DNA of 42,438 nucleotides from positions 1 to 42,438 of the forward strand of contig NZ_VSZS01000050.1 of NCBI RefSeq assembly GCF_008180155.1. Reading direction: 5' to 3'. Under the pieces are notes generated by a model that saw nothing but the letters and a program-made list of their open reading frames with translations, did not search any database and was not told where the DNA came from. Source of the DNA: Neoaquamicrobium microcysteis (GTDB taxonomy: Bacteria; Pseudomonadota; Alphaproteobacteria; Rhizobiales; Rhizobiaceae). The translations under genes were made by a program, and so were the position numbers. Positions 1 to 42,438 of this stretch are shown here, piece by piece. Each line of letters begins with the position of its first letter. The stretch's first letter is position 1.

Positions 1-110
1 AACAAATTTCTGCTCAGGTCCCATTTGAACTGCAAAGCGTTACACTCCAGTCTCGCGCAAACAATTGAAATTGCACAATACGCGGATCTCAATTGAAACG
101 TAAATCGACA
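1..110. mobile_element. End of a TniA/TniB-type transposon (element lies to the left)
   Basis: These bases align with 26831-26941, the tniA-side end of the related element in this window. They carry the same short end repeats: an inverted copy near 13-34, a direct copy TTACACTCCAGTCTCGCGC at 40-58, and a terminal inverted copy at 82-110. The outer edge is at 110, where the complement reads TGTCGATTTACG, the same start as the element ends at 25643 and 42227 (TGTCGATTTACA). The element body would lie outside the window. The end is similar to but clearly not identical with the 26831-26941 copy, so it belongs to a different member of the family. Confidence 0.7.
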
Positions 111-3100
111 GGTGTCGAAGTGTCTGCCAAGTCGACCACGCCTCTGTCCTGGTCGGTCAACGGCGTCAGCCGCGCCAATGCCTTCCTCGTCAGCCGCGAC
201 GATCAGGATCGGCCGGTCTATGGCGGCACGCCGTCCGACTTCGCCGTCGTGCAGGCGATCCAGGAGATGAAGGCGCGCGGGCTGCGCGTCACCTTCTATC
301 CCTTCATCCTGATGGATGTGCCGCCCGGCAACACGCTGCCGAACCCGTATTCCGACAATGCTGCCGCGACGGGTCAGCCCGTATTTCCATGGCGGGGGCG
401 GATCACCTGTTCCCCCGCGGCGGGCTATGCCGGAACCGTGGACAAGACGGCCGCCGCCACAGCGCAGGTTTCGGCACTGTTCGGCACGGCGACGCCCGCG
501 AACTTCAGCGTCTCGGGCCAGTCGGTCGTCTGGACCGGCCCGTCTGGCGATTGGGGCCTGCGGCGCATGGTGCTGCACTATGCCCATCTCTGCGCGGCGG
601 CGGGCGGGGTCGACGCCTTCCTGATCGGCACCGAGATGCCGGGGCTGACCACGATCCGCTCGGGCGCGTCAACCTATCCCGCCGTGCAAGGCTATCGGGA
701 TCTGCTCGCGGATGTCCGCTCTATCCTCGGGTCCGGCACGAAGATCGGCTACGCCGCGGACTGGTCGGAGTATTTCGGGCACCAGCCGGGCGATGGTTCG
801 GGCGACGTGTTCTTTCACCTCGATCCGCTCTGGGCCGATCCGGAGATCGATTTCGTCGGCATTGACAACTATATGCCCCTGTCGGACTGGCGGGACGGAT
901 TCGAACATGCCGACGCCGCCGAAGGCTGGCCCGCGATCTACGACAGGGCCTACCTTCAGGCGAACATCGCGGGCGGCGAAGGCTTCGACTGGTTCTATGC
1001 CAGCGCGGCCGACCGATCCGCGCAGGTCCGCACCCCGATCACCGACGGTGCTGCGGGCAAGCCATGGGTCTTCCGCTACAAGGATCTGCGCGCCTGGTGG
1101 TCGAACCCGCACTACGACCGCCCGGGCGGGGTGGAGAGCGGGACGCCGACGGCATGGGCGCCGCAGTCCAAGCCGATCTGGTTCACGGAGCTCGGCTGTC
1201 CTGCCATCGACCGGGGCACCAACCAGCCCAACGTCTTCTTCGACCCGAAGTCGTCCGAAAGCTTCACGCCTCATTTCTCGCGGGGCTGGCGGGATGATGC
1301 GATCCAGCGGGCGTATCTCGAAGCGACCTATCTCTGGTGGGGCACCCCGGCGAACAACCCGGTGTCCTCGGTCTATGGCGGCCGCATGGTGCACGTCCCC
1401 GAATGCGCCGCCTGGACCTGGGACGCGCGGCCGTACCCATTCTTTCCGGCGCTGGCCGACGTCTGGACGGACGGCGCGAACTGGCGGCTTGGCCACTGGC
1501 TGACCGGGCGGCTCGGCGCTGTGTCGCTGGCGGCCCTCGTCCGCCATCTCTGCCTGCGCGCCGGACTGCCCGCGTCCCGGATCGACGTTTCAGGGCTTTG
1601 GGGCGCGGTCGAAGGCTACGCCATCACGGCGCTGGAAAGCCCGCGCGCCTCGATCACCACGCTGTCGCGCCACTTCGGCTTCGACGCCGTGGAGACCGAA
1701 GGGGTCATTCGTTTCATCATGCGCGGCCGGACGTCTGTCGCCACCCTCGGGCCCGACGATCTGGTAGCCGCCCGCGAGGGCGACGTGCTGGAACTGACCC
1801 GCGGTCAGGAGACCGAACTGCCGCAGGCGCTGAAGTGGCAGGTCGCGCGCGCCGACGAGGACTACGACGCCGCCCTCGTCGAGGCGCGGCGCATCACCGT
1901 CGATACGACCCGCATCGCCTCCGAGTCCTTCCCCATGGCGGTGCCGCCCGAGGAAGCCGAGCGGCGCTGCCGCCGCGCGTTGATGGAGGCGTGGGTCGGT
2001 CGCGAGACCGCGGCGTTCCGTCTTCCGCCCTCGCGCCTCGCGCTGAACCCGGCCGATGCGATCCGGCTCGGGCATGACGGGCGGCTCGTCAATCTGCGGC
2101 TCGTCTCGATCGCCGATTCTGGTGCCCGCGGCATCGAGGCGGTCCGCCAAGATCGGACAACCTATGATCTGCCGCCTGGCGATCCCCGCGCGGCGTCGCT
2201 GACGCGGGCGGTCGTGTTCGGCGCGCCGGATGCGGTGCTGATGGATCTGCCGCAACTGACCGAGGACCAGGCCGCGTATCGACCGCTGATCGCCGCGCAC
2301 GCGGTTCCATGGCCGGGCGAGATGGCGGTGTTTCGCAGCCCCTCGACCGATGGCTTCGAGCTACTCACGACGTTCGGCAGCCGCGTCCGGATCGGGACAC
2401 TGGTCTCGGACTTCTACACGGGCCCTACGTCGCGCTTCGATCTCGGCAATGCGCTGGTGGTCGATCTGCTGACCGGCACGCTGGAGAGCGTCACCGACCT
2501 GACCCTGTACGGCGGTGCAAACGCTCTGGCCATCGAGAGCGCGCCCGGCGCCTGGGAGATCGTGCAGGCGGGCGCGGCCGAGCTGCTGGCGCCCGGCCGG
2601 TATCGGCTGACCCGCTTGCTGCGGGGGCAGCGAGGGACCGAGGGTGCCATGGGCAATCCGGCTCCGGCAGGCGCGCGGGTCGTCGTGCTGGACACCGCGC
2701 TGGCGTCTCTGCCGATCGCCGAGGCCGACCTCGGCATCCCGTGGCACTGGCGCATCGGCCCCGCAAGCCGCCCGGTCAGCGACGAGACCTATGTGGAGCA
2801 GGCCTTCACGCCCGAGGGCGTCGGGCTGCGGCCGTTCTCCGTCGCGCATGTCGAGCAGCCATGGCGCAGGCCGCGAACGTCCGGCGATCTGACCATCCGC
2901 TGGACACGCCGGTCCCGCGCGCTCGCCGCCAACAGCTGGGGCGGGCTCGAGGTGCCGCTGGCCGAGGAGCTTGAAGCCTACGAGGTCGAGATCCTTGATG
3001 GCGCCACCGTGATGCGGGGGCTGAGCACCGCCACGACCAGCGCGGTCTACACCGCCGCCCAGCAGACCGCCGACTGGGGCGCGCCGCTCGGCCCCGGCGA

Positions 3101-3179
3101 CACGCTCGACATCCGCATCTTCCAGCTTTCCGCCCTCGTCGGGCGGGGCGCGCCCAAGCCTGTCACTCTGACCTTGTGA
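93..3179 (+). CDS. Phage/GTA-type tail host-specificity protein, 5'-truncated by a transposon
   Basis: This is a large tail-tip protein of the gene-transfer-agent 'megatron' type (RcGTA g15-like), expected at the baseplate or tail fibre for host recognition and DNA delivery. The first half is the GTA TIM-barrel-like domain (about residues 30-400) with glycosidase-like segments GTEMPGL near 180, GIDNY near 256 and TELGCPA near 364. A phage-tail_3-like domain follows (about 550-710), then a C-terminal part with the family signature LLRGQRGTEG near 845. At 1,028 aa it is shorter than the roughly 1,300 aa usual for the family. The TTG at 93 and the first six codons lie inside the transposon end (1-110), so genuine sequence starts at about 111 and the true N-terminus is missing. 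The protein is probably non-functional. Family assignment is strong; the exact loss is an estimate. Confidence 0.85.
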   Translation: MKRKSTGVEVSAKSTTPLSWSVNGVSRANAFLVSRDDQDRPVYGGTPSDFAVVQAIQEMKARGLRVTFYPFILMDVPPGNTLPNPYSDNAAATGQPVFPWRGRITCSPAAGYAGTVDKTAAATAQVSALFGTATPANFSVSGQSVVWTGPSGDWGLRRMVLHYAHLCAAAGGVDAFLIGTEMPGLTTIRSGASTYPAVQGYRDLLADVRSILGSGTKIGYAADWSEYFGHQPGDGSGDVFFHLDPLWADPEIDFVGIDNYMPLSDWRDGFEHADAAEGWPAIYDRAYLQANIAGGEGFDWFYASAADRSAQVRTPITDGAAGKPWVFRYKDLRAWWSNPHYDRPGGVESGTPTAWAPQSKPIWFTELGCPAIDRGTNQPNVFFDPKSSESFTPHFSRGWRDDAIQRAYLEATYLWWGTPANNPVSSVYGGRMVHVPECAAWTWDARPYPFFPALADVWTDGANWRLGHWLTGRLGAVSLAALVRHLCLRAGLPASRIDVSGLWGAVEGYAITALESPRASITTLSRHFGFDAVETEGVIRFIMRGRTSVATLGPDDLVAAREGDVLELTRGQETELPQALKWQVARADEDYDAALVEARRITVDTTRIASESFPMAVPPEEAERRCRRALMEAWVGRETAAFRLPPSRLALNPADAIRLGHDGRLVNLRLVSIADSGARGIEAVRQDRTTYDLPPGDPRAASLTRAVVFGAPDAVLMDLPQLTEDQAAYRPLIAAHAVPWPGEMAVFRSPSTDGFELLTTFGSRVRIGTLVSDFYTGPTSRFDLGNALVVDLLTGTLESVTDLTLYGGANALAIESAPGAWEIVQAGAAELLAPGRYRLTRLLRGQRGTEGAMGNPAPAGARVVVLDTALASLPIAEADLGIPWHWRIGPASRPVSDETYVEQAFTPEGVGLRPFSVAHVEQPWRRPRTSGDLTIRWTRRSRALAANSWGGLEVPLAEELEAYEVEILDGATVMRGLSTATTSAVYTAAQQTADWGAPLGPGDTLDIRIFQLSALVGRGAPKPVTLTL

Positions 3180-3232
3180 GGCAGCGCAATAAGTTCTGGT
3201 CCGGCGCGCACTCTGCAGCGTAGGCTCCCTTC

Positions 3233-3613
3233 ATGCGCCCCAACGACGAAGACAGGATTGCCGCAAAGCTTGCCAGAGTGATGGCCGTGGCCTGCGTGCG
3301 CAACACGCAACTCGAGACCCTGCATGCCGGCCTGACGCCCGTCTCCCACACGGGCGATGGCAGCGATGTCATCGTCGAGGACGCTGCGGGCAGACGCATT
3401 CCGTGGTCCGATGTCTCGCGGATCAATGACGACGAGATGCGCGCGCTGATGCGCGAGATCGTGGACCGGCTCTACACCTTCCATCTGCGGATCGACGATC
3501 CCGCCTTCCGGGCCGAGATCGATCGCTGGGCCGCGATGACCGCGAAGTGGGATGCGCCGAAGCCCGATCCGGTTCTCTCGGCCATTCCGGCGGAGCCGCC
3601 CAAGCGCAGGTAG
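3233..3613 (+). CDS. Hypothetical phage-module protein
   Basis: This 126-aa protein is soluble, with no signal peptide or membrane segment. It sits 53 bp downstream of the tail protein and just before the DUF2793 gene, on the same strand as the rest of the module. The middle contains an acidic/hydrophobic stretch (WSDVSRINDDEMRALM) and the C-terminus is rich in proline and basic residues. I do not recognise a family. The position suggests a small virion or tail-assembly accessory gene, which is inference from neighbours only. The ATG at 3233 has no strong ribosome-binding site. Confidence 0.6.
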   Translation: MRPNDEDRIAAKLARVMAVACVRNTQLETLHAGLTPVSHTGDGSDVIVEDAAGRRIPWSDVSRINDDEMRALMREIVDRLYTFHLRIDDPAFRAEIDRWAAMTAKWDAPKPDPVLSAIPAEPPKRR

Positions 3614-3642
3614 CTCGCCAGTTCCACTGCCGCGCCATTGTT

Positions 3643-3680
3643 CGCCGCCTGCCACGCAGGCGGCGTTCTTCGTTCTGGAG
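3643..3680 (+). terminator. GC-rich hairpin before the DUF2793 gene
   Basis: GCCGCCTGC (3644-3652) pairs perfectly with GCAGGCGGC (3656-3664), extendable by C3643-G3665, with a 3-nt loop. A T-rich stretch (TTCTTCGTTCTGGAG) follows and contains the ribosome-binding site of the next gene. The U-run is imperfect, so this may be a leaky terminator or a processing/attenuation structure. A similar arrangement is present at 5102-5136. Confidence 0.55.
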
Positions 3681-3687
3681 ACCGCCC

Positions 3688-4764
3688 ATGTCCGACGCCA
3701 CGACCCATCTCCTGCTGCCCTACATCCTGGCGGCGCAGGCCCAGAAGCACGTCACCCACAACGAGGCGCTGCGGACTCTCGACGGGCTCGTGCAGCTCTC
3801 GGTCCTCGACCGGGACCTGACCGCGCCGCCCGGTTCGCCCGCCGATGGCGACCGCTTCATCGTCGGCTCCGGTGCGACAGGCGACTGGGCGGGCTGGGAC
3901 CTGAACGTCGCGCTCTGGACGGACGGGGCTTGGCTGCGTCTGCCGCCGCGGACCGGCTGGCGGGCGTGGGTCGAGGACGAGAGCCTGCTGCTGGTCTACG
4001 ACGGCGCGGGCTGGGTCGGGACCACGCCGGACGCGCTGCAGAACCTCGCACTGCTGGGGCTCGGGACCACCGCGGATGCGTCGAACCCGTTCTCTGCCAA
4101 GCTGAACGCCGCACTCTGGACGGCGAAGACCGTGGCTGAGGGCGGGACCGGCGACCTGTTCTACACCATGAACAAGGAGGCCGCGGGCGACGATCTCGGG
4201 CTGACGCTGCAGACCGGCTTCGTCACCAAGGCGCTGGTGGGGCTCTTTGGTTCCGACCGCTTCCGCCTCGCGGTCTCCGCCGACGGCAGCACGTTCTTCG
4301 ACGGGCTGAGCGTGGATAACGCCACCGGCATCGTGGACCAGCCCCGGCTGCCGCGCTTCAAGGCGTATACGAACTACGACAACTACGTGGGCGTCGGCAC
4401 CTGGACGAAGATCGGCCTCAACAACACCGACTACAATGATCAGGGCGCGTTCGACGCCGCGAACAATCACTTCGTGGCCCCGGTCGACGGCACCTACCTC
4501 TTCGGCGCGACGCTGCTCTACAAGATCAACGCCAGCGCCACAGCGCGCATGCGCGGGCGGCTCGTCCTGAACGGCACGACGGAAATCCGCGGCTCCCTCG
4601 GCGAAATCTCCGCCACCCATGTCTCGCTCGCTACCGCGATCTGGCTTCAGACCATGCTGCCGCTGACGGCAGGCGATACCGTCGAGCTGCAGGGGTATTT
4701 CCGGGTCGCGGACGGCTACTTCGCCGCCGACCACACTTCCTTCTGGGGCTGCAAGATCGGCTGA
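3688..4764 (+). CDS. DUF2793 domain phage tail-associated protein with C1q-like C-terminus
   Basis: This 358-aa protein starts at ATG 3688, preceded by GGAG at 3677-3680; an upstream in-frame extension is rejected because it runs through the hairpin. Residues 1-90 form the DUF2793 domain typical of alphaproteobacterial prophages and GTA-like clusters (LPYILAAQAQKHVTHNEALR, then a Trp-rich segment DGAWLRLPPRTGWRAWVEDE). The C-terminal third (about 225-358) is a beta-rich C1q/TNF-like domain (FVAPVDGTYLFGATLLYK ... TSFWGCKIG) seen in receptor-binding and tail-fibre tips. The likely role is virion surface or host-receptor binding. The module context supports this. The protein appears complete. 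Confidence 0.8.
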   Translation: MSDATTHLLLPYILAAQAQKHVTHNEALRTLDGLVQLSVLDRDLTAPPGSPADGDRFIVGSGATGDWAGWDLNVALWTDGAWLRLPPRTGWRAWVEDESLLLVYDGAGWVGTTPDALQNLALLGLGTTADASNPFSAKLNAALWTAKTVAEGGTGDLFYTMNKEAAGDDLGLTLQTGFVTKALVGLFGSDRFRLAVSADGSTFFDGLSVDNATGIVDQPRLPRFKAYTNYDNYVGVGTWTKIGLNNTDYNDQGAFDAANNHFVAPVDGTYLFGATLLYKINASATARMRGRLVLNGTTEIRGSLGEISATHVSLATAIWLQTMLPLTAGDTVELQGYFRVADGYFAADHTSFWGCKIG

Positions 4765-4783
4765 GCGGCGGAAGGAGGATCCG

Positions 4784-5071
4784 ATGAACCCACCCCGATC
4801 CGAGGGCTTCGTGCGCATGCCCGACGCCGAGTTCGAGGCGATCCTGACCCGGGCGGCGGAGGAAGGCGCGAAACGCGCGCTCTCTGATGTCGGGCTCGAC
4901 GGCGACGAGGCTGCGCTCGACATCCGCGATCTGCGCTCCCTGGTGGACTGCATCCGGCTGGTGCGCCGCACCGCGATGCAGACCGCCGTCCGCATGATCA
5001 CCACCGGCGTCATGCTGGCGCTGCTCGCGGGCATAGCCATCAAGCTCAAGATCTTCGGCGGCGGTCCGTAG
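4784..5071 (+). CDS. DUF6127-like small membrane protein of phage module
   Basis: This 95-aa protein has an acidic, helical N-terminal part (ILTRAAEEGAKRALSDVGLD) and one predicted transmembrane helix near residues 68-90 (MITTGVMLALLAGIAIKLKIFG). A strong AGGAGG ribosome-binding site at 4773-4778 supports the ATG at 4784. The arrangement resembles the DUF6127 family found beside lysis genes in alphaproteobacterial prophages. It lies 19 bp after the DUF2793 gene and upstream of the endolysin, so a holin or lysis-accessory role is plausible but not shown by the sequence. Confidence 0.65.
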   Translation: MNPPRSEGFVRMPDAEFEAILTRAAEEGAKRALSDVGLDGDEAALDIRDLRSLVDCIRLVRRTAMQTAVRMITTGVMLALLAGIAIKLKIFGGGP

Positions 5072-5101
5072 CCGCGTACCCCCATCCATCAGCCCGCAAT
5101 G

Positions 5102-5124
5102 ACCCGCCCTCGAGGCGGGTTTTT
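5102..5124 (+). terminator. Rho-independent-type terminator
   Basis: ACCCGCC (5102-5108) pairs with GGCGGGT (5114-5120) around loop CTCGA, followed by a run of five T (5120-5124). It lies between the small membrane protein and the endolysin. The following TTTTCGGAGG contains the next ribosome-binding site, so read-through is probably partial. Confidence 0.75.
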
Positions 5125-5142
5125 CGTTTTCGGAGGACCCCC

Positions 5143-5817
5143 ATGACGACGACCTTCCACCGCCACTGGCGCGACGTGCCCGAGGGCACCTGGCGCTGGC
5201 CGAATTTCTCACCCGCCGAGATCGCCTGCCGGGGCACCGGCAAGCTGCTCATCAACGAACCGGCGCTCGACAGGCTGCAGGCGCTGCGCGACAGGCTGGG
5301 CAAGCCGCTGATCGTGCGTTCCGCCTATCGCAGCCCCGAGCACAACCGCGCCGTGGGCGGCGCGACGCGCTCGAAGCATATGGATGGCGCGGCCTTCGAC
5401 ATCGCCATGGCGAACCACGACCCCGTGGCCTTCGAGGCGGCGGCGCGGGAGGTCGGGTTCCTCGGCTTCGGCTTCTATCCGCGATCGGGGTTCATGCACA
5501 TCGACCTCGGGCCCGCACGTCAGTGGGGCGAGCGCTTCCCGGTCCGGGCGACTGCCTTCGCCGAAGAATCGCCACCAGCGCGCGAGGTTTTGGCCGCCAG
5601 CCGCACCATGAAGGGTGGAGGGGCGGCTGGTGTGGCGACGCTGGGCGCAGCAGGGGTGGAGGTCGCGCAGAGTATCTTGGCCGAGACCCAGACCGCCATC
5701 CTGCCGCTCGTGCCGTATCTCGACGCCCTGCGCTGGGTCTTCATCGTAGTCGCGCTTGGGGGCATCGCGGTCACGATCTACGCCCGCCTCGACGATTGGA
5801 AGCGGGGGCGGCGGTGA
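5143..5817 (+). CDS. Peptidase M15-family endolysin with C-terminal membrane anchor
   Basis: This 224-aa protein has an N-terminal peptidase M15A/M15_3 (D-Ala-D-Ala carboxypeptidase-like) domain, about residues 15-135. The predicted zinc ligands are H79 and D86 (SKHMDGAAFD) and H119 (FMHIDLG), with the family segment RSAYRSPEHNRAVGGA just before. It should cleave peptidoglycan stem peptides during phage lysis. A linker and a transmembrane helix (about 193-213, WVFIVVALGGIAVTIYA) with a basic tail KRGRR follow, suggesting membrane tethering. The start at ATG 5143 has GGAGG at 5132-5136. The stop overlaps the next start by 4 nt (GTGA). The protein appears intact. Confidence 0.85.
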   Translation: MTTTFHRHWRDVPEGTWRWPNFSPAEIACRGTGKLLINEPALDRLQALRDRLGKPLIVRSAYRSPEHNRAVGGATRSKHMDGAAFDIAMANHDPVAFEAAAREVGFLGFGFYPRSGFMHIDLGPARQWGERFPVRATAFAEESPPAREVLAASRTMKGGGAAGVATLGAAGVEVAQSILAETQTAILPLVPYLDALRWVFIVVALGGIAVTIYARLDDWKRGRR

Positions 5818-6077
5818 TCGCCGCGCTCCTAACCGGTTTGGCCGCCAGCCCGTGGATGCGGACGGCTTTGCGCTACGGCGCTGTCGACCGCGCGGTCTGC
5901 CTGTTCCTGCCGTCGATCTGTCGTACCGCCCGGCCTGCGGGCATGGAACAGCGCAACGACATGACGAACGGCCACTCCAGAAGAGTACTCCGCTGTCTGC
6001 GGCGACACCTTCCAATTCCGGTGCATCTGGCCCGGGGCGGGGCGGCTGGCGGGCCGTCAGGCAAGCGCGGCGAATAG
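5814..6077 (+). CDS. Small phage membrane protein, possibly decayed (spanin/holin-like)
   Basis: Starting at GTG 5814 and overlapping the endolysin stop by 4 nt, this frame gives an N-terminal hydrophobic stretch (MIAALLTGLAASPWMRTALR ... RAVCLFLPS) like small membrane proteins placed after M15 endolysins in Rhodobacterales prophages. From about residue 50 the sequence is Arg/His/Pro-rich and looks like out-of-frame or foreign sequence. The gene is therefore probably truncated or fused at the prophage edge. It overlaps by 21 nt the 3' end of the convergent antiporter gene. Function is uncertain. Confidence 0.35.
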   Translation: MIAALLTGLAASPWMRTALRYGAVDRAVCLFLPSICRTARPAGMEQRNDMTNGHSRRVLRCLRRHLPIPVHLARGGAAGGPSGKRGE

Positions 6078-7745
6078 GCCCAACGCGACGAGAATCAGGG
6101 TGACCGAGGTCGCCGCGTGGTCGTTGATCAACCGCTCCAGCCGTTCCAGCCCCTCAGCGATCACCGGTAAGGTCTTTCCTTTCTCGACCGGCTTCTCTGA
6201 CCCGCCCGCCGATACGGCGGCTTGAGTTGCAGCGGCCGCACGGGCGCTGAACCTCGCGACCACTCCGAGCAGGTCGCCTTCGGGGAGCGACGGGGCGCGC
6301 AATCCGGTTCCCACCGCGGCGATGACGAGAACCGCTGCGAGCCCGAGGGGCCAGGCGCTGGCGCTGAGCGCTAGTAGGTCGATCGTCCCGTAGGGCGCCA
6401 TGCCCATCACCGGAGTATAGAGATACCACGGCAGGGCGAGCGCAGCGGCGGCCAGCGTCACCATCGGCACGACCATGAGACCGGGGGGGCGATCTGCCGT
6501 TTCAGCCTTGGGCAGAGTAAACAGAAAGCGCGCAAGCAGAAGCCCCGACGTTAGCGCGGAGAGGCCGACTAACGTCGCGCCAAAGTCGCCCGCAGGGCCC
6601 TTGATCGCCGATTTCGCCAAGGCCCCGGCGGTGAAAGGCAGCCCGGCGATCGACAAGGCGACCAGTGCAAGGACCGCGATGACCAAAACCCGCGACGCGC
6701 CACGCGCCTTGCCGGCGACGCCGACGCCCAGAAACAGCGCCCCCTTTGCGAGCCCATGGTGCAGTGCATAAAGCGACACCGCCGGGAGCACCGAGACAGC
6801 CGGCAGGCCCGCCGCCAGCGCCGCGCCCATCGCGCCCATCAGGAGCCCCATTTGGCTGACGGTTGAATAGGCCAGCACGGTCTTGGGATCGCGCTGCATC
6901 GCGCCGTAAAGTGCCGCTGCGAATAGCCCGGTGAACGCAGCAAGGGCAAGCACAGTCCCGCTGACCGGCCACGCCTGACCCCACGGCAAAAATGTTACCA
7001 GTCCGAAAACACCTGCCTTGACAATGGCGCCCGACAGCACCGCCGAGGCTGGAACCGGCGCCGCCGGATGCGCCACCGGAAGCCAGACATGCAGCGGCAC
7101 CAGACCCGCCTTGATGCCGAATCCCGCGATCAGCAGCCACTGGACCAAAGGATCGGCCGTTGGAGCGGCAAGGCTCACGCGGACTTTGTCGATAAGGGTG
7201 GTTCCCCCCGCCGCCTCGACGGCCATCAGGAACCCTGCCAGCAACGCCGTCTCACCGATCACCGCAAGGATGATGTAGACTGCCCCGGCCCACATTGAGG
7301 CTGGCTTGCGATCATGGATCACGAGCGGATAGGCAGCCAGCGACACCAGCGCGAAGTAGACGTAGAAGCTTGCTAGATCCGCCGCCAAGAATACCCCCAG
7401 ATTTCCGGCAAGGACAAGCATCCAAAACAGTACGAAAGTTGGAGCCCGCGGATCGCCGCGCATGTAGCGCAGGGCATAGACCCCGGCGCAGAGCCATACC
7501 AGCCCGGCACCGCCCAGGAACATCGCGCCCGTGTCTGTCAGTCGTAGCCCGCCGTCGAGCAGGATCCATCTCACGCTGAAGGTGTCGTCTCGCGGCGCCA
7601 GTAACACGGCGGCGAGTGCCGGTAGCGGCCCGAGCGGCAGCGTCGGCAGCATTTTCGGCCCAAGTTTCGGCACTAGGCACAGGACACCTAGAAGGAGCGG
7701 CCAGAGGATCACGAACGGCAGCAGAAGGGTGGCTTCGGTTGTCAT
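6057..7745 (-). CDS. Mnh/Mrp antiporter-like subunit D3 (proton-conducting membrane transporter)
   Basis: This 562-aa multi-spanning protein of the NuoL/M/N-MrpA/D family is the last gene of the operon. The start is ATG 7745, overlapping the previous stop (ATGA). The TM7 lysine is K212 (GIKAGLVPLHVWLP) and the TM8 segment is AIVKAGVFGL; the TM12-region lysine is in AGALAKSAI. The conserved TM5 glutamate found in the two sister subunits (E136, E138) is replaced by alanine here (A132 in YVYFALVSLAAYPLV). The C-terminus carries an extra hydrophilic segment (about 495-535) and a final hydrophobic helix. It should form part of the membrane ion-translocating complex, perhaps with altered or no proton channel of its own. 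Confidence 0.88.
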   Translation of the reverse strand: MTTEATLLLPFVILWPLLLGVLCLVPKLGPKMLPTLPLGPLPALAAVLLAPRDDTFSVRWILLDGGLRLTDTGAMFLGGAGLVWLCAGVYALRYMRGDPRAPTFVLFWMLVLAGNLGVFLAADLASFYVYFALVSLAAYPLVIHDRKPASMWAGAVYIILAVIGETALLAGFLMAVEAAGGTTLIDKVRVSLAAPTADPLVQWLLIAGFGIKAGLVPLHVWLPVAHPAAPVPASAVLSGAIVKAGVFGLVTFLPWGQAWPVSGTVLALAAFTGLFAAALYGAMQRDPKTVLAYSTVSQMGLLMGAMGAALAAGLPAVSVLPAVSLYALHHGLAKGALFLGVGVAGKARGASRVLVIAVLALVALSIAGLPFTAGALAKSAIKGPAGDFGATLVGLSALTSGLLLARFLFTLPKAETADRPPGLMVVPMVTLAAAALALPWYLYTPVMGMAPYGTIDLLALSASAWPLGLAAVLVIAAVGTGLRAPSLPEGDLLGVVARFSARAAAATQAAVSAGGSEKPVEKGKTLPVIAEGLERLERLINDHAATSVTLILVALGLFAALA

Positions 7746-9220
7746 TTCAGGTATCCCCTCTCTGCGATCAGCACGGCCCAGCTCAGGGGGCTGAGCGGGA
7801 AAGTCGCAAAGAGTCCGGCTGCAAGCACTGTCAGGCCGGTCAACGCGGCAGGGAGGACCAGCATCCGATTCCAGGTGCCGTCCAGTTCCCGCACCGGCAA
7901 CCGGCCTTCGGGTGGTGGAAGCAGGTAGGCGCGATAGAGAAGCGGCAGGAAGTAGAGTGCGTTCAGAAGCGACGATCCCGCCAGCACAGCGATGACCCAT
8001 CGCGCGTCAGATTGCAGCCCGCCCAATCCCAGGTACCATTTCGAGATGAAGCCTGCGGTCGGCGGAATGCCGATCATGCCAAGCGCACCGATGCTGAATG
8101 CCGCCATCGTCACCGGCATCGCCCGCCCGGCGCCGTCGAGATCCGTCACCGACTTTATCCCCATCCGGTTGGCCAGTGTGCCCGCGCACATGAACAGGGT
8201 GATCTTCATGATCCCCTGATGCACTAGATGCACCAACGCCCCGATGATGGCGAAGGGACCGATCAGGCTGGCGCCGAGAATGATGTAGCTGACTTGGCTT
8301 ACCGTCGAATAGGCGAGCCGCTTCTTGATGTCATTCTGCATCAGGGCGCGGAACGACCCGTAGAGGATCGTCGCCCCGGCCAGCATGGCGAGCGGCGTGG
8401 CGAGACCGAGATCCGAGACCGTCTCGATGCCGAAGACGTCGTAGATAATCCTCAATATCCCGAAGGCGCCGGCCTTGACCACGGCCACGGCGTGCAGAAG
8501 CGCGCTGACCGGCGCGGGTGCTGCCATGGCCTCGGGCAACCATCCGTGAAACGGGATGAGCGCCGCCTTGACCCCAAGCCCGCCGATACAAAGGATGAAG
8601 ATTAGCGTGAGCTCGAGCCGCGGAATACCGGATAGGTCAGGCGGCGCAGTGAACTCGACCCTGCCTACGAGCGAACTCAGCCAGACGATGCCCGCCAGAT
8701 AGGCGGCGCTGCCAGCCAGGGTGTAGATCAGGTAGATGCGCCCCGCGCGTAGAGACTTCTCGTCACCCCGGTGGACGACCAGCGGCCACGTCGCCAACGT
8801 CAGGAGCTCGTAGAACAGGAAGAACGTGATCGTAGTGCCCGACATGGCCACGCCGGTCGCAGCCAGGACGCAGAGGTTGAAGAACCCGAAAAAGCGCGCG
8901 AGGTGAGGGCCGCGCCCAAAATAGCCGATCGCGAAGACCGTTGTGATCAGCCACAGGAAGGCCGAGAGGGTGACAAACAGCAGCGCGATTGAATCAGCCC
9001 GGAGGATGAAGTCGTGGCCCGGCAGGAACTCGTAGCGCCATTCCGTGATCACGCCCTCCCGCGCTGCCAGCAGGAGAAAGCCCACGAGCCCCAGCTTGAT
9101 CAGGGCGAAGCTGATGTTGGTCACGTCGCGCCATACCGCCATGCGGTCGGGCAGGGCGAAGCTGATCAGTGCCGGAACGAAGGGCAGGAAGACCAACAGC
9201 AGGGGGAGGAAATGGATCAT
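7742..9220 (-). CDS. Mnh/Mrp antiporter-like subunit D2 (proton-conducting membrane transporter)
   Basis: This 492-aa protein of the complex I-type antiporter-like family has about 14 membrane helices. The key residues are present: TM5 glutamate E138 (FLFYELLTLATWPLV), TM7 lysine K219 (GVKAALIPFHGWLPEA) and TM8 lysine (AVVKAGAFGI). The TM12-region lysine is in AGFISKWYLG. Start ATG 9220 overlaps the D1 stop and the stop overlaps the D3 start, indicating translational coupling. It is expected to contribute a proton path to the Mnh complex. Confidence 0.9.
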   Translation of the reverse strand: MIHFLPLLLVFLPFVPALISFALPDRMAVWRDVTNISFALIKLGLVGFLLLAAREGVITEWRYEFLPGHDFILRADSIALLFVTLSAFLWLITTVFAIGYFGRGPHLARFFGFFNLCVLAATGVAMSGTTITFFLFYELLTLATWPLVVHRGDEKSLRAGRIYLIYTLAGSAAYLAGIVWLSSLVGRVEFTAPPDLSGIPRLELTLIFILCIGGLGVKAALIPFHGWLPEAMAAPAPVSALLHAVAVVKAGAFGILRIIYDVFGIETVSDLGLATPLAMLAGATILYGSFRALMQNDIKKRLAYSTVSQVSYIILGASLIGPFAIIGALVHLVHQGIMKITLFMCAGTLANRMGIKSVTDLDGAGRAMPVTMAAFSIGALGMIGIPPTAGFISKWYLGLGGLQSDARWVIAVLAGSSLLNALYFLPLLYRAYLLPPPEGRLPVRELDGTWNRMLVLPAALTGLTVLAAGLFATFPLSPLSWAVLIAERGYLK

Positions 9221-10674
9221 CGGACATCCACCGCCACAGCCGCCGGCAGCCTTGCCGAGGTCGCACTGGCAGCGACATCGACCATCGCCTGTCCGGCGAA
9301 CCCTAGAGACACTGCCAGAAGCGCCAACGCCAGCGGTGCGGCGGTGCGCAGCGGGGCCGTCGCCTCGACCACTGGCGTGTCGCTGCCGGCGAAGGTCCAG
9401 GCCAGCGGGTTGAATAGGTAGACTGCGGCCATCAACCCGCCGACGATCAGCACGGCGGCGGCGAACACGGCGCCCTGCTCCACTGCGGCCTCGAGCAGGA
9501 GAAATTTCGCGATAAAGCCGGCCGAAGGCGGCAGGCCCATCAGCGACACCGCAGCCAGCCCGAATGCCGCAACGGTCAACGGCATCGCCCGCGCAAGCCC
9601 GTGAAGGTCTTTGAGACGGTGGCCGTTGACGGCCTTGAGCATCAAACCCGCGGCAAGGAACATCGCCGCCTTGGCAAGCATGTGGGCAATCGCGTGGATC
9701 GTCATCCCGGCCCAAGCCCCGCCGCTCCCTGCCGCAGTCGCGACCAGAGGGAAGGCCAGCAGGAGATAGCCGATTTGCGCCACGGTCGAATAAGCCACGA
9801 GGGCCTTCAGGCTGTCCTGCCGGATCGCCTGAACCGAGCCGTAAAGGACTGCCAGCGCACCGAGCCAGCCGAGCACCTCCAGCCCTGCAGGAGCGACGAT
9901 GGCCGGGAATGCCTCGAACCACAGGCGCAGCAGGATCACGAAGCCCACCTTCACGACGATCGCCGAAAGCAGGGCGCTGGCGGGGGCGGGTGCTGCTGCA
10001 TGCGCCGGCGGCAGCCAGCCGTGCAGTGGAAAGACCGCCGCCTTGATCAGCAGCCCCGCCGTCATCACCGCGAGCGCCGTCTTGGTCGCGAGGTCAGGCC
10101 GCGCCATCTCGGCCAGGAGCGTCACATCCACCGTCGCATAATTCGCGAACAGGAGGGCCACGCCCAGCAGGTAGGCCAGTGAACCGACCAGAGCGATCAC
10201 GAAATAGCGCAAGGCCGCGCGCAACGAGCCCATCGCCGCCATCGCCACCGCCGCCAGGCTGACCATCTCCAACGCGATGTAAAGGTTAAAGAGATCGGTG
10301 CTCAGGAACCCGGCATTCGCTCCGCCCCACAACAGGTAGAAGAGCGGCCAGAAGGCATAGCCGTGGGCGGTTTCCGATCGGTCCGGGCCAGGTGCGAATT
10401 CATGAAGCGCATACAGTCCAACAATCGAGGCGCAGGCAGCCGTGGCGCCCACCATCAGCTGTGCAACCCCATCCGCGCGCAATTGAACTCCCAGCGGCAG
10501 GTTCCAGTCGCCGACCACATGTGCCGAGCCCTCTGGCAGCAGCAACAGCCAGACCGTGAGGCCCGCCATGACCGGGATTGCCGTAAGCAGTAACCAGCGC
10601 ACCCAGGTGCCAAGGAGCAAGGCCGCGATCATTAGGGCGAGCGGAACCGCGACAAGCAGGTCGAGCGGGCTCAT
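9217..10674 (-). CDS. mnhD: Mnh/Mrp antiporter subunit D1 (MnhD-like)
   Basis: This 485-aa proton-conducting transporter-family protein lies directly after the MnhC gene with a 4-nt overlap (ATGA), the classical C-D order. Conserved residues are TM5 glutamate E136 (LYIALEMVSLAA), TM7 lysine K211 (LLIKAAVFPLHGWLP), the TM8 segment AIVVKVGFVI, and AGFIAKFLLL in the TM12 region. Of the three large subunits it best fits canonical MnhD/MrpD by position and length. It acts in the inner membrane in monovalent cation/proton exchange. Confidence 0.88.
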   Translation of the reverse strand: MSPLDLLVAVPLALMIAALLLGTWVRWLLLTAIPVMAGLTVWLLLLPEGSAHVVGDWNLPLGVQLRADGVAQLMVGATAACASIVGLYALHEFAPGPDRSETAHGYAFWPLFYLLWGGANAGFLSTDLFNLYIALEMVSLAAVAMAAMGSLRAALRYFVIALVGSLAYLLGVALLFANYATVDVTLLAEMARPDLATKTALAVMTAGLLIKAAVFPLHGWLPPAHAAAPAPASALLSAIVVKVGFVILLRLWFEAFPAIVAPAGLEVLGWLGALAVLYGSVQAIRQDSLKALVAYSTVAQIGYLLLAFPLVATAAGSGGAWAGMTIHAIAHMLAKAAMFLAAGLMLKAVNGHRLKDLHGLARAMPLTVAAFGLAAVSLMGLPPSAGFIAKFLLLEAAVEQGAVFAAAVLIVGGLMAAVYLFNPLAWTFAGSDTPVVEATAPLRTAAPLALALLAVSLGFAGQAMVDVAASATSARLPAAVAVDVR

Positions 10675-10991
10675 GTGTGGTCGTCGGTTGTCTTGGCCGC
10701 CGCCTTGTCGTCCGGCGCACGCTCATCCTCGGCCACACGCAGAATCAGCGCCGCGCCGAAGGCAGTAAGCGCCACGGCGACGACGATTCCGGTGATCACC
10801 AGCGCCTGCGGGAAAGGGTCGGTCGAGGCAGCCCCGCGTCCAAGGCCACCCAAGACAAGAAAGATCCCTGCGCCAACCACGTTGACGGCCAGGATCTGAC
10901 GCAGCGGATGGCGCAGGATCAGGAATCCATAAAAGCCGAGCCCCACCAAGGCCACGCCCGTCAATGGGTAAAGATGCAGGAGCACCGTCAT
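10671..10991 (-). CDS. mnhC: Na+/H+ antiporter subunit C (MnhC/NuoK-like)
   Basis: This 106-aa protein has three predicted membrane helices (about 4-26, 30-48, 63-88) in the NuoK/MnhC pattern, with GFYGFLILRHPLRQILAVNVVGAGIFL as the family core. The ATG at 10991 is 7 nt downstream of the previous stop; a longer reading to 11072 lies inside the upstream gene and is rejected. The stop overlaps the D1 start. The C-terminus is short, charged and cytoplasmic. It should form the central channel-like subunit linking the MnhB-type and MnhD-type subunits. Confidence 0.88.
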   Translation of the reverse strand: MTVLLHLYPLTGVALVGLGFYGFLILRHPLRQILAVNVVGAGIFLVLGGLGRGAASTDPFPQALVITGIVVAVALTAFGAALILRVAEDERAPDDKAAAKTTDDHT

Positions 10992-10998
10992 GCCTCGG

Positions 10999-11943
10999 TC
11001 AGCCTTCGTGATCGGGCGCCACCGGCGGTCCGGCCACCTGCAGCGCGAGGGTAACGCCGATCGACAGCGCAAGGCTGTATTCGATAGCGACGATCAAGGC
11101 CTTCTCGAAGCCTGGCGGATAGAACAAGAACCGGCCCTGGGCGATGCCCGCCAGGCCAATAATGAGAAAGACCGCCGGGCCAAGCACCAGAGCCACGCGG
11201 AGGTAGCGGTCGTCGGCGCGCGGCCATGAAACCGCGCCGCCGATCGCGGCGATGATCAGACCGCCCGCCAGCACGGTTCCGGCCTGGAACGCTCCGCCCG
11301 GCAGGTCCGACCCCGCCCAGACCAGGTAGGCCGCCATGACCAGCGCCAGGGGCAAGAGCAGCCGACCGAAAGCTGCGGCCACGCCATGTCCCCCATTCTC
11401 CGCCAGTGCCAGCGCCGCGGGCCGCTGCGGCCAAGCACCGCGAGGGGCGAGCGACCAGACCGCCACAAGGGCGCCCAGCAGGACGAAAGCTTCCAATAAG
11501 GTATCGTAGGCGCGAAAGGCCAGAAGCACGCCAGTCACCGGGTTCTCGATGCCAAGGCCCGGCATCAGCGCGGCGATCGACCCACCCAAGTCGTCGGCGG
11601 GCGCGACACTCAGAACTGCGGATCCGATCAGTGCCGCGAAGCCAGCGCAGGCTACCAGTGCACCGGTTCGAAGCCAGCCGGGCATCTCGGCGCTGACAAG
11701 GTCGTCGCCAAGCGCCATCAGCCTTTGCCGCGTTAGGATCAGCAGAACTCCGGTGACGCCCGCTCCGATGGCGATTTCCGCCATCGCGACATTTACAGCG
11801 TCCATCGCGAGCCATGCCAGACCGAGCAAGTTTCCGAGCACGATGAAGAAGACGATCGCCGCCAGCGCGTTGCGCATAAGCAGCGCCGCGGCGGCAGTGC
11901 CGACGATCATCAGACAGAGGATCATGTCGAAGGCCAGCGTCAT
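10999..11943 (-). CDS. mnhB: Fused MbhD/DUF4040 - MbhE - MnhB antiporter subunit
   Basis: This 314-aa membrane protein joins segments that are usually separate or at the C-terminus of MrpA. Residues 1-90 are DUF4040/MbhD-like (MTLAFDMILCLMIVGTAAAALL ... MAEIAIGAGVTGVLLI). Residues 100-160 resemble MbhE (ENPVTGVLLAFRAYDTLLEAFVLLGALVAVWSL). Residues 170-305 form the MnhB domain (LVWAGSDLPGGAFQAGTVLAGGLII ... FYPPGFEKALIVAIEYSLALSIGVTL). Because no full-length MnhA is encoded in the operon, this protein supplies the MrpA C-terminal part. The start overlaps the MnhG stop by 4 nt. Family assignment is secure; domain borders are approximate. Confidence 0.88.
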   Translation of the reverse strand: MTLAFDMILCLMIVGTAAAALLMRNALAAIVFFIVLGNLLGLAWLAMDAVNVAMAEIAIGAGVTGVLLILTRQRLMALGDDLVSAEMPGWLRTGALVACAGFAALIGSAVLSVAPADDLGGSIAALMPGLGIENPVTGVLLAFRAYDTLLEAFVLLGALVAVWSLAPRGAWPQRPAALALAENGGHGVAAAFGRLLLPLALVMAAYLVWAGSDLPGGAFQAGTVLAGGLIIAAIGGAVSWPRADDRYLRVALVLGPAVFLIIGLAGIAQGRFLFYPPGFEKALIVAIEYSLALSIGVTLALQVAGPPVAPDHEG

Positions 11944-12239
11944 TCGTCGGAGCCCCGCTCGGCCGAAGTCTTCGCACGGCGAGCCATCAGCTGCGCGGTC
12001 GCTCCGGCGGCCATGAGCGCGAACAGCCAGACGGCGGCGATCTTGACGGCGGCGGCAACCGAGCCCCAGTGCAACGCGGCGGCAAGCGCCACGAAACCCA
12101 GACCGACGTTGTCGGCTTTGGTGAGCGCGTGCAGCCTCAATTCGGCATCTTGGAACCTGAGCAGCCCCAGCGATCCGGCCGCATAGAAGAATACACCGAC
12201 GTAAAGAAGCGCGGGTACGAGGTAGTCCGTGAGGGTCAT
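11940..12239 (-). CDS. mnhG: Monovalent cation/H+ antiporter subunit G (MnhG)
   Basis: This 99-aa protein has three membrane helices and the MnhG core GVFFYAAGSLGLLRFQDAELRLHALTKADNVG. It overlaps the MnhF stop by 4 nt upstream and the MnhB-fusion start by 4 nt downstream. It is a small structural subunit of the Mnh complex. The hydrophilic C-terminus (ARRAKTSAERGSDE) is typical of the family. Complete. Confidence 0.9.
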   Translation of the reverse strand: MTLTDYLVPALLYVGVFFYAAGSLGLLRFQDAELRLHALTKADNVGLGFVALAAALHWGSVAAAVKIAAVWLFALMAAGATAQLMARRAKTSAERGSDE

Positions 12240-12523
12240 GGCTGTGTCTCTCGCGGCTTGCGCCCAGTGCTCCGGCGCTCGCGCACGAAGGCGAGAATTG
12301 CCACCGACGCTAGCACCGTCGCCACCAACGCGGCGTCCAGCATCGATGCGTCGTCCCTGGCCGCGCCCAGCGTCAGCGCCACGCCGACCCCGCTGGTCGC
12401 GACGAGTTGAGCGGCCATCACGTGATCGATCGCCCGTGGTCCGTGCCAGGCGCGAAAAAGCGCCAGCGCCAGCGCGAGCAGCAGGGCGATGGCGGCGAGC
12501 ATGAAATGGTCAGTTGTGTCCAC
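12236..12523 (-). CDS. mnhF: Monovalent cation/H+ antiporter subunit F (MnhF)
   Basis: This 95-aa protein starts at GTG 12523, preceded by GGAGGG four bases upstream and overlapping the MnhE stop by 14 nt. It has three hydrophobic helices (LAAIALLLALALALFRA, VMAAQLVATSGVGVALTLGA, LDAALVATVLASVAILAFV), and the segment GPRAIDHVMA matches the MnhF signature. A longer upstream reading is discarded because it lies within mnhE. It is a small accessory subunit of the antiporter. Confidence 0.87.
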   Translation of the reverse strand: MDTTDHFMLAAIALLLALALALFRAWHGPRAIDHVMAAQLVATSGVGVALTLGAARDDASMLDAALVATVLASVAILAFVRERRSTGRKPRETQP

Positions 12524-13022
12524 GATGCCCTCCGGTGTGGCGCGGGGCGGCGACAGGGGCACCGAACAGGCGAAGCACGCGGCGTTCCTCTGCTTCCAGG
12601 CTGCGCGTGTCGAAATCGTCAATGTCAAGCACGTGGACCTCCAGCGCGCCGCCGCGGACCCCTGCAGCCAATGAGCCGGGCAGAACGCTGACGACCCCGC
12701 CAAGCACGGCATTCACCTCGACGATATTCGTTGAGAGCGGAATCCGGAACCACCCGGGCCGGACCGGCAGACGTGGGTCGAGCACCCTCCGCGCGACATC
12801 CAGCCCCCCCCAGAAGCCGCGGAGCAGGAGGTGGGGCACGTACAGGACTGCCCACCCCAGCCGGATCCCCGGTTGCGTCGCCGGATACAGCACCAGGCTA
12901 ACCCATGTTGCCAGCAGAACCGCTGGCGCCCCGTGGTAAAGCGCATCCGTCACGCCGCCCGTCAGCGCCAGCCAGAAGAGGGAGAAGGTGACGAGGCGTG
13001 CCACTGACGAATGCACTTGCAT
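12510..13022 (-). CDS. mnhE: Na+/H+ antiporter subunit E (MnhE)
   Basis: This 170-aa protein is the first gene of the antiporter operon. It has N-terminal membrane helices (about 8-60), then the conserved cytoplasmic part: LRGFWGGLDVARRVLDPRL, then STNIVEVNAVLGGVVSVLPGSLAAGV and LEVHVLDIDDFD, typical of MnhE. ATG 13022 is preferred; an in-frame ATG at 13079 would add 19 residues that do not resemble the family. A promoter-like sequence lies at 13232-13260, giving a leader of about 200 nt with a 17-bp palindrome. Confidence 0.87.
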   Translation of the reverse strand: MQVHSSVARLVTFSLFWLALTGGVTDALYHGAPAVLLATWVSLVLYPATQPGIRLGWAVLYVPHLLLRGFWGGLDVARRVLDPRLPVRPGWFRIPLSTNIVEVNAVLGGVVSVLPGSLAAGVRGGALEVHVLDIDDFDTRSLEAEERRVLRLFGAPVAAPRHTGGHRGHN

Positions 13023-13175
13023 GATCTGAGTCCAATCTTCACACCCACCGACACCCGATGGTCCAGTCGCGTAGTGCATGGAAATGATGGACCAAGACTG
13101 ACTAGAAGGTTTTTTGGTTTAGCACAACTGGAAAGAAGCATTAGCAGCACGTTTCCAAGAAAAAATCGCGCAACG

Positions 13176-13192
13176 GGCGACTGCCAGTCGCC
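13176..13192. promoter_or_regulatory. 17-bp palindrome in the mnh leader (candidate operator)
   Basis: GGCGACTG (13176-13183) and CAGTCGCC (13185-13192) are perfect inverted arms around a single C. It lies between the predicted promoter and mnhE, about 40 nt inside the leader. The 1-nt spacer disfavours an RNA hairpin and favours a dimeric repressor site. No regulator gene is adjacent, so the assignment is inference. Confidence 0.4.
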
Positions 13193-13231
13193 AGCGGAAA
13201 CGCTTGCTGATCGCGACCCGAAAGCGTACAT

Positions 13232-13260
13232 TTTAAAACGGTACTCCAGATTTAGGTCAA
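13232..13260 (-). promoter_or_regulatory. Candidate sigma-70 promoter of the mnh operon
   Basis: On the minus strand TTGACC (13260-13255) and TTTAAA (13237-13232) are separated by exactly 17 nt. This is in the only AT-rich stretch upstream of mnhE, within a roughly 360-bp non-coding region (13023-13386). The rest of that region shows no other gene. Confidence 0.5.
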
Positions 13261-13386
13261 TAAATCAGTCAGGCACCGTGCGCAGTTTCGTTTTATTCAC
13301 GGGTTGATGCAGACGATGCCTATTCGTCCCTCCGACTCGCGCGGACTCCGTCCCACGGACCCGCCGATCCGCCCGGCGGGCGGGCG

Positions 13387-13779
13387 GTGATCGCCACCAT
13401 GCGCGGCGAGGAACGCGCAATTTCCCCGTTGCTCACCGAGGCGCTGGGCCTCGACTGCATTGTGCTAACGAGCTTTGACACCGACCGGTTCGGGACCTTC
13501 ACCCGTGAGATCGAGCGGACCGGGACGCAGCTTGACGCCGCGCTCGGCAAGATCGCCGCGGCCTTCGAGCATGGCCCGAATGCGCGCGTGGCGATCGCGA
13601 GCGAGGGCAGTTTCGGGCCGCACCCCTGGCTTCCGCTCGGCCGCGAGCTCGTGCTGCTTGTCGTTCGGCAGACCGGGCTTGAGCTCGCGGGCCACGATGC
13701 CACCCTCGACGCTCACTTTGCCCATTGTATTGTCGACGGCCCTGCTCCGGCCCTGGCGTTCGCCGAGCGCATGCGGTGA
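13387..13779 (+). pseudogene. DUF6671-family protein, C-terminally truncated
   Basis: The 130-aa reading starts at GTG 13387 and matches the start of DUF6671 proteins: IATMRGEERAISPLLTEALG, then FDTDRFGTFTREIERTGTQLD, ASEGSFGPHPWLPLGRELVLL and ALAFAERMR. Family members I know of are about twice as long, and here the frame stops right where the second half should begin. The N-terminal 8-10 residues before IATM are also not clearly present. I therefore treat it as a broken remnant. Its biochemical role is unknown. Sequence after 13779 up to 13898 shows no recognisable gene. Confidence 0.6.
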
Positions 13780-13898
13780 TGGCTTGCATGAACGCCGACT
13801 GCTCGGCACTCAGATGGGCCACGACCGTTCGCGCGCGGTAAGAATTCTCCTCTCATGGACAGAAGTCCGTTGCCAAACGGCATTGCCCAAGGTTCAAG

Positions 13899-15257
13899 GT
13901 GGGGCCGTTGCTGCGGCAGCAGTATGAACCGCCTACCGCGCGACCAGTCGTTTTGCTGGATGCGGCAACAAATGGTGAAATTAACTTGGAAACCTCTCAG
14001 GCCTTATTGCTGCTCGAAGCCCTGGGCATCGGCCTACTGATCGGGATCGAGCGCGAGCGCAATGCAGGAGAGCCCGGAGGCCCCGCCCCGGCAGGCGTGC
14101 GCACCTTCGCGCTCGCCTCGCTGACCGGCGCGCTGAGTCAGATTGCCGGAGGGTGGCCGATGCTGGCCGTCGCCATCGCCGTCATCGGCGGCCTGCGCAT
14201 GGTGACGCATCTGTCTCTGCCGGATCGGCAGGCGGGTCTGACCACCAGCCTTGCGCTGCTGATCGTGGTCATGCTGGGTGCATTGTCGATCGAGCACACC
14301 TTCCTCGCGGCGGCTTCGGGAGTCCTCGTGGCGGCGCTGTTGGCGGCCCGCACGGTTCTGCGCGAGTTCAGCCGCTCGGTGCTCAACGATTTCGAGGTCC
14401 GCGACGGTCTGATCCTCGGTGTCTCGACGCTCTTGATCCTGCCGATCCTGCCGAACGAAGGCCTGGGGCCGGGCGGGGCAATCAACCCGCAGAACCTGTT
14501 CGTGATCGTCATCCTGGTGATGGCGATCGGCGCTGTCAGCCACATCTCCACCCGGGTGTTCGGCGCAAGGCTGGGGTTGCCACTGAGCGGTTTCCTGTCC
14601 GGGTTCGTCTCGAGCACCGCGACCGTGGTGGCAATGGCGAAGAAAGTGCAGGATCGGCCGGTCGACACCTATCCGGCCGCTGCGGGTGTCACGTTCTCGT
14701 CGGTCTCCTCGCTCGTGCAGACAGGGATCGTGCTGCTCTTCCTCAGCCCTTCGATGTTTGCTCTGTCAGCGCCGATCCTGATCGTCCCGACCGCGGTGGC
14801 GCTGCTCTACGGGACGGCGCTTGCGCGTTTCGGATCGCGCGACGGGCCAAGAGAGCGTGAGGGTCTCGACCTTCCCAGCCGCATCTTCAGCATCCGGGCG
14901 GCCATCAGCTTTGCCCTGACCGTCGCCACGGTCATCGTCGTCTCCGCGTTGCTGAATGATCAATTCGGGAGCGAGGCGGTCCTGTGGTCAGCCGCACTCG
15001 CGGGCCTCGTCAGCACCAGTTCCGCCGCTGTTGCGCTGGCCTCGCTGGTTTTGGCCGGGCAGTTGCCGGCATCCGAGGCGGTCGTGCCGCTGGCAGCAGC
15101 GATCAGTGTGAATGCCGGTGTGCGGATCGTCCTGGCCCTTCGCGGAGGGGCGACGCCGTTCGGCTGGACTGTCGCCGGCGGCCTGCTGCTGACCGCCGCC
15201 GCCGTCTGGGCAGGGTGGTGGTTTGCAGCCGCCATCAGCAGCATGATCACGGAGTGA
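13899..15257 (+). CDS. MgtC/SapB-DUF4010 family membrane protein
   Basis: This protein of up to 452 aa has an N-terminal MgtC/SapB-like part (about 38-170: LEALGIGLLIGIERER, GVRTFALASLTGALSQIAGGWP) followed by a DUF4010 multi-helix domain (about 175-450: GLILGVSTLLILPILPNE, PLSGFLSGFVSSTATVVAMAKK). It has 11-13 predicted membrane helices. The GTG at 13899 gives a long N-terminal leader with no similarity to the family; the in-frame TTG at 13986 (LETSQALLLLEALGIG) may be the true start. The function of this family is not established; a transport or ion-homeostasis role is suggested by the MgtC-like part. It stands alone, 50 bp before the patatin gene. Confidence 0.8.
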   Translation: MGPLLRQQYEPPTARPVVLLDAATNGEINLETSQALLLLEALGIGLLIGIERERNAGEPGGPAPAGVRTFALASLTGALSQIAGGWPMLAVAIAVIGGLRMVTHLSLPDRQAGLTTSLALLIVVMLGALSIEHTFLAAASGVLVAALLAARTVLREFSRSVLNDFEVRDGLILGVSTLLILPILPNEGLGPGGAINPQNLFVIVILVMAIGAVSHISTRVFGARLGLPLSGFLSGFVSSTATVVAMAKKVQDRPVDTYPAAAGVTFSSVSSLVQTGIVLLFLSPSMFALSAPILIVPTAVALLYGTALARFGSRDGPREREGLDLPSRIFSIRAAISFALTVATVIVVSALLNDQFGSEAVLWSAALAGLVSTSSAAVALASLVLAGQLPASEAVVPLAAAISVNAGVRIVLALRGGATPFGWTVAGGLLLTAAAVWAGWWFAAAISSMITE

Positions 15258-15306
15258 GCTTCGTGCCGCGGCGTTGACAGGGAAAGTGCTATGTGTGGAG
15301 AGCGAT

Positions 15307-16389
15307 ATGGCCCAGCAACAGCCCACAAAGACGATCGATCTGGCGCTTCAGGGCGGCGGATCCCACGGGGCGCTGACTTGGGGGGTGCTCGACCGCATCC
15401 TCGAAGACGAACGGCTGGAGATCGCAGGCATCAGCGGGACCAGCGCTGGGGCGATGAATGCCGTGGTGCTGGCGCAAGGGTTCCACCAGGGCGGCCGGGA
15501 CGGAGCGCGCGATGCGCTCGCCGCCTTCTGGCGGGCGGTGAGCGATGCGGCGCGCTTTTCGCCGGTGCAGCGCAACTGGTGGAACAGGCTCACCAGCAAC
15601 TTCAACCTCGACAGGTCGCCCGGCTATCTGTACTTGGACAATATGACGCGGTTGTTCTCGCCCTATGAGCTCAATCCGCTGAATATCAACCCGTTGCGCG
15701 ACCTTGTTGCCAGCACGGTCGACTTCGATCGGGTCAATTCCTGCGCGATTCCGAAGATCTTCGTCACCGCCACCAACGTTCGGACCGGCCAGGCGCGCGT
15801 CTTTACCCAGCCGCATCTGTCGGTGGAAACGATCATGGCCTCGGCCTGTCTGCCATCGGTGTACCAGGCGGTCGAGATCGACGGCGAGGCCTATTGGGAC
15901 GGCGGCTACATCGGCAATCCGGCGCTTCACCCCCTCGTCGACCAGACCGACTGTCGCGACATGGTCATCGTCCAGATCAATCCGATGACCCGCCGCGAAC
16001 TGCCGCGAACGGGGCGGGATATTCTCAACCGAGTGAATGAGATCAGCTTCAATTCCAGCCTCATCAAGGATCTGCGGGCGATCCAGCTGCTGCACCAGCT
16101 TATCGATGCGGAGGGAATTGAGACGGAGCGATACCGCGACATGCGGGTTCATTTGATCCATGCCGCTGAAGAATTACAGGATCTGGACTCCTCGAGCAAG
16201 CTCAACGCCGAATGGACATTCCTCACCCACCTGCACGAGCGCGGCCGGGCTTGGGCGCACCAGTGGCTAAAGGCGAATTATGACGGGATCGGTGTACGCT
16301 CCACCTTCGATCTCGACGCGTTGTTCGCCGACTCGCTTCGTCTGGTTAGGGCGCCCGAGCGGTCGAGCACCAACCGGTCAGCGGAGTAG
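15307..16389 (+). CDS. Patatin-like phospholipase
   Basis: This 360-aa protein has an intact patatin catalytic set: oxyanion-hole GGGSHG (residues 16-21), nucleophile S46 in GTSAG, and the aspartate D198 in YWDGGY. It should act as a lipid acyl hydrolase with a Ser-Asp dyad. ATG 15307 is chosen over an upstream TTG because GGAG (15297-15300) is at the right distance. There is no signal peptide or clear membrane segment, so it is probably cytoplasmic or peripheral. It ends 6 bp before the GntP-family gene and the two are probably cotranscribed. The C-terminal 100 residues are family-typical. Confidence 0.87.
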   Translation: MAQQQPTKTIDLALQGGGSHGALTWGVLDRILEDERLEIAGISGTSAGAMNAVVLAQGFHQGGRDGARDALAAFWRAVSDAARFSPVQRNWWNRLTSNFNLDRSPGYLYLDNMTRLFSPYELNPLNINPLRDLVASTVDFDRVNSCAIPKIFVTATNVRTGQARVFTQPHLSVETIMASACLPSVYQAVEIDGEAYWDGGYIGNPALHPLVDQTDCRDMVIVQINPMTRRELPRTGRDILNRVNEISFNSSLIKDLRAIQLLHQLIDAEGIETERYRDMRVHLIHAAEELQDLDSSSKLNAEWTFLTHLHERGRAWAHQWLKANYDGIGVRSTFDLDALFADSLRLVRAPERSSTNRSAE

Positions 16390-16395
16390 TCGCCA

Positions 16396-17838
16396 ATGTA
16401 TGGCATCTTGGTTGTCGTCGCCGCGCTCGGTGGGCTCATTTATCTCGCCTATCGCGGCGTAACCCTGCTGATCCTGGCGCCGGGCCTTGCCATGCTCGCC
16501 GTGCTCGCCTCGCTCGAACGGCCCCTGCTTGCCAGCTACACCCAGATTTTCATGGTGGCGGCGGGCGACTTCATCGTCCAGTACTTTCCGGTCTTCCTGC
16601 TCGGCGCCATCTTTGGCAAGCTGATGGAGGACTCCGGCAGTGCTGAGGTTCTGGCCAATGCCACGATCCGCAAGCTTGGCAGCGAACGTGCGATCCTTGC
16701 CGTGGTGCTGTCCTGCGCGGCGATGACCTATGGCGGGGTATCGCTGTTCGTCGTCGCGTTCGCGGTGTTTCCGATCGCTGCTGCAGTGTTCCGTCGCGCC
16801 GACCTCCCCAAGCGCTTGATACCGGGCACCATCGCTCTTGGCGCCTTCACCTTCACCATGACCGCGCTGCCCGGTACGCCGGCGATCCAGAACGCCATCC
16901 CGATGCCTTATTTTGGCACTTCGCCGTTTGCCGCGCCGGGGCTCGGCATCCTGACCGCCCTGATCATGTTTGCGCTTGGCCAACTGTGGCTGGAGCGACG
17001 GGCGCGGGCCACCTCCGAAGGCTATGGCGATCACCCGGACACAGCACCGCTCGCCGCCACGGCCTTGCGCGACCGCGCCGCGGCCGAAGGCTTCGACATT
17101 GCCGAAATCTCCGCCGAAGCGCGTCCGGCCGAGCTGCCGTCCCTGATGCTGGCGGCAATGCCGCTTGCCACAGTAATTGCCGTCAATCTCGCCTTCACCA
17201 CCCTCGTCATCCCGGCCATGAACACTGACTACCTTGCTGCTTCAGAATATGGCGCGACGACAATCGATTCGGTGCGCGGCATCTGGTCCATCATCGTTGC
17301 TCTGGTCATCTCGATCCTAGTGATGATTGCCGTGAACCGGTCGCGCCTGCCTAGGCTGAACACCACCCTCGACGCCGGCGCCCACGCCTCGCTGCTGCCG
17401 ATTTTCAACACCGCGAGCCTTGTCGGATTCGGGTCCGTCATCGCCTCGCTGTCGGCCTTCGCCCTGATCCGCGATTCGGTGGTCGACATCGGCGGCGACA
17501 ATCCCCTGATCTCGGTTGCGGTCTCGGTCAGTCTTCTCGCCGGTATGACCGGCTCGGCCTCCGGTGGCATGAGCATTGCGCTCACCACGCTCGGCGCCGT
17601 CTATCTGGAGACGGCCCAGGCCGCAGGCATCTCGCCCGACCTGATGCACCGGGTGACTGCGGTGGCCACCGGCGGGCTCGACGCATTGCCCCATAACGGT
17701 GCCGTCATCACGCTGCTGGCAATCTGCGGCCTGACGCACCGCGAGGCCTATTTTGACATTGCCGTCGTCGCCGTGGTTGTGCCGATCATCGCGCTGATCG
17801 TGCTGATCACCCTGGGAACGTTGCTGGGGAGTTTCTGA
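16396..17838 (+). CDS. GntP-family permease
   Basis: This 480-aa protein has 12-14 predicted membrane helices and GntP/citrate-transporter-type segments: FPVFLLGAIFGKLMEDSGSA, MTYGGVSLFVVAFAVFPIA, and GMTGSASGGMSIALTTLG near the C-terminus. Family members take up gluconate or related organic acids with protons; the substrate here is not determinable. ATG 16396 is preceded by GGAG (16383-16386) and follows the patatin stop by 6 bp. A hydrophilic loop (about 200-240) separates the two halves. Complete. Confidence 0.87.
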   Translation: MYGILVVVAALGGLIYLAYRGVTLLILAPGLAMLAVLASLERPLLASYTQIFMVAAGDFIVQYFPVFLLGAIFGKLMEDSGSAEVLANATIRKLGSERAILAVVLSCAAMTYGGVSLFVVAFAVFPIAAAVFRRADLPKRLIPGTIALGAFTFTMTALPGTPAIQNAIPMPYFGTSPFAAPGLGILTALIMFALGQLWLERRARATSEGYGDHPDTAPLAATALRDRAAAEGFDIAEISAEARPAELPSLMLAAMPLATVIAVNLAFTTLVIPAMNTDYLAASEYGATTIDSVRGIWSIIVALVISILVMIAVNRSRLPRLNTTLDAGAHASLLPIFNTASLVGFGSVIASLSAFALIRDSVVDIGGDNPLISVAVSVSLLAGMTGSASGGMSIALTTLGAVYLETAQAAGISPDLMHRVTAVATGGLDALPHNGAVITLLAICGLTHREAYFDIAVVAVVVPIIALIVLITLGTLLGSF

Positions 17839-17925
17839 GAAGGAATCCCAGTCAAGTCAGCCCGGCCTGCAAAGGTATTCCGCCAGAGGCCGGTGGCGCG
17901 CGTGCAAGCATACCTCCGTGCATCG

Positions 17926-18342
17926 TCATCCGCGTGGAGAGGCAGCTCGCCACAAGAGAAGGTTGGACGTCAGGCCCATCCCCTCCGCGTCCATCCGGAG
18001 CCGGACGTTTAACCCGCCTGTGCCGATGTCGACACGCTCGACCAGCAATGTCACGATGCGTGCCTGCTCGGCAGGGAAGAGTTCGTCCCACAGCGGGTCG
18101 AGCTGCTGCAATGCCGCGCGGGCGTCGGCCTCGGAGACGCCGTCGGCGTGGGCACGCGCCGCCTTCCAAGTCCCCGCAACAACCTCTGGCTGTCGGAACA
18201 CGACACGGAGTTGGTCGGTGACCGCGGCCTCGATCTCCCCCGCCGGCACGCGACCGACCGGGCATGATCCGGCCCCGTGCTTCAGGACGGTCTGGCTGAC
18301 GTAGTAGCGGTAAAGCCTGTCGCCCTTGCGGGTGTGCCCTCG
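17926..18342 (-). pseudogene. Serine recombinase, C-terminal remnant
   Basis: The minus-strand frame contains the C-terminal region of a large serine recombinase/resolvase. There is a recombinase zinc-ribbon-like segment (HTRKGDRLYRYYVSQTVLKHG ... SCPVGRVPAGEIEAAV) and the downstream helical part (ALQQLDPLWDELFPAEQARI, VTLLVERVDIG). The catalytic resolvase domain is missing; sequence from 18343 to about 18640 does not restore it in any frame. It is therefore a leftover of a mobile element. Its 3' end contains the short repeat found at three places (17956-17988). Confidence 0.65.
17956..17988. repeat. 33-bp dispersed repeat, copy A
   Basis: This is the first of three near-identical copies (others at 22809-22841 and 24632-24664), all in the same orientation, core AGGTTGGACGTCAGGCCCAT. 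Here it overlaps the 3' end of the serine-recombinase remnant. Confidence 0.7.
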
Positions 18343-18653
18343 CCCACCAGCCAGAGGACGAGGTCGGCATGAATCGCGGCTCTCATCCCGGGAGCTTTGC
18401 TCCGATGCGAGAGGCCCGCCCAGCACCGAGGTGGTGAAGCCAGAACCAGGCCGATCAGCGATCAGCCTTAGGATGAGTCAGCCCCCTTGCGTCAGTCCCT
18501 GAAACCGCACGACTTCGCCAGCATCAGCGCCATGGCGAGCAGCACGAGAGAAAGCGCCTGCCGCCTGTGCTAGCGTCCTGGGCGCTTTCGGGTTTTCCCG
18601 CGGATGTTTCGATGCAATACTGCGAGGGGTCCCGTTTGATTGCTTGCCCCCCC

Positions 18654-19514
18654 ATGCCCATGCTGAAATCGATCCTTGTTGCCTCCGATCTTTCGTCCCG
18701 CTCCACGCCCGCCGTTCAGCGTGCTGTGCGGCTCGCCGAAGTGACCGGTGCGGCGCTCTGCGTTTTGCATGTGGTCGAGGACGACCTGCTCGAAGACCGG
18801 ATGCGCCACGAAATCTGGAGCGCCGAGGATTACCTGACTGCTCAGGTTGCAAGTTTCGGCAAACCCGGCGCCTGCGAAGTGGCTGTGCTTGCGGGCCATG
18901 CCTTTCACGTCATCGGGCAAGAGGCGCGCACCCGCGAAGCCGATCTGATCGTCATGGGGGCGCATCGGCGGCAGTTCCTGCGCGACGTTTTCGTGGGCAC
19001 GACTATCGAGCGTGTCACCCGAACGTCGGGACGCCCGGTCGTAATGGCAAACGACGGTAGGGGCGGGCCCTGGCGTCAGGTTCTAATTGCAACGGACATG
19101 TCCGAAGCGTCAGGCCAAGCCGCCCGCAAGGCGCATGCGCTCGGCCTGCTGGACAACGCCAATGTCACGTTCGTGCATGGCTACGCACCGATCACGCGAC
19201 AAATGATGACTCATGCGGGCATCCCGGCCGAGCGGGTTCACGAGGAAGCCGAGCGCGAGTTCCAGGCCACGCGTCGAGAACTTGGCCGGTTCATTCAGGG
19301 CCTCGAACTAGGCGATCTGAATTATAGCGCCCGCATCATCGAAGGCGTCGGCGCGGATGCCATCGCCGGTTTTGTGCAGCAAGCAAAGCCCGATCTTCTG
19401 GTGATCGGCACGCGCGGGCTCTCGGGGATCAAGCGTGTGTTTCTTGGCAGTGTCGCGCAGGATCTGATGGGTAGCGTCGAGATCGACGTGCTGGCGGTTC
19501 CGCCCCAGGGATGA
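18654..19514 (+). CDS. Tandem universal stress protein (two UspA domains)
   Basis: This 286-aa protein has two UspA domains (about 1-140 and 145-286). Each has the ATP-binding-type tail motif, MGAHRRQFLRDVFVGTTIERV in the first and GTRGLSGIKRVFLGSVAQ in the second, fitting G-2x-G-9x-G(S/T). The domain starts are ILVASDLSSRSTPA and VLIATDMSEASGQA. ATG 18654 is chosen because the Usp fold begins immediately (MPMLKSILVASD); an earlier ATG at 18612 is possible. It lies 47 bp upstream of the SLC13 permease gene and may be cotranscribed. Such pairs occur where Usp proteins modulate ion transporters. The preceding stretch 18343-18653 holds no recognisable gene. Confidence 0.85.
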   Translation: MPMLKSILVASDLSSRSTPAVQRAVRLAEVTGAALCVLHVVEDDLLEDRMRHEIWSAEDYLTAQVASFGKPGACEVAVLAGHAFHVIGQEARTREADLIVMGAHRRQFLRDVFVGTTIERVTRTSGRPVVMANDGRGGPWRQVLIATDMSEASGQAARKAHALGLLDNANVTFVHGYAPITRQMMTHAGIPAERVHEEAEREFQATRRELGRFIQGLELGDLNYSARIIEGVGADAIAGFVQQAKPDLLVIGTRGLSGIKRVFLGSVAQDLMGSVEIDVLAVPPQG

Positions 19515-19561
19515 GACGCCCGCGAGCCCATCGGCCCCTGACTGACTGCGAGGTCTGATCC

Positions 19562-21391
19562 ATGTCCCCTCTTGCGATGGTGCTGGCCCTGCTGGGCGCG
19601 GCGGTGGTCATGTTCGCGCTTAACCGTCCGCGCATGGATGTGGTGGCAGTGATCATGATGGTCGCGCTGCCGATGACCGGCGTCATCACCATGTCCGAGG
19701 CGCTGGTGGGCCTGTCGGACCCGAACATTGTGCTGATCGCGGCTCTGTTCGTGATCGGCGAGGCGCTGGTGCGTACCGGCGTCGCGCAGCGCCTGGGCGA
19801 TTGGCTGACGGCGCGTGCCGGAGCCAGCGAGGCGAAGCTGATCTTCCTCTTGATGGTGATCGTGGCAGGCGTCGGGTCGTTCATGTCCTCGACCGGGGTG
19901 GTGGCGATCTTCATTCCGATCGTGCTGCGCATCGCCCGCAACGCCCGCATCCCTGCGGGCCGGTTGATGATGCCGCTGTCGATGGCCGCGCTGATCAGCG
20001 GGATGATGACGCTGGTCGCCACCGCGCCCAATCTGGTCGTCCATTCCGAACTGATGCGGCAGGGGCACGAGGGCTTTGGTTTCTTCGCCTTCACCCCCTT
20101 TGGCGTCCCGGTCCTGGTGCTGGCCATCCTTCACATGCTGGTCGCGCGCCGCTTCCTCGCCCCGGGCACGGCGCCGGAATTGCCCGAGCGTGCCGCCCTG
20201 ACAGGTTGGGTCGCGGATTACGATTTGGCCGGGCGCGAGCATCGGTTGCGGTTGCGACCCGGCTCCGATCTCGCAGGCAAGCGGCTGGATGCGCTGGACC
20301 TTCGTGCCAGTGCAGGCATCAACATTATTGCGATCGAACGCGGTAGCCGGTTTCGCCGTAAACTGATCCATCCACGCGCCGAGACTGTGCTTGAGGCAGG
20401 CGACATCCTAATGATCGATCGTCGCTTGAATGGCGCATCGGGCTTCGATCTGGACGGCTTCACGTTGGCGCACGATCTGATCGCGCTGCCGGTCTCTGGT
20501 CAGTGGTTCACCGACACGGCACAGGAAATCGGCATGGCGCAGATCATCGTGCCGCCGACCTCGCGCCTGATCGGCAAGACAGTTACACAGGCCCGCTTTC
20601 GCAGCACCTATGACCTGTCGGTCATCGGCATAAGGCACGGCACGAAACCCGTTCCCATGGACGTGATCGACGAGCCCTTGCGCGCCGGCGACACGCTGCT
20701 GACCGTCGGCCCCTGGCGTGCGATCCGCAAGCTGGCGGACGAGCGCCGCGATCTGGTGCTGCTGGAACTGCCCGCGGAATCTGATGAAGCGGTGCCCGCC
20801 CGCCACCGCGCCCCGCTGGCCGTCGGCGTCCTGGTGCTGGTGCTGGTGCTGATGGTCTGGGGGATCGTTCCGAACGTGCAGGCAGCGCTGTTCGGTTGCC
20901 TGTTACTGGGGCTCTTCCGCTGCATCGACATGGCGGGCGCGTATCGCTCGATCCACTGGCAGAGCCTGATCCTTATCGTGGGCATGCTGCCGTTTTCGCT
21001 GGCGCTACAGCGTACCGGTGGGGTCGAGATCGCGGCACAGGCGTTGCTCGGTGCGCTCGACGGTGCCTCGCCCCGGCTGGTGCTGGCGGCGATCTTCGCG
21101 GTCACCGGGCTGCTCGGGCTCTTCATCTCGAACACGGCAACGGCCGTCCTGATGGCCCCGGTGGCGCTGGCCGTCGCCAGCGCCCTCGAGGCCTCGCCCT
21201 ATCCGTTCGCGATGACGGTGGCGCTGGCGGCCTCGGCTGCCTTCATGACGCCCGTCTCCTCACCGGTGAACACGCTCGTGGTGGGGCCGGGCAACTACCG
21301 GTTCGCGGATTTCCTGCGGATCGGCGTGCCCTTCGCTGCGATCTGCATGGCTGCCAGCGTGGCGCTGGTGCCGCTCGTGCTGCCATTCTAG
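19562..21391 (+). CDS. SLC13/DASS-family permease with two RCK_C (TrkA-C) domains
   Basis: This 609-aa protein has an N-terminal membrane half (1-215), a central hydrophilic region with two TrkA-C domains (about 220-290, LRPGSDLAGKRLDALDLRA; about 320-390, VPPTSRLIGKTVTQARFRST), and a C-terminal membrane half. The latter includes LILIVGMLPFSLALQRTGG, then FISNTATAVLMAPVALAVA and TPVSSPVNTLVVGPGNYRF. This architecture is typical of SLC13-type transporters for dicarboxylates, sulfate or similar anions, regulated by nucleotides or ions through RCK domains. ATG 19562 has GAGG at 19550-19553. Complete. The IS110-type element begins shortly after the stop, so it did not disrupt this gene. Confidence 0.88.
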   Translation: MSPLAMVLALLGAAVVMFALNRPRMDVVAVIMMVALPMTGVITMSEALVGLSDPNIVLIAALFVIGEALVRTGVAQRLGDWLTARAGASEAKLIFLLMVIVAGVGSFMSSTGVVAIFIPIVLRIARNARIPAGRLMMPLSMAALISGMMTLVATAPNLVVHSELMRQGHEGFGFFAFTPFGVPVLVLAILHMLVARRFLAPGTAPELPERAALTGWVADYDLAGREHRLRLRPGSDLAGKRLDALDLRASAGINIIAIERGSRFRRKLIHPRAETVLEAGDILMIDRRLNGASGFDLDGFTLAHDLIALPVSGQWFTDTAQEIGMAQIIVPPTSRLIGKTVTQARFRSTYDLSVIGIRHGTKPVPMDVIDEPLRAGDTLLTVGPWRAIRKLADERRDLVLLELPAESDEAVPARHRAPLAVGVLVLVLVLMVWGIVPNVQAALFGCLLLGLFRCIDMAGAYRSIHWQSLILIVGMLPFSLALQRTGGVEIAAQALLGALDGASPRLVLAAIFAVTGLLGLFISNTATAVLMAPVALAVASALEASPYPFAMTVALAASAAFMTPVSSPVNTLVVGPGNYRFADFLRIGVPFAAICMAASVALVPLVLPF

Positions 21392-21435
21392 CGACCATGC
21401 CCCGAGGCCTGAATGCCGCCAGAAGGTGGAGATGG

Positions 21436-22700
21436 GGTGGATGCCGCTCTCCCCTGACGGCATCGCGATGTGCCAAACTCGTTGTGTCGAAGCACAAGCT
21501 GTAGGAGAGGGCATCCATGGGAGAAGTTAGCATCATCGGCGTCGATCTGGCAAAGAACGTGTTCCAAGTTCACGGCGCGGCGGCGGACGGGTCGGTCGTG
21601 TTCCGCAAGAAGTTGTCGCGGCCGCAGTTCGCGCGGTTCATGGCGGACCAGCCGCCGTGCCTGGTGGCGATGGAGGCCTGTGCCAGCGCGCATTACTGGG
21701 CGCGGGAGATGGCGCGGCACGGGCACGAGGTCCGGCTGATCGCGCCGCACTACGTCAAGCCGTTCCTGAAACGGCAGAAGAATGACGCCGCCGATGCCGA
21801 GGCGATCGTCGAGGCGGCGCTGCGGCCGACGATGCGTTTCGTCGAACCGAAATCTGCGGAACAGCAAGCCCGGGCTGTGGCGTTCCGGACGCGCGAGCAG
21901 CTGGTGAAGCAGCGGACCGAGGCCGTGAATTCGCTCAGGTCGCACCTCTATGAGTTCGGCCATACGGCGCCCGAGGGCATCGGCTACCTGCCGCGCCTCG
22001 CAAAGATCATCGAAGATCCCGGGAGCGACGTGCCGGACCTCGCGCGGGAGATCTGCCGGATGCTCCTCGACCAGATCGCTCAGCTTACCGGCCGGATCGA
22101 TGCCCTGAAGGCCAGGATCGCAGCCATGTCTCAGGAGGCGGAGATGCCGCGCCAGTTGCAGACGATGCCGGGCGTCGGCCCGATCACCGCGCTCGCGGTC
22201 GAGACCTTCGCCCCGCCGATGGAGCAGTTCCGGCGCGGACGCGATTTCGCCGCCTGGCTCGGCCTGGTGCCGCGACAGCATTCCAGCGGTGGCAAGCAGA
22301 AGCTCGGGAAAACCTCGAAAATGGGCCAACGCGATATCCGGCGATTGCTGGTGATCGGAGCCACCGCCGTGATCCGCTGGGCCTCCAGGCGAGGGGCGCC
22401 GAAGGGTTCATGGCTGGCGCGGAGGCTGGAGCGCAAGCCGGTCCCGGTCGTGGCAACTGCACTGGCGAACAAGATGGCGCGCGGCATCTGGGCGATGCTG
22501 ACGCGCGGCGAAAGCTATCGCGGCCCTGTGCTGATCGGCGCCTGATCGGGAGCCGAGCGGCCATCCAGGTCACCGAGTTGTGAGGAAGACAAGATCCGAA
22601 TGGGCAATTGATCGACATGATCCGGGTCGGGCAAACCAGAAACCTTCTCCGAGCCTCGAGCTCGCTCTTGGAGATGTGGCCCCGCTCCGCGCATCACCAT
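21436..22700 (+). mobile_element. IS110-family (IS1111-like) insertion sequence
   Basis: An intact IS110-type transposase is flanked by structured non-coding DNA. The 5' leader has inverted arms GGATGCCGCTCTCC (21439-21452) and GGAGAGGGCATCC (21504-21516) plus the palindrome CATCGCGATG (21461-21470). The 3' non-coding stretch (22546 to about 22700) contains short self-complementary segments. IS110 elements lack classical terminal inverted repeats and target duplications, so both outer borders are estimates. Confidence 0.65.
21517..22545 (+). CDS. IS110-family transposase (DEDD recombinase)
   Basis: This 342-aa protein has an N-terminal DEDD RuvC-like catalytic domain with D10 (GVDLAKNVFQVHG), E53 (AMEACASAHYW), D90 and D93 (KNDAADAEAI). 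A coiled linker follows, then the C-terminal transposase_20 domain with PGVGPITALAVE, about residue 220, and the serine-containing HSSGGKQKLG near 255. The VDLAKNVFQVHG start is typical of the IS1111 branch. ATG 21517 is preceded by GGAGAGGG. It appears complete and could be active. IS110-family enzymes are known to use a bridge RNA from the element's non-coding end. Confidence 0.9.
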   Translation: MGEVSIIGVDLAKNVFQVHGAAADGSVVFRKKLSRPQFARFMADQPPCLVAMEACASAHYWAREMARHGHEVRLIAPHYVKPFLKRQKNDAADAEAIVEAALRPTMRFVEPKSAEQQARAVAFRTREQLVKQRTEAVNSLRSHLYEFGHTAPEGIGYLPRLAKIIEDPGSDVPDLAREICRMLLDQIAQLTGRIDALKARIAAMSQEAEMPRQLQTMPGVGPITALAVETFAPPMEQFRRGRDFAAWLGLVPRQHSSGGKQKLGKTSKMGQRDIRRLLVIGATAVIRWASRRGAPKGSWLARRLERKPVPVVATALANKMARGIWAMLTRGESYRGPVLIGA

Positions 22701-22808
22701 CCCGGCCAGCGGCGCCAGTCAGCCGCACGAACAGGCCTGACAAAAGACCGCACTCGATCACATGTCCGGACGATCAGAAATTCCTTGCAAACCGAGCGGC
22801 ATCCACAA

Positions 22809-22841
22809 AAGAAGGTTGGATATCAGGCCCATGCCCTCCGC
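22809..22841. repeat. 33-bp dispersed repeat, copy B
   Basis: This copy differs at a few positions from copy A; similarity extends five bases further left (CACAA before the repeat in both). It sits exactly where the IS5 transposase on the minus strand loses similarity to its family. The stretch 22700-22808 between the IS110 3' region and this repeat shows nothing recognisable. Confidence 0.65.
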
Positions 22842-23215
22842 GCCTTTCGTGCGTCCGATCGCGCGCGGACGATCCCCTTTTTTCGAAGACTGGCCGCGGT
22901 GCGGTGCGCCTTCAGGAATGTGCTGTCCATCATCAGCGTGTCGCCTTGAGCGCCTGGTTGCGCCAGCTCCTGAAATATTCTGGCGAAGATGCCCATCCGG
23001 GACCAGCGGGCGAACCGGTTATACAGGGTCTTATAAGGGCCATAGACCGCTGGCGCATCTTGCCAGCGAAGACCGTTTCGCTTGACATAGATGATGCCGC
23101 TCAGCACCTTGCAATCGTCAGATCGGGCACGCCCTCGCGCTTTGGGAAAGAAGGGCTGAATGCGTCGCATCTGCTCCGCGCTCAGCCAGAAGTATCTTGT
23201 ATTGCTCTGGTTCAT
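22823..23215 (-). pseudogene. IS5-family transposase, N-terminal half only
   Basis: The minus-strand reading from ATG 23215 gives the IS5 (IS427-like) N-terminal domain: YFWLSAEQMRRIQPFFPK, GLRWQDAPAVYGPYKTLYNR, FQELAQPGAQGDTLMMDSTF, ending in AHRTAASLRKKG. The last residues before the stop (ARKARRAWA) do not belong to the family; they come from the dispersed repeat copy B. The catalytic centre and C-terminal part are absent. The likely outer end of the element is near 23262-23275, where the minus strand reads AGGGTCAGTCCCTATAAATC. It is inactive. Confidence 0.8.
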
Positions 23216-23308
23216 GACCAGCATGAATCAGTCAACATGCTGGCGTGCAAGAAAGATTTATAGGGACTGACCCTAGGTTCTCAATCAAAAAACGTACGGA
23301 GTTTGAAC

Positions 23309-24289
23309 GTGTTGGAAATCTGGTTGCCGCTTATTGGCGGCCTTGTCTTGCTGATTGCAGGCGGCGAACTGTTGGTGCGCGGGGCCGTGCAGGTCGCCAC
23401 GGGCTTGGGCGTTTCGCCACTTGTCATTGGGTTAACGCTGGTGGGCTTCGGCACCTCGACGCCCGAGCTCGTAACGTCCGTGCAGGCCGCGCTTTCGGAT
23501 GCGCCGGGGATCGCGTACGGCAACATCGTCGGTTCCAACATCGCCAACATCCTGCTGATCGCGGGCATCGCGGCACTCCTGAGCCCGATTATCGTGGCGT
23601 CGTCGGCTCTCAAGCGCGACGGTCTGGTGATGCTGGCCGTGGCCGTGGCCTTCGCGGCAGCCGCTGCGGTGATGCCCATGGGGCGGGCCGTAGGCGCGGT
23701 CTTCATCCTTGCGCTCGTTGGGTACATCTTTCTTGCCTTCCGGCAAGAGCGCGCCGCCACCCCGGATCACGGAGCGGTCTACGACAAGAGCATCGCCTTG
23801 CAGGAGGTAGATCCCGCGCTCGCCCCTCCGGCGCCACCACAGGCGTCGCTCCTCGTCTCAGCCCTGATCGCCGTCGCCGGACTGGTGCTCGTCGTGTTCG
23901 GCGGCAAGTTCCTCGTCGACGGCGCCGTATCGCTCGCGCGTGGCTTCGGCATCTCAGAGACAGTGATCGGGCTGACCATCGTCGCGGTCGGCACCTCCAT
24001 GCCGGAACTCGTCACCTCCATCGTCGCCGGGCTCAAAAAGCAGGGCGACGTGGCCTTCGGCAACATCGTCGGTTCGAACATCTACAACATCCTTGGCATC
24101 GGCGGCTTCACCGCGCTGATCGCGCCAGGCGTGGTCCCGGCCGAGATCGTGAGCTTCGACAACCTCGTGATGATCGGCGTCTCGCTGGCGCTGGTCGCCT
24201 TCGCCTGGACCGGGCGCAGGATCGCGCGATGGGAGGGCGCGGTCCTGCTCGCCGGCTACCTCGTCTATGTCTGGGCGATCTGGCCCTAA
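23309..24289 (+). CDS. Sodium/calcium exchanger family protein (CaCA)
   Basis: This 326-aa protein has about ten membrane helices and the two inverted alpha-repeats of the Ca2+:cation antiporter family. The first is GFGTSTPELVTSVQ and GNIVGSNIANILLIAG; the second is AVGTSMPELVTSIVA and GNIVGSNIYNILGIGG. The acidic residues of both PELVTS motifs are intact. GTG 23309 is the likely start because GGAG at 23298-23301 is 7 nt upstream; the in-frame TTG at 23303 is too close to it. It should exchange Na+ (or H+) for Ca2+ at the inner membrane. An IS5 remnant lies just upstream, so its original promoter may be lost. Confidence 0.9.
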   Translation: MLEIWLPLIGGLVLLIAGGELLVRGAVQVATGLGVSPLVIGLTLVGFGTSTPELVTSVQAALSDAPGIAYGNIVGSNIANILLIAGIAALLSPIIVASSALKRDGLVMLAVAVAFAAAAAVMPMGRAVGAVFILALVGYIFLAFRQERAATPDHGAVYDKSIALQEVDPALAPPAPPQASLLVSALIAVAGLVLVVFGGKFLVDGAVSLARGFGISETVIGLTIVAVGTSMPELVTSIVAGLKKQGDVAFGNIVGSNIYNILGIGGFTALIAPGVVPAEIVSFDNLVMIGVSLALVAFAWTGRRIARWEGAVLLAGYLVYVWAIWP

Positions 24290-24311
24290 ATCCAGGATAG
24301 CGGCGGCGGGC

Positions 24312-24555
24312 TCAGGCCGCCGCCTTCTGCACCAGAAGCTTGTCGATGCGCCGACCGTCCATATCGACCACCTCGACCCCCCAGCCTTGCAGGTCGATGC
24401 GCTGCCCCACTTCCGGCAACTGGCCCACTTCGTCGAGGACAAGTCCTGCAACTGTCTCGAAGTCGCGATCTTCGTCCAAGTCGAGCGAGAGCAGATCGGC
24501 GAACTCGTCGACCGGCATCCAGCCCGCGATCAGGTAGGATCCGTCGGCCCGCGTC
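24312..24555 (-). pseudogene. CorC/HlyC-type hemolysin-family protein, C-terminal remnant
   Basis: The minus-strand frame reads ADGSYLIAGWMPVDEFADLL, then DFETVAGLVLDEVGQLPEVG, then GWGVEVVDMDGRRIDKLLVQK. This is the transporter-associated (CorC_HlyC) domain that ends CBS-domain hemolysin/magnesium-efflux family proteins. An in-frame stop at about 24557 and unrelated sequence beyond show that the DUF21 and CBS parts are missing. It is convergent to the exchanger gene, ending 22 bp after its stop. The stretch 24556-24804 holds only dispersed repeat copy C and a GGGAAC/GTTCCC hairpin near 24680-24695. Confidence 0.7.
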
Positions 24556-24631
24556 GCAGGTCATACAGGAGGTCGGGTCTCGCCATTCCGTCGAGGGTGC
24601 TTGCGATCAATAAAAACAATGACTTAGACTG

Positions 24632-24664
24632 GAGAAGGTTCGACGTCAGGCCCATCCCCTCCGC
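24632..24664. repeat. 33-bp dispersed repeat, copy C
   Basis: This copy differs from copy A at essentially one position in the 33 bp (GGTTCGACG instead of GGTTGGACG). It lies in non-coding DNA between the CorC-like remnant and the hypothetical gene at 24805. Confidence 0.7.
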
Positions 24665-24804
24665 CACTTCGGTATAAAACCGGGAACGCCGGTTCCCGCC
24701 GTCTTCCCTCGATCGCCGGGGCGGCGATACTCAGCTTGCCGAGTCTCGACGGAATATTGCATTGATGAAACTGGCAAAAAATCCCCACCTCGCACGTGCA
24801 AAAG

Positions 24805-25335
24805 TCAGGATTTCTGCGACATGGGGAGGCTGCTGGCCCAGTCATGCCAATAGGCTGCGATGGTCGAGGTTTGCTTTATGATACGATCTGGGGCCGGCGG
24901 AGCGGGCCACAGGTCCAGCCGATAACTATCGACGGGGGTATCGTTGATATTGGTGTCCAGTTCGTTGGCGGCCTGCATCGCCCGGCCTTGGTACCGCGCC
25001 CGATAGAACCCGACCGGCACGGCCATACCCACGCCACGATCGGCCGCCCATTCCATCAAGGTGATCTCTCCTCTGGGAGCTTGAAAAGAGACTTCCACAA
25101 TCTCCTCCCAACTTTTTTCAAAGCCGGGGTCTGCGTCGAACAGGTTTATGGTGATGCCTACAACGCCGGTATGCAGACCGGTCATCAGAAACAATATTGC
25201 TGGCATCTGTGCTCCGCAAAGGCCATTCTTTTGACCGAGGAAGCAATCGTCCATAAACCCGTTAAATTTACCATCCAATTCGATATAAGCTTGTCCATAC
25301 TGGACCTCGACATTTCCCGCGAACAGTTCGGTCAC
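24805..25335 (-). CDS. Hypothetical protein, possible partner of the truncated upstream gene
   Basis: This 176-aa soluble protein starts at GTG 25335, 5 nt after the upstream stop, with an AAGGA-type ribosome-binding site. I recognise the sequence style (beta-rich, GLHTGVVGITINLFDADP, SWEEIVEVSF, then a C-terminal LDLWPAPPAPDRIIKQTSTIAAYWH) from unannotated standalone bacterial proteins but cannot name a family. It has no signal peptide or membrane helix. Codon use is less GC-rich than the neighbours. Close coupling to the truncated gene upstream could indicate a toxin-immunity or two-component pair; this is speculative. Confidence 0.6.
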   Translation of the reverse strand: MTELFAGNVEVQYGQAYIELDGKFNGFMDDCFLGQKNGLCGAQMPAILFLMTGLHTGVVGITINLFDADPGFEKSWEEIVEVSFQAPRGEITLMEWAADRGVGMAVPVGFYRARYQGRAMQAANELDTNINDTPVDSYRLDLWPAPPAPDRIIKQTSTIAAYWHDWASSLPMSQKS

Positions 25336-25340
25336 AATCC

Positions 25341-25642
25341 TTATCCATTTCGTCTGGCTACTTTTTGAGCTTCAGTCCACTTGGCTGGGGGGTACTCTTT
25401 GATTTCAACTGTACCGCCGGCGAGCGCGATTGTAACGACGTCGCGATCCTTTGTGACGTAAAAGGAGCAGTCGGCGACCAGACGAAGTTCATCGTCGACG
25501 AGTTCCGCAGCGAGAATGTCGGCAGAGAAACTCTCATGCAGACGCTCCCCTGCGCCACCAAGGAATCGAAGCTGCCTGCGATAGACCGCGACATCGAGGA
25601 GGTACTCCGTCCGGTCCTTGCGTCGGTCCGGGTCGTCGCTGT
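25341..25642 (-). pseudogene. 3' fragment of an unknown gene cut by a transposon
   Basis: The minus-strand frame is open from the transposon border (25643) to TAA at 25341, giving about 100 residues with protein-like composition (YLLDVAVYRRQLRFLGG, ELVDDELRLVADCSFYVTK, DVVTIALAGGTVEIKEYPP). The 5' part has been removed by the element at 25643-26941, whose far side joins an unrelated helicase gene. I do not recognise the family. It is directly upstream of and probably cotranscribed with the 176-aa gene. Confidence 0.5.
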
Positions 25643-25743
25643 TGTCGATTTACACTTCAATCTTGGACTCGGGCGTTTTTGGCAATAATGTTACACTCCA
25701 ATTCAGACTCAGGACGAGTGAGTCTCAATTGAAGTGTAAGGGT
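25643..25743. repeat. 101-bp exact direct repeat, copy 1 (transposon tniB-side end)
   Basis: Bases 25643-25743 are identical to 42227-42327, same orientation. The stretch is the tniB-side end of the element and contains three copies of the short end repeat. Confidence 0.9.
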
Positions 25744-25751
25744 CTGGGCGG

Positions 25752-26354
25752 CTATGCGAAGGCTGCTTCCTTCTCCAAGGCTGGCCTCCAGGATTCAATG
25801 CTGTCGTCGGTGATGCGCTCGATACCATTCTGGATCGCCTCGATTGCGAGCTCGTTGAGTATCCCGAATACGCGAGCTGTGATGCCGTCACCGAGGCGAG
25901 AAAGGTGCCGTAGGCTTTGGCTTGACAAAGAGGATGGCAGCCTGAGCGGCAGGCTGCGCAGGATCGCCGTTACAAGTTCCTGGAACTCCTCATCTGCCTT
26001 CCATCTGGGCAGCACAAACTGATCCAGACGTCGGGCCAGTTGTGTGTCGCCGGCAATCGCATCACGCGCTTCCGATACGCCAAGGCAGACAAGCGACGCT
26101 TTGATCTCGTTGCTCAGATATCGCAGAAGCTGGAGGATCACCCGCTGTTCCCTCGGCGTGCCGGCGAGGAGGTTATGCACCTCGTCAAACACCAGAACAC
26201 GCACATTGTTGCTTTTCAGCAAGAGGACGGTTCGGATCTCGAGTTCCATGAGGGTCAGACGTTCGTTGATGCTGGCTCCCATGGCCATGAGCAACTGCCC
26301 GTAGATCCGGCGCTCTGTCGGACGTGATGTCAACGTAATCGCTAGCACCGGCAT
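25752..26354 (-). pseudogene. tniB: TniB-like ATP-binding transposition protein, N-terminally truncated
   Basis: About 200 residues of TniB remain: MPVLAITLTSRPTERRIYGQ, the Walker B VLVFDEVHNLLAG, then PREQRVILQLLRYLSNEIK, and the sensor/arginine region DTQLARRLDQFVLPRW. The Walker A region at the N-terminus has been lost in the deletion that joins it to the tniA start. The frame extends further upstream but in the wrong frame of tniA, so that extension is not real. TniB normally assists the TniA transposase in target selection; without Walker A it should not bind ATP. Confidence 0.75.
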
Positions 26355-26389
26355 GCTCTCCACGCCGGTGCTGGGGTTGATCGTCGGTG

Positions 26390-26790
26390 GATGATCGCGC
26401 TTGGACGGTGCTGCGGTGAGGAGGGGACAAACCTTCGGTGAGGCAGACTTCCCGTATACGTCGCAACAGCGCAGCAAGGCTTGGCTTCTCCTTTTTAAGC
26501 CAGAAGCCATCAACCTGCTCGGCAATGATGCGCTCGGTTCTCGGGTCGAGCCTGACAGCGCCTTCGTGAGTACCACGTTTCCTTGGTCGCAGACTTGATG
26601 TGCGTTGCGTCTTTCTGAACCGCGCAGCCAGCCGGAACAGCGTCGATCGCGGGATGCTAAACCTTTCGCGCGCAGCCGCAACAACCTCAGCGGTTACTTG
26701 CCCGCCTGTACGGCGAAGCAGATATCGAAGGAACTCTTCCGGGTTGTCATCTTGATCGGGGTTATCCGAGGATGAGATCATACCCGACAC
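26390..26790 (-). pseudogene. tniA: TniA-like transposase, N-terminal DNA-binding part only
   Basis: From ATG 26790 about 132 residues resemble the N-terminus of TniA/Mu-type transposases. They include helix-turn-helix segments (AAARERFSIPRSTLFRLAARF) and the LAALLRRIREVCLTEGLSPPHRSTVQ region. Similarity stops at about 26395, and the DDE (rve) catalytic core is missing. The remaining residues of the open frame are tniB sequence read out of frame. Such a fragment might still bind the element ends. Confidence 0.7.
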
Positions 26791-26941
26791 TACGGTCGAT
26801 AGACCGGTCGATCAATCTCAATTTGAGTGTAACAAATGCCCGCCAGAGTCTCATTTGAAGCATAAGGCGTTACACTTCAGTCTCACGCAAACCGTTGAAA
26901 ACACTCAATGCGTGAGTCCCAGCTTCAAACGTAAATTGACA

Positions 26942-28774
26942 CTCGCTTCATCGAAGCGAAGAACCCGGGCAGGGCGCTTGTGCTGGCGTCGGGAACCCCG
27001 ATCACCAACACGCTCGGCGAAATGTTCTCGGTCCAGCGGCTGATGGATCACGCGGCCCTGATGGAACGCGGCCTGCACGTTCGACGCCTGGGCCTCGACC
27101 TTCGGTGACACCACGACCGAGCTCGAGCTTCAGCCATCCGGCAAATACAAGCCGGTCTCGCGTTTCGCCAGCTTCGTCAACGTGCCGGAGCTGATCGCGA
27201 TGTTCCGCTCCTTCGCGGATGTCGTTATGCCCGAGGATCTGCGCCAGTATGTGAAAGTGCCGGCGATTTCGACGGGTAAGCGCCAGATCGTCACCTCGAA
27301 GCCGAGCTCGGCGTTCAAGCGCTACCAGCTGGTGCTCGATGCGCGCATCAAGGCCATCGAGGAGCGCGAACGGCCTCCGGAACCGGGCGACGACATCCTG
27401 CTCTCGGTCATCACCGATGGCCGCCACGCGGCGATCGACCTGCGCCTGGTCGATGCCGACAATGACAACGAGCCGGACAACAAGCTCAACAATCTCATCT
27501 CGAACGCCTATCGCATCTGGCGGGAGACCGGTGGCAACAGCTACGTCCGGCCCGACGGCAAGCGGTTCGAGCTGCCCGGCGCCGCCCAAATGATCTTCTC
27601 CGATCTCGGCACGATAAACGTCGAGAAGACGCGAGGCTTCTCGGCCTATCGTTGGATTCGCGACGAGCTGATCCGTTTGGGCGTTCCAGCCTCCGAGATC
27701 GCCTTCATGCAGGACTACAAAAAGACCGAGGCCAAGCAGCGTCTGTTCGGCGACGTCCGCGCCGGCAAGGTCCGCTTTCTTCTCGGCAGCTCCGAGACCA
27801 TGGGCACCGGCGTCAACGCCCAGCTTCGCCTCAAGGCGCTGCACCATCTCGACGTGCCCTGGCTTCCATCCCAGATTGAGCAGCGCGAAGGCCGTATCGT
27901 GCGGCAGGGAAACCAGCACGACGTGGTCGATCTTTTCGCATACGCCACCGAGGGCAGCCTCGACGCCACCATGTGGCAGAACAACGAGCGCAAGGCCCGC
28001 TTCATCGCAGCAGCCCTGTCCGGCGACACTTCGATCCGGCGGCTGGAAGATATGGGCGAGGGGCAGGCGAACCAGTTCGCCATGGCGAAGGCAATCGCGA
28101 GTGGCGACCAACGCCTGATGCAGAAAGCGGGGCTGGAAGCCGACATCGCACGCCTCGAACGATTGCGCGCGGCCCATATCGACGATCAGCACGCCGTGCG
28201 GCGCAGCATCCGTGATGCCGAGCGCGATATCGAGCATTCCACCCGCCGTATTGCCGAAATCGGGCAGGATATCGCGCGGCTGGTTCCGACATCCGACGAA
28301 GCCTTCGCGATGACGGTCGCGGGCAAATCCTACGTCGACCGCAAGGAGGCCGGCCGCGCTCTGCTCAAGGAGATCCTCACCCTCGTGCAACTCCAGCAGG
28401 AGGGTGAGACGGTCATCGCGTCGATCGGCGGCTTCGAGCTTGAATTCTCGGGCCAGCGCTTTCGGAAGGATAGCTATCACTATGGCACCGTCCTCAAGCG
28501 CACCGAGGCAGATGTCGAGATCGACCTGCCGATCACGGTGACGCCGCTCGGCGCGATCTCCCGTCTCGAGCACGCGCTGTCCGGATTCGAGCATGAGCAG
28601 GAGCGCTATCGCCAGCGCCTCGCCGATGCGCGCCGCCGGCTGACCTCCTATCAATCCCGCGGCGATGGTGACGAATTCGCTTTCGCCGGCGAGCTTGCTG
28701 AAAAGCGCAGGCAGCTCAACGAGATCGAAAAGGCGCTTGCCGATGCCGGTTCTGAGGGCAAACAGGCGGCTTGA
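26942..28774 (+). pseudogene. Plasmid-type SNF2/DEAD helicase (methylase-helicase), C-terminal part, frameshifted
   Basis: The sequence right of the transposon encodes the C-terminal third of a very large helicase found on alphaproteobacterial plasmids, often with an N-terminal adenine methylase. Visible motifs are ASGTPITNTLGEMFSVQRLMD (about 26980-27045), FLLGSSETMGTGVNAQL (27777-27830) and the motif VI region PSQIEQREGRIVRQGNQH (27868-27920). A coiled-coil C-terminus with ARLERLRAAHI and SGFEHEQERYRQRLADARRR follows. The first segment is in a different frame from the rest; one base too many near 27080 (CACGTTCGAC) explains this. An in-frame start for the remainder would be 27182. The 5' part was removed by the transposon, so it is non-functional. 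Confidence 0.8.
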
Positions 28775-28809
28775 ATATCCCGATGGCGGGGAGACAGAGA
28801 ACCGGACGC

Positions 28810-28838
28810 TTGCACAAAATCTGAATTTTCTGTATTAT
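28810..28838 (+). promoter_or_regulatory. Candidate sigma-70 promoter of the toxin-antitoxin pair
   Basis: TTGCAC (28810-28815) and TATTAT (28833-28838) are spaced by exactly 17 nt, in an AT-rich patch directly upstream of the antitoxin ATG (28866). The adjacent sequence CTGTATTATCCGATTAAGACAG is a loose dyad (CTGT...ACAG) that could be the autoregulatory site. Confidence 0.65.
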
Positions 28839-28865
28839 CCGATTAAGACAGAAAGGGCTTGAGCC

Positions 28866-29126
28866 ATGGATACCGTCACCACCGTCGAATTCATGCGCCA
28901 TTTCGGGCGCTATCATGATGAGGCCAAGAAGCGGCCTATTACGCTCACCAAGCATGGCCGCCCCTCGGTCGTCGTCATGCCGGTAGAGCTTTATGAGAAG
29001 CTGAAGGGCCACGCCGATCCGCGCCGCGCCTATAAGGCCGGCGAAATGCCCGATGATCTAGCTGCCATGTTCCTGGAGCAGTTGGACAAGGATTCCGCTG
29101 AATACCAAGCCTCGACCGATGAGTGA
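28866..29126 (+). CDS. Type II antitoxin, Phd/YefM family
   Basis: This 86-aa protein has the Phd/YefM N-terminal DNA-binding fold: TVEFMRHFGRYHDEAKKRPI, then TLTKHGRPSVVVMPVELYEKL. The flexible acidic C-terminal tail (MPDDLAAMFLEQLDKDSAEY) would neutralise the toxin. AAAGGG lies just upstream of ATG 28866. It overlaps the toxin gene by 8 nt, the usual arrangement for coupled translation. It is expected to repress its own promoter alone and with the toxin. Intact. Confidence 0.88.
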   Translation: MDTVTTVEFMRHFGRYHDEAKKRPITLTKHGRPSVVVMPVELYEKLKGHADPRRAYKAGEMPDDLAAMFLEQLDKDSAEYQASTDE

Positions 29127-29541
29127 CGGGTTCCGGCGCGGAGACATCGTCTCCTACCCCTATCTCTGGCGCTGGCAGGTCGACGAGAACCCGGATCGGG
29201 AGCATGGCGAGAAAGACCGCCCCGTCTGCATGATCCTGACCATCGTCGACAAGCAGGGGCTAACGCACTTGCTGTTGTTGCCGATTTCGTCAAAGCCGCC
29301 TTTCGACGGGCAGCAGGCAATCGAAATCCCTCCATTGGAGTTGCGCCGGGCGAAACTGACAGGACACGCGCGCGGCTGGATCACCATCAGCGAGTGCAAC
29401 TACGACGTCCTTGAGCGGTCCTATTACCTGGACCAGAGTCAGGCTCCGATTGGCCGGTTCAGTGATGCCTTCCTTGAAACGATCCGGAAAGCCTTTGCAC
29501 CGTTTCTGGCGACCGGATCGGCGCGGATCAATCGCACCTGA
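29119..29541 (+). CDS. PemK/MazF-like plasmid-maintenance toxin
   Basis: This 140-aa protein overlaps the antitoxin gene. Its N-terminus (FRRGDIVSYPYLWRWQVDEN, then KDRPVCMILTIV) and core (LLLLPISSKPP, IEIPPLELRRAKLTG, WITISECNYDVLERSYYLD) resemble PemK/MazF-type growth inhibitors with an extended Trp-rich N-terminal loop. RGD and the RPVC strand correspond to the usual MazF fold positions. The predicted activity is mRNA cleavage, by family. It appears intact. The Phd antitoxin combined with a PemK-like toxin is a mixed pairing. Confidence 0.75.
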   Translation: MSDGFRRGDIVSYPYLWRWQVDENPDREHGEKDRPVCMILTIVDKQGLTHLLLLPISSKPPFDGQQAIEIPPLELRRAKLTGHARGWITISECNYDVLERSYYLDQSQAPIGRFSDAFLETIRKAFAPFLATGSARINRT

Positions 29542-29558
29542 CCCCTCAAAATCGGACT

Positions 29559-29996
29559 ATGCGGCTCATGGTGGCATTCTTGAAATTCTCAATTGTGCTC
29601 CCGATCATCGGATTGGGAGCGGCTTTCGCTGTAGTTCCGTCGAACGCGGCCGATCTGGTTTTGCCCATCACCTTCGATCAGCGTTCGACACCTATGGTCA
29701 GCCTGGAAATCGATGGGATGTCGTATGAGCTGCGGCTTGACACCGGATCAGAGGAAGGGTTGCACCTGCGCCGCGATTTGCTGGACCGAATTGAAGGCGT
29801 CCGCTTCACTGGCGAAATGCAACGATCCAGCGACATGGCTGGCAATGTTCAGGAAAACGCCCGCTTCGTGATTGATGAGCTTTCGGTGGGCGGGCGCATT
29901 TTTCGGGATATTCGCGGTGTCGAATTTTCTCCATGGGGGGCCACGAGCGTAGGAGATGGGCATCACAGTTTCGTTGTTCCACTCGACGACACGTAG
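29559..29996 (+). pseudogene. Secreted aspartyl-protease-like (retropepsin-fold) protein, C-terminally truncated
   Basis: This 145-residue reading has a signal peptide (about 1-31, ending SNAAD) and one retropepsin-like half: the active-site motif LDTGS with D61, then LSVGGRIFRDIRGVEF, a pattern typical of periplasmic aspartyl-protease-like proteins. Similarity stops at GATSVGDG (about residue 133). The final dozen residues are unrelated, and the usual downstream segment containing the GLDFF-type motif is absent. It is therefore probably a truncated gene whose 3' end was replaced by foreign DNA at about 29960. ATG 29559 has only a weak ribosome-binding site. Confidence 0.6.
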
Positions 29997-30124
29997 GCGC
30001 ACAAACTACGATCAGCCACGATTGGAATCGGCCCCGTCCGGCCTTCGGTGCAGGGCCTCTGATTTCTAGCTTTCTGGAACCCTTGTTCGCGCGCCATGAA
30101 TATGGCGACATGAGCAAAATAAGT

Positions 30125-30163
30125 ATGTCAACTTTGTGCCATTTCAGATGTCAACGCCGTGCC
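30125..30163. repeat. Two 16-bp direct repeats, possible IS21-type element end
   Basis: ATGTCAACTTTGTGCC (30125-30140) and ATGTCAACGCCGTGCC (30148-30163) repeat with a 23-bp period. IS21-family elements carry such multiple TGTCAA-containing repeats at their ends. There is no istA or istB gene here, so at most a remnant end is present. The rest of the 29997-30229 gap shows nothing recognisable. Confidence 0.4.
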
Positions 30164-30249
30164 CGACGAATCTCCAAAAGTGGGCACAAGCTGGCGCTAT
30201 CTGTATCTTCACTACGTCAGACACGCTTAGAGTCCGTGCCGAAAACTGA

Positions 30250-30810
30250 TCACGATTGGCGTGCGATGTGCCTGATGAGGATCATAACGGCTGCTACGTA
30301 GAGGAAGGCGGTGGCGGATTCGATGGTCGCGTCGGCATCCTTCCAGAGCCGGCGGTTGCGGCTGATCCAGGCGAGGAAGCGTTCGACCAACCAGCGCCTC
30401 GGCTGGACGGCAAAGCCGACCTGATCGGGCTTTCGCTTCAAGATCTCGATGGCGATTGAGCTGGCCTCGGCGACACGCGGCCCTTGATAGCCTGCATCGG
30501 CAAACACCTTGCTGATGAAGGGAAAAGGCCGCCGTGAGGCTTGCAACACCGGCCCTGCGTCATCACGGTTCTAGATGGCGGCGGAATGCGCAAACAGCAC
30601 CAGTGCCCGTCCGTGTCGACCGGCGCATGGTGCTTGTGACCCGTGAACTTCTTGCCCGAATCATAGCCCCGCGGCCCGCCGCTCTCGCAGGTCTTGACCG
30701 TATGGCCGTCGATGATCGAGGCCGTGTGCGAAGCCCCGCGTCCGCACCGCTCGCGGTCCAGGATCAGGAGCCGGTGGTTGATCTTCTTGAACGATGCCGG
30801 GATTCCAGGC
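30250..30810 (-). pseudogene. IS5-family transposase, C-terminal remnant with frameshift and stop
   Basis: On the minus strand the central and C-terminal parts of an IS427-type transposase are visible. Frame 1 gives ASHTASIIDGHTVKTCESGG, then PRGYDSGKKFTGHKHH. After a frameshift near 30610-30620 and a TAG stop at about 30571, frame 2 gives DDAGPVLQASRRPFPFISKV, FADAGYQGPRV and PRRWLVERFLAWISRNRRLWKD. The N-terminal domain is missing from about 30800. The likely element end is near 30226-30245 (GAGTCCGTGCCGAAAACTGA). It is not the missing half of the IS5 fragment at 22823, because the family subtype differs. Confidence 0.75.
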
Positions 30811-30839
30811 TTGACAAGAAAGGGGGCTGTTCCTAACGT
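30811..30839 (+). promoter_or_regulatory. Candidate promoter upstream of iclR
   Basis: A perfect TTGACA (30811-30816) is followed after 17 nt by TAACGT (30834-30839), a weak -10. It sits at the truncated edge of the IS5 remnant, so the -35 could have been brought in or left by the rearrangement. Confidence 0.45.
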
Positions 30840-30845
30840 AGATAA

Positions 30846-30874
30846 ATGGCACAGTGTTTCATTATATGGCACAG
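30846..30874 (+). promoter_or_regulatory. Direct repeat at the iclR start (candidate operator)
   Basis: ATGGCACAG occurs at 30846-30854 and again at 30866-30874, 20 bp apart (two helical turns), just downstream of the predicted promoter and overlapping the possible start codons of the regulator gene. This fits autoregulation but is inference. Confidence 0.35.
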
Positions 30875-31642
30875 ATGAGCAAATCGCTTGAAAAAGGTAT
30901 GGCCGTCCTTGAATTGCTGGATGAAACCCCGGCAGGGCTTGGCGTTCGCGAGATGGCTCGGCGGCTTGATATGCCAGCATCGAACGTCCAGCGGCTGGTG
31001 ACTACGTTCGAAAAGCTCTCCTATGTGGAGAAGATCGAAACCAGTCGGACATACCGCTTGAGCTTCAAGGCCTACTTCCTTGGACAGTCGGCCCTGCGGA
31101 GCGACCGATTGGCTATCGCCGCCAGCCCGGAAATCGAGCGGCTCGCCAGCGAGCATAATGTCTGCGGCTATCTGTCGGTGCGGCATCAGGATCGCGCGGT
31201 CTACGTGCAGGTCAACGAGACGCACGGGATCGTCTCCACACATATGGCTCCCGGTGCCAGCATCCCGCTGCACACGACCGCGATGGGCAAGATCCTGCTG
31301 TCCGCCTTGGGCGACGACGAGATACGCGGCCTGCTCGGGCCGGGTCCGCTTCTGGCGCTGACCTCGAAATCGGTGACGGACGTGGAGGTCCTGCTCGGCG
31401 ATATCCGTCAGGTGCGCGAGAAGGGGATGGCTTTTATCGTCGAAGAGAACATCTACGGCATCGCTTCGCTTGCGGCTCCGATCTTCAACTACACCGGGCG
31501 CATGGTCGCCGCACTGAGCGTGGCAATACCCACTTCATCGAAGGTCGATGAGGACTTTGAGCGGTTGTCCCGCGTCGTGGCGGGTGCCGCGCGGAGAATA
31601 TCCGTTGCGTGCGGCTATGAAGCCGGCGCGCAGGACCAATGA
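30866..31642 (+). CDS. IclR-family transcriptional regulator
   Basis: This protein of about 258 aa has an N-terminal winged helix (about 5-65: SLEKGMAVLELLDE, GLGVREMARRLDMPASNVQRLVTT) and a C-terminal IclR effector-binding domain (about 80-255: SVRHQDRAVYVQV, PGASIPLHTTAMGKILLSAL, GMAFIVEENIYGIASLAAPIF). Possible starts are GTG 30854, ATG 30866 and ATG 30875; ATG 30866 or 30875 best fits the domain start. It lies 34 bp upstream of the binding-protein gene on the same strand. It is the likely local regulator of the transport/hydantoinase operon, responding to a small organic effector in the IclR domain. Confidence 0.88.
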   Translation: MAQMSKSLEKGMAVLELLDETPAGLGVREMARRLDMPASNVQRLVTTFEKLSYVEKIETSRTYRLSFKAYFLGQSALRSDRLAIAASPEIERLASEHNVCGYLSVRHQDRAVYVQVNETHGIVSTHMAPGASIPLHTTAMGKILLSALGDDEIRGLLGPGPLLALTSKSVTDVEVLLGDIRQVREKGMAFIVEENIYGIASLAAPIFNYTGRMVAALSVAIPTSSKVDEDFERLSRVVAGAARRISVACGYEAGAQDQ

Positions 31643-31676
31643 ATGCAGTTTTAACCATAATCGAGAAGGAACACGC

Positions 31677-32784
31677 ATGCGTATGATAATGGGATGTATG
31701 ACGGCCGTGTCGCTGCTTGTCGGCGGCGCCGTCTCAGCGCAGGCCGAAACCGTGAAGGTCGGCCAGCTCTGCTTTCAGCGGGGCGATCGGTTTCCAGGGT
31801 CCTGACGCTCGCAAGGGCATCGAGCTGGCGATCAAGCAGCTCAAGGAAGGCGGTTCCGCCGTCGACTACGAGTTGGTCATTGCCGATGATGAATGCACGC
31901 CTGCCGGCGGTGCGTCCGCGTTCCGCAATCTGCTTGAGGTTCAGCAGGTCGATGTCATCTTGGGTTCGGGCTGTTCCGGCGCGACGCTGGGCGGCATGCC
32001 CGCATTGCTGGAGGGCGCGGAGGTGTCGGCGATCACCTACGGTTCGACCAACCCGAAGATCACCTCTGCCGGCAATCCGTTCATGTGGCGCATGAACCTG
32101 AACGACGCCACCATCGCCAAGTCGTTCTCCCAGTACATCCTCGATGACGGGGTGAAATCGGTCCATATCCTGTCGGTCAACAACGATTTCGGGCGCGGCG
32201 CGGCTGACGTCTATCAGAAGTCGCTTCCCGAACTGGACGTCGAGGTCAAGGGTTCCGACTTCTTCACGACGGGAACCGCGGATCTGCGCAGCATGATGTC
32301 CAAGATTGCGCAGGGCAAGCCCGACGCCATCTTGTTCTTCGGCGAGCCGCCAGATTGCGCGCTCCTCGTCCGCCAGAAGCGCGAGTTGAACATTGACGTG
32401 AAGCTGTTCTCGCGTGGCGGTTGCTACACCGACGAAGCTCTGCACCTGATGGGCGATCCGAAGCTCGGCAACGGGCTGACGGAGGCTGCATACTGGGCGC
32501 GAACCCCCGAGCAGCCGATGGTCGAGGCGTTCAAGGCCACCTATGGCGACTACCCTGCCTACAACGCCGCGCTCGCCTACTACGCGATGCTGACCGTCAA
32601 CGAGGCGGTCAAGGCCGGCGGCGCAAGCCGTGAAGGTATCAACAAGGGGCTGGCTGAGGTCGACGCGGTGCTCGATATCGGACCGATCAAGTTCGACGAG
32701 ACTCGCCAGGCCTATCCGAACCTCTTCCTGGTGAGGATCGACGACGGCGAGAGCAAGGTACTCAAGACCGTCACCACACACTGA
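31677..32784 (+). pseudogene. Liv-type ABC transporter substrate-binding protein, frameshifted near the N-terminus
   Basis: The gene starts at ATG 31677 (ribosome-binding site GAGAAGGA) with a clear signal peptide (MRMIMGCMTAVSLLVGGAVS, then AQA). It reads into the mature start ETVKVGQL, then shifts frame in the CAGCTCTGCTTTC stretch (31768-31780) and would end at 31805. The other frame continues at once with SAFSGAIGFQGPDARKGIEL and the complete Peripla_BP_6 protein to 32784 (DDECTPAGGASAFRNLLEV, GSGCSGATLGGMPALLEG, VNNDFGRGAADVYQKSLPEL). Loss of two bases from a CT repeat would explain it. Either the gene is inactivated, slippage occurs, or the base call is wrong. The role would be periplasmic capture of the operon's substrate. 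Confidence 0.85.
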
Positions 32785-32792
32785 TGCCAGTC

Positions 32793-32826
32793 GACTACCG
32801 GCCGGGATGATGCCCGGCTGGTAGTC
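32793..32826 (+). terminator. Strong intercistronic hairpin after the binding-protein gene
   Basis: GACTACCGGCCGGG (32793-32806) pairs with CCCGGCTGGTAGTC (32813-32826): 14 bp including one G-T pair, with a 6-nt loop. There is no T-run. Such hairpins between a binding-protein gene and its permease genes usually stabilise the upstream mRNA or partly stop transcription. The rest of 32827-32940 shows no gene. Confidence 0.7.
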
Positions 32827-32940
32827 AGATTGTCTTTCGCTTGCAGTTTGCACGAAATGCGTTGGGCCGTGGCTGTTGTCGCGACCGTCCGGCCCCTAAC
32901 GCGTGCGCTTTCCCGGCAATGATTTTCACGTGGAGATCAA

Positions 32941-33813
32941 ATGGACCTCCTGTTCACCCAGTTATTGAACGGCCTGACGGCGGGTGCCGAATACGCCCTC
33001 GTAGCGGCAGGGCTCGCATTGCTGTTCGGCATCCTGCAGATCGTCAATTTCGCGCATGGCGAGTTTTACATGCTCGCAGCGTTCATTCTCTATGTCCTGC
33101 TTGCCGTAGTCGGACTGCCTTACTACGCCGCAGCGCCGCTGACCGTGTTGCTGATGGCGTGCGCAGGTGTGCTGTTCTATGCCATCGTCATTAGCAGGGT
33201 GATCTCGCGCCCATGGCAGATTCAGCTCATTTCCACGCTTGCCCTATCCATCGTGATGATCAATCTCGCTATCGTGCTGTCAGGTCCTACGCCGCGCTAC
33301 GTCGAGAGCCCTCTGAACAACGTTATCCTTGATCTGGGAAGCGTACGGATCTCGGCCCAACGTGTGCTGGTGCTTCTGGGGACCATAGTTTCCTTCGCCG
33401 CGCTCTACCTTGGACTGAAGTACACGCGTACCGGCAAGGCCATGCGCGCGGTTGCGCAGAACCGTGAGGCGGCTGCCGTGGTCGGCATCGGCGTTCCCGT
33501 GATCGGTCTCGTCACCACTGTTGTCGCCGCATCCTTCGCCGGTCTCGCTGGCGCGCTGATCGCTCCGCTCTATGCCGTCGGGCCAACGATGGCCGTTCTC
33601 GTCAACATCAAGGCCTTTGCCGCCGTCATCGTCGGTGGCTTCGGCAACGTGAAGGGAGCGATCGTAGCCGCATTCGTCATCGGATTGCTGGAGGCTGCGT
33701 CAACGACGTTGATTTCGACGGAGTATACCGACGCGATCGTCTTCGGCGGAATGATACTGATATTGCTGTTCAGGCCCAACGGGCTGTTCGGCAAGGCTGT
33801 GAGGGTAGGCTGA
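32941..33813 (+). CDS. livH: Liv-type ABC transporter permease (LivH-like)
   Basis: This 290-aa membrane protein of the BPD_transp_2 family starts LFTQLLNGLTAGAEYALVAA and contains GLALLFGILQIVNFAHGEFYM and a conserved cytoplasmic loop with KAMRAVAQNREAAAVVGI. Eight to nine helices are predicted. It forms one half of the inner-membrane channel of a branched-chain amino acid-type transporter; in this operon the substrate is probably a small amide or ureide rather than a branched-chain amino acid. The stop overlaps the next start by one base (TGATG). Confidence 0.87.
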   Translation: MDLLFTQLLNGLTAGAEYALVAAGLALLFGILQIVNFAHGEFYMLAAFILYVLLAVVGLPYYAAAPLTVLLMACAGVLFYAIVISRVISRPWQIQLISTLALSIVMINLAIVLSGPTPRYVESPLNNVILDLGSVRISAQRVLVLLGTIVSFAALYLGLKYTRTGKAMRAVAQNREAAAVVGIGVPVIGLVTTVVAASFAGLAGALIAPLYAVGPTMAVLVNIKAFAAVIVGGFGNVKGAIVAAFVIGLLEAASTTLISTEYTDAIVFGGMILILLFRPNGLFGKAVRVG

Positions 33814-35627
33814 TGGACGCTATATCCTCCCGTTTCATGCGCGATTACGGCTGGCTGCTCATCCTGCTGGTGGCGGCCGCCCTCGTGCCCGTGTTCTCTC
33901 AGTCGAACTATTACATCAGCATCGGCATCAACGCGCTCATCATCGTTTGTCTGGCGGTCTCCTTCGACCTGGTGGTCGGCCGCGTCGGCGCTCTCAGTTT
34001 CGCTCAGCCCGTGTTTTACGGCTTCGGCATGTATGTCGCCGCGCTGCTGGCGGTGAATCTGGAGATGGGCTTCTGGTGGCAGGTCATAGCGGCCATGGCG
34101 GGTGGCATGTTGCTGGCCCTTGTCGTTGGCATACCGTCTTTCCGCCTGAACCTGCACGCTTTCGCCATCGGTACGCTGGGCTTCGCCACCATCGCGCATC
34201 TCATTGCCACCAACTGGATGGAGGTGACGCAGGGGCCGATGTGCGTCGCCGGGGTGCCGCGCGCGACCATCCCGCTCGGCTTCATGGAAATCGCGCCATG
34301 GAAGCTGCCGCAGCAATACTACTTCATTCTCACGATCGCGGCGATGGTGGTGGTGGCCTCGGTCGCGATCAACCGTCGCAAGCTCGGCCTGGCCTTCCAG
34401 GCCGTGCGGGATGATCCGGTGCTGGCGGCGTCGAACGGGTTCTTTCCAACGAGCCTGCGGCTCACGGCTTTCGCGGTTGCGGCGGCGTTCTCCGCTGTGG
34501 CTGGCGTGTTTGCTGCCCAGTTCCAGACGGTGGTTTGTCCGGACTCGTTCTCGACCGCGACCACGGTTACGCTGCTGATCGTCGCATTCATTGGAGGCCG
34601 GGCCAGCCTGCGTGGAGTGCTCACTGCTTCGATCATCTTCACTGTGCTGCCCCAGGTGCTGCGCATCGCGGACGAATGGCGCATGGTCATTTTCGGCCTG
34701 CTGCTGCTCGTCATCGTCCTGTCCGCGCCGGACGGCATCGAGCACCTGTTTCAGCGCGTCGAGCGTTGGCGGAAAGGGCGGCGTGAGGGCGGCAAGGCTT
34801 CGGGCGTCAGTGCCCAGCCTTTCGCGGCTGATACGATCGCCGACATCACGCCGCTCGGCGCGGAGGAGCGGATCGATGGCGGGCATCTCAGGATATCCGG
34901 TCTGTCCAAGGCGTTCGCCGGGGTCAAGGCTGTGGATGATCTTTCGCTGGAGGTGCGCCCCGGTGAACTGGTCGGATTGATCGGGCCGAATGGCTCGGGC
35001 AAGTCCACCACGCTTGACTGCATATCCGGTATCACGAAACCCGATGCGGGCCGTGTCGAATTGGATGGCATCGACATTACCGGCATGTCTTCCAGCGCGC
35101 TGGCCAAGCGGGGTCTGGTCCGGACCTTCCAGTCCACGCGCGTCTACGAGACGCTGACCGTGCGGCAAAACCTCGCCGTGGCTCTGCATGGGCGCCAGTC
35201 GATTATGGCAGAATGGGCTTCATACCTGTCGCCGCAATCCGAGAGCCGGTCGTTCCGCGAACGTGCCGACCATCTGATCGAAACACTCAATCTCAAGCAT
35301 GTCGAGCATCGCAAGGCGGGAGAATTGTCCTATGGTCAGCGCAAGCTCGTCCAGTTCGCGGCGTCCGTCATCAGCCCGCCGCGTGTCCTGCTGCTCGACG
35401 AGCCGCTGGCCGGTGTCAATCCGACCATCATCAACCTGTTCATGAGGCATATCGCCGCGAACCATGGGGCGGGACTGACCATCATCCTTGTGGAGCACAA
35501 TCTCGGCGTTGTCGTGCAACTGTGCGAGCGGCTGGTCGTGCTTGAGCAGGGGCGCAAGCTGGCGGACGGCAACCCGCACGATGTCATGGGCACCCCCAGT
35601 GTTCAGGAGGCGTATCTTGGCCGTTGA
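33813..35627 (+). CDS. Fused ABC permease-ATPase (LivM-LivG)
   Basis: This 604-aa protein joins a LivM-type permease (about 1-310: NALIIVCLAVSFDLVVGRVG, ALSFAQPVFYGFGMYVAALL) and, after a charged linker (about 312-350), a LivG-type ATPase. ATPase motifs are Walker A GPNGSGKST near 391, signature LSYGQRKLVQF near 504, and Walker B RVLLLDEPLAGVNP near 524; the C-terminus GTPSVQEAYLGR is typical of LivG. LivM-LivG fusions are known and complete. The single polypeptide fixes the stoichiometry of one ATPase per permease. It overlaps livF by 11 nt. Confidence 0.88.
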   Translation: MDAISSRFMRDYGWLLILLVAAALVPVFSQSNYYISIGINALIIVCLAVSFDLVVGRVGALSFAQPVFYGFGMYVAALLAVNLEMGFWWQVIAAMAGGMLLALVVGIPSFRLNLHAFAIGTLGFATIAHLIATNWMEVTQGPMCVAGVPRATIPLGFMEIAPWKLPQQYYFILTIAAMVVVASVAINRRKLGLAFQAVRDDPVLAASNGFFPTSLRLTAFAVAAAFSAVAGVFAAQFQTVVCPDSFSTATTVTLLIVAFIGGRASLRGVLTASIIFTVLPQVLRIADEWRMVIFGLLLLVIVLSAPDGIEHLFQRVERWRKGRREGGKASGVSAQPFAADTIADITPLGAEERIDGGHLRISGLSKAFAGVKAVDDLSLEVRPGELVGLIGPNGSGKSTTLDCISGITKPDAGRVELDGIDITGMSSSALAKRGLVRTFQSTRVYETLTVRQNLAVALHGRQSIMAEWASYLSPQSESRSFRERADHLIETLNLKHVEHRKAGELSYGQRKLVQFAASVISPPRVLLLDEPLAGVNPTIINLFMRHIAANHGAGLTIILVEHNLGVVVQLCERLVVLEQGRKLADGNPHDVMGTPSVQEAYLGR

Positions 35628-36351
35628 GAAAGAACCGCTGCTCGAACTACGCGACGTCCATGCCGGCTACGGCGAACTGAGCATCCTCAAGGGGGTTTCG
35701 TTCGGCGTGGGCGGCGGCACCGTCACCTCGGTGATCGGTGCCAACGGCGCGGGAAAGTCGACCCTGCTGAAAACCATCTTCGGAATGCTGAAGGTCCGAG
35801 AGGGAGACGTCAGCTTCGAGGGGCGCTCCATCGCCGCGTTGGGCACGGTCAAGCGTCTGAAGGCCGGTATCGCGATCGTACCACAAGGCCGCTGCAACTT
35901 TCCGCAGATGACCATTCGCGAAAACCTGGAAATGGGCGCCTATACGCGATCCGACGACGGGATTGAGGCCGATCTCCAGCATATGGTCGACCAGTTCCCC
36001 ATCTTGCGGGAGAAGCTGCATCTTCTGGCCGGCGACATGAGCGGCGGGCAGCAGCAGATGCTGGAGATGGCGATGGCTCTCATGGTGAGGCCCAGGGTGC
36101 TTCTCCTCGATGAGCCGTCGCTAGGTCTCTCGCCGATGATGATCGACGAGGTGTTTACCTCGATCCGCTCACTGGCCGAGGTCAACGGAATGGCCATCAT
36201 CATGGTCGAGCAGAACGCGGTCCAGGCGCTGAAGATCTCTGATCTCGGCGTGGTCATCGAATTGGGGCGCGTCAGCGCCACCGGAACCGGACCGGAAATG
36301 CTGAACGATCCGGACATTCGCAAAGCCTATCTCGGCCTGCCCGTCATCTGA
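35617..36351 (+). CDS. livF: Liv-type ABC transporter ATPase (LivF-like)
   Basis: This 244-aa protein has Walker A GANGAGKST near 42, signature MSGGQQQMLEMAMAL near 140 and Walker B RVLLLDEPSLGLSP near 161. The likely start is TTG 35617, placed 6 nt after a strong AGGAGG (35605-35610) inside the end of the livM-livG gene; no ATG fits the family's N-terminus (EKEPLLELRDVHAGYG). It completes the transporter with LivH and LivM-LivG. It is followed 18 bp downstream by the racemase-family gene. Confidence 0.88.
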   Translation: MAVEKEPLLELRDVHAGYGELSILKGVSFGVGGGTVTSVIGANGAGKSTLLKTIFGMLKVREGDVSFEGRSIAALGTVKRLKAGIAIVPQGRCNFPQMTIRENLEMGAYTRSDDGIEADLQHMVDQFPILREKLHLLAGDMSGGQQQMLEMAMALMVRPRVLLLDEPSLGLSPMMIDEVFTSIRSLAEVNGMAIIMVEQNAVQALKISDLGVVIELGRVSATGTGPEMLNDPDIRKAYLGLPVI

Positions 36352-36369
36352 TTTCGAAGGGATGTTATC

Positions 36370-37101
36370 ATGACACTCGAGCCAATCGGACTTGGCATCA
36401 TCACCCCATCAGCCAATTCGATCATGGAGCGCGACTTTCCGCGCCTGGAGATTCCAAAGGTAGGCTTTCATTTCTCCCGCGTGCTCAACAGCGAGGATTC
36501 GCTGGAGCAACTGAGTGCGATGAAGGAACGGGCACGCGAGGCGGCGCAACTGCTGAGCCATGCCCGTTGGGTGAAGGCCGTAGCGCTCGGCTGTACCTCC
36601 GGCAGCTTCATCGGCGGTGTCGGTTACGACGAGGGTGTCAGCGACGTGCTGACGGAGGCGTCCGGCCTGCCCTCGATCACCACGTCAAGCAGCATTCTGG
36701 TTGCCCTGAGGGCGCTTGGACTGCGCAAGCTTGCAGTCTTCGACCCCTATGAGCCGTGGCTGTCCGCCAAGCTGGTCGCCTACCTCCAGGGAAATGGCTT
36801 CGAAGTCGTGGCCAGCCACTGCAATTTCGGCATGGTGAGGACGGAGGGGCTGGACGACTATCAGCCGATCAACGAATGGATCGCGCCGCGCATGCCCGAC
36901 GAGGCCGATGGTGTCTACATCGGCTGCACCAACTTCACCTGGTTGCGTGGCATCGCGCCGCTGGAGAAGGCGATCGGAAGACCCGTCGTGACAAGCAATC
37001 TGGCTACCGTATGGAAGCTGCTCCAGATCGCCGGATACCCGCATCCGGTCCCAATCGCTGGCACCCGGCTCAGCCAACTGGACGTCTGGGAGACGGCGTG
37101 A
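36370..37101 (+). CDS. Asp/Glu racemase superfamily protein, maleate isomerase/arylmalonate decarboxylase-like
   Basis: This 243-aa protein has the two catalytic cysteines of the Asp/Glu racemase superfamily: C75 in VALGCTSGSFIGG and C186 in YIGCTNFTWL. The N-terminal PIGLGIITPSANSIMERDF matches the maleate cis-trans isomerase/AMDase branch. It could isomerise a cis-dicarboxylate or racemise/decarboxylate an intermediate. Placement between the transporter and the hydantoinase genes suggests it handles a ring-opened or side-chain acid. Substrate unknown. ATG 36370 follows AAGGGATG-type spacing. Stop and next start overlap (TGATG). Confidence 0.82.
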   Translation: MTLEPIGLGIITPSANSIMERDFPRLEIPKVGFHFSRVLNSEDSLEQLSAMKERAREAAQLLSHARWVKAVALGCTSGSFIGGVGYDEGVSDVLTEASGLPSITTSSSILVALRALGLRKLAVFDPYEPWLSAKLVAYLQGNGFEVVASHCNFGMVRTEGLDDYQPINEWIAPRMPDEADGVYIGCTNFTWLRGIAPLEKAIGRPVVTSNLATVWKLLQIAGYPHPVPIAGTRLSQLDVWETA

Positions 37102-38309
37102 TGGCACAGCTTCCCCTCGAGGGAAAAATGCAGGAGATCAGGGCCGATGCGCCGTCGCTGGACAGGCGTATCTTCCTGATGAGCTGCGGCGCCTCCATTA
37201 TGCCGCAGCCGGTCGTGCAGGCCATGCACGATTATCTCGATCTTGAGGCCGATGTCGGCGGCTATGCAGCCGCCGACATCGAGGCGCGCAGGATCGCGGA
37301 CGTACATACCTCCGTCGCCCGGCTGCTTAACGCGAAGGACGAGGAGATCGCCCTCGTCGAGAACGCAACCGTCGCCTGGCAGAAGGCCTTCTATTCGCTT
37401 CCGTTCAAGGCCGGCGACGTGGTGCTGACTGTGGAGGCGGAATATGCGGCCAACTATGTCGCCTATCTTCAGATTAAACAGCGGCACGGCATAGACATCC
37501 GCGTCGTCTCCTCGGATGAAACGGGTCAGGTCGATCTGGATGCGCTCGAGGCGATGATCGACGACAAGGTGAAGCTGATCTCAGCCACCTGGATTCCGAC
37601 CAATGGCGGACTGGCCAACCCAGCGAAAGAGATCGGCCTGATCGCGCGGCGGCATGGCATTCCCTATCTGCTCGACGCCTGCCAGGCGGTCGGCCAGATC
37701 CCTGCCGACGTGGAAGAACTGAACTGCGACTTCCTTGCCGGAACCTCGCGCAAGTTCCTGCGTGGGCCGCGCGGAGCCGGGTTCCTCTATGTGCGAAAGG
37801 AAAGGCTGGCGGATCTCGATCCGGTCATCATCGATCATTGGGGCGCTCCTTGGGTGGAACGCGACCGCTACGAATTGCGGGCCGACGCCCGCCGGTTCGA
37901 GACGTGGGAAAGCAATTGCGGCAACCGCATCGGCATGGGGGTTGCGATCGACTACGCCCTCGCGCTCGGGCTCGACCAGATCGAAGCCCGTTGCCAGATC
38001 CTGTCGGATCGCCTGCGCGGGGGTCTTCGCGATATTTCCGGCGTTGAGGTTCTCGATCTCGGCCCTCGTCCAAGCGCGATCGTCAGTTTCCGTGCCGAAG
38101 GAATGCCGGCCTGGGAGATCGTGAGACAGGCGGCAACCCGCGATGTGATCATCGGGGTGACGGGCAAGGCCAGTACGCTGATCGATGCCGAGCGACGGGG
38201 CCTTGCGCAGCATGTCAGGGCGGCGCCGCACTATTTCAACACCGTCGAGGAAATCGACACGACGGTCGAGGTCGTCGCAGGCCTCCTGAAGAGCAATCAC
38301 ACGAACTGA
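37101..38309 (+). CDS. Class V aminotransferase (PLP; isopenicillin N epimerase/SufS-like fold)
   Basis: This 402-aa PLP enzyme has an aspartate that should contact the PLP pyridine, D192 (LLDACQAVGQIPAD), and a Schiff-base lysine, K218 (GTSRKFLRGPRGAGFLYV). The N-terminal region (FLMSCGASIMPQPVVQAMHD, ENATVAWQKAFYSLPF) fits the class V family. By sequence it could be an aminotransferase, a lyase or an epimerase; the context of ring-cleaving hydantoinases favours amino acid or amide processing. ATG 37101 shares one base with the preceding stop. Complete; it lies 76 bp before hyuA. Confidence 0.85.
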   Translation: MAQLPLEGKMQEIRADAPSLDRRIFLMSCGASIMPQPVVQAMHDYLDLEADVGGYAAADIEARRIADVHTSVARLLNAKDEEIALVENATVAWQKAFYSLPFKAGDVVLTVEAEYAANYVAYLQIKQRHGIDIRVVSSDETGQVDLDALEAMIDDKVKLISATWIPTNGGLANPAKEIGLIARRHGIPYLLDACQAVGQIPADVEELNCDFLAGTSRKFLRGPRGAGFLYVRKERLADLDPVIIDHWGAPWVERDRYELRADARRFETWESNCGNRIGMGVAIDYALALGLDQIEARCQILSDRLRGGLRDISGVEVLDLGPRPSAIVSFRAEGMPAWEIVRQAATRDVIIGVTGKASTLIDAERRGLAQHVRAAPHYFNTVEEIDTTVEVVAGLLKSNHTN

Positions 38310-38385
38310 GTTTCACACCGGGGGAGCCGCCCGCAGGACGACCGTTCTGCGTCATAAGCCGGCCCGGAATTTTACGGAGCATAGA

Positions 38386-40473
38386 ATGTCGAAACACGCG
38401 AATGTGCGGATGGCGGCGGATATCGGCGGTACGTTTACCGATGTCGTGCTCCAGGTGGGCAGCGACCGGCGGCTCACCCGCAAGGTGCTGACTACGCCCG
38501 ACCAGCCGGAGATCGGCATGCTGAATGGGCTGTCGCTTGCGCTGCAGGATGGCGGGCTGAACTTCGCGGACGTCGATGTCTTCGTGCATGGAACGACCCT
38601 TGCGACAAACGCGATAATCGAGCGAAGAGGCGCGAGGACCGTGCTGGTCGCGACCGAGGGGTTCCGGGACGTTCTCGACATCGCGACGGAAAGCCGCTTC
38701 AACCAATACGACCTGATGATCGAAAAGCCGACGCCGCTGATCCCGCGTTCGGCGCGCTTCACCGTCCCGGAGCGGATCGACGCCACCGGCAAGGTCCTCC
38801 TGCCGCTCGACGTCGAGGCAATGCGCGCGCTGGCTCTGGAACTCAAAGATCAGCAGGTCGAGGCCATAGCCGTGGTGTTCATCCATGCGTATGCCAATGT
38901 CGCGCACGAACTGGAGGCGGAACGCATTCTGCGTGAGAAAATGCCGGACGTTTCGATCTCGCTCTCTCACAAGGTCTGCCCCGAGGTGCGCGAATACGAG
39001 CGCACCTCCACGACCGTGGCCAACGCTTATGTACAACCGCTGATGCAGGGCTATCTCGGTCGCATGGCGGAGGAGCTTCTGAAGCGCGATTTCAATGGCG
39101 CGACCTATCTGATGACGTCGGGCGGCGGCCTGACTTCTCTCGATGTCGCGCGCGACTTTCCTGTCCGGCTGGTCGAATCAGGCCCTGCCGGCGGCGCGAT
39201 CTTCGCTTCTCTGATCGCGCTGGCTGCCGGGGAGCGAAATGTACTGTCCTTCGACATGGGCGGGACGACGGCCAAGGTGTGCCTCATACAGGAGGGCGCG
39301 CCGACGACGTCGCGCTTTTTCGAGGTCGACCGCACCGAACGCTTTATGAAGGGGTCCGGGCTGCCGCTGCGCATCCCCGTGATCGAAATGGTTGAGATCG
39401 GTGCTGGCGGTGGATCGATCGCCAAGGTCGATGGTTTGGGGAGAATCCAGATCGGTCCGCAAAGCGTGTCCTCCAAGCCGGGTCCTGCGTGCTACGATCT
39501 TGGCGGAGATATCCCTTCCGTGACTGACGCCGACCTCGTCCTCGGGTTGATAGAATCGGAGAATTTCGCCAACGGCACGATGACCCTTCGGCCCGACCTG
39601 TCGCGCGCAGCTCTGGCGCGGGACGTCGGGTCAAAGCTTGGTGTGGAGCCGGAGGCGGCAGCCTTTGGCATCTACGAGGTCGTTTGCGAGAACATGGCAA
39701 GCGCTGCCCGCATGCATGCGGCCGAGTTGGGAGCACCGGTCGATCGGTACACCATGATCGCATTCGGCGGCGCAGCGCCTTTGCATGCCGCGCGCGTCGC
39801 GGAAAAAGTCGGCATTGAAAAGGTCCTCATTCCTGCGAATGCTGGGGTGGGGTCGGCTGTCGGCTTTCTGGCGGCGCCGGTTGCCTATGAGGTCATCAGG
39901 TCGTTCCCGCAGAAGGTCAGCGAGGCGTTCGATGTCGAGGGTGTCCGCGCGCTGCTTGCGGGGATGGAGCGCGATGCGAGGGCCCTTGTGGAACCAGGAG
40001 CCGAAGGGGCGCGCACATTCGAGCGGATGACGGCCTATATGCGCTATGTCGGCCAGGGCCATGAGATCGCCGTAGAAATTGCCCGCGACGAGTTGCGGCC
40101 AGGTGCGCAGGCAAGCCTGCGAAGCCGCTTCGAGGTTGAATACCGCAGGCAGTTCTCGCGCGAGATTCCCCTTGCTGACATCGAAGTGCTGACCTGGTCG
40201 GTTCTCGTGTCGACCTACTCGCAGCAGCCGGGGGTCTTCGCGCAGGCCACTAAGGTTGTGGCTCCGCCGCCGGTGGGTAGGCGCGAGCTCTTCGACGGAA
40301 GGCTGAACGCCCTCCTCGATGTGCCCGTCTATGATCGGGCGCAGATGCGGCCCGGATCGCAGGTGCAGGGACCGGCCCTCATCGGAGAGATCGAAACCAC
40401 TATCTACGTTCCCGCCGCCTTCGACGCTCGCGTGGACGGAGCGGGCAACATCGTTCTTGAGAAGAAGGCGTGA
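38386..40473 (+). CDS. hyuA: Hydantoinase/oxoprolinase subunit A (HyuA family)
   Basis: This 695-aa protein has the Hydant_A N-terminal and Hydantoinase_A domains with an actin-like ATP site: AADIGGTFTDVVLQ near 10, FDMGGTTAKVCLIQEG near 288, GAGGGSIAKVD near 339 and GPACYDLGG near 366. Family members cleave the ring of hydantoins, oxoproline or related cyclic amides with ATP, or carboxylate ketones with HyuB. ATG 38386 is preceded by ACGGAG. It is followed immediately by hyuB (overlapping or 5 nt apart depending on the start). Intact. Confidence 0.9.
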   Translation: MSKHANVRMAADIGGTFTDVVLQVGSDRRLTRKVLTTPDQPEIGMLNGLSLALQDGGLNFADVDVFVHGTTLATNAIIERRGARTVLVATEGFRDVLDIATESRFNQYDLMIEKPTPLIPRSARFTVPERIDATGKVLLPLDVEAMRALALELKDQQVEAIAVVFIHAYANVAHELEAERILREKMPDVSISLSHKVCPEVREYERTSTTVANAYVQPLMQGYLGRMAEELLKRDFNGATYLMTSGGGLTSLDVARDFPVRLVESGPAGGAIFASLIALAAGERNVLSFDMGGTTAKVCLIQEGAPTTSRFFEVDRTERFMKGSGLPLRIPVIEMVEIGAGGGSIAKVDGLGRIQIGPQSVSSKPGPACYDLGGDIPSVTDADLVLGLIESENFANGTMTLRPDLSRAALARDVGSKLGVEPEAAAFGIYEVVCENMASAARMHAAELGAPVDRYTMIAFGGAAPLHAARVAEKVGIEKVLIPANAGVGSAVGFLAAPVAYEVIRSFPQKVSEAFDVEGVRALLAGMERDARALVEPGAEGARTFERMTAYMRYVGQGHEIAVEIARDELRPGAQASLRSRFEVEYRRQFSREIPLADIEVLTWSVLVSTYSQQPGVFAQATKVVAPPPVGRRELFDGRLNALLDVPVYDRAQMRPGSQVQGPALIGEIETTIYVPAAFDARVDGAGNIVLEKKA

Positions 40474-40478
40474 CAGCC

Positions 40479-42047
40479 ATGGTGACAGATATGAACTTCC
40501 TCGACATGCAGATCATGTGGAACCGCCTCATCGCCGTGACCGGCGAGCAGGCCAAGACGCTGATCCGCACCGCCTTCAGCACTATCGTGCGCGAATGCGA
40601 GGACATCTCCGCCGGCGTCTTCGACCTTCGGGGGCGCATGATCGCGCAGGCCGTGACCGGAACACCGGGACACATCAACTCCATGGCGGAATCCGTGAAG
40701 CATTTCATCGCCCGGTTTCCGCTGGACACGATGAAGGAGGGCGATGCCTACATCACGAACGACCCGTGGATGGGGACGGGACATCTGAACGACTTCGTCA
40801 TCACGACGCCGGCCTTCCACAAGGGGCGACTGGTCGCCCTGTTCTCATGCACGAGCCATCTGATGGATGTCGGCGGCATGGGGGTGAGCACCGAAGCGGA
40901 CGACGTCCATATGGAGGGTCTCTACATCCCCATTTTGAAGCTTATCGACCGGGGACAGGTCGACGAGGTTCTGATGGAGATCATCAAGGCGAACTCGCGT
41001 CTGCCGGTCGAGACCGAAGGCGATGTCTATTCGCTGGTCGCGTGCAACGAAACCGGCGCGCGCGCGCTCTCAAAGATGATGGACGAGTTCGAACTGGAAT
41101 CGATCGACGCTCTTGCGGACTTCGTGCTGACTCGCTCCGAGGACGCGGTCCGCAAATCAATCGCCGCCTTGCCGAAGGGGTCCTGGTCCTACGGGATGGT
41201 CACCGACGGCTACGACGACCCGATCGAACTGGCGGCGCAGCTCACCGTGTCGGACAATGGCATTCATGTGGATTTTGCCGGGACATCCCAGTCGATCAGG
41301 AAGGGGATCAACGTGCCTCTTTCCTACACGACCGCCTATTCGGTTTTCGGACTTGGCTGTGTGGTCGCGCCGGATGTTCCCAACAATGCCGGCTCGTTGC
41401 TGCCTTTCACGATCTCCGCGCCTGCCGGCACCATCCTCAATGCGATCAAGCCCGCGCCGGTGGCCTCCCGCCACGTGATCGGCCAGATGCTTCCCGACGT
41501 GGTTTTCGGATGCCTGCGCCAGGCCCTGCCCGATCGGGTGCCGGCGGAAGGCGCATCTGCACTATGGAACGTGACCGTACGCGGACGGCACAAGACGGAC
41601 GCGGCAGAGGAAAAGCCGTTCGCTTTGTCGATCACCATGAATGGCGGCACCGGCGCTCGCCCGACAAAGGACGGGCTTTCCGCGACCGCTTTCCCTTCGG
41701 GCGTGCACGGCACTCAGGTGGAGATCGCGGAAATCCAGGCTCCCATCGTTGTCTGGAAAAAGGAGCTTCGTATCGGCAGCGGTGGAAACGGCAGGATGCG
41801 GGGAGGGGACGGGCAGGTGGTGGAGATGTCCGGCCGTGACGGCACGGCCTTCGACCTGCTCGCTTCGTTCGACCGCGTGGTCTACCCGGCGCGCGGCGCG
41901 CAGGGCGGAGATGATGGCGCAGCCGGCGCCATTCGCCTGAAGTCTGGCAAGCCGATCCGCGCCAAAGGTGTAACCAGGATCGACGCAGACGACAGGTTGA
42001 TACTGCTCACGCCCGGCGGCGGTGGCCTGGGCGACGCGACGCATTGA
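40479..42047 (+). CDS. hyuB: Hydantoinase/oxoprolinase subunit B (HyuB family)
   Basis: This protein of about 522 aa is the Hydantoinase_B partner: FSTIVRECEDISAGVFDLRG near 30, DPWMGTGHLNDFVITTPAF near 95, LFSCTSHLMDVGGMG, and the C-terminal part with MNGGTGARPTKDG near 387 and PGGGGLGD at the end. ATG 40479 is preferred, as AGAAGG ends 10 nt upstream; GTG 40470, overlapping the hyuA stop by 4 nt, is the alternative. With HyuA it forms the ATP-dependent cyclic amide hydrolase. It is the last gene of the operon. Intact. Confidence 0.9.
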   Translation: MVTDMNFLDMQIMWNRLIAVTGEQAKTLIRTAFSTIVRECEDISAGVFDLRGRMIAQAVTGTPGHINSMAESVKHFIARFPLDTMKEGDAYITNDPWMGTGHLNDFVITTPAFHKGRLVALFSCTSHLMDVGGMGVSTEADDVHMEGLYIPILKLIDRGQVDEVLMEIIKANSRLPVETEGDVYSLVACNETGARALSKMMDEFELESIDALADFVLTRSEDAVRKSIAALPKGSWSYGMVTDGYDDPIELAAQLTVSDNGIHVDFAGTSQSIRKGINVPLSYTTAYSVFGLGCVVAPDVPNNAGSLLPFTISAPAGTILNAIKPAPVASRHVIGQMLPDVVFGCLRQALPDRVPAEGASALWNVTVRGRHKTDAAEEKPFALSITMNGGTGARPTKDGLSATAFPSGVHGTQVEIAEIQAPIVVWKKELRIGSGGNGRMRGGDGQVVEMSGRDGTAFDLLASFDRVVYPARGAQGGDDGAAGAIRLKSGKPIRAKGVTRIDADDRLILLTPGGGGLGDATH

Positions 42048-42062
42048 GACCCTGTGGGTCTC
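42046..42062 (+). terminator. Perfect hairpin at the hyuB stop
   Basis: GAGACCC (42046-42052) pairs with GGGTCTC (42056-42062) around TGT, overlapping the stop codon. There is no T-run, so it may be an RNA stabiliser rather than a true terminator. The following 42063-42226 shows no recognisable gene. Confidence 0.4.
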
Positions 42063-42226
42063 CAGGATCTGGCAGGATCGAAAAGCTGAGGCGCGAGTGA
42101 AATGCACTCCGGCGCTTCTCGGAAAGGACTGTCTCAAAAGAACGCCGTGCGCTTCTCATCCGAAGCAGGCTTCCGGGTCGGTCCCAGGCACGTTGACGAT
42201 ATCGCGCATCCGGTGCCGTCGGTAGA

Positions 42227-42327
42227 TGTCGATTTACACTTCAATCTTGGACTCGGGCGTTTTTGGCAATAATGTTACACTCCAATTCAGACTCAGGACG
42301 AGTGAGTCTCAATTGAAGTGTAAGGGT
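42227..42327. repeat. 101-bp exact direct repeat, copy 2 (transposon tniB-side end)
   Basis: Identical to 25643-25743, same orientation, beginning with the terminal TGTCGATTTACAC and containing the three short end repeats. The identity ends at 42327, exactly where an IS3-type end begins. It is the left end of a second copy of the TniA/TniB element. Confidence 0.9.
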
Positions 42328-42438
42328 TGGTCTGCCCCCTGAAAAGTGGTCCTCCCTGAAGTAGGCTATTGAGCCTTTAGAGAGGACGTTGGAATGCCCC
42401 AGAAGAAGCACAAGCCCGAAGAGATCGTCGCGAAGCTG
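42328..42438 (+). mobile_element. IS3-family insertion sequence, left end (cut by window edge)
   Basis: The sequence TGGTCTGCCCCCTGAAAAGT starting at 42328 matches the terminal inverted repeat style of IS3-family (IS407-type) elements. It is inserted directly after base 101 of the transposon end. Only the left 111 bp are in the window. Confidence 0.75.
42394..42438 (+). CDS. IS3-family transposase OrfA, N-terminus (partial)
   Basis: ATG 42394 with GAGAGGA upstream opens MPQKKHKPEEIVAKL, the typical start of IS3-family OrfA helix-turn-helix proteins (HTH_Tnp_1). The gene continues beyond the window. OrfA normally joins OrfB by a -1 frameshift to make the transposase. Confidence 0.8.
   Translation, partial: MPQKKHKPEEIVAKL

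Follow-up and report, generated by a model that had tools for sequence, protein, structure and literature searches.

Related systems

Precedents of the same kind as the locus described here exist in hyuABC, the caprolactam pathway and the proposed opine-lactam genes. The hyuABC genes of Pseudomonas sp. NS671 encode homologues of the HyuA and HyuB studied here, and HyuE of that strain is a racemase that shares a broad superfamily with ours. However, our locus lacks the carbamoylase HyuC, in place of which it carries a Liv-type importer and a PLP enzyme of class V, and its racemase is of the EutA/arylmalonate decarboxylase group. In the ectoine operon eutABCDE, too, genes for an importer and for degradation include a racemase of this family next to a PLP enzyme. 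In the MetC-racemase-HyuA-HyuB-MmgE/PrpD operons of Paracoccus yeei and Salipiger abyssi, a PLP enzyme, a racemase and HyuAB are contiguous as they are here, although MetC replaces the class V enzyme, a PrpD is added and the racemase and HyuA belong to other clades. To our knowledge, few HyuA-type enzymes have a proven substrate. Among lactams, α-amino-ε-caprolactam has a racemase that is a PLP enzyme. Paired with a lactam hydrolase, a racemase makes L-lysine from this compound (PMC6061476; the papers cited here and below are drawn on in part), so that a racemase works with a lactam opener, although this is known as an enzyme pair and is likened to our locus by description only. The caprolactam pathway of Pseudomonas jessenii likewise has a PLP enzyme act after a two-subunit ATP-dependent lactamase (CapAB), whose ATP and metal residues recur in our locus (PMC6061476, PMC8453981), and a branched-chain-type binding protein is among its caprolactam-induced proteins (PMC6061476). 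In contrast to our locus, the parts of these papers used here give no racemase for that cluster, and its PLP enzyme is of class III (an omega-aminotransferase). No published description of our gene set was found among the titles and opening lines of abstracts of open-licence PMC texts.

Gene content and organisation

The window, that is the whole stretch of DNA analysed (42,438 nucleotides), is an entire contig, of which 391 bases remain 3′ of HyuB. An IclR-family regulator is followed on the + strand by eight co-directional genes (the sequence-only reading had counted seven), in the order binding protein, LivH, LivM-LivG, LivF, racemase, class V PLP enzyme, HyuA and HyuB:

30854..31642, + strand: IclR-family regulator (PF01614, 122.8 bits; PF09339, 53.5 bits)
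31677..32784, + strand: Liv-type periplasmic binding protein, frame broken (PF13458, 138 bits on the main ORF; three-frame reading)
32793..32826, + strand: stem-loop of 14 pairs in the gap between binding protein and permease (consensus match only)
32941..33813, + strand: LivH-like permease (PF02653, 129 bits)
33813..35627, + strand: LivM permease fused to LivG ATPase in a single ORF (PF02653, 127 bits; PF00005, 113 bits)
35629..36351, + strand: LivF-like ATPase (PF00005, 110 bits)
36370..37101, + strand: two-cysteine racemase/isomerase of the EutA, arylmalonate decarboxylase and maleate isomerase group (PF17645, 90 bits)
37101..38309, + strand: class V-fold PLP enzyme (PF00266, 197 bits; K218, D192, Q195 and R373 kept; no sulfur-carrying cysteine)
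38386..40473, + strand: HyuA, ATP-binding subunit of a predicted ATP-dependent cyclic-amide hydrolase (PF01968, 260 bits; PF05378, 162 bits)
40470..42047, + strand: HyuB, metal-binding subunit (PF02538, 492.5 bits)

All Pfam matches are well beyond chance, with best E-values per protein of 1e-25 to 1e-147. The regulator ends 34 bases before the ATG at 31677, and successive distances from the binding protein to HyuB are 156, -1, 1, 18, -1, 76 and -4 bases. Genes, families and spacing thus bear out the tightly spaced single unit behind an IclR regulator that was first proposed, Liv transporter included, with the qualification that LivM and LivG form one ORF. These data support the view that the set is one catabolic unit, probably controlled by the IclR-family protein.

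In this assembly a frame change splits the binding-protein gene: an ORF with the signal peptide runs from the ATG at 31677 to 31805, whereas the main ORF, called at 31873-32784, uses a different frame that is open from about 31756. Uptake may therefore be impaired, although the frame change may itself be an assembly error. Relatives of the binding protein reach 31% at best and so give no hint of the ligand, and a blastn search of plasmids with the importer covered at most 17% of it.

HyuAB resembles cyclic-amide hydrolases

In an alignment with 6yra_A, HyuA keeps both ATP phosphate loops, DIGGTFTD at 12 and DMGGT at 290 (compare D11 and D295 of CapA), and at the position of the adenosine motif GxxPGP it reads SSKPGP (362), the first Gly being replaced by Ser. 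Residues D45, H105, D108 and H130 of HyuB align with the Asp-His-Asp-His metal tetrad of CapB, as given in PMC8453981. This tetrad site is also present in carboxylases.

Against solved structures, HyuA scored 352 bits with N-methylhydantoinase, 350 with caprolactamase and 278 with acetophenone carboxylase gamma. HyuB matched only N-methylhydantoinase and caprolactamase in the structure set at E 1e-10, with no carboxylase match at that threshold. Among curated models, CapA and CapB gave 460 and 177 bits, below the NCBIfam equivalog cut-off of 1000 each, and ApcC and ApcD gave 282 and 48, below the cut-off of 1500 each. The pair thus does not qualify as a caprolactamase by score, and the vicinal cysteine pair of CapB is by eye absent from the aligned stretch of HyuB. 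The sequence-only reading took HyuAB to open cyclic amides with ATP, and would have given this up had its orthologues proved to be ketone carboxylases. Judged by similarity scores, the pair indeed appears nearer to ATP-dependent lactamases and N-methylhydantoinases than to carboxylases, HyuB scoring 48 bits with the carboxylase subunit against 177 with that of caprolactamase. HyuA-type genes occurred in 94 of 397 genomes of the order (E 1e-160), with up to 38 unscored first-look candidates in a single genome.

The racemase and the PLP enzyme

C75 and C186 of the racemase are invariant across 11 aligned sequences, the window's own among them. Among curated models the racemase scores highest with EutA (96 bits against a cut-off of 318) and with arylmalonate decarboxylase (88 bits against 225), reaching neither cut-off. 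Identity as EutA was rejected on this score, on a position outside the ectoine EutA clade in our tree and on gene context, as the operon lacks eutB, eutC and eutD whereas a separate eut cluster sits elsewhere in the genome. Identity as arylmalonate decarboxylase fails not only on score; that enzyme has Gly74 and Cys188, hence one catalytic Cys (PMC4996985), whereas ours has Cys at both positions. As for maleate cis-trans isomerase, both Cys are present and 4fq7 was matched at E 5.7e-16. The earlier label 'maleate isomerase-like' is a loose one, given the models that score best. Two orthologues (52-54%) lie on two rhizobial plasmids beside a D-amino-acid dehydrogenase, outside any racemase-HyuAB operon.

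The presence of a class V PLP enzyme in the set was upheld, with residues of the amino-acid type kept: the PLP-binding K218 and carboxylate-binding R373 are invariant in 18 sequences. The same K218/R373 pattern is common to SufS and other class V enzymes. SufS carries its sulfur on a Cys in the C-terminal loop. No Cys occurs in this loop, positioned by alignment with the Cys of 5b7s, in the window enzyme, nor by eye in the 18 aligned rows. Cysteine desulfurase was therefore rejected as an identity and the link to such enzymes is one of fold only, which removes the ground on which a sulfur-containing substrate had first been kept open. Such a substrate is still possible on other grounds, because cystathionine beta-lyase fills the PLP slot in the racemase-HyuAB operons of Paracoccus yeei and Salipiger abyssi. 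By analogy with operons that have MetC and RidA neighbours, the reaction may be a β-elimination, with somewhat less than even confidence; transamination is possible but doubtful, and we think β-elimination somewhat more likely of the two.

Recurrence of the gene combination

Searches with the racemase returned no orthologous operon, either from genomes sampled across the order (397), the family (394) and the class (385), samples that may overlap, or among the matches listed from 72,556 plasmids. Genome searches scored up to 7 racemase, 4 PLP enzyme and 2 HyuA first-look candidates; since these are only part of the candidates, co-location between searches is undercounted. Two racemase loci (G105:C16 and G692:C98) were left out of the neighbourhood reading. 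Fourteen plasmid neighbourhoods were picked for variety from 97 records with a racemase match (40 of the 97 listed); the PLSDB gene tables are incomplete, and ORFs around unannotated loci were called by a simple codon-score caller.

Hyu genes were present at 11 of 51 non-ectoine racemase loci and absent from the other 40, in stretches of up to 20 kb except for L116 (30.7 kb) and L117. A class V gene was found at four of the 51, all within the 11 with Hyu genes, a count that is biased because the class V marker came from L074; without this locus, Hyu genes accompany three of three class V loci, within 10 Hyu loci of 50. Neither Hyu nor racemase turned up at any of 17 places taken around relatives of the class V enzyme, and so a gene of this family usually stands by itself. 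L094 combines the class V family with HyuAB but has no racemase match; having been chosen for its HyuA, it was not counted among the 17. A racemase and a PLP gene without HyuAB are found in L194 (class V) and L191 (a GntG-family aldolase). Scanning genome contigs for HyuA gave two loci, both of them free of racemase and class V matches.

The racemase group recurs beside HyuAB in several clades, both bacterial and haloarchaeal. The two are contiguous or nearly so on a Klebsiella plasmid, on four haloarchaeal plasmids and in Roseomonas; in Paracoccus yeei and Salipiger abyssi, where metC precedes them; and in Paraburkholderia sabiae, where they are accompanied by RidA and by a class V gene in divergent orientation. 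A Rid-family gene also occurs in locus L173. Trees of the racemase and of HyuA, which are quick ones with long branches (24 chosen rows for HyuA), show the combination recurring several times with different parts. With a PLP enzyme added, there are apparently at least three separate assemblies: the window, one with another class V type, and that with MetC in Paracoccus and Salipiger. A wholly unique gene set is thus ruled out. The sequence-only reading knew of no named pathway with this exact set, and we found no characterised orthologous operon, but the set is less isolated than first claimed because racemase-HyuAB is recurrent.

Proposed pathway and alternatives

Taken together, we consider it fairly probable that this is an accessory, IclR-linked operon by which a chiral cyclic amide resembling a lactam or a hydantoin is taken up and degraded; this reading is based on the operon structure, the touching coding ends and the kept active-site residues. 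We infer the substrate, the order of the steps, the PLP reaction and the regulation as follows. The Liv-type importer would bring in the cyclic amide, the amide of the ring would be activated by HyuA at the expense of ATP, and HyuB would use its metal site to open the ring to an α-amino acid or its N-carbamoyl form. Inversion of the α-carbon, in the ring or in the product, would fall to the two-cysteine racemase and make both hands usable. In the PLP enzyme, R373 would hold the α-carboxylate and K218 form the aldimine, after which an amino or side group would be removed.

A hydantoin route, which we regard as unlikely, would make the racemase a hydantoin racemase and HyuAB the source of an N-carbamoyl amino acid, to be processed by a carbamoylase encoded elsewhere and degraded by the PLP enzyme. 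Its core is that of NS671 hyuABC (PMC8453981), and two hydantoinase/carbamoylase-family genes elsewhere in the genome exceed their cut-off; however, HyuC is absent among the operon genes, and one of the two directly precedes a D-hydantoinase gene on another contig and so probably belongs to a different unit. HyuAB might instead open a lactam derived from an opine or a glutamate-like amino acid, which seems rather improbable. HyuAB-like pairs in opine-catabolism regions of Ti plasmids, where a putrescine-type importer also lies, are proposed openers of lactam opines (PMC6733357), and in the relatives L074 and L172 HyuAB occurs together with a LysR gene and a polyamine/aminoethylphosphonate-type importer ATPase. 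That importer label is not specific (PhnT2 384 and 382 bits, potA 343 and 344 bits, respectively, all under cut-off), our importer is of Liv type, and the part of PMC6733357 used here mentions neither an opine oxidoreductase nor a racemase or PLP enzyme of this sort.

It is also rather unlikely that the operon is a decaying mobile passenger without present function, as the broken binding-protein frame might suggest. IS110, a TniB-like ORF and an antitoxin lie upstream, GC is 0.658 over the first 24 kb but only 0.620 in the operon and 0.593 immediately before it, and the racemase was not found in six same-genus genomes (threshold E 1e-26). Against this, all four enzyme ORFs are intact with catalytic residues kept, and the single frame change may, as noted, be an assembly error. 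Catabolism of a cyclic dipeptide (diketopiperazine) would suit a racemisable α-carbon, and an actinobacterial cyclo(His-Pro) cluster reportedly holds racemases and oxoprolinase-like hydrolases; the operon genes include no dipeptidase, and we hold this to be quite improbable. Least probable, to the point of being very hard to credit, is that HyuAB carboxylates ketones and that the set does not serve cyclic-amide catabolism at all. Fold and motifs are shared, HyuA reaches 278 bits against acetophenone carboxylase gamma and one relative is annotated as acetophenone carboxylase, but ApcC and ApcD fall far under cut-off, CapA and CapB score higher and there are only two subunit genes.

Returning to the chiral cyclic-amide reading, the recurring racemase-PLP-HyuAB recipe would limit the chemistry to a testable class, namely chiral cyclic amides opening to an α-amino acid. 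EutA-like racemases would gain a role beyond ectoine breakdown, and a racemase-lactamase pair would be on offer for amino acid production. More speculatively, and on balance unlikely, racemase, PLP lyase and ATP-dependent cyclic-amide hydrolase may form a general uncharacterised route, assembled several times in bacteria from unrelated parts (in haloarchaea without the PLP enzyme). It would act on cyclic amides whose amino acids are β-substituted and possibly contain sulfur, by ring opening and stereo-inversion followed by C-S or C-X β-elimination.

Lastly, five terminator-like sites were found against 8.2 in shuffles, and hence there is no excess of them. Four have 5 pairs each; the other, the 14-pair stem-loop at 32793..32826, is by its sequence a possible attenuator.

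Organisation and origin of the operon

The window, 42,438 bases long, is one entire contig (G000:C29) of a genome comprising 68 contigs and 4.84 Mb, and contains the following features.

21517-29541, upstream of the operon: IS110 transposase, TniB-like ORF, helicase-C-like ORF, Phd/YefM antitoxin and partner ORF
30854 to 42047, all in one direction: IclR gene and eight further genes (gene calls and family matches)

The sequence-only reading had described seven genes after the IclR regulator as one tightly spaced unit; the count becomes eight. Coding regions overlap by 1 base at LivH/LivM-G, 1 base at racemase/PLP enzyme and 4 bases at HyuA/HyuB, and 391 bases separate the end of HyuB from the contig end. 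The importer is of the Liv type, with LivM fused to LivG in a single ORF. Its binding-protein gene is broken: the signal peptide is encoded in a frame that starts at 31677 and stops at 31805, and the remainder lies in a different frame, open from ~31756. Between the binding-protein gene and LivH is a GC-rich stem-loop of 14 pairs (window 32793-32826), which may tune the ratio of binding protein to permease.

GC content is 0.658 in the first 24 kb, 0.593 just upstream of the operon and 0.620 within it; five stretches taken from elsewhere in the genome range over 0.637-0.651. The lower values hold from 24 kb onward, ahead of the operon. Racemase matches were found in 52 of 397 genomes of the order (E 1e-20), 10 of 394 of the family (E 1e-26) and 3 of 385 of the class (E 1e-32), own genome included; among the matches listed none besides itself exceeded 38% identity, and six same-genus genomes had none at E 1e-26. 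Of 72,556 plasmid records, 97 matched at E 1e-15, two of those listed exceeding 50% identity (Mesorhizobium sp. AR10, 54%; Sinorhizobium meliloti KH35c, 52%). Taken together, the mobile-element and antitoxin neighbours, the GC drop and this patchy distribution point to an acquired accessory unit. On both plasmids the racemase orthologue is followed by a D-amino-acid dehydrogenase gene, and AR10 also carries a distant HyuAB pair 9 kb away.

L116 (AR10 plasmid), 13454-17142: consecutive genes for a dihydroorotase, the racemase orthologue and a D-amino-acid dehydrogenase

Close racemase orthologues therefore work in other units, again next to an amine-removing enzyme.

Enzymes of the operon

The racemase matches PF17645 at 90 bits, and stays below threshold with the curated EutA model (96 bits, cut-off 318) and with that of arylmalonate decarboxylase (88 bits, cut-off 225). 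C75 and C186 are invariant across 11 aligned sequences, window included, and correspond to the pair of catalytic positions in its group. For arylmalonate decarboxylase, PMC4996985 gives Gly74/Cys188. An ectoine eut cluster elsewhere in the window genome (L110, G000:C47) has an EutA of its own.

The PLP enzyme matches PF00266 at 197 bits; its best curated model is SufS (174 bits, below the cut-off of 475). K218, D192, Q195 and R373 are invariant in an 18-sequence alignment. That alignment and a structure alignment place no cysteine in the loop bearing the sulfur cysteine in desulfurases, which leaves the shared fold as the one link to those enzymes. The family is common, with matches in 92 of 397 order genomes (E 1e-45, the window genome included; identity up to 62%), and neither Hyu nor racemase genes occurred in any of 17 examined places of its relatives; it is mostly a lone gene. 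L094, a locus selected because its HyuA match lay nearby, encodes a PLP enzyme of 54% identity that has the same orientation as HyuAB and is 3.6 kb away from it, with no racemase match.

HyuA retains both phosphate loops, which it shares with caprolactamase. In its adenosine motif a Ser replaces the first Gly. In HyuB, the Asp-His-Asp-His tetrad that PMC8453981 describes as the metal site of caprolactamase is intact. Against solved structures, HyuA scores 352 bits with N-methylhydantoinase and 350 with caprolactamase; acetophenone carboxylase gamma follows at 278. HyuB has matches at E 1e-10 to N-methylhydantoinase and caprolactamase alone. By these scores HyuAB lie closer to hydrolases than to carboxylases, which at the level of sequence favours the earlier proposal that they are cyclic-amide openers.

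Recurrence and apparent independent assembly

Of the racemase-family places from the searches, which included the order, family and plasmid ones, 73 were examined, 22 of them ectoine clusters. Hyu genes lay in the stretch at 11 of the 51 non-ectoine places and were absent from 40. A class V gene was present at four of the 51, all four within the 11 (chance ~0.001, rising to 0.006 when L074, which supplied the marker, is left out; kinship of the loci makes these figures optimistic). Among 14 plasmid neighbourhoods (H61, H62, H65, H68, H70, H71, H75, H77, H81, H89, H90, H92, H96, H98), eight had HyuA and HyuB neighbours, the nearer within 2.5 kb (four haloarchaea, Roseomonas with two genes between, Klebsiella, Salipiger and Paracoccus). 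The other six lacked close HyuAB, the AR10 pair being the distant one and the other five having no Hyu match in the stretch. L191 and L194, both among these six, carry a PLP gene ~5 to 6 kb from the racemase but lack HyuAB, an argument against a strict three-part set. The racemase searches listed no operon orthologous to that of the window, but a racemase beside HyuAB recurs, and the set is less isolated than the sequence-only reading supposed. Related arrangements are as follows.

L181 and L192 (Paracoccus yeei, Salipiger abyssi): metC-racemase-HyuA-HyuB-MmgE/PrpD operon
L187, L188, L189 and L195 (four haloarchaeal plasmids): CopG-type regulator, Nramp-like transporter, HyuA, HyuB, racemase
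Paraburkholderia sabiae (found via class V relative): RidA-HyuB-HyuA-racemase with divergent class V gene
Marinibacterium anthonyi (found via HyuA): HyuA-HyuB, then kynureninase/SufS-like class V gene; no racemase match within 18 kb

Both trees (racemase, 87 rows; HyuA, 24 chosen rows) were quick and have long branches. Ectoine rows cluster in the racemase tree (2 changes). For rows beside HyuAB the number of changes is 6, of which supported branches force at least 5; shuffles gave 14.2. The two rhizobial orthologues are the only firm partners of the window racemase (support 100). Together the three form a long-branched trio within a weak group (90, drawn open), which includes the haloarchaeal HyuAB-linked rows as well; the trio is separate from the metC-linked and class-V-linked groups. 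Window HyuA likewise lies outside those groups, in a set of 7 rows (99); the six loci that share this set gave no racemase match. The PLP enzyme is 24-29% identical to class V enzymes of other operons. From these placements and identities, racemase, PLP enzyme and HyuAB seem to have been brought together independently in the window. This is our main result, and it argues for shared chemical logic over shared descent alone.

Proposed chemistry

HyuAB would open a cyclic amide with ATP, the racemase would invert an α-carbon and the PLP enzyme would attack the amino acid. Our first guess for the last step is β-elimination, because MetC and Rid-family genes occur in sister operons and the class V enzyme has no sulfur-carrier cysteine. 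Transamination comes next, and occurs in caprolactam breakdown (PMC6061476). The metC genes of P. yeei and S. abyssi both exceed the cystathionine beta-lyase cut-off, and their presence points to a sulfur-containing cyclic amide as substrate of those operons. A parallel to window HyuAB in related bacteria is provided by the pairs on Ti plasmids, proposed as lactam-opine openers (PMC6733357). A hydantoin substrate would require a carbamoylase, for which the genome has two candidates outside the operon, one of them immediately before a D-hydantoinase gene.

G000:C41:61353-63992 (another contig of the window genome): carbamoylase-family gene, then D-hydantoinase gene, adjoining

This pair probably forms a conventional ATP-independent route. 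Among other parallels, the hyuABC hydantoinase genes come with a racemase, HyuE, and an actinobacterial cluster for cyclo(His-Pro) reportedly combines racemases with oxoprolinase-like hydrolases. The sequence-only reading holds in part, its gene set and location being confirmed; no named pathway with this exact set appeared in any title or abstract start found among open-licence PMC papers, as it had supposed.

The haloarchaeal Nramp 'metal' transporter may carry an organic substrate. An 18 kb stretch of the M. anthonyi plasmid (L183) holds two HyuAB pairs, a kynureninase-like class V gene, RidA, DadA, an M20-type amidohydrolase and an NtaA/DmoA monooxygenase. Lastly, L074 groups a polyamine/aminoethylphosphonate-type importer, HutG-like deformylase, GntG-family aldolase and acetylornithine-type aminotransferase with a class V enzyme, HyuAB and racemase, and reads as a second large uncharacterised catabolic cluster.
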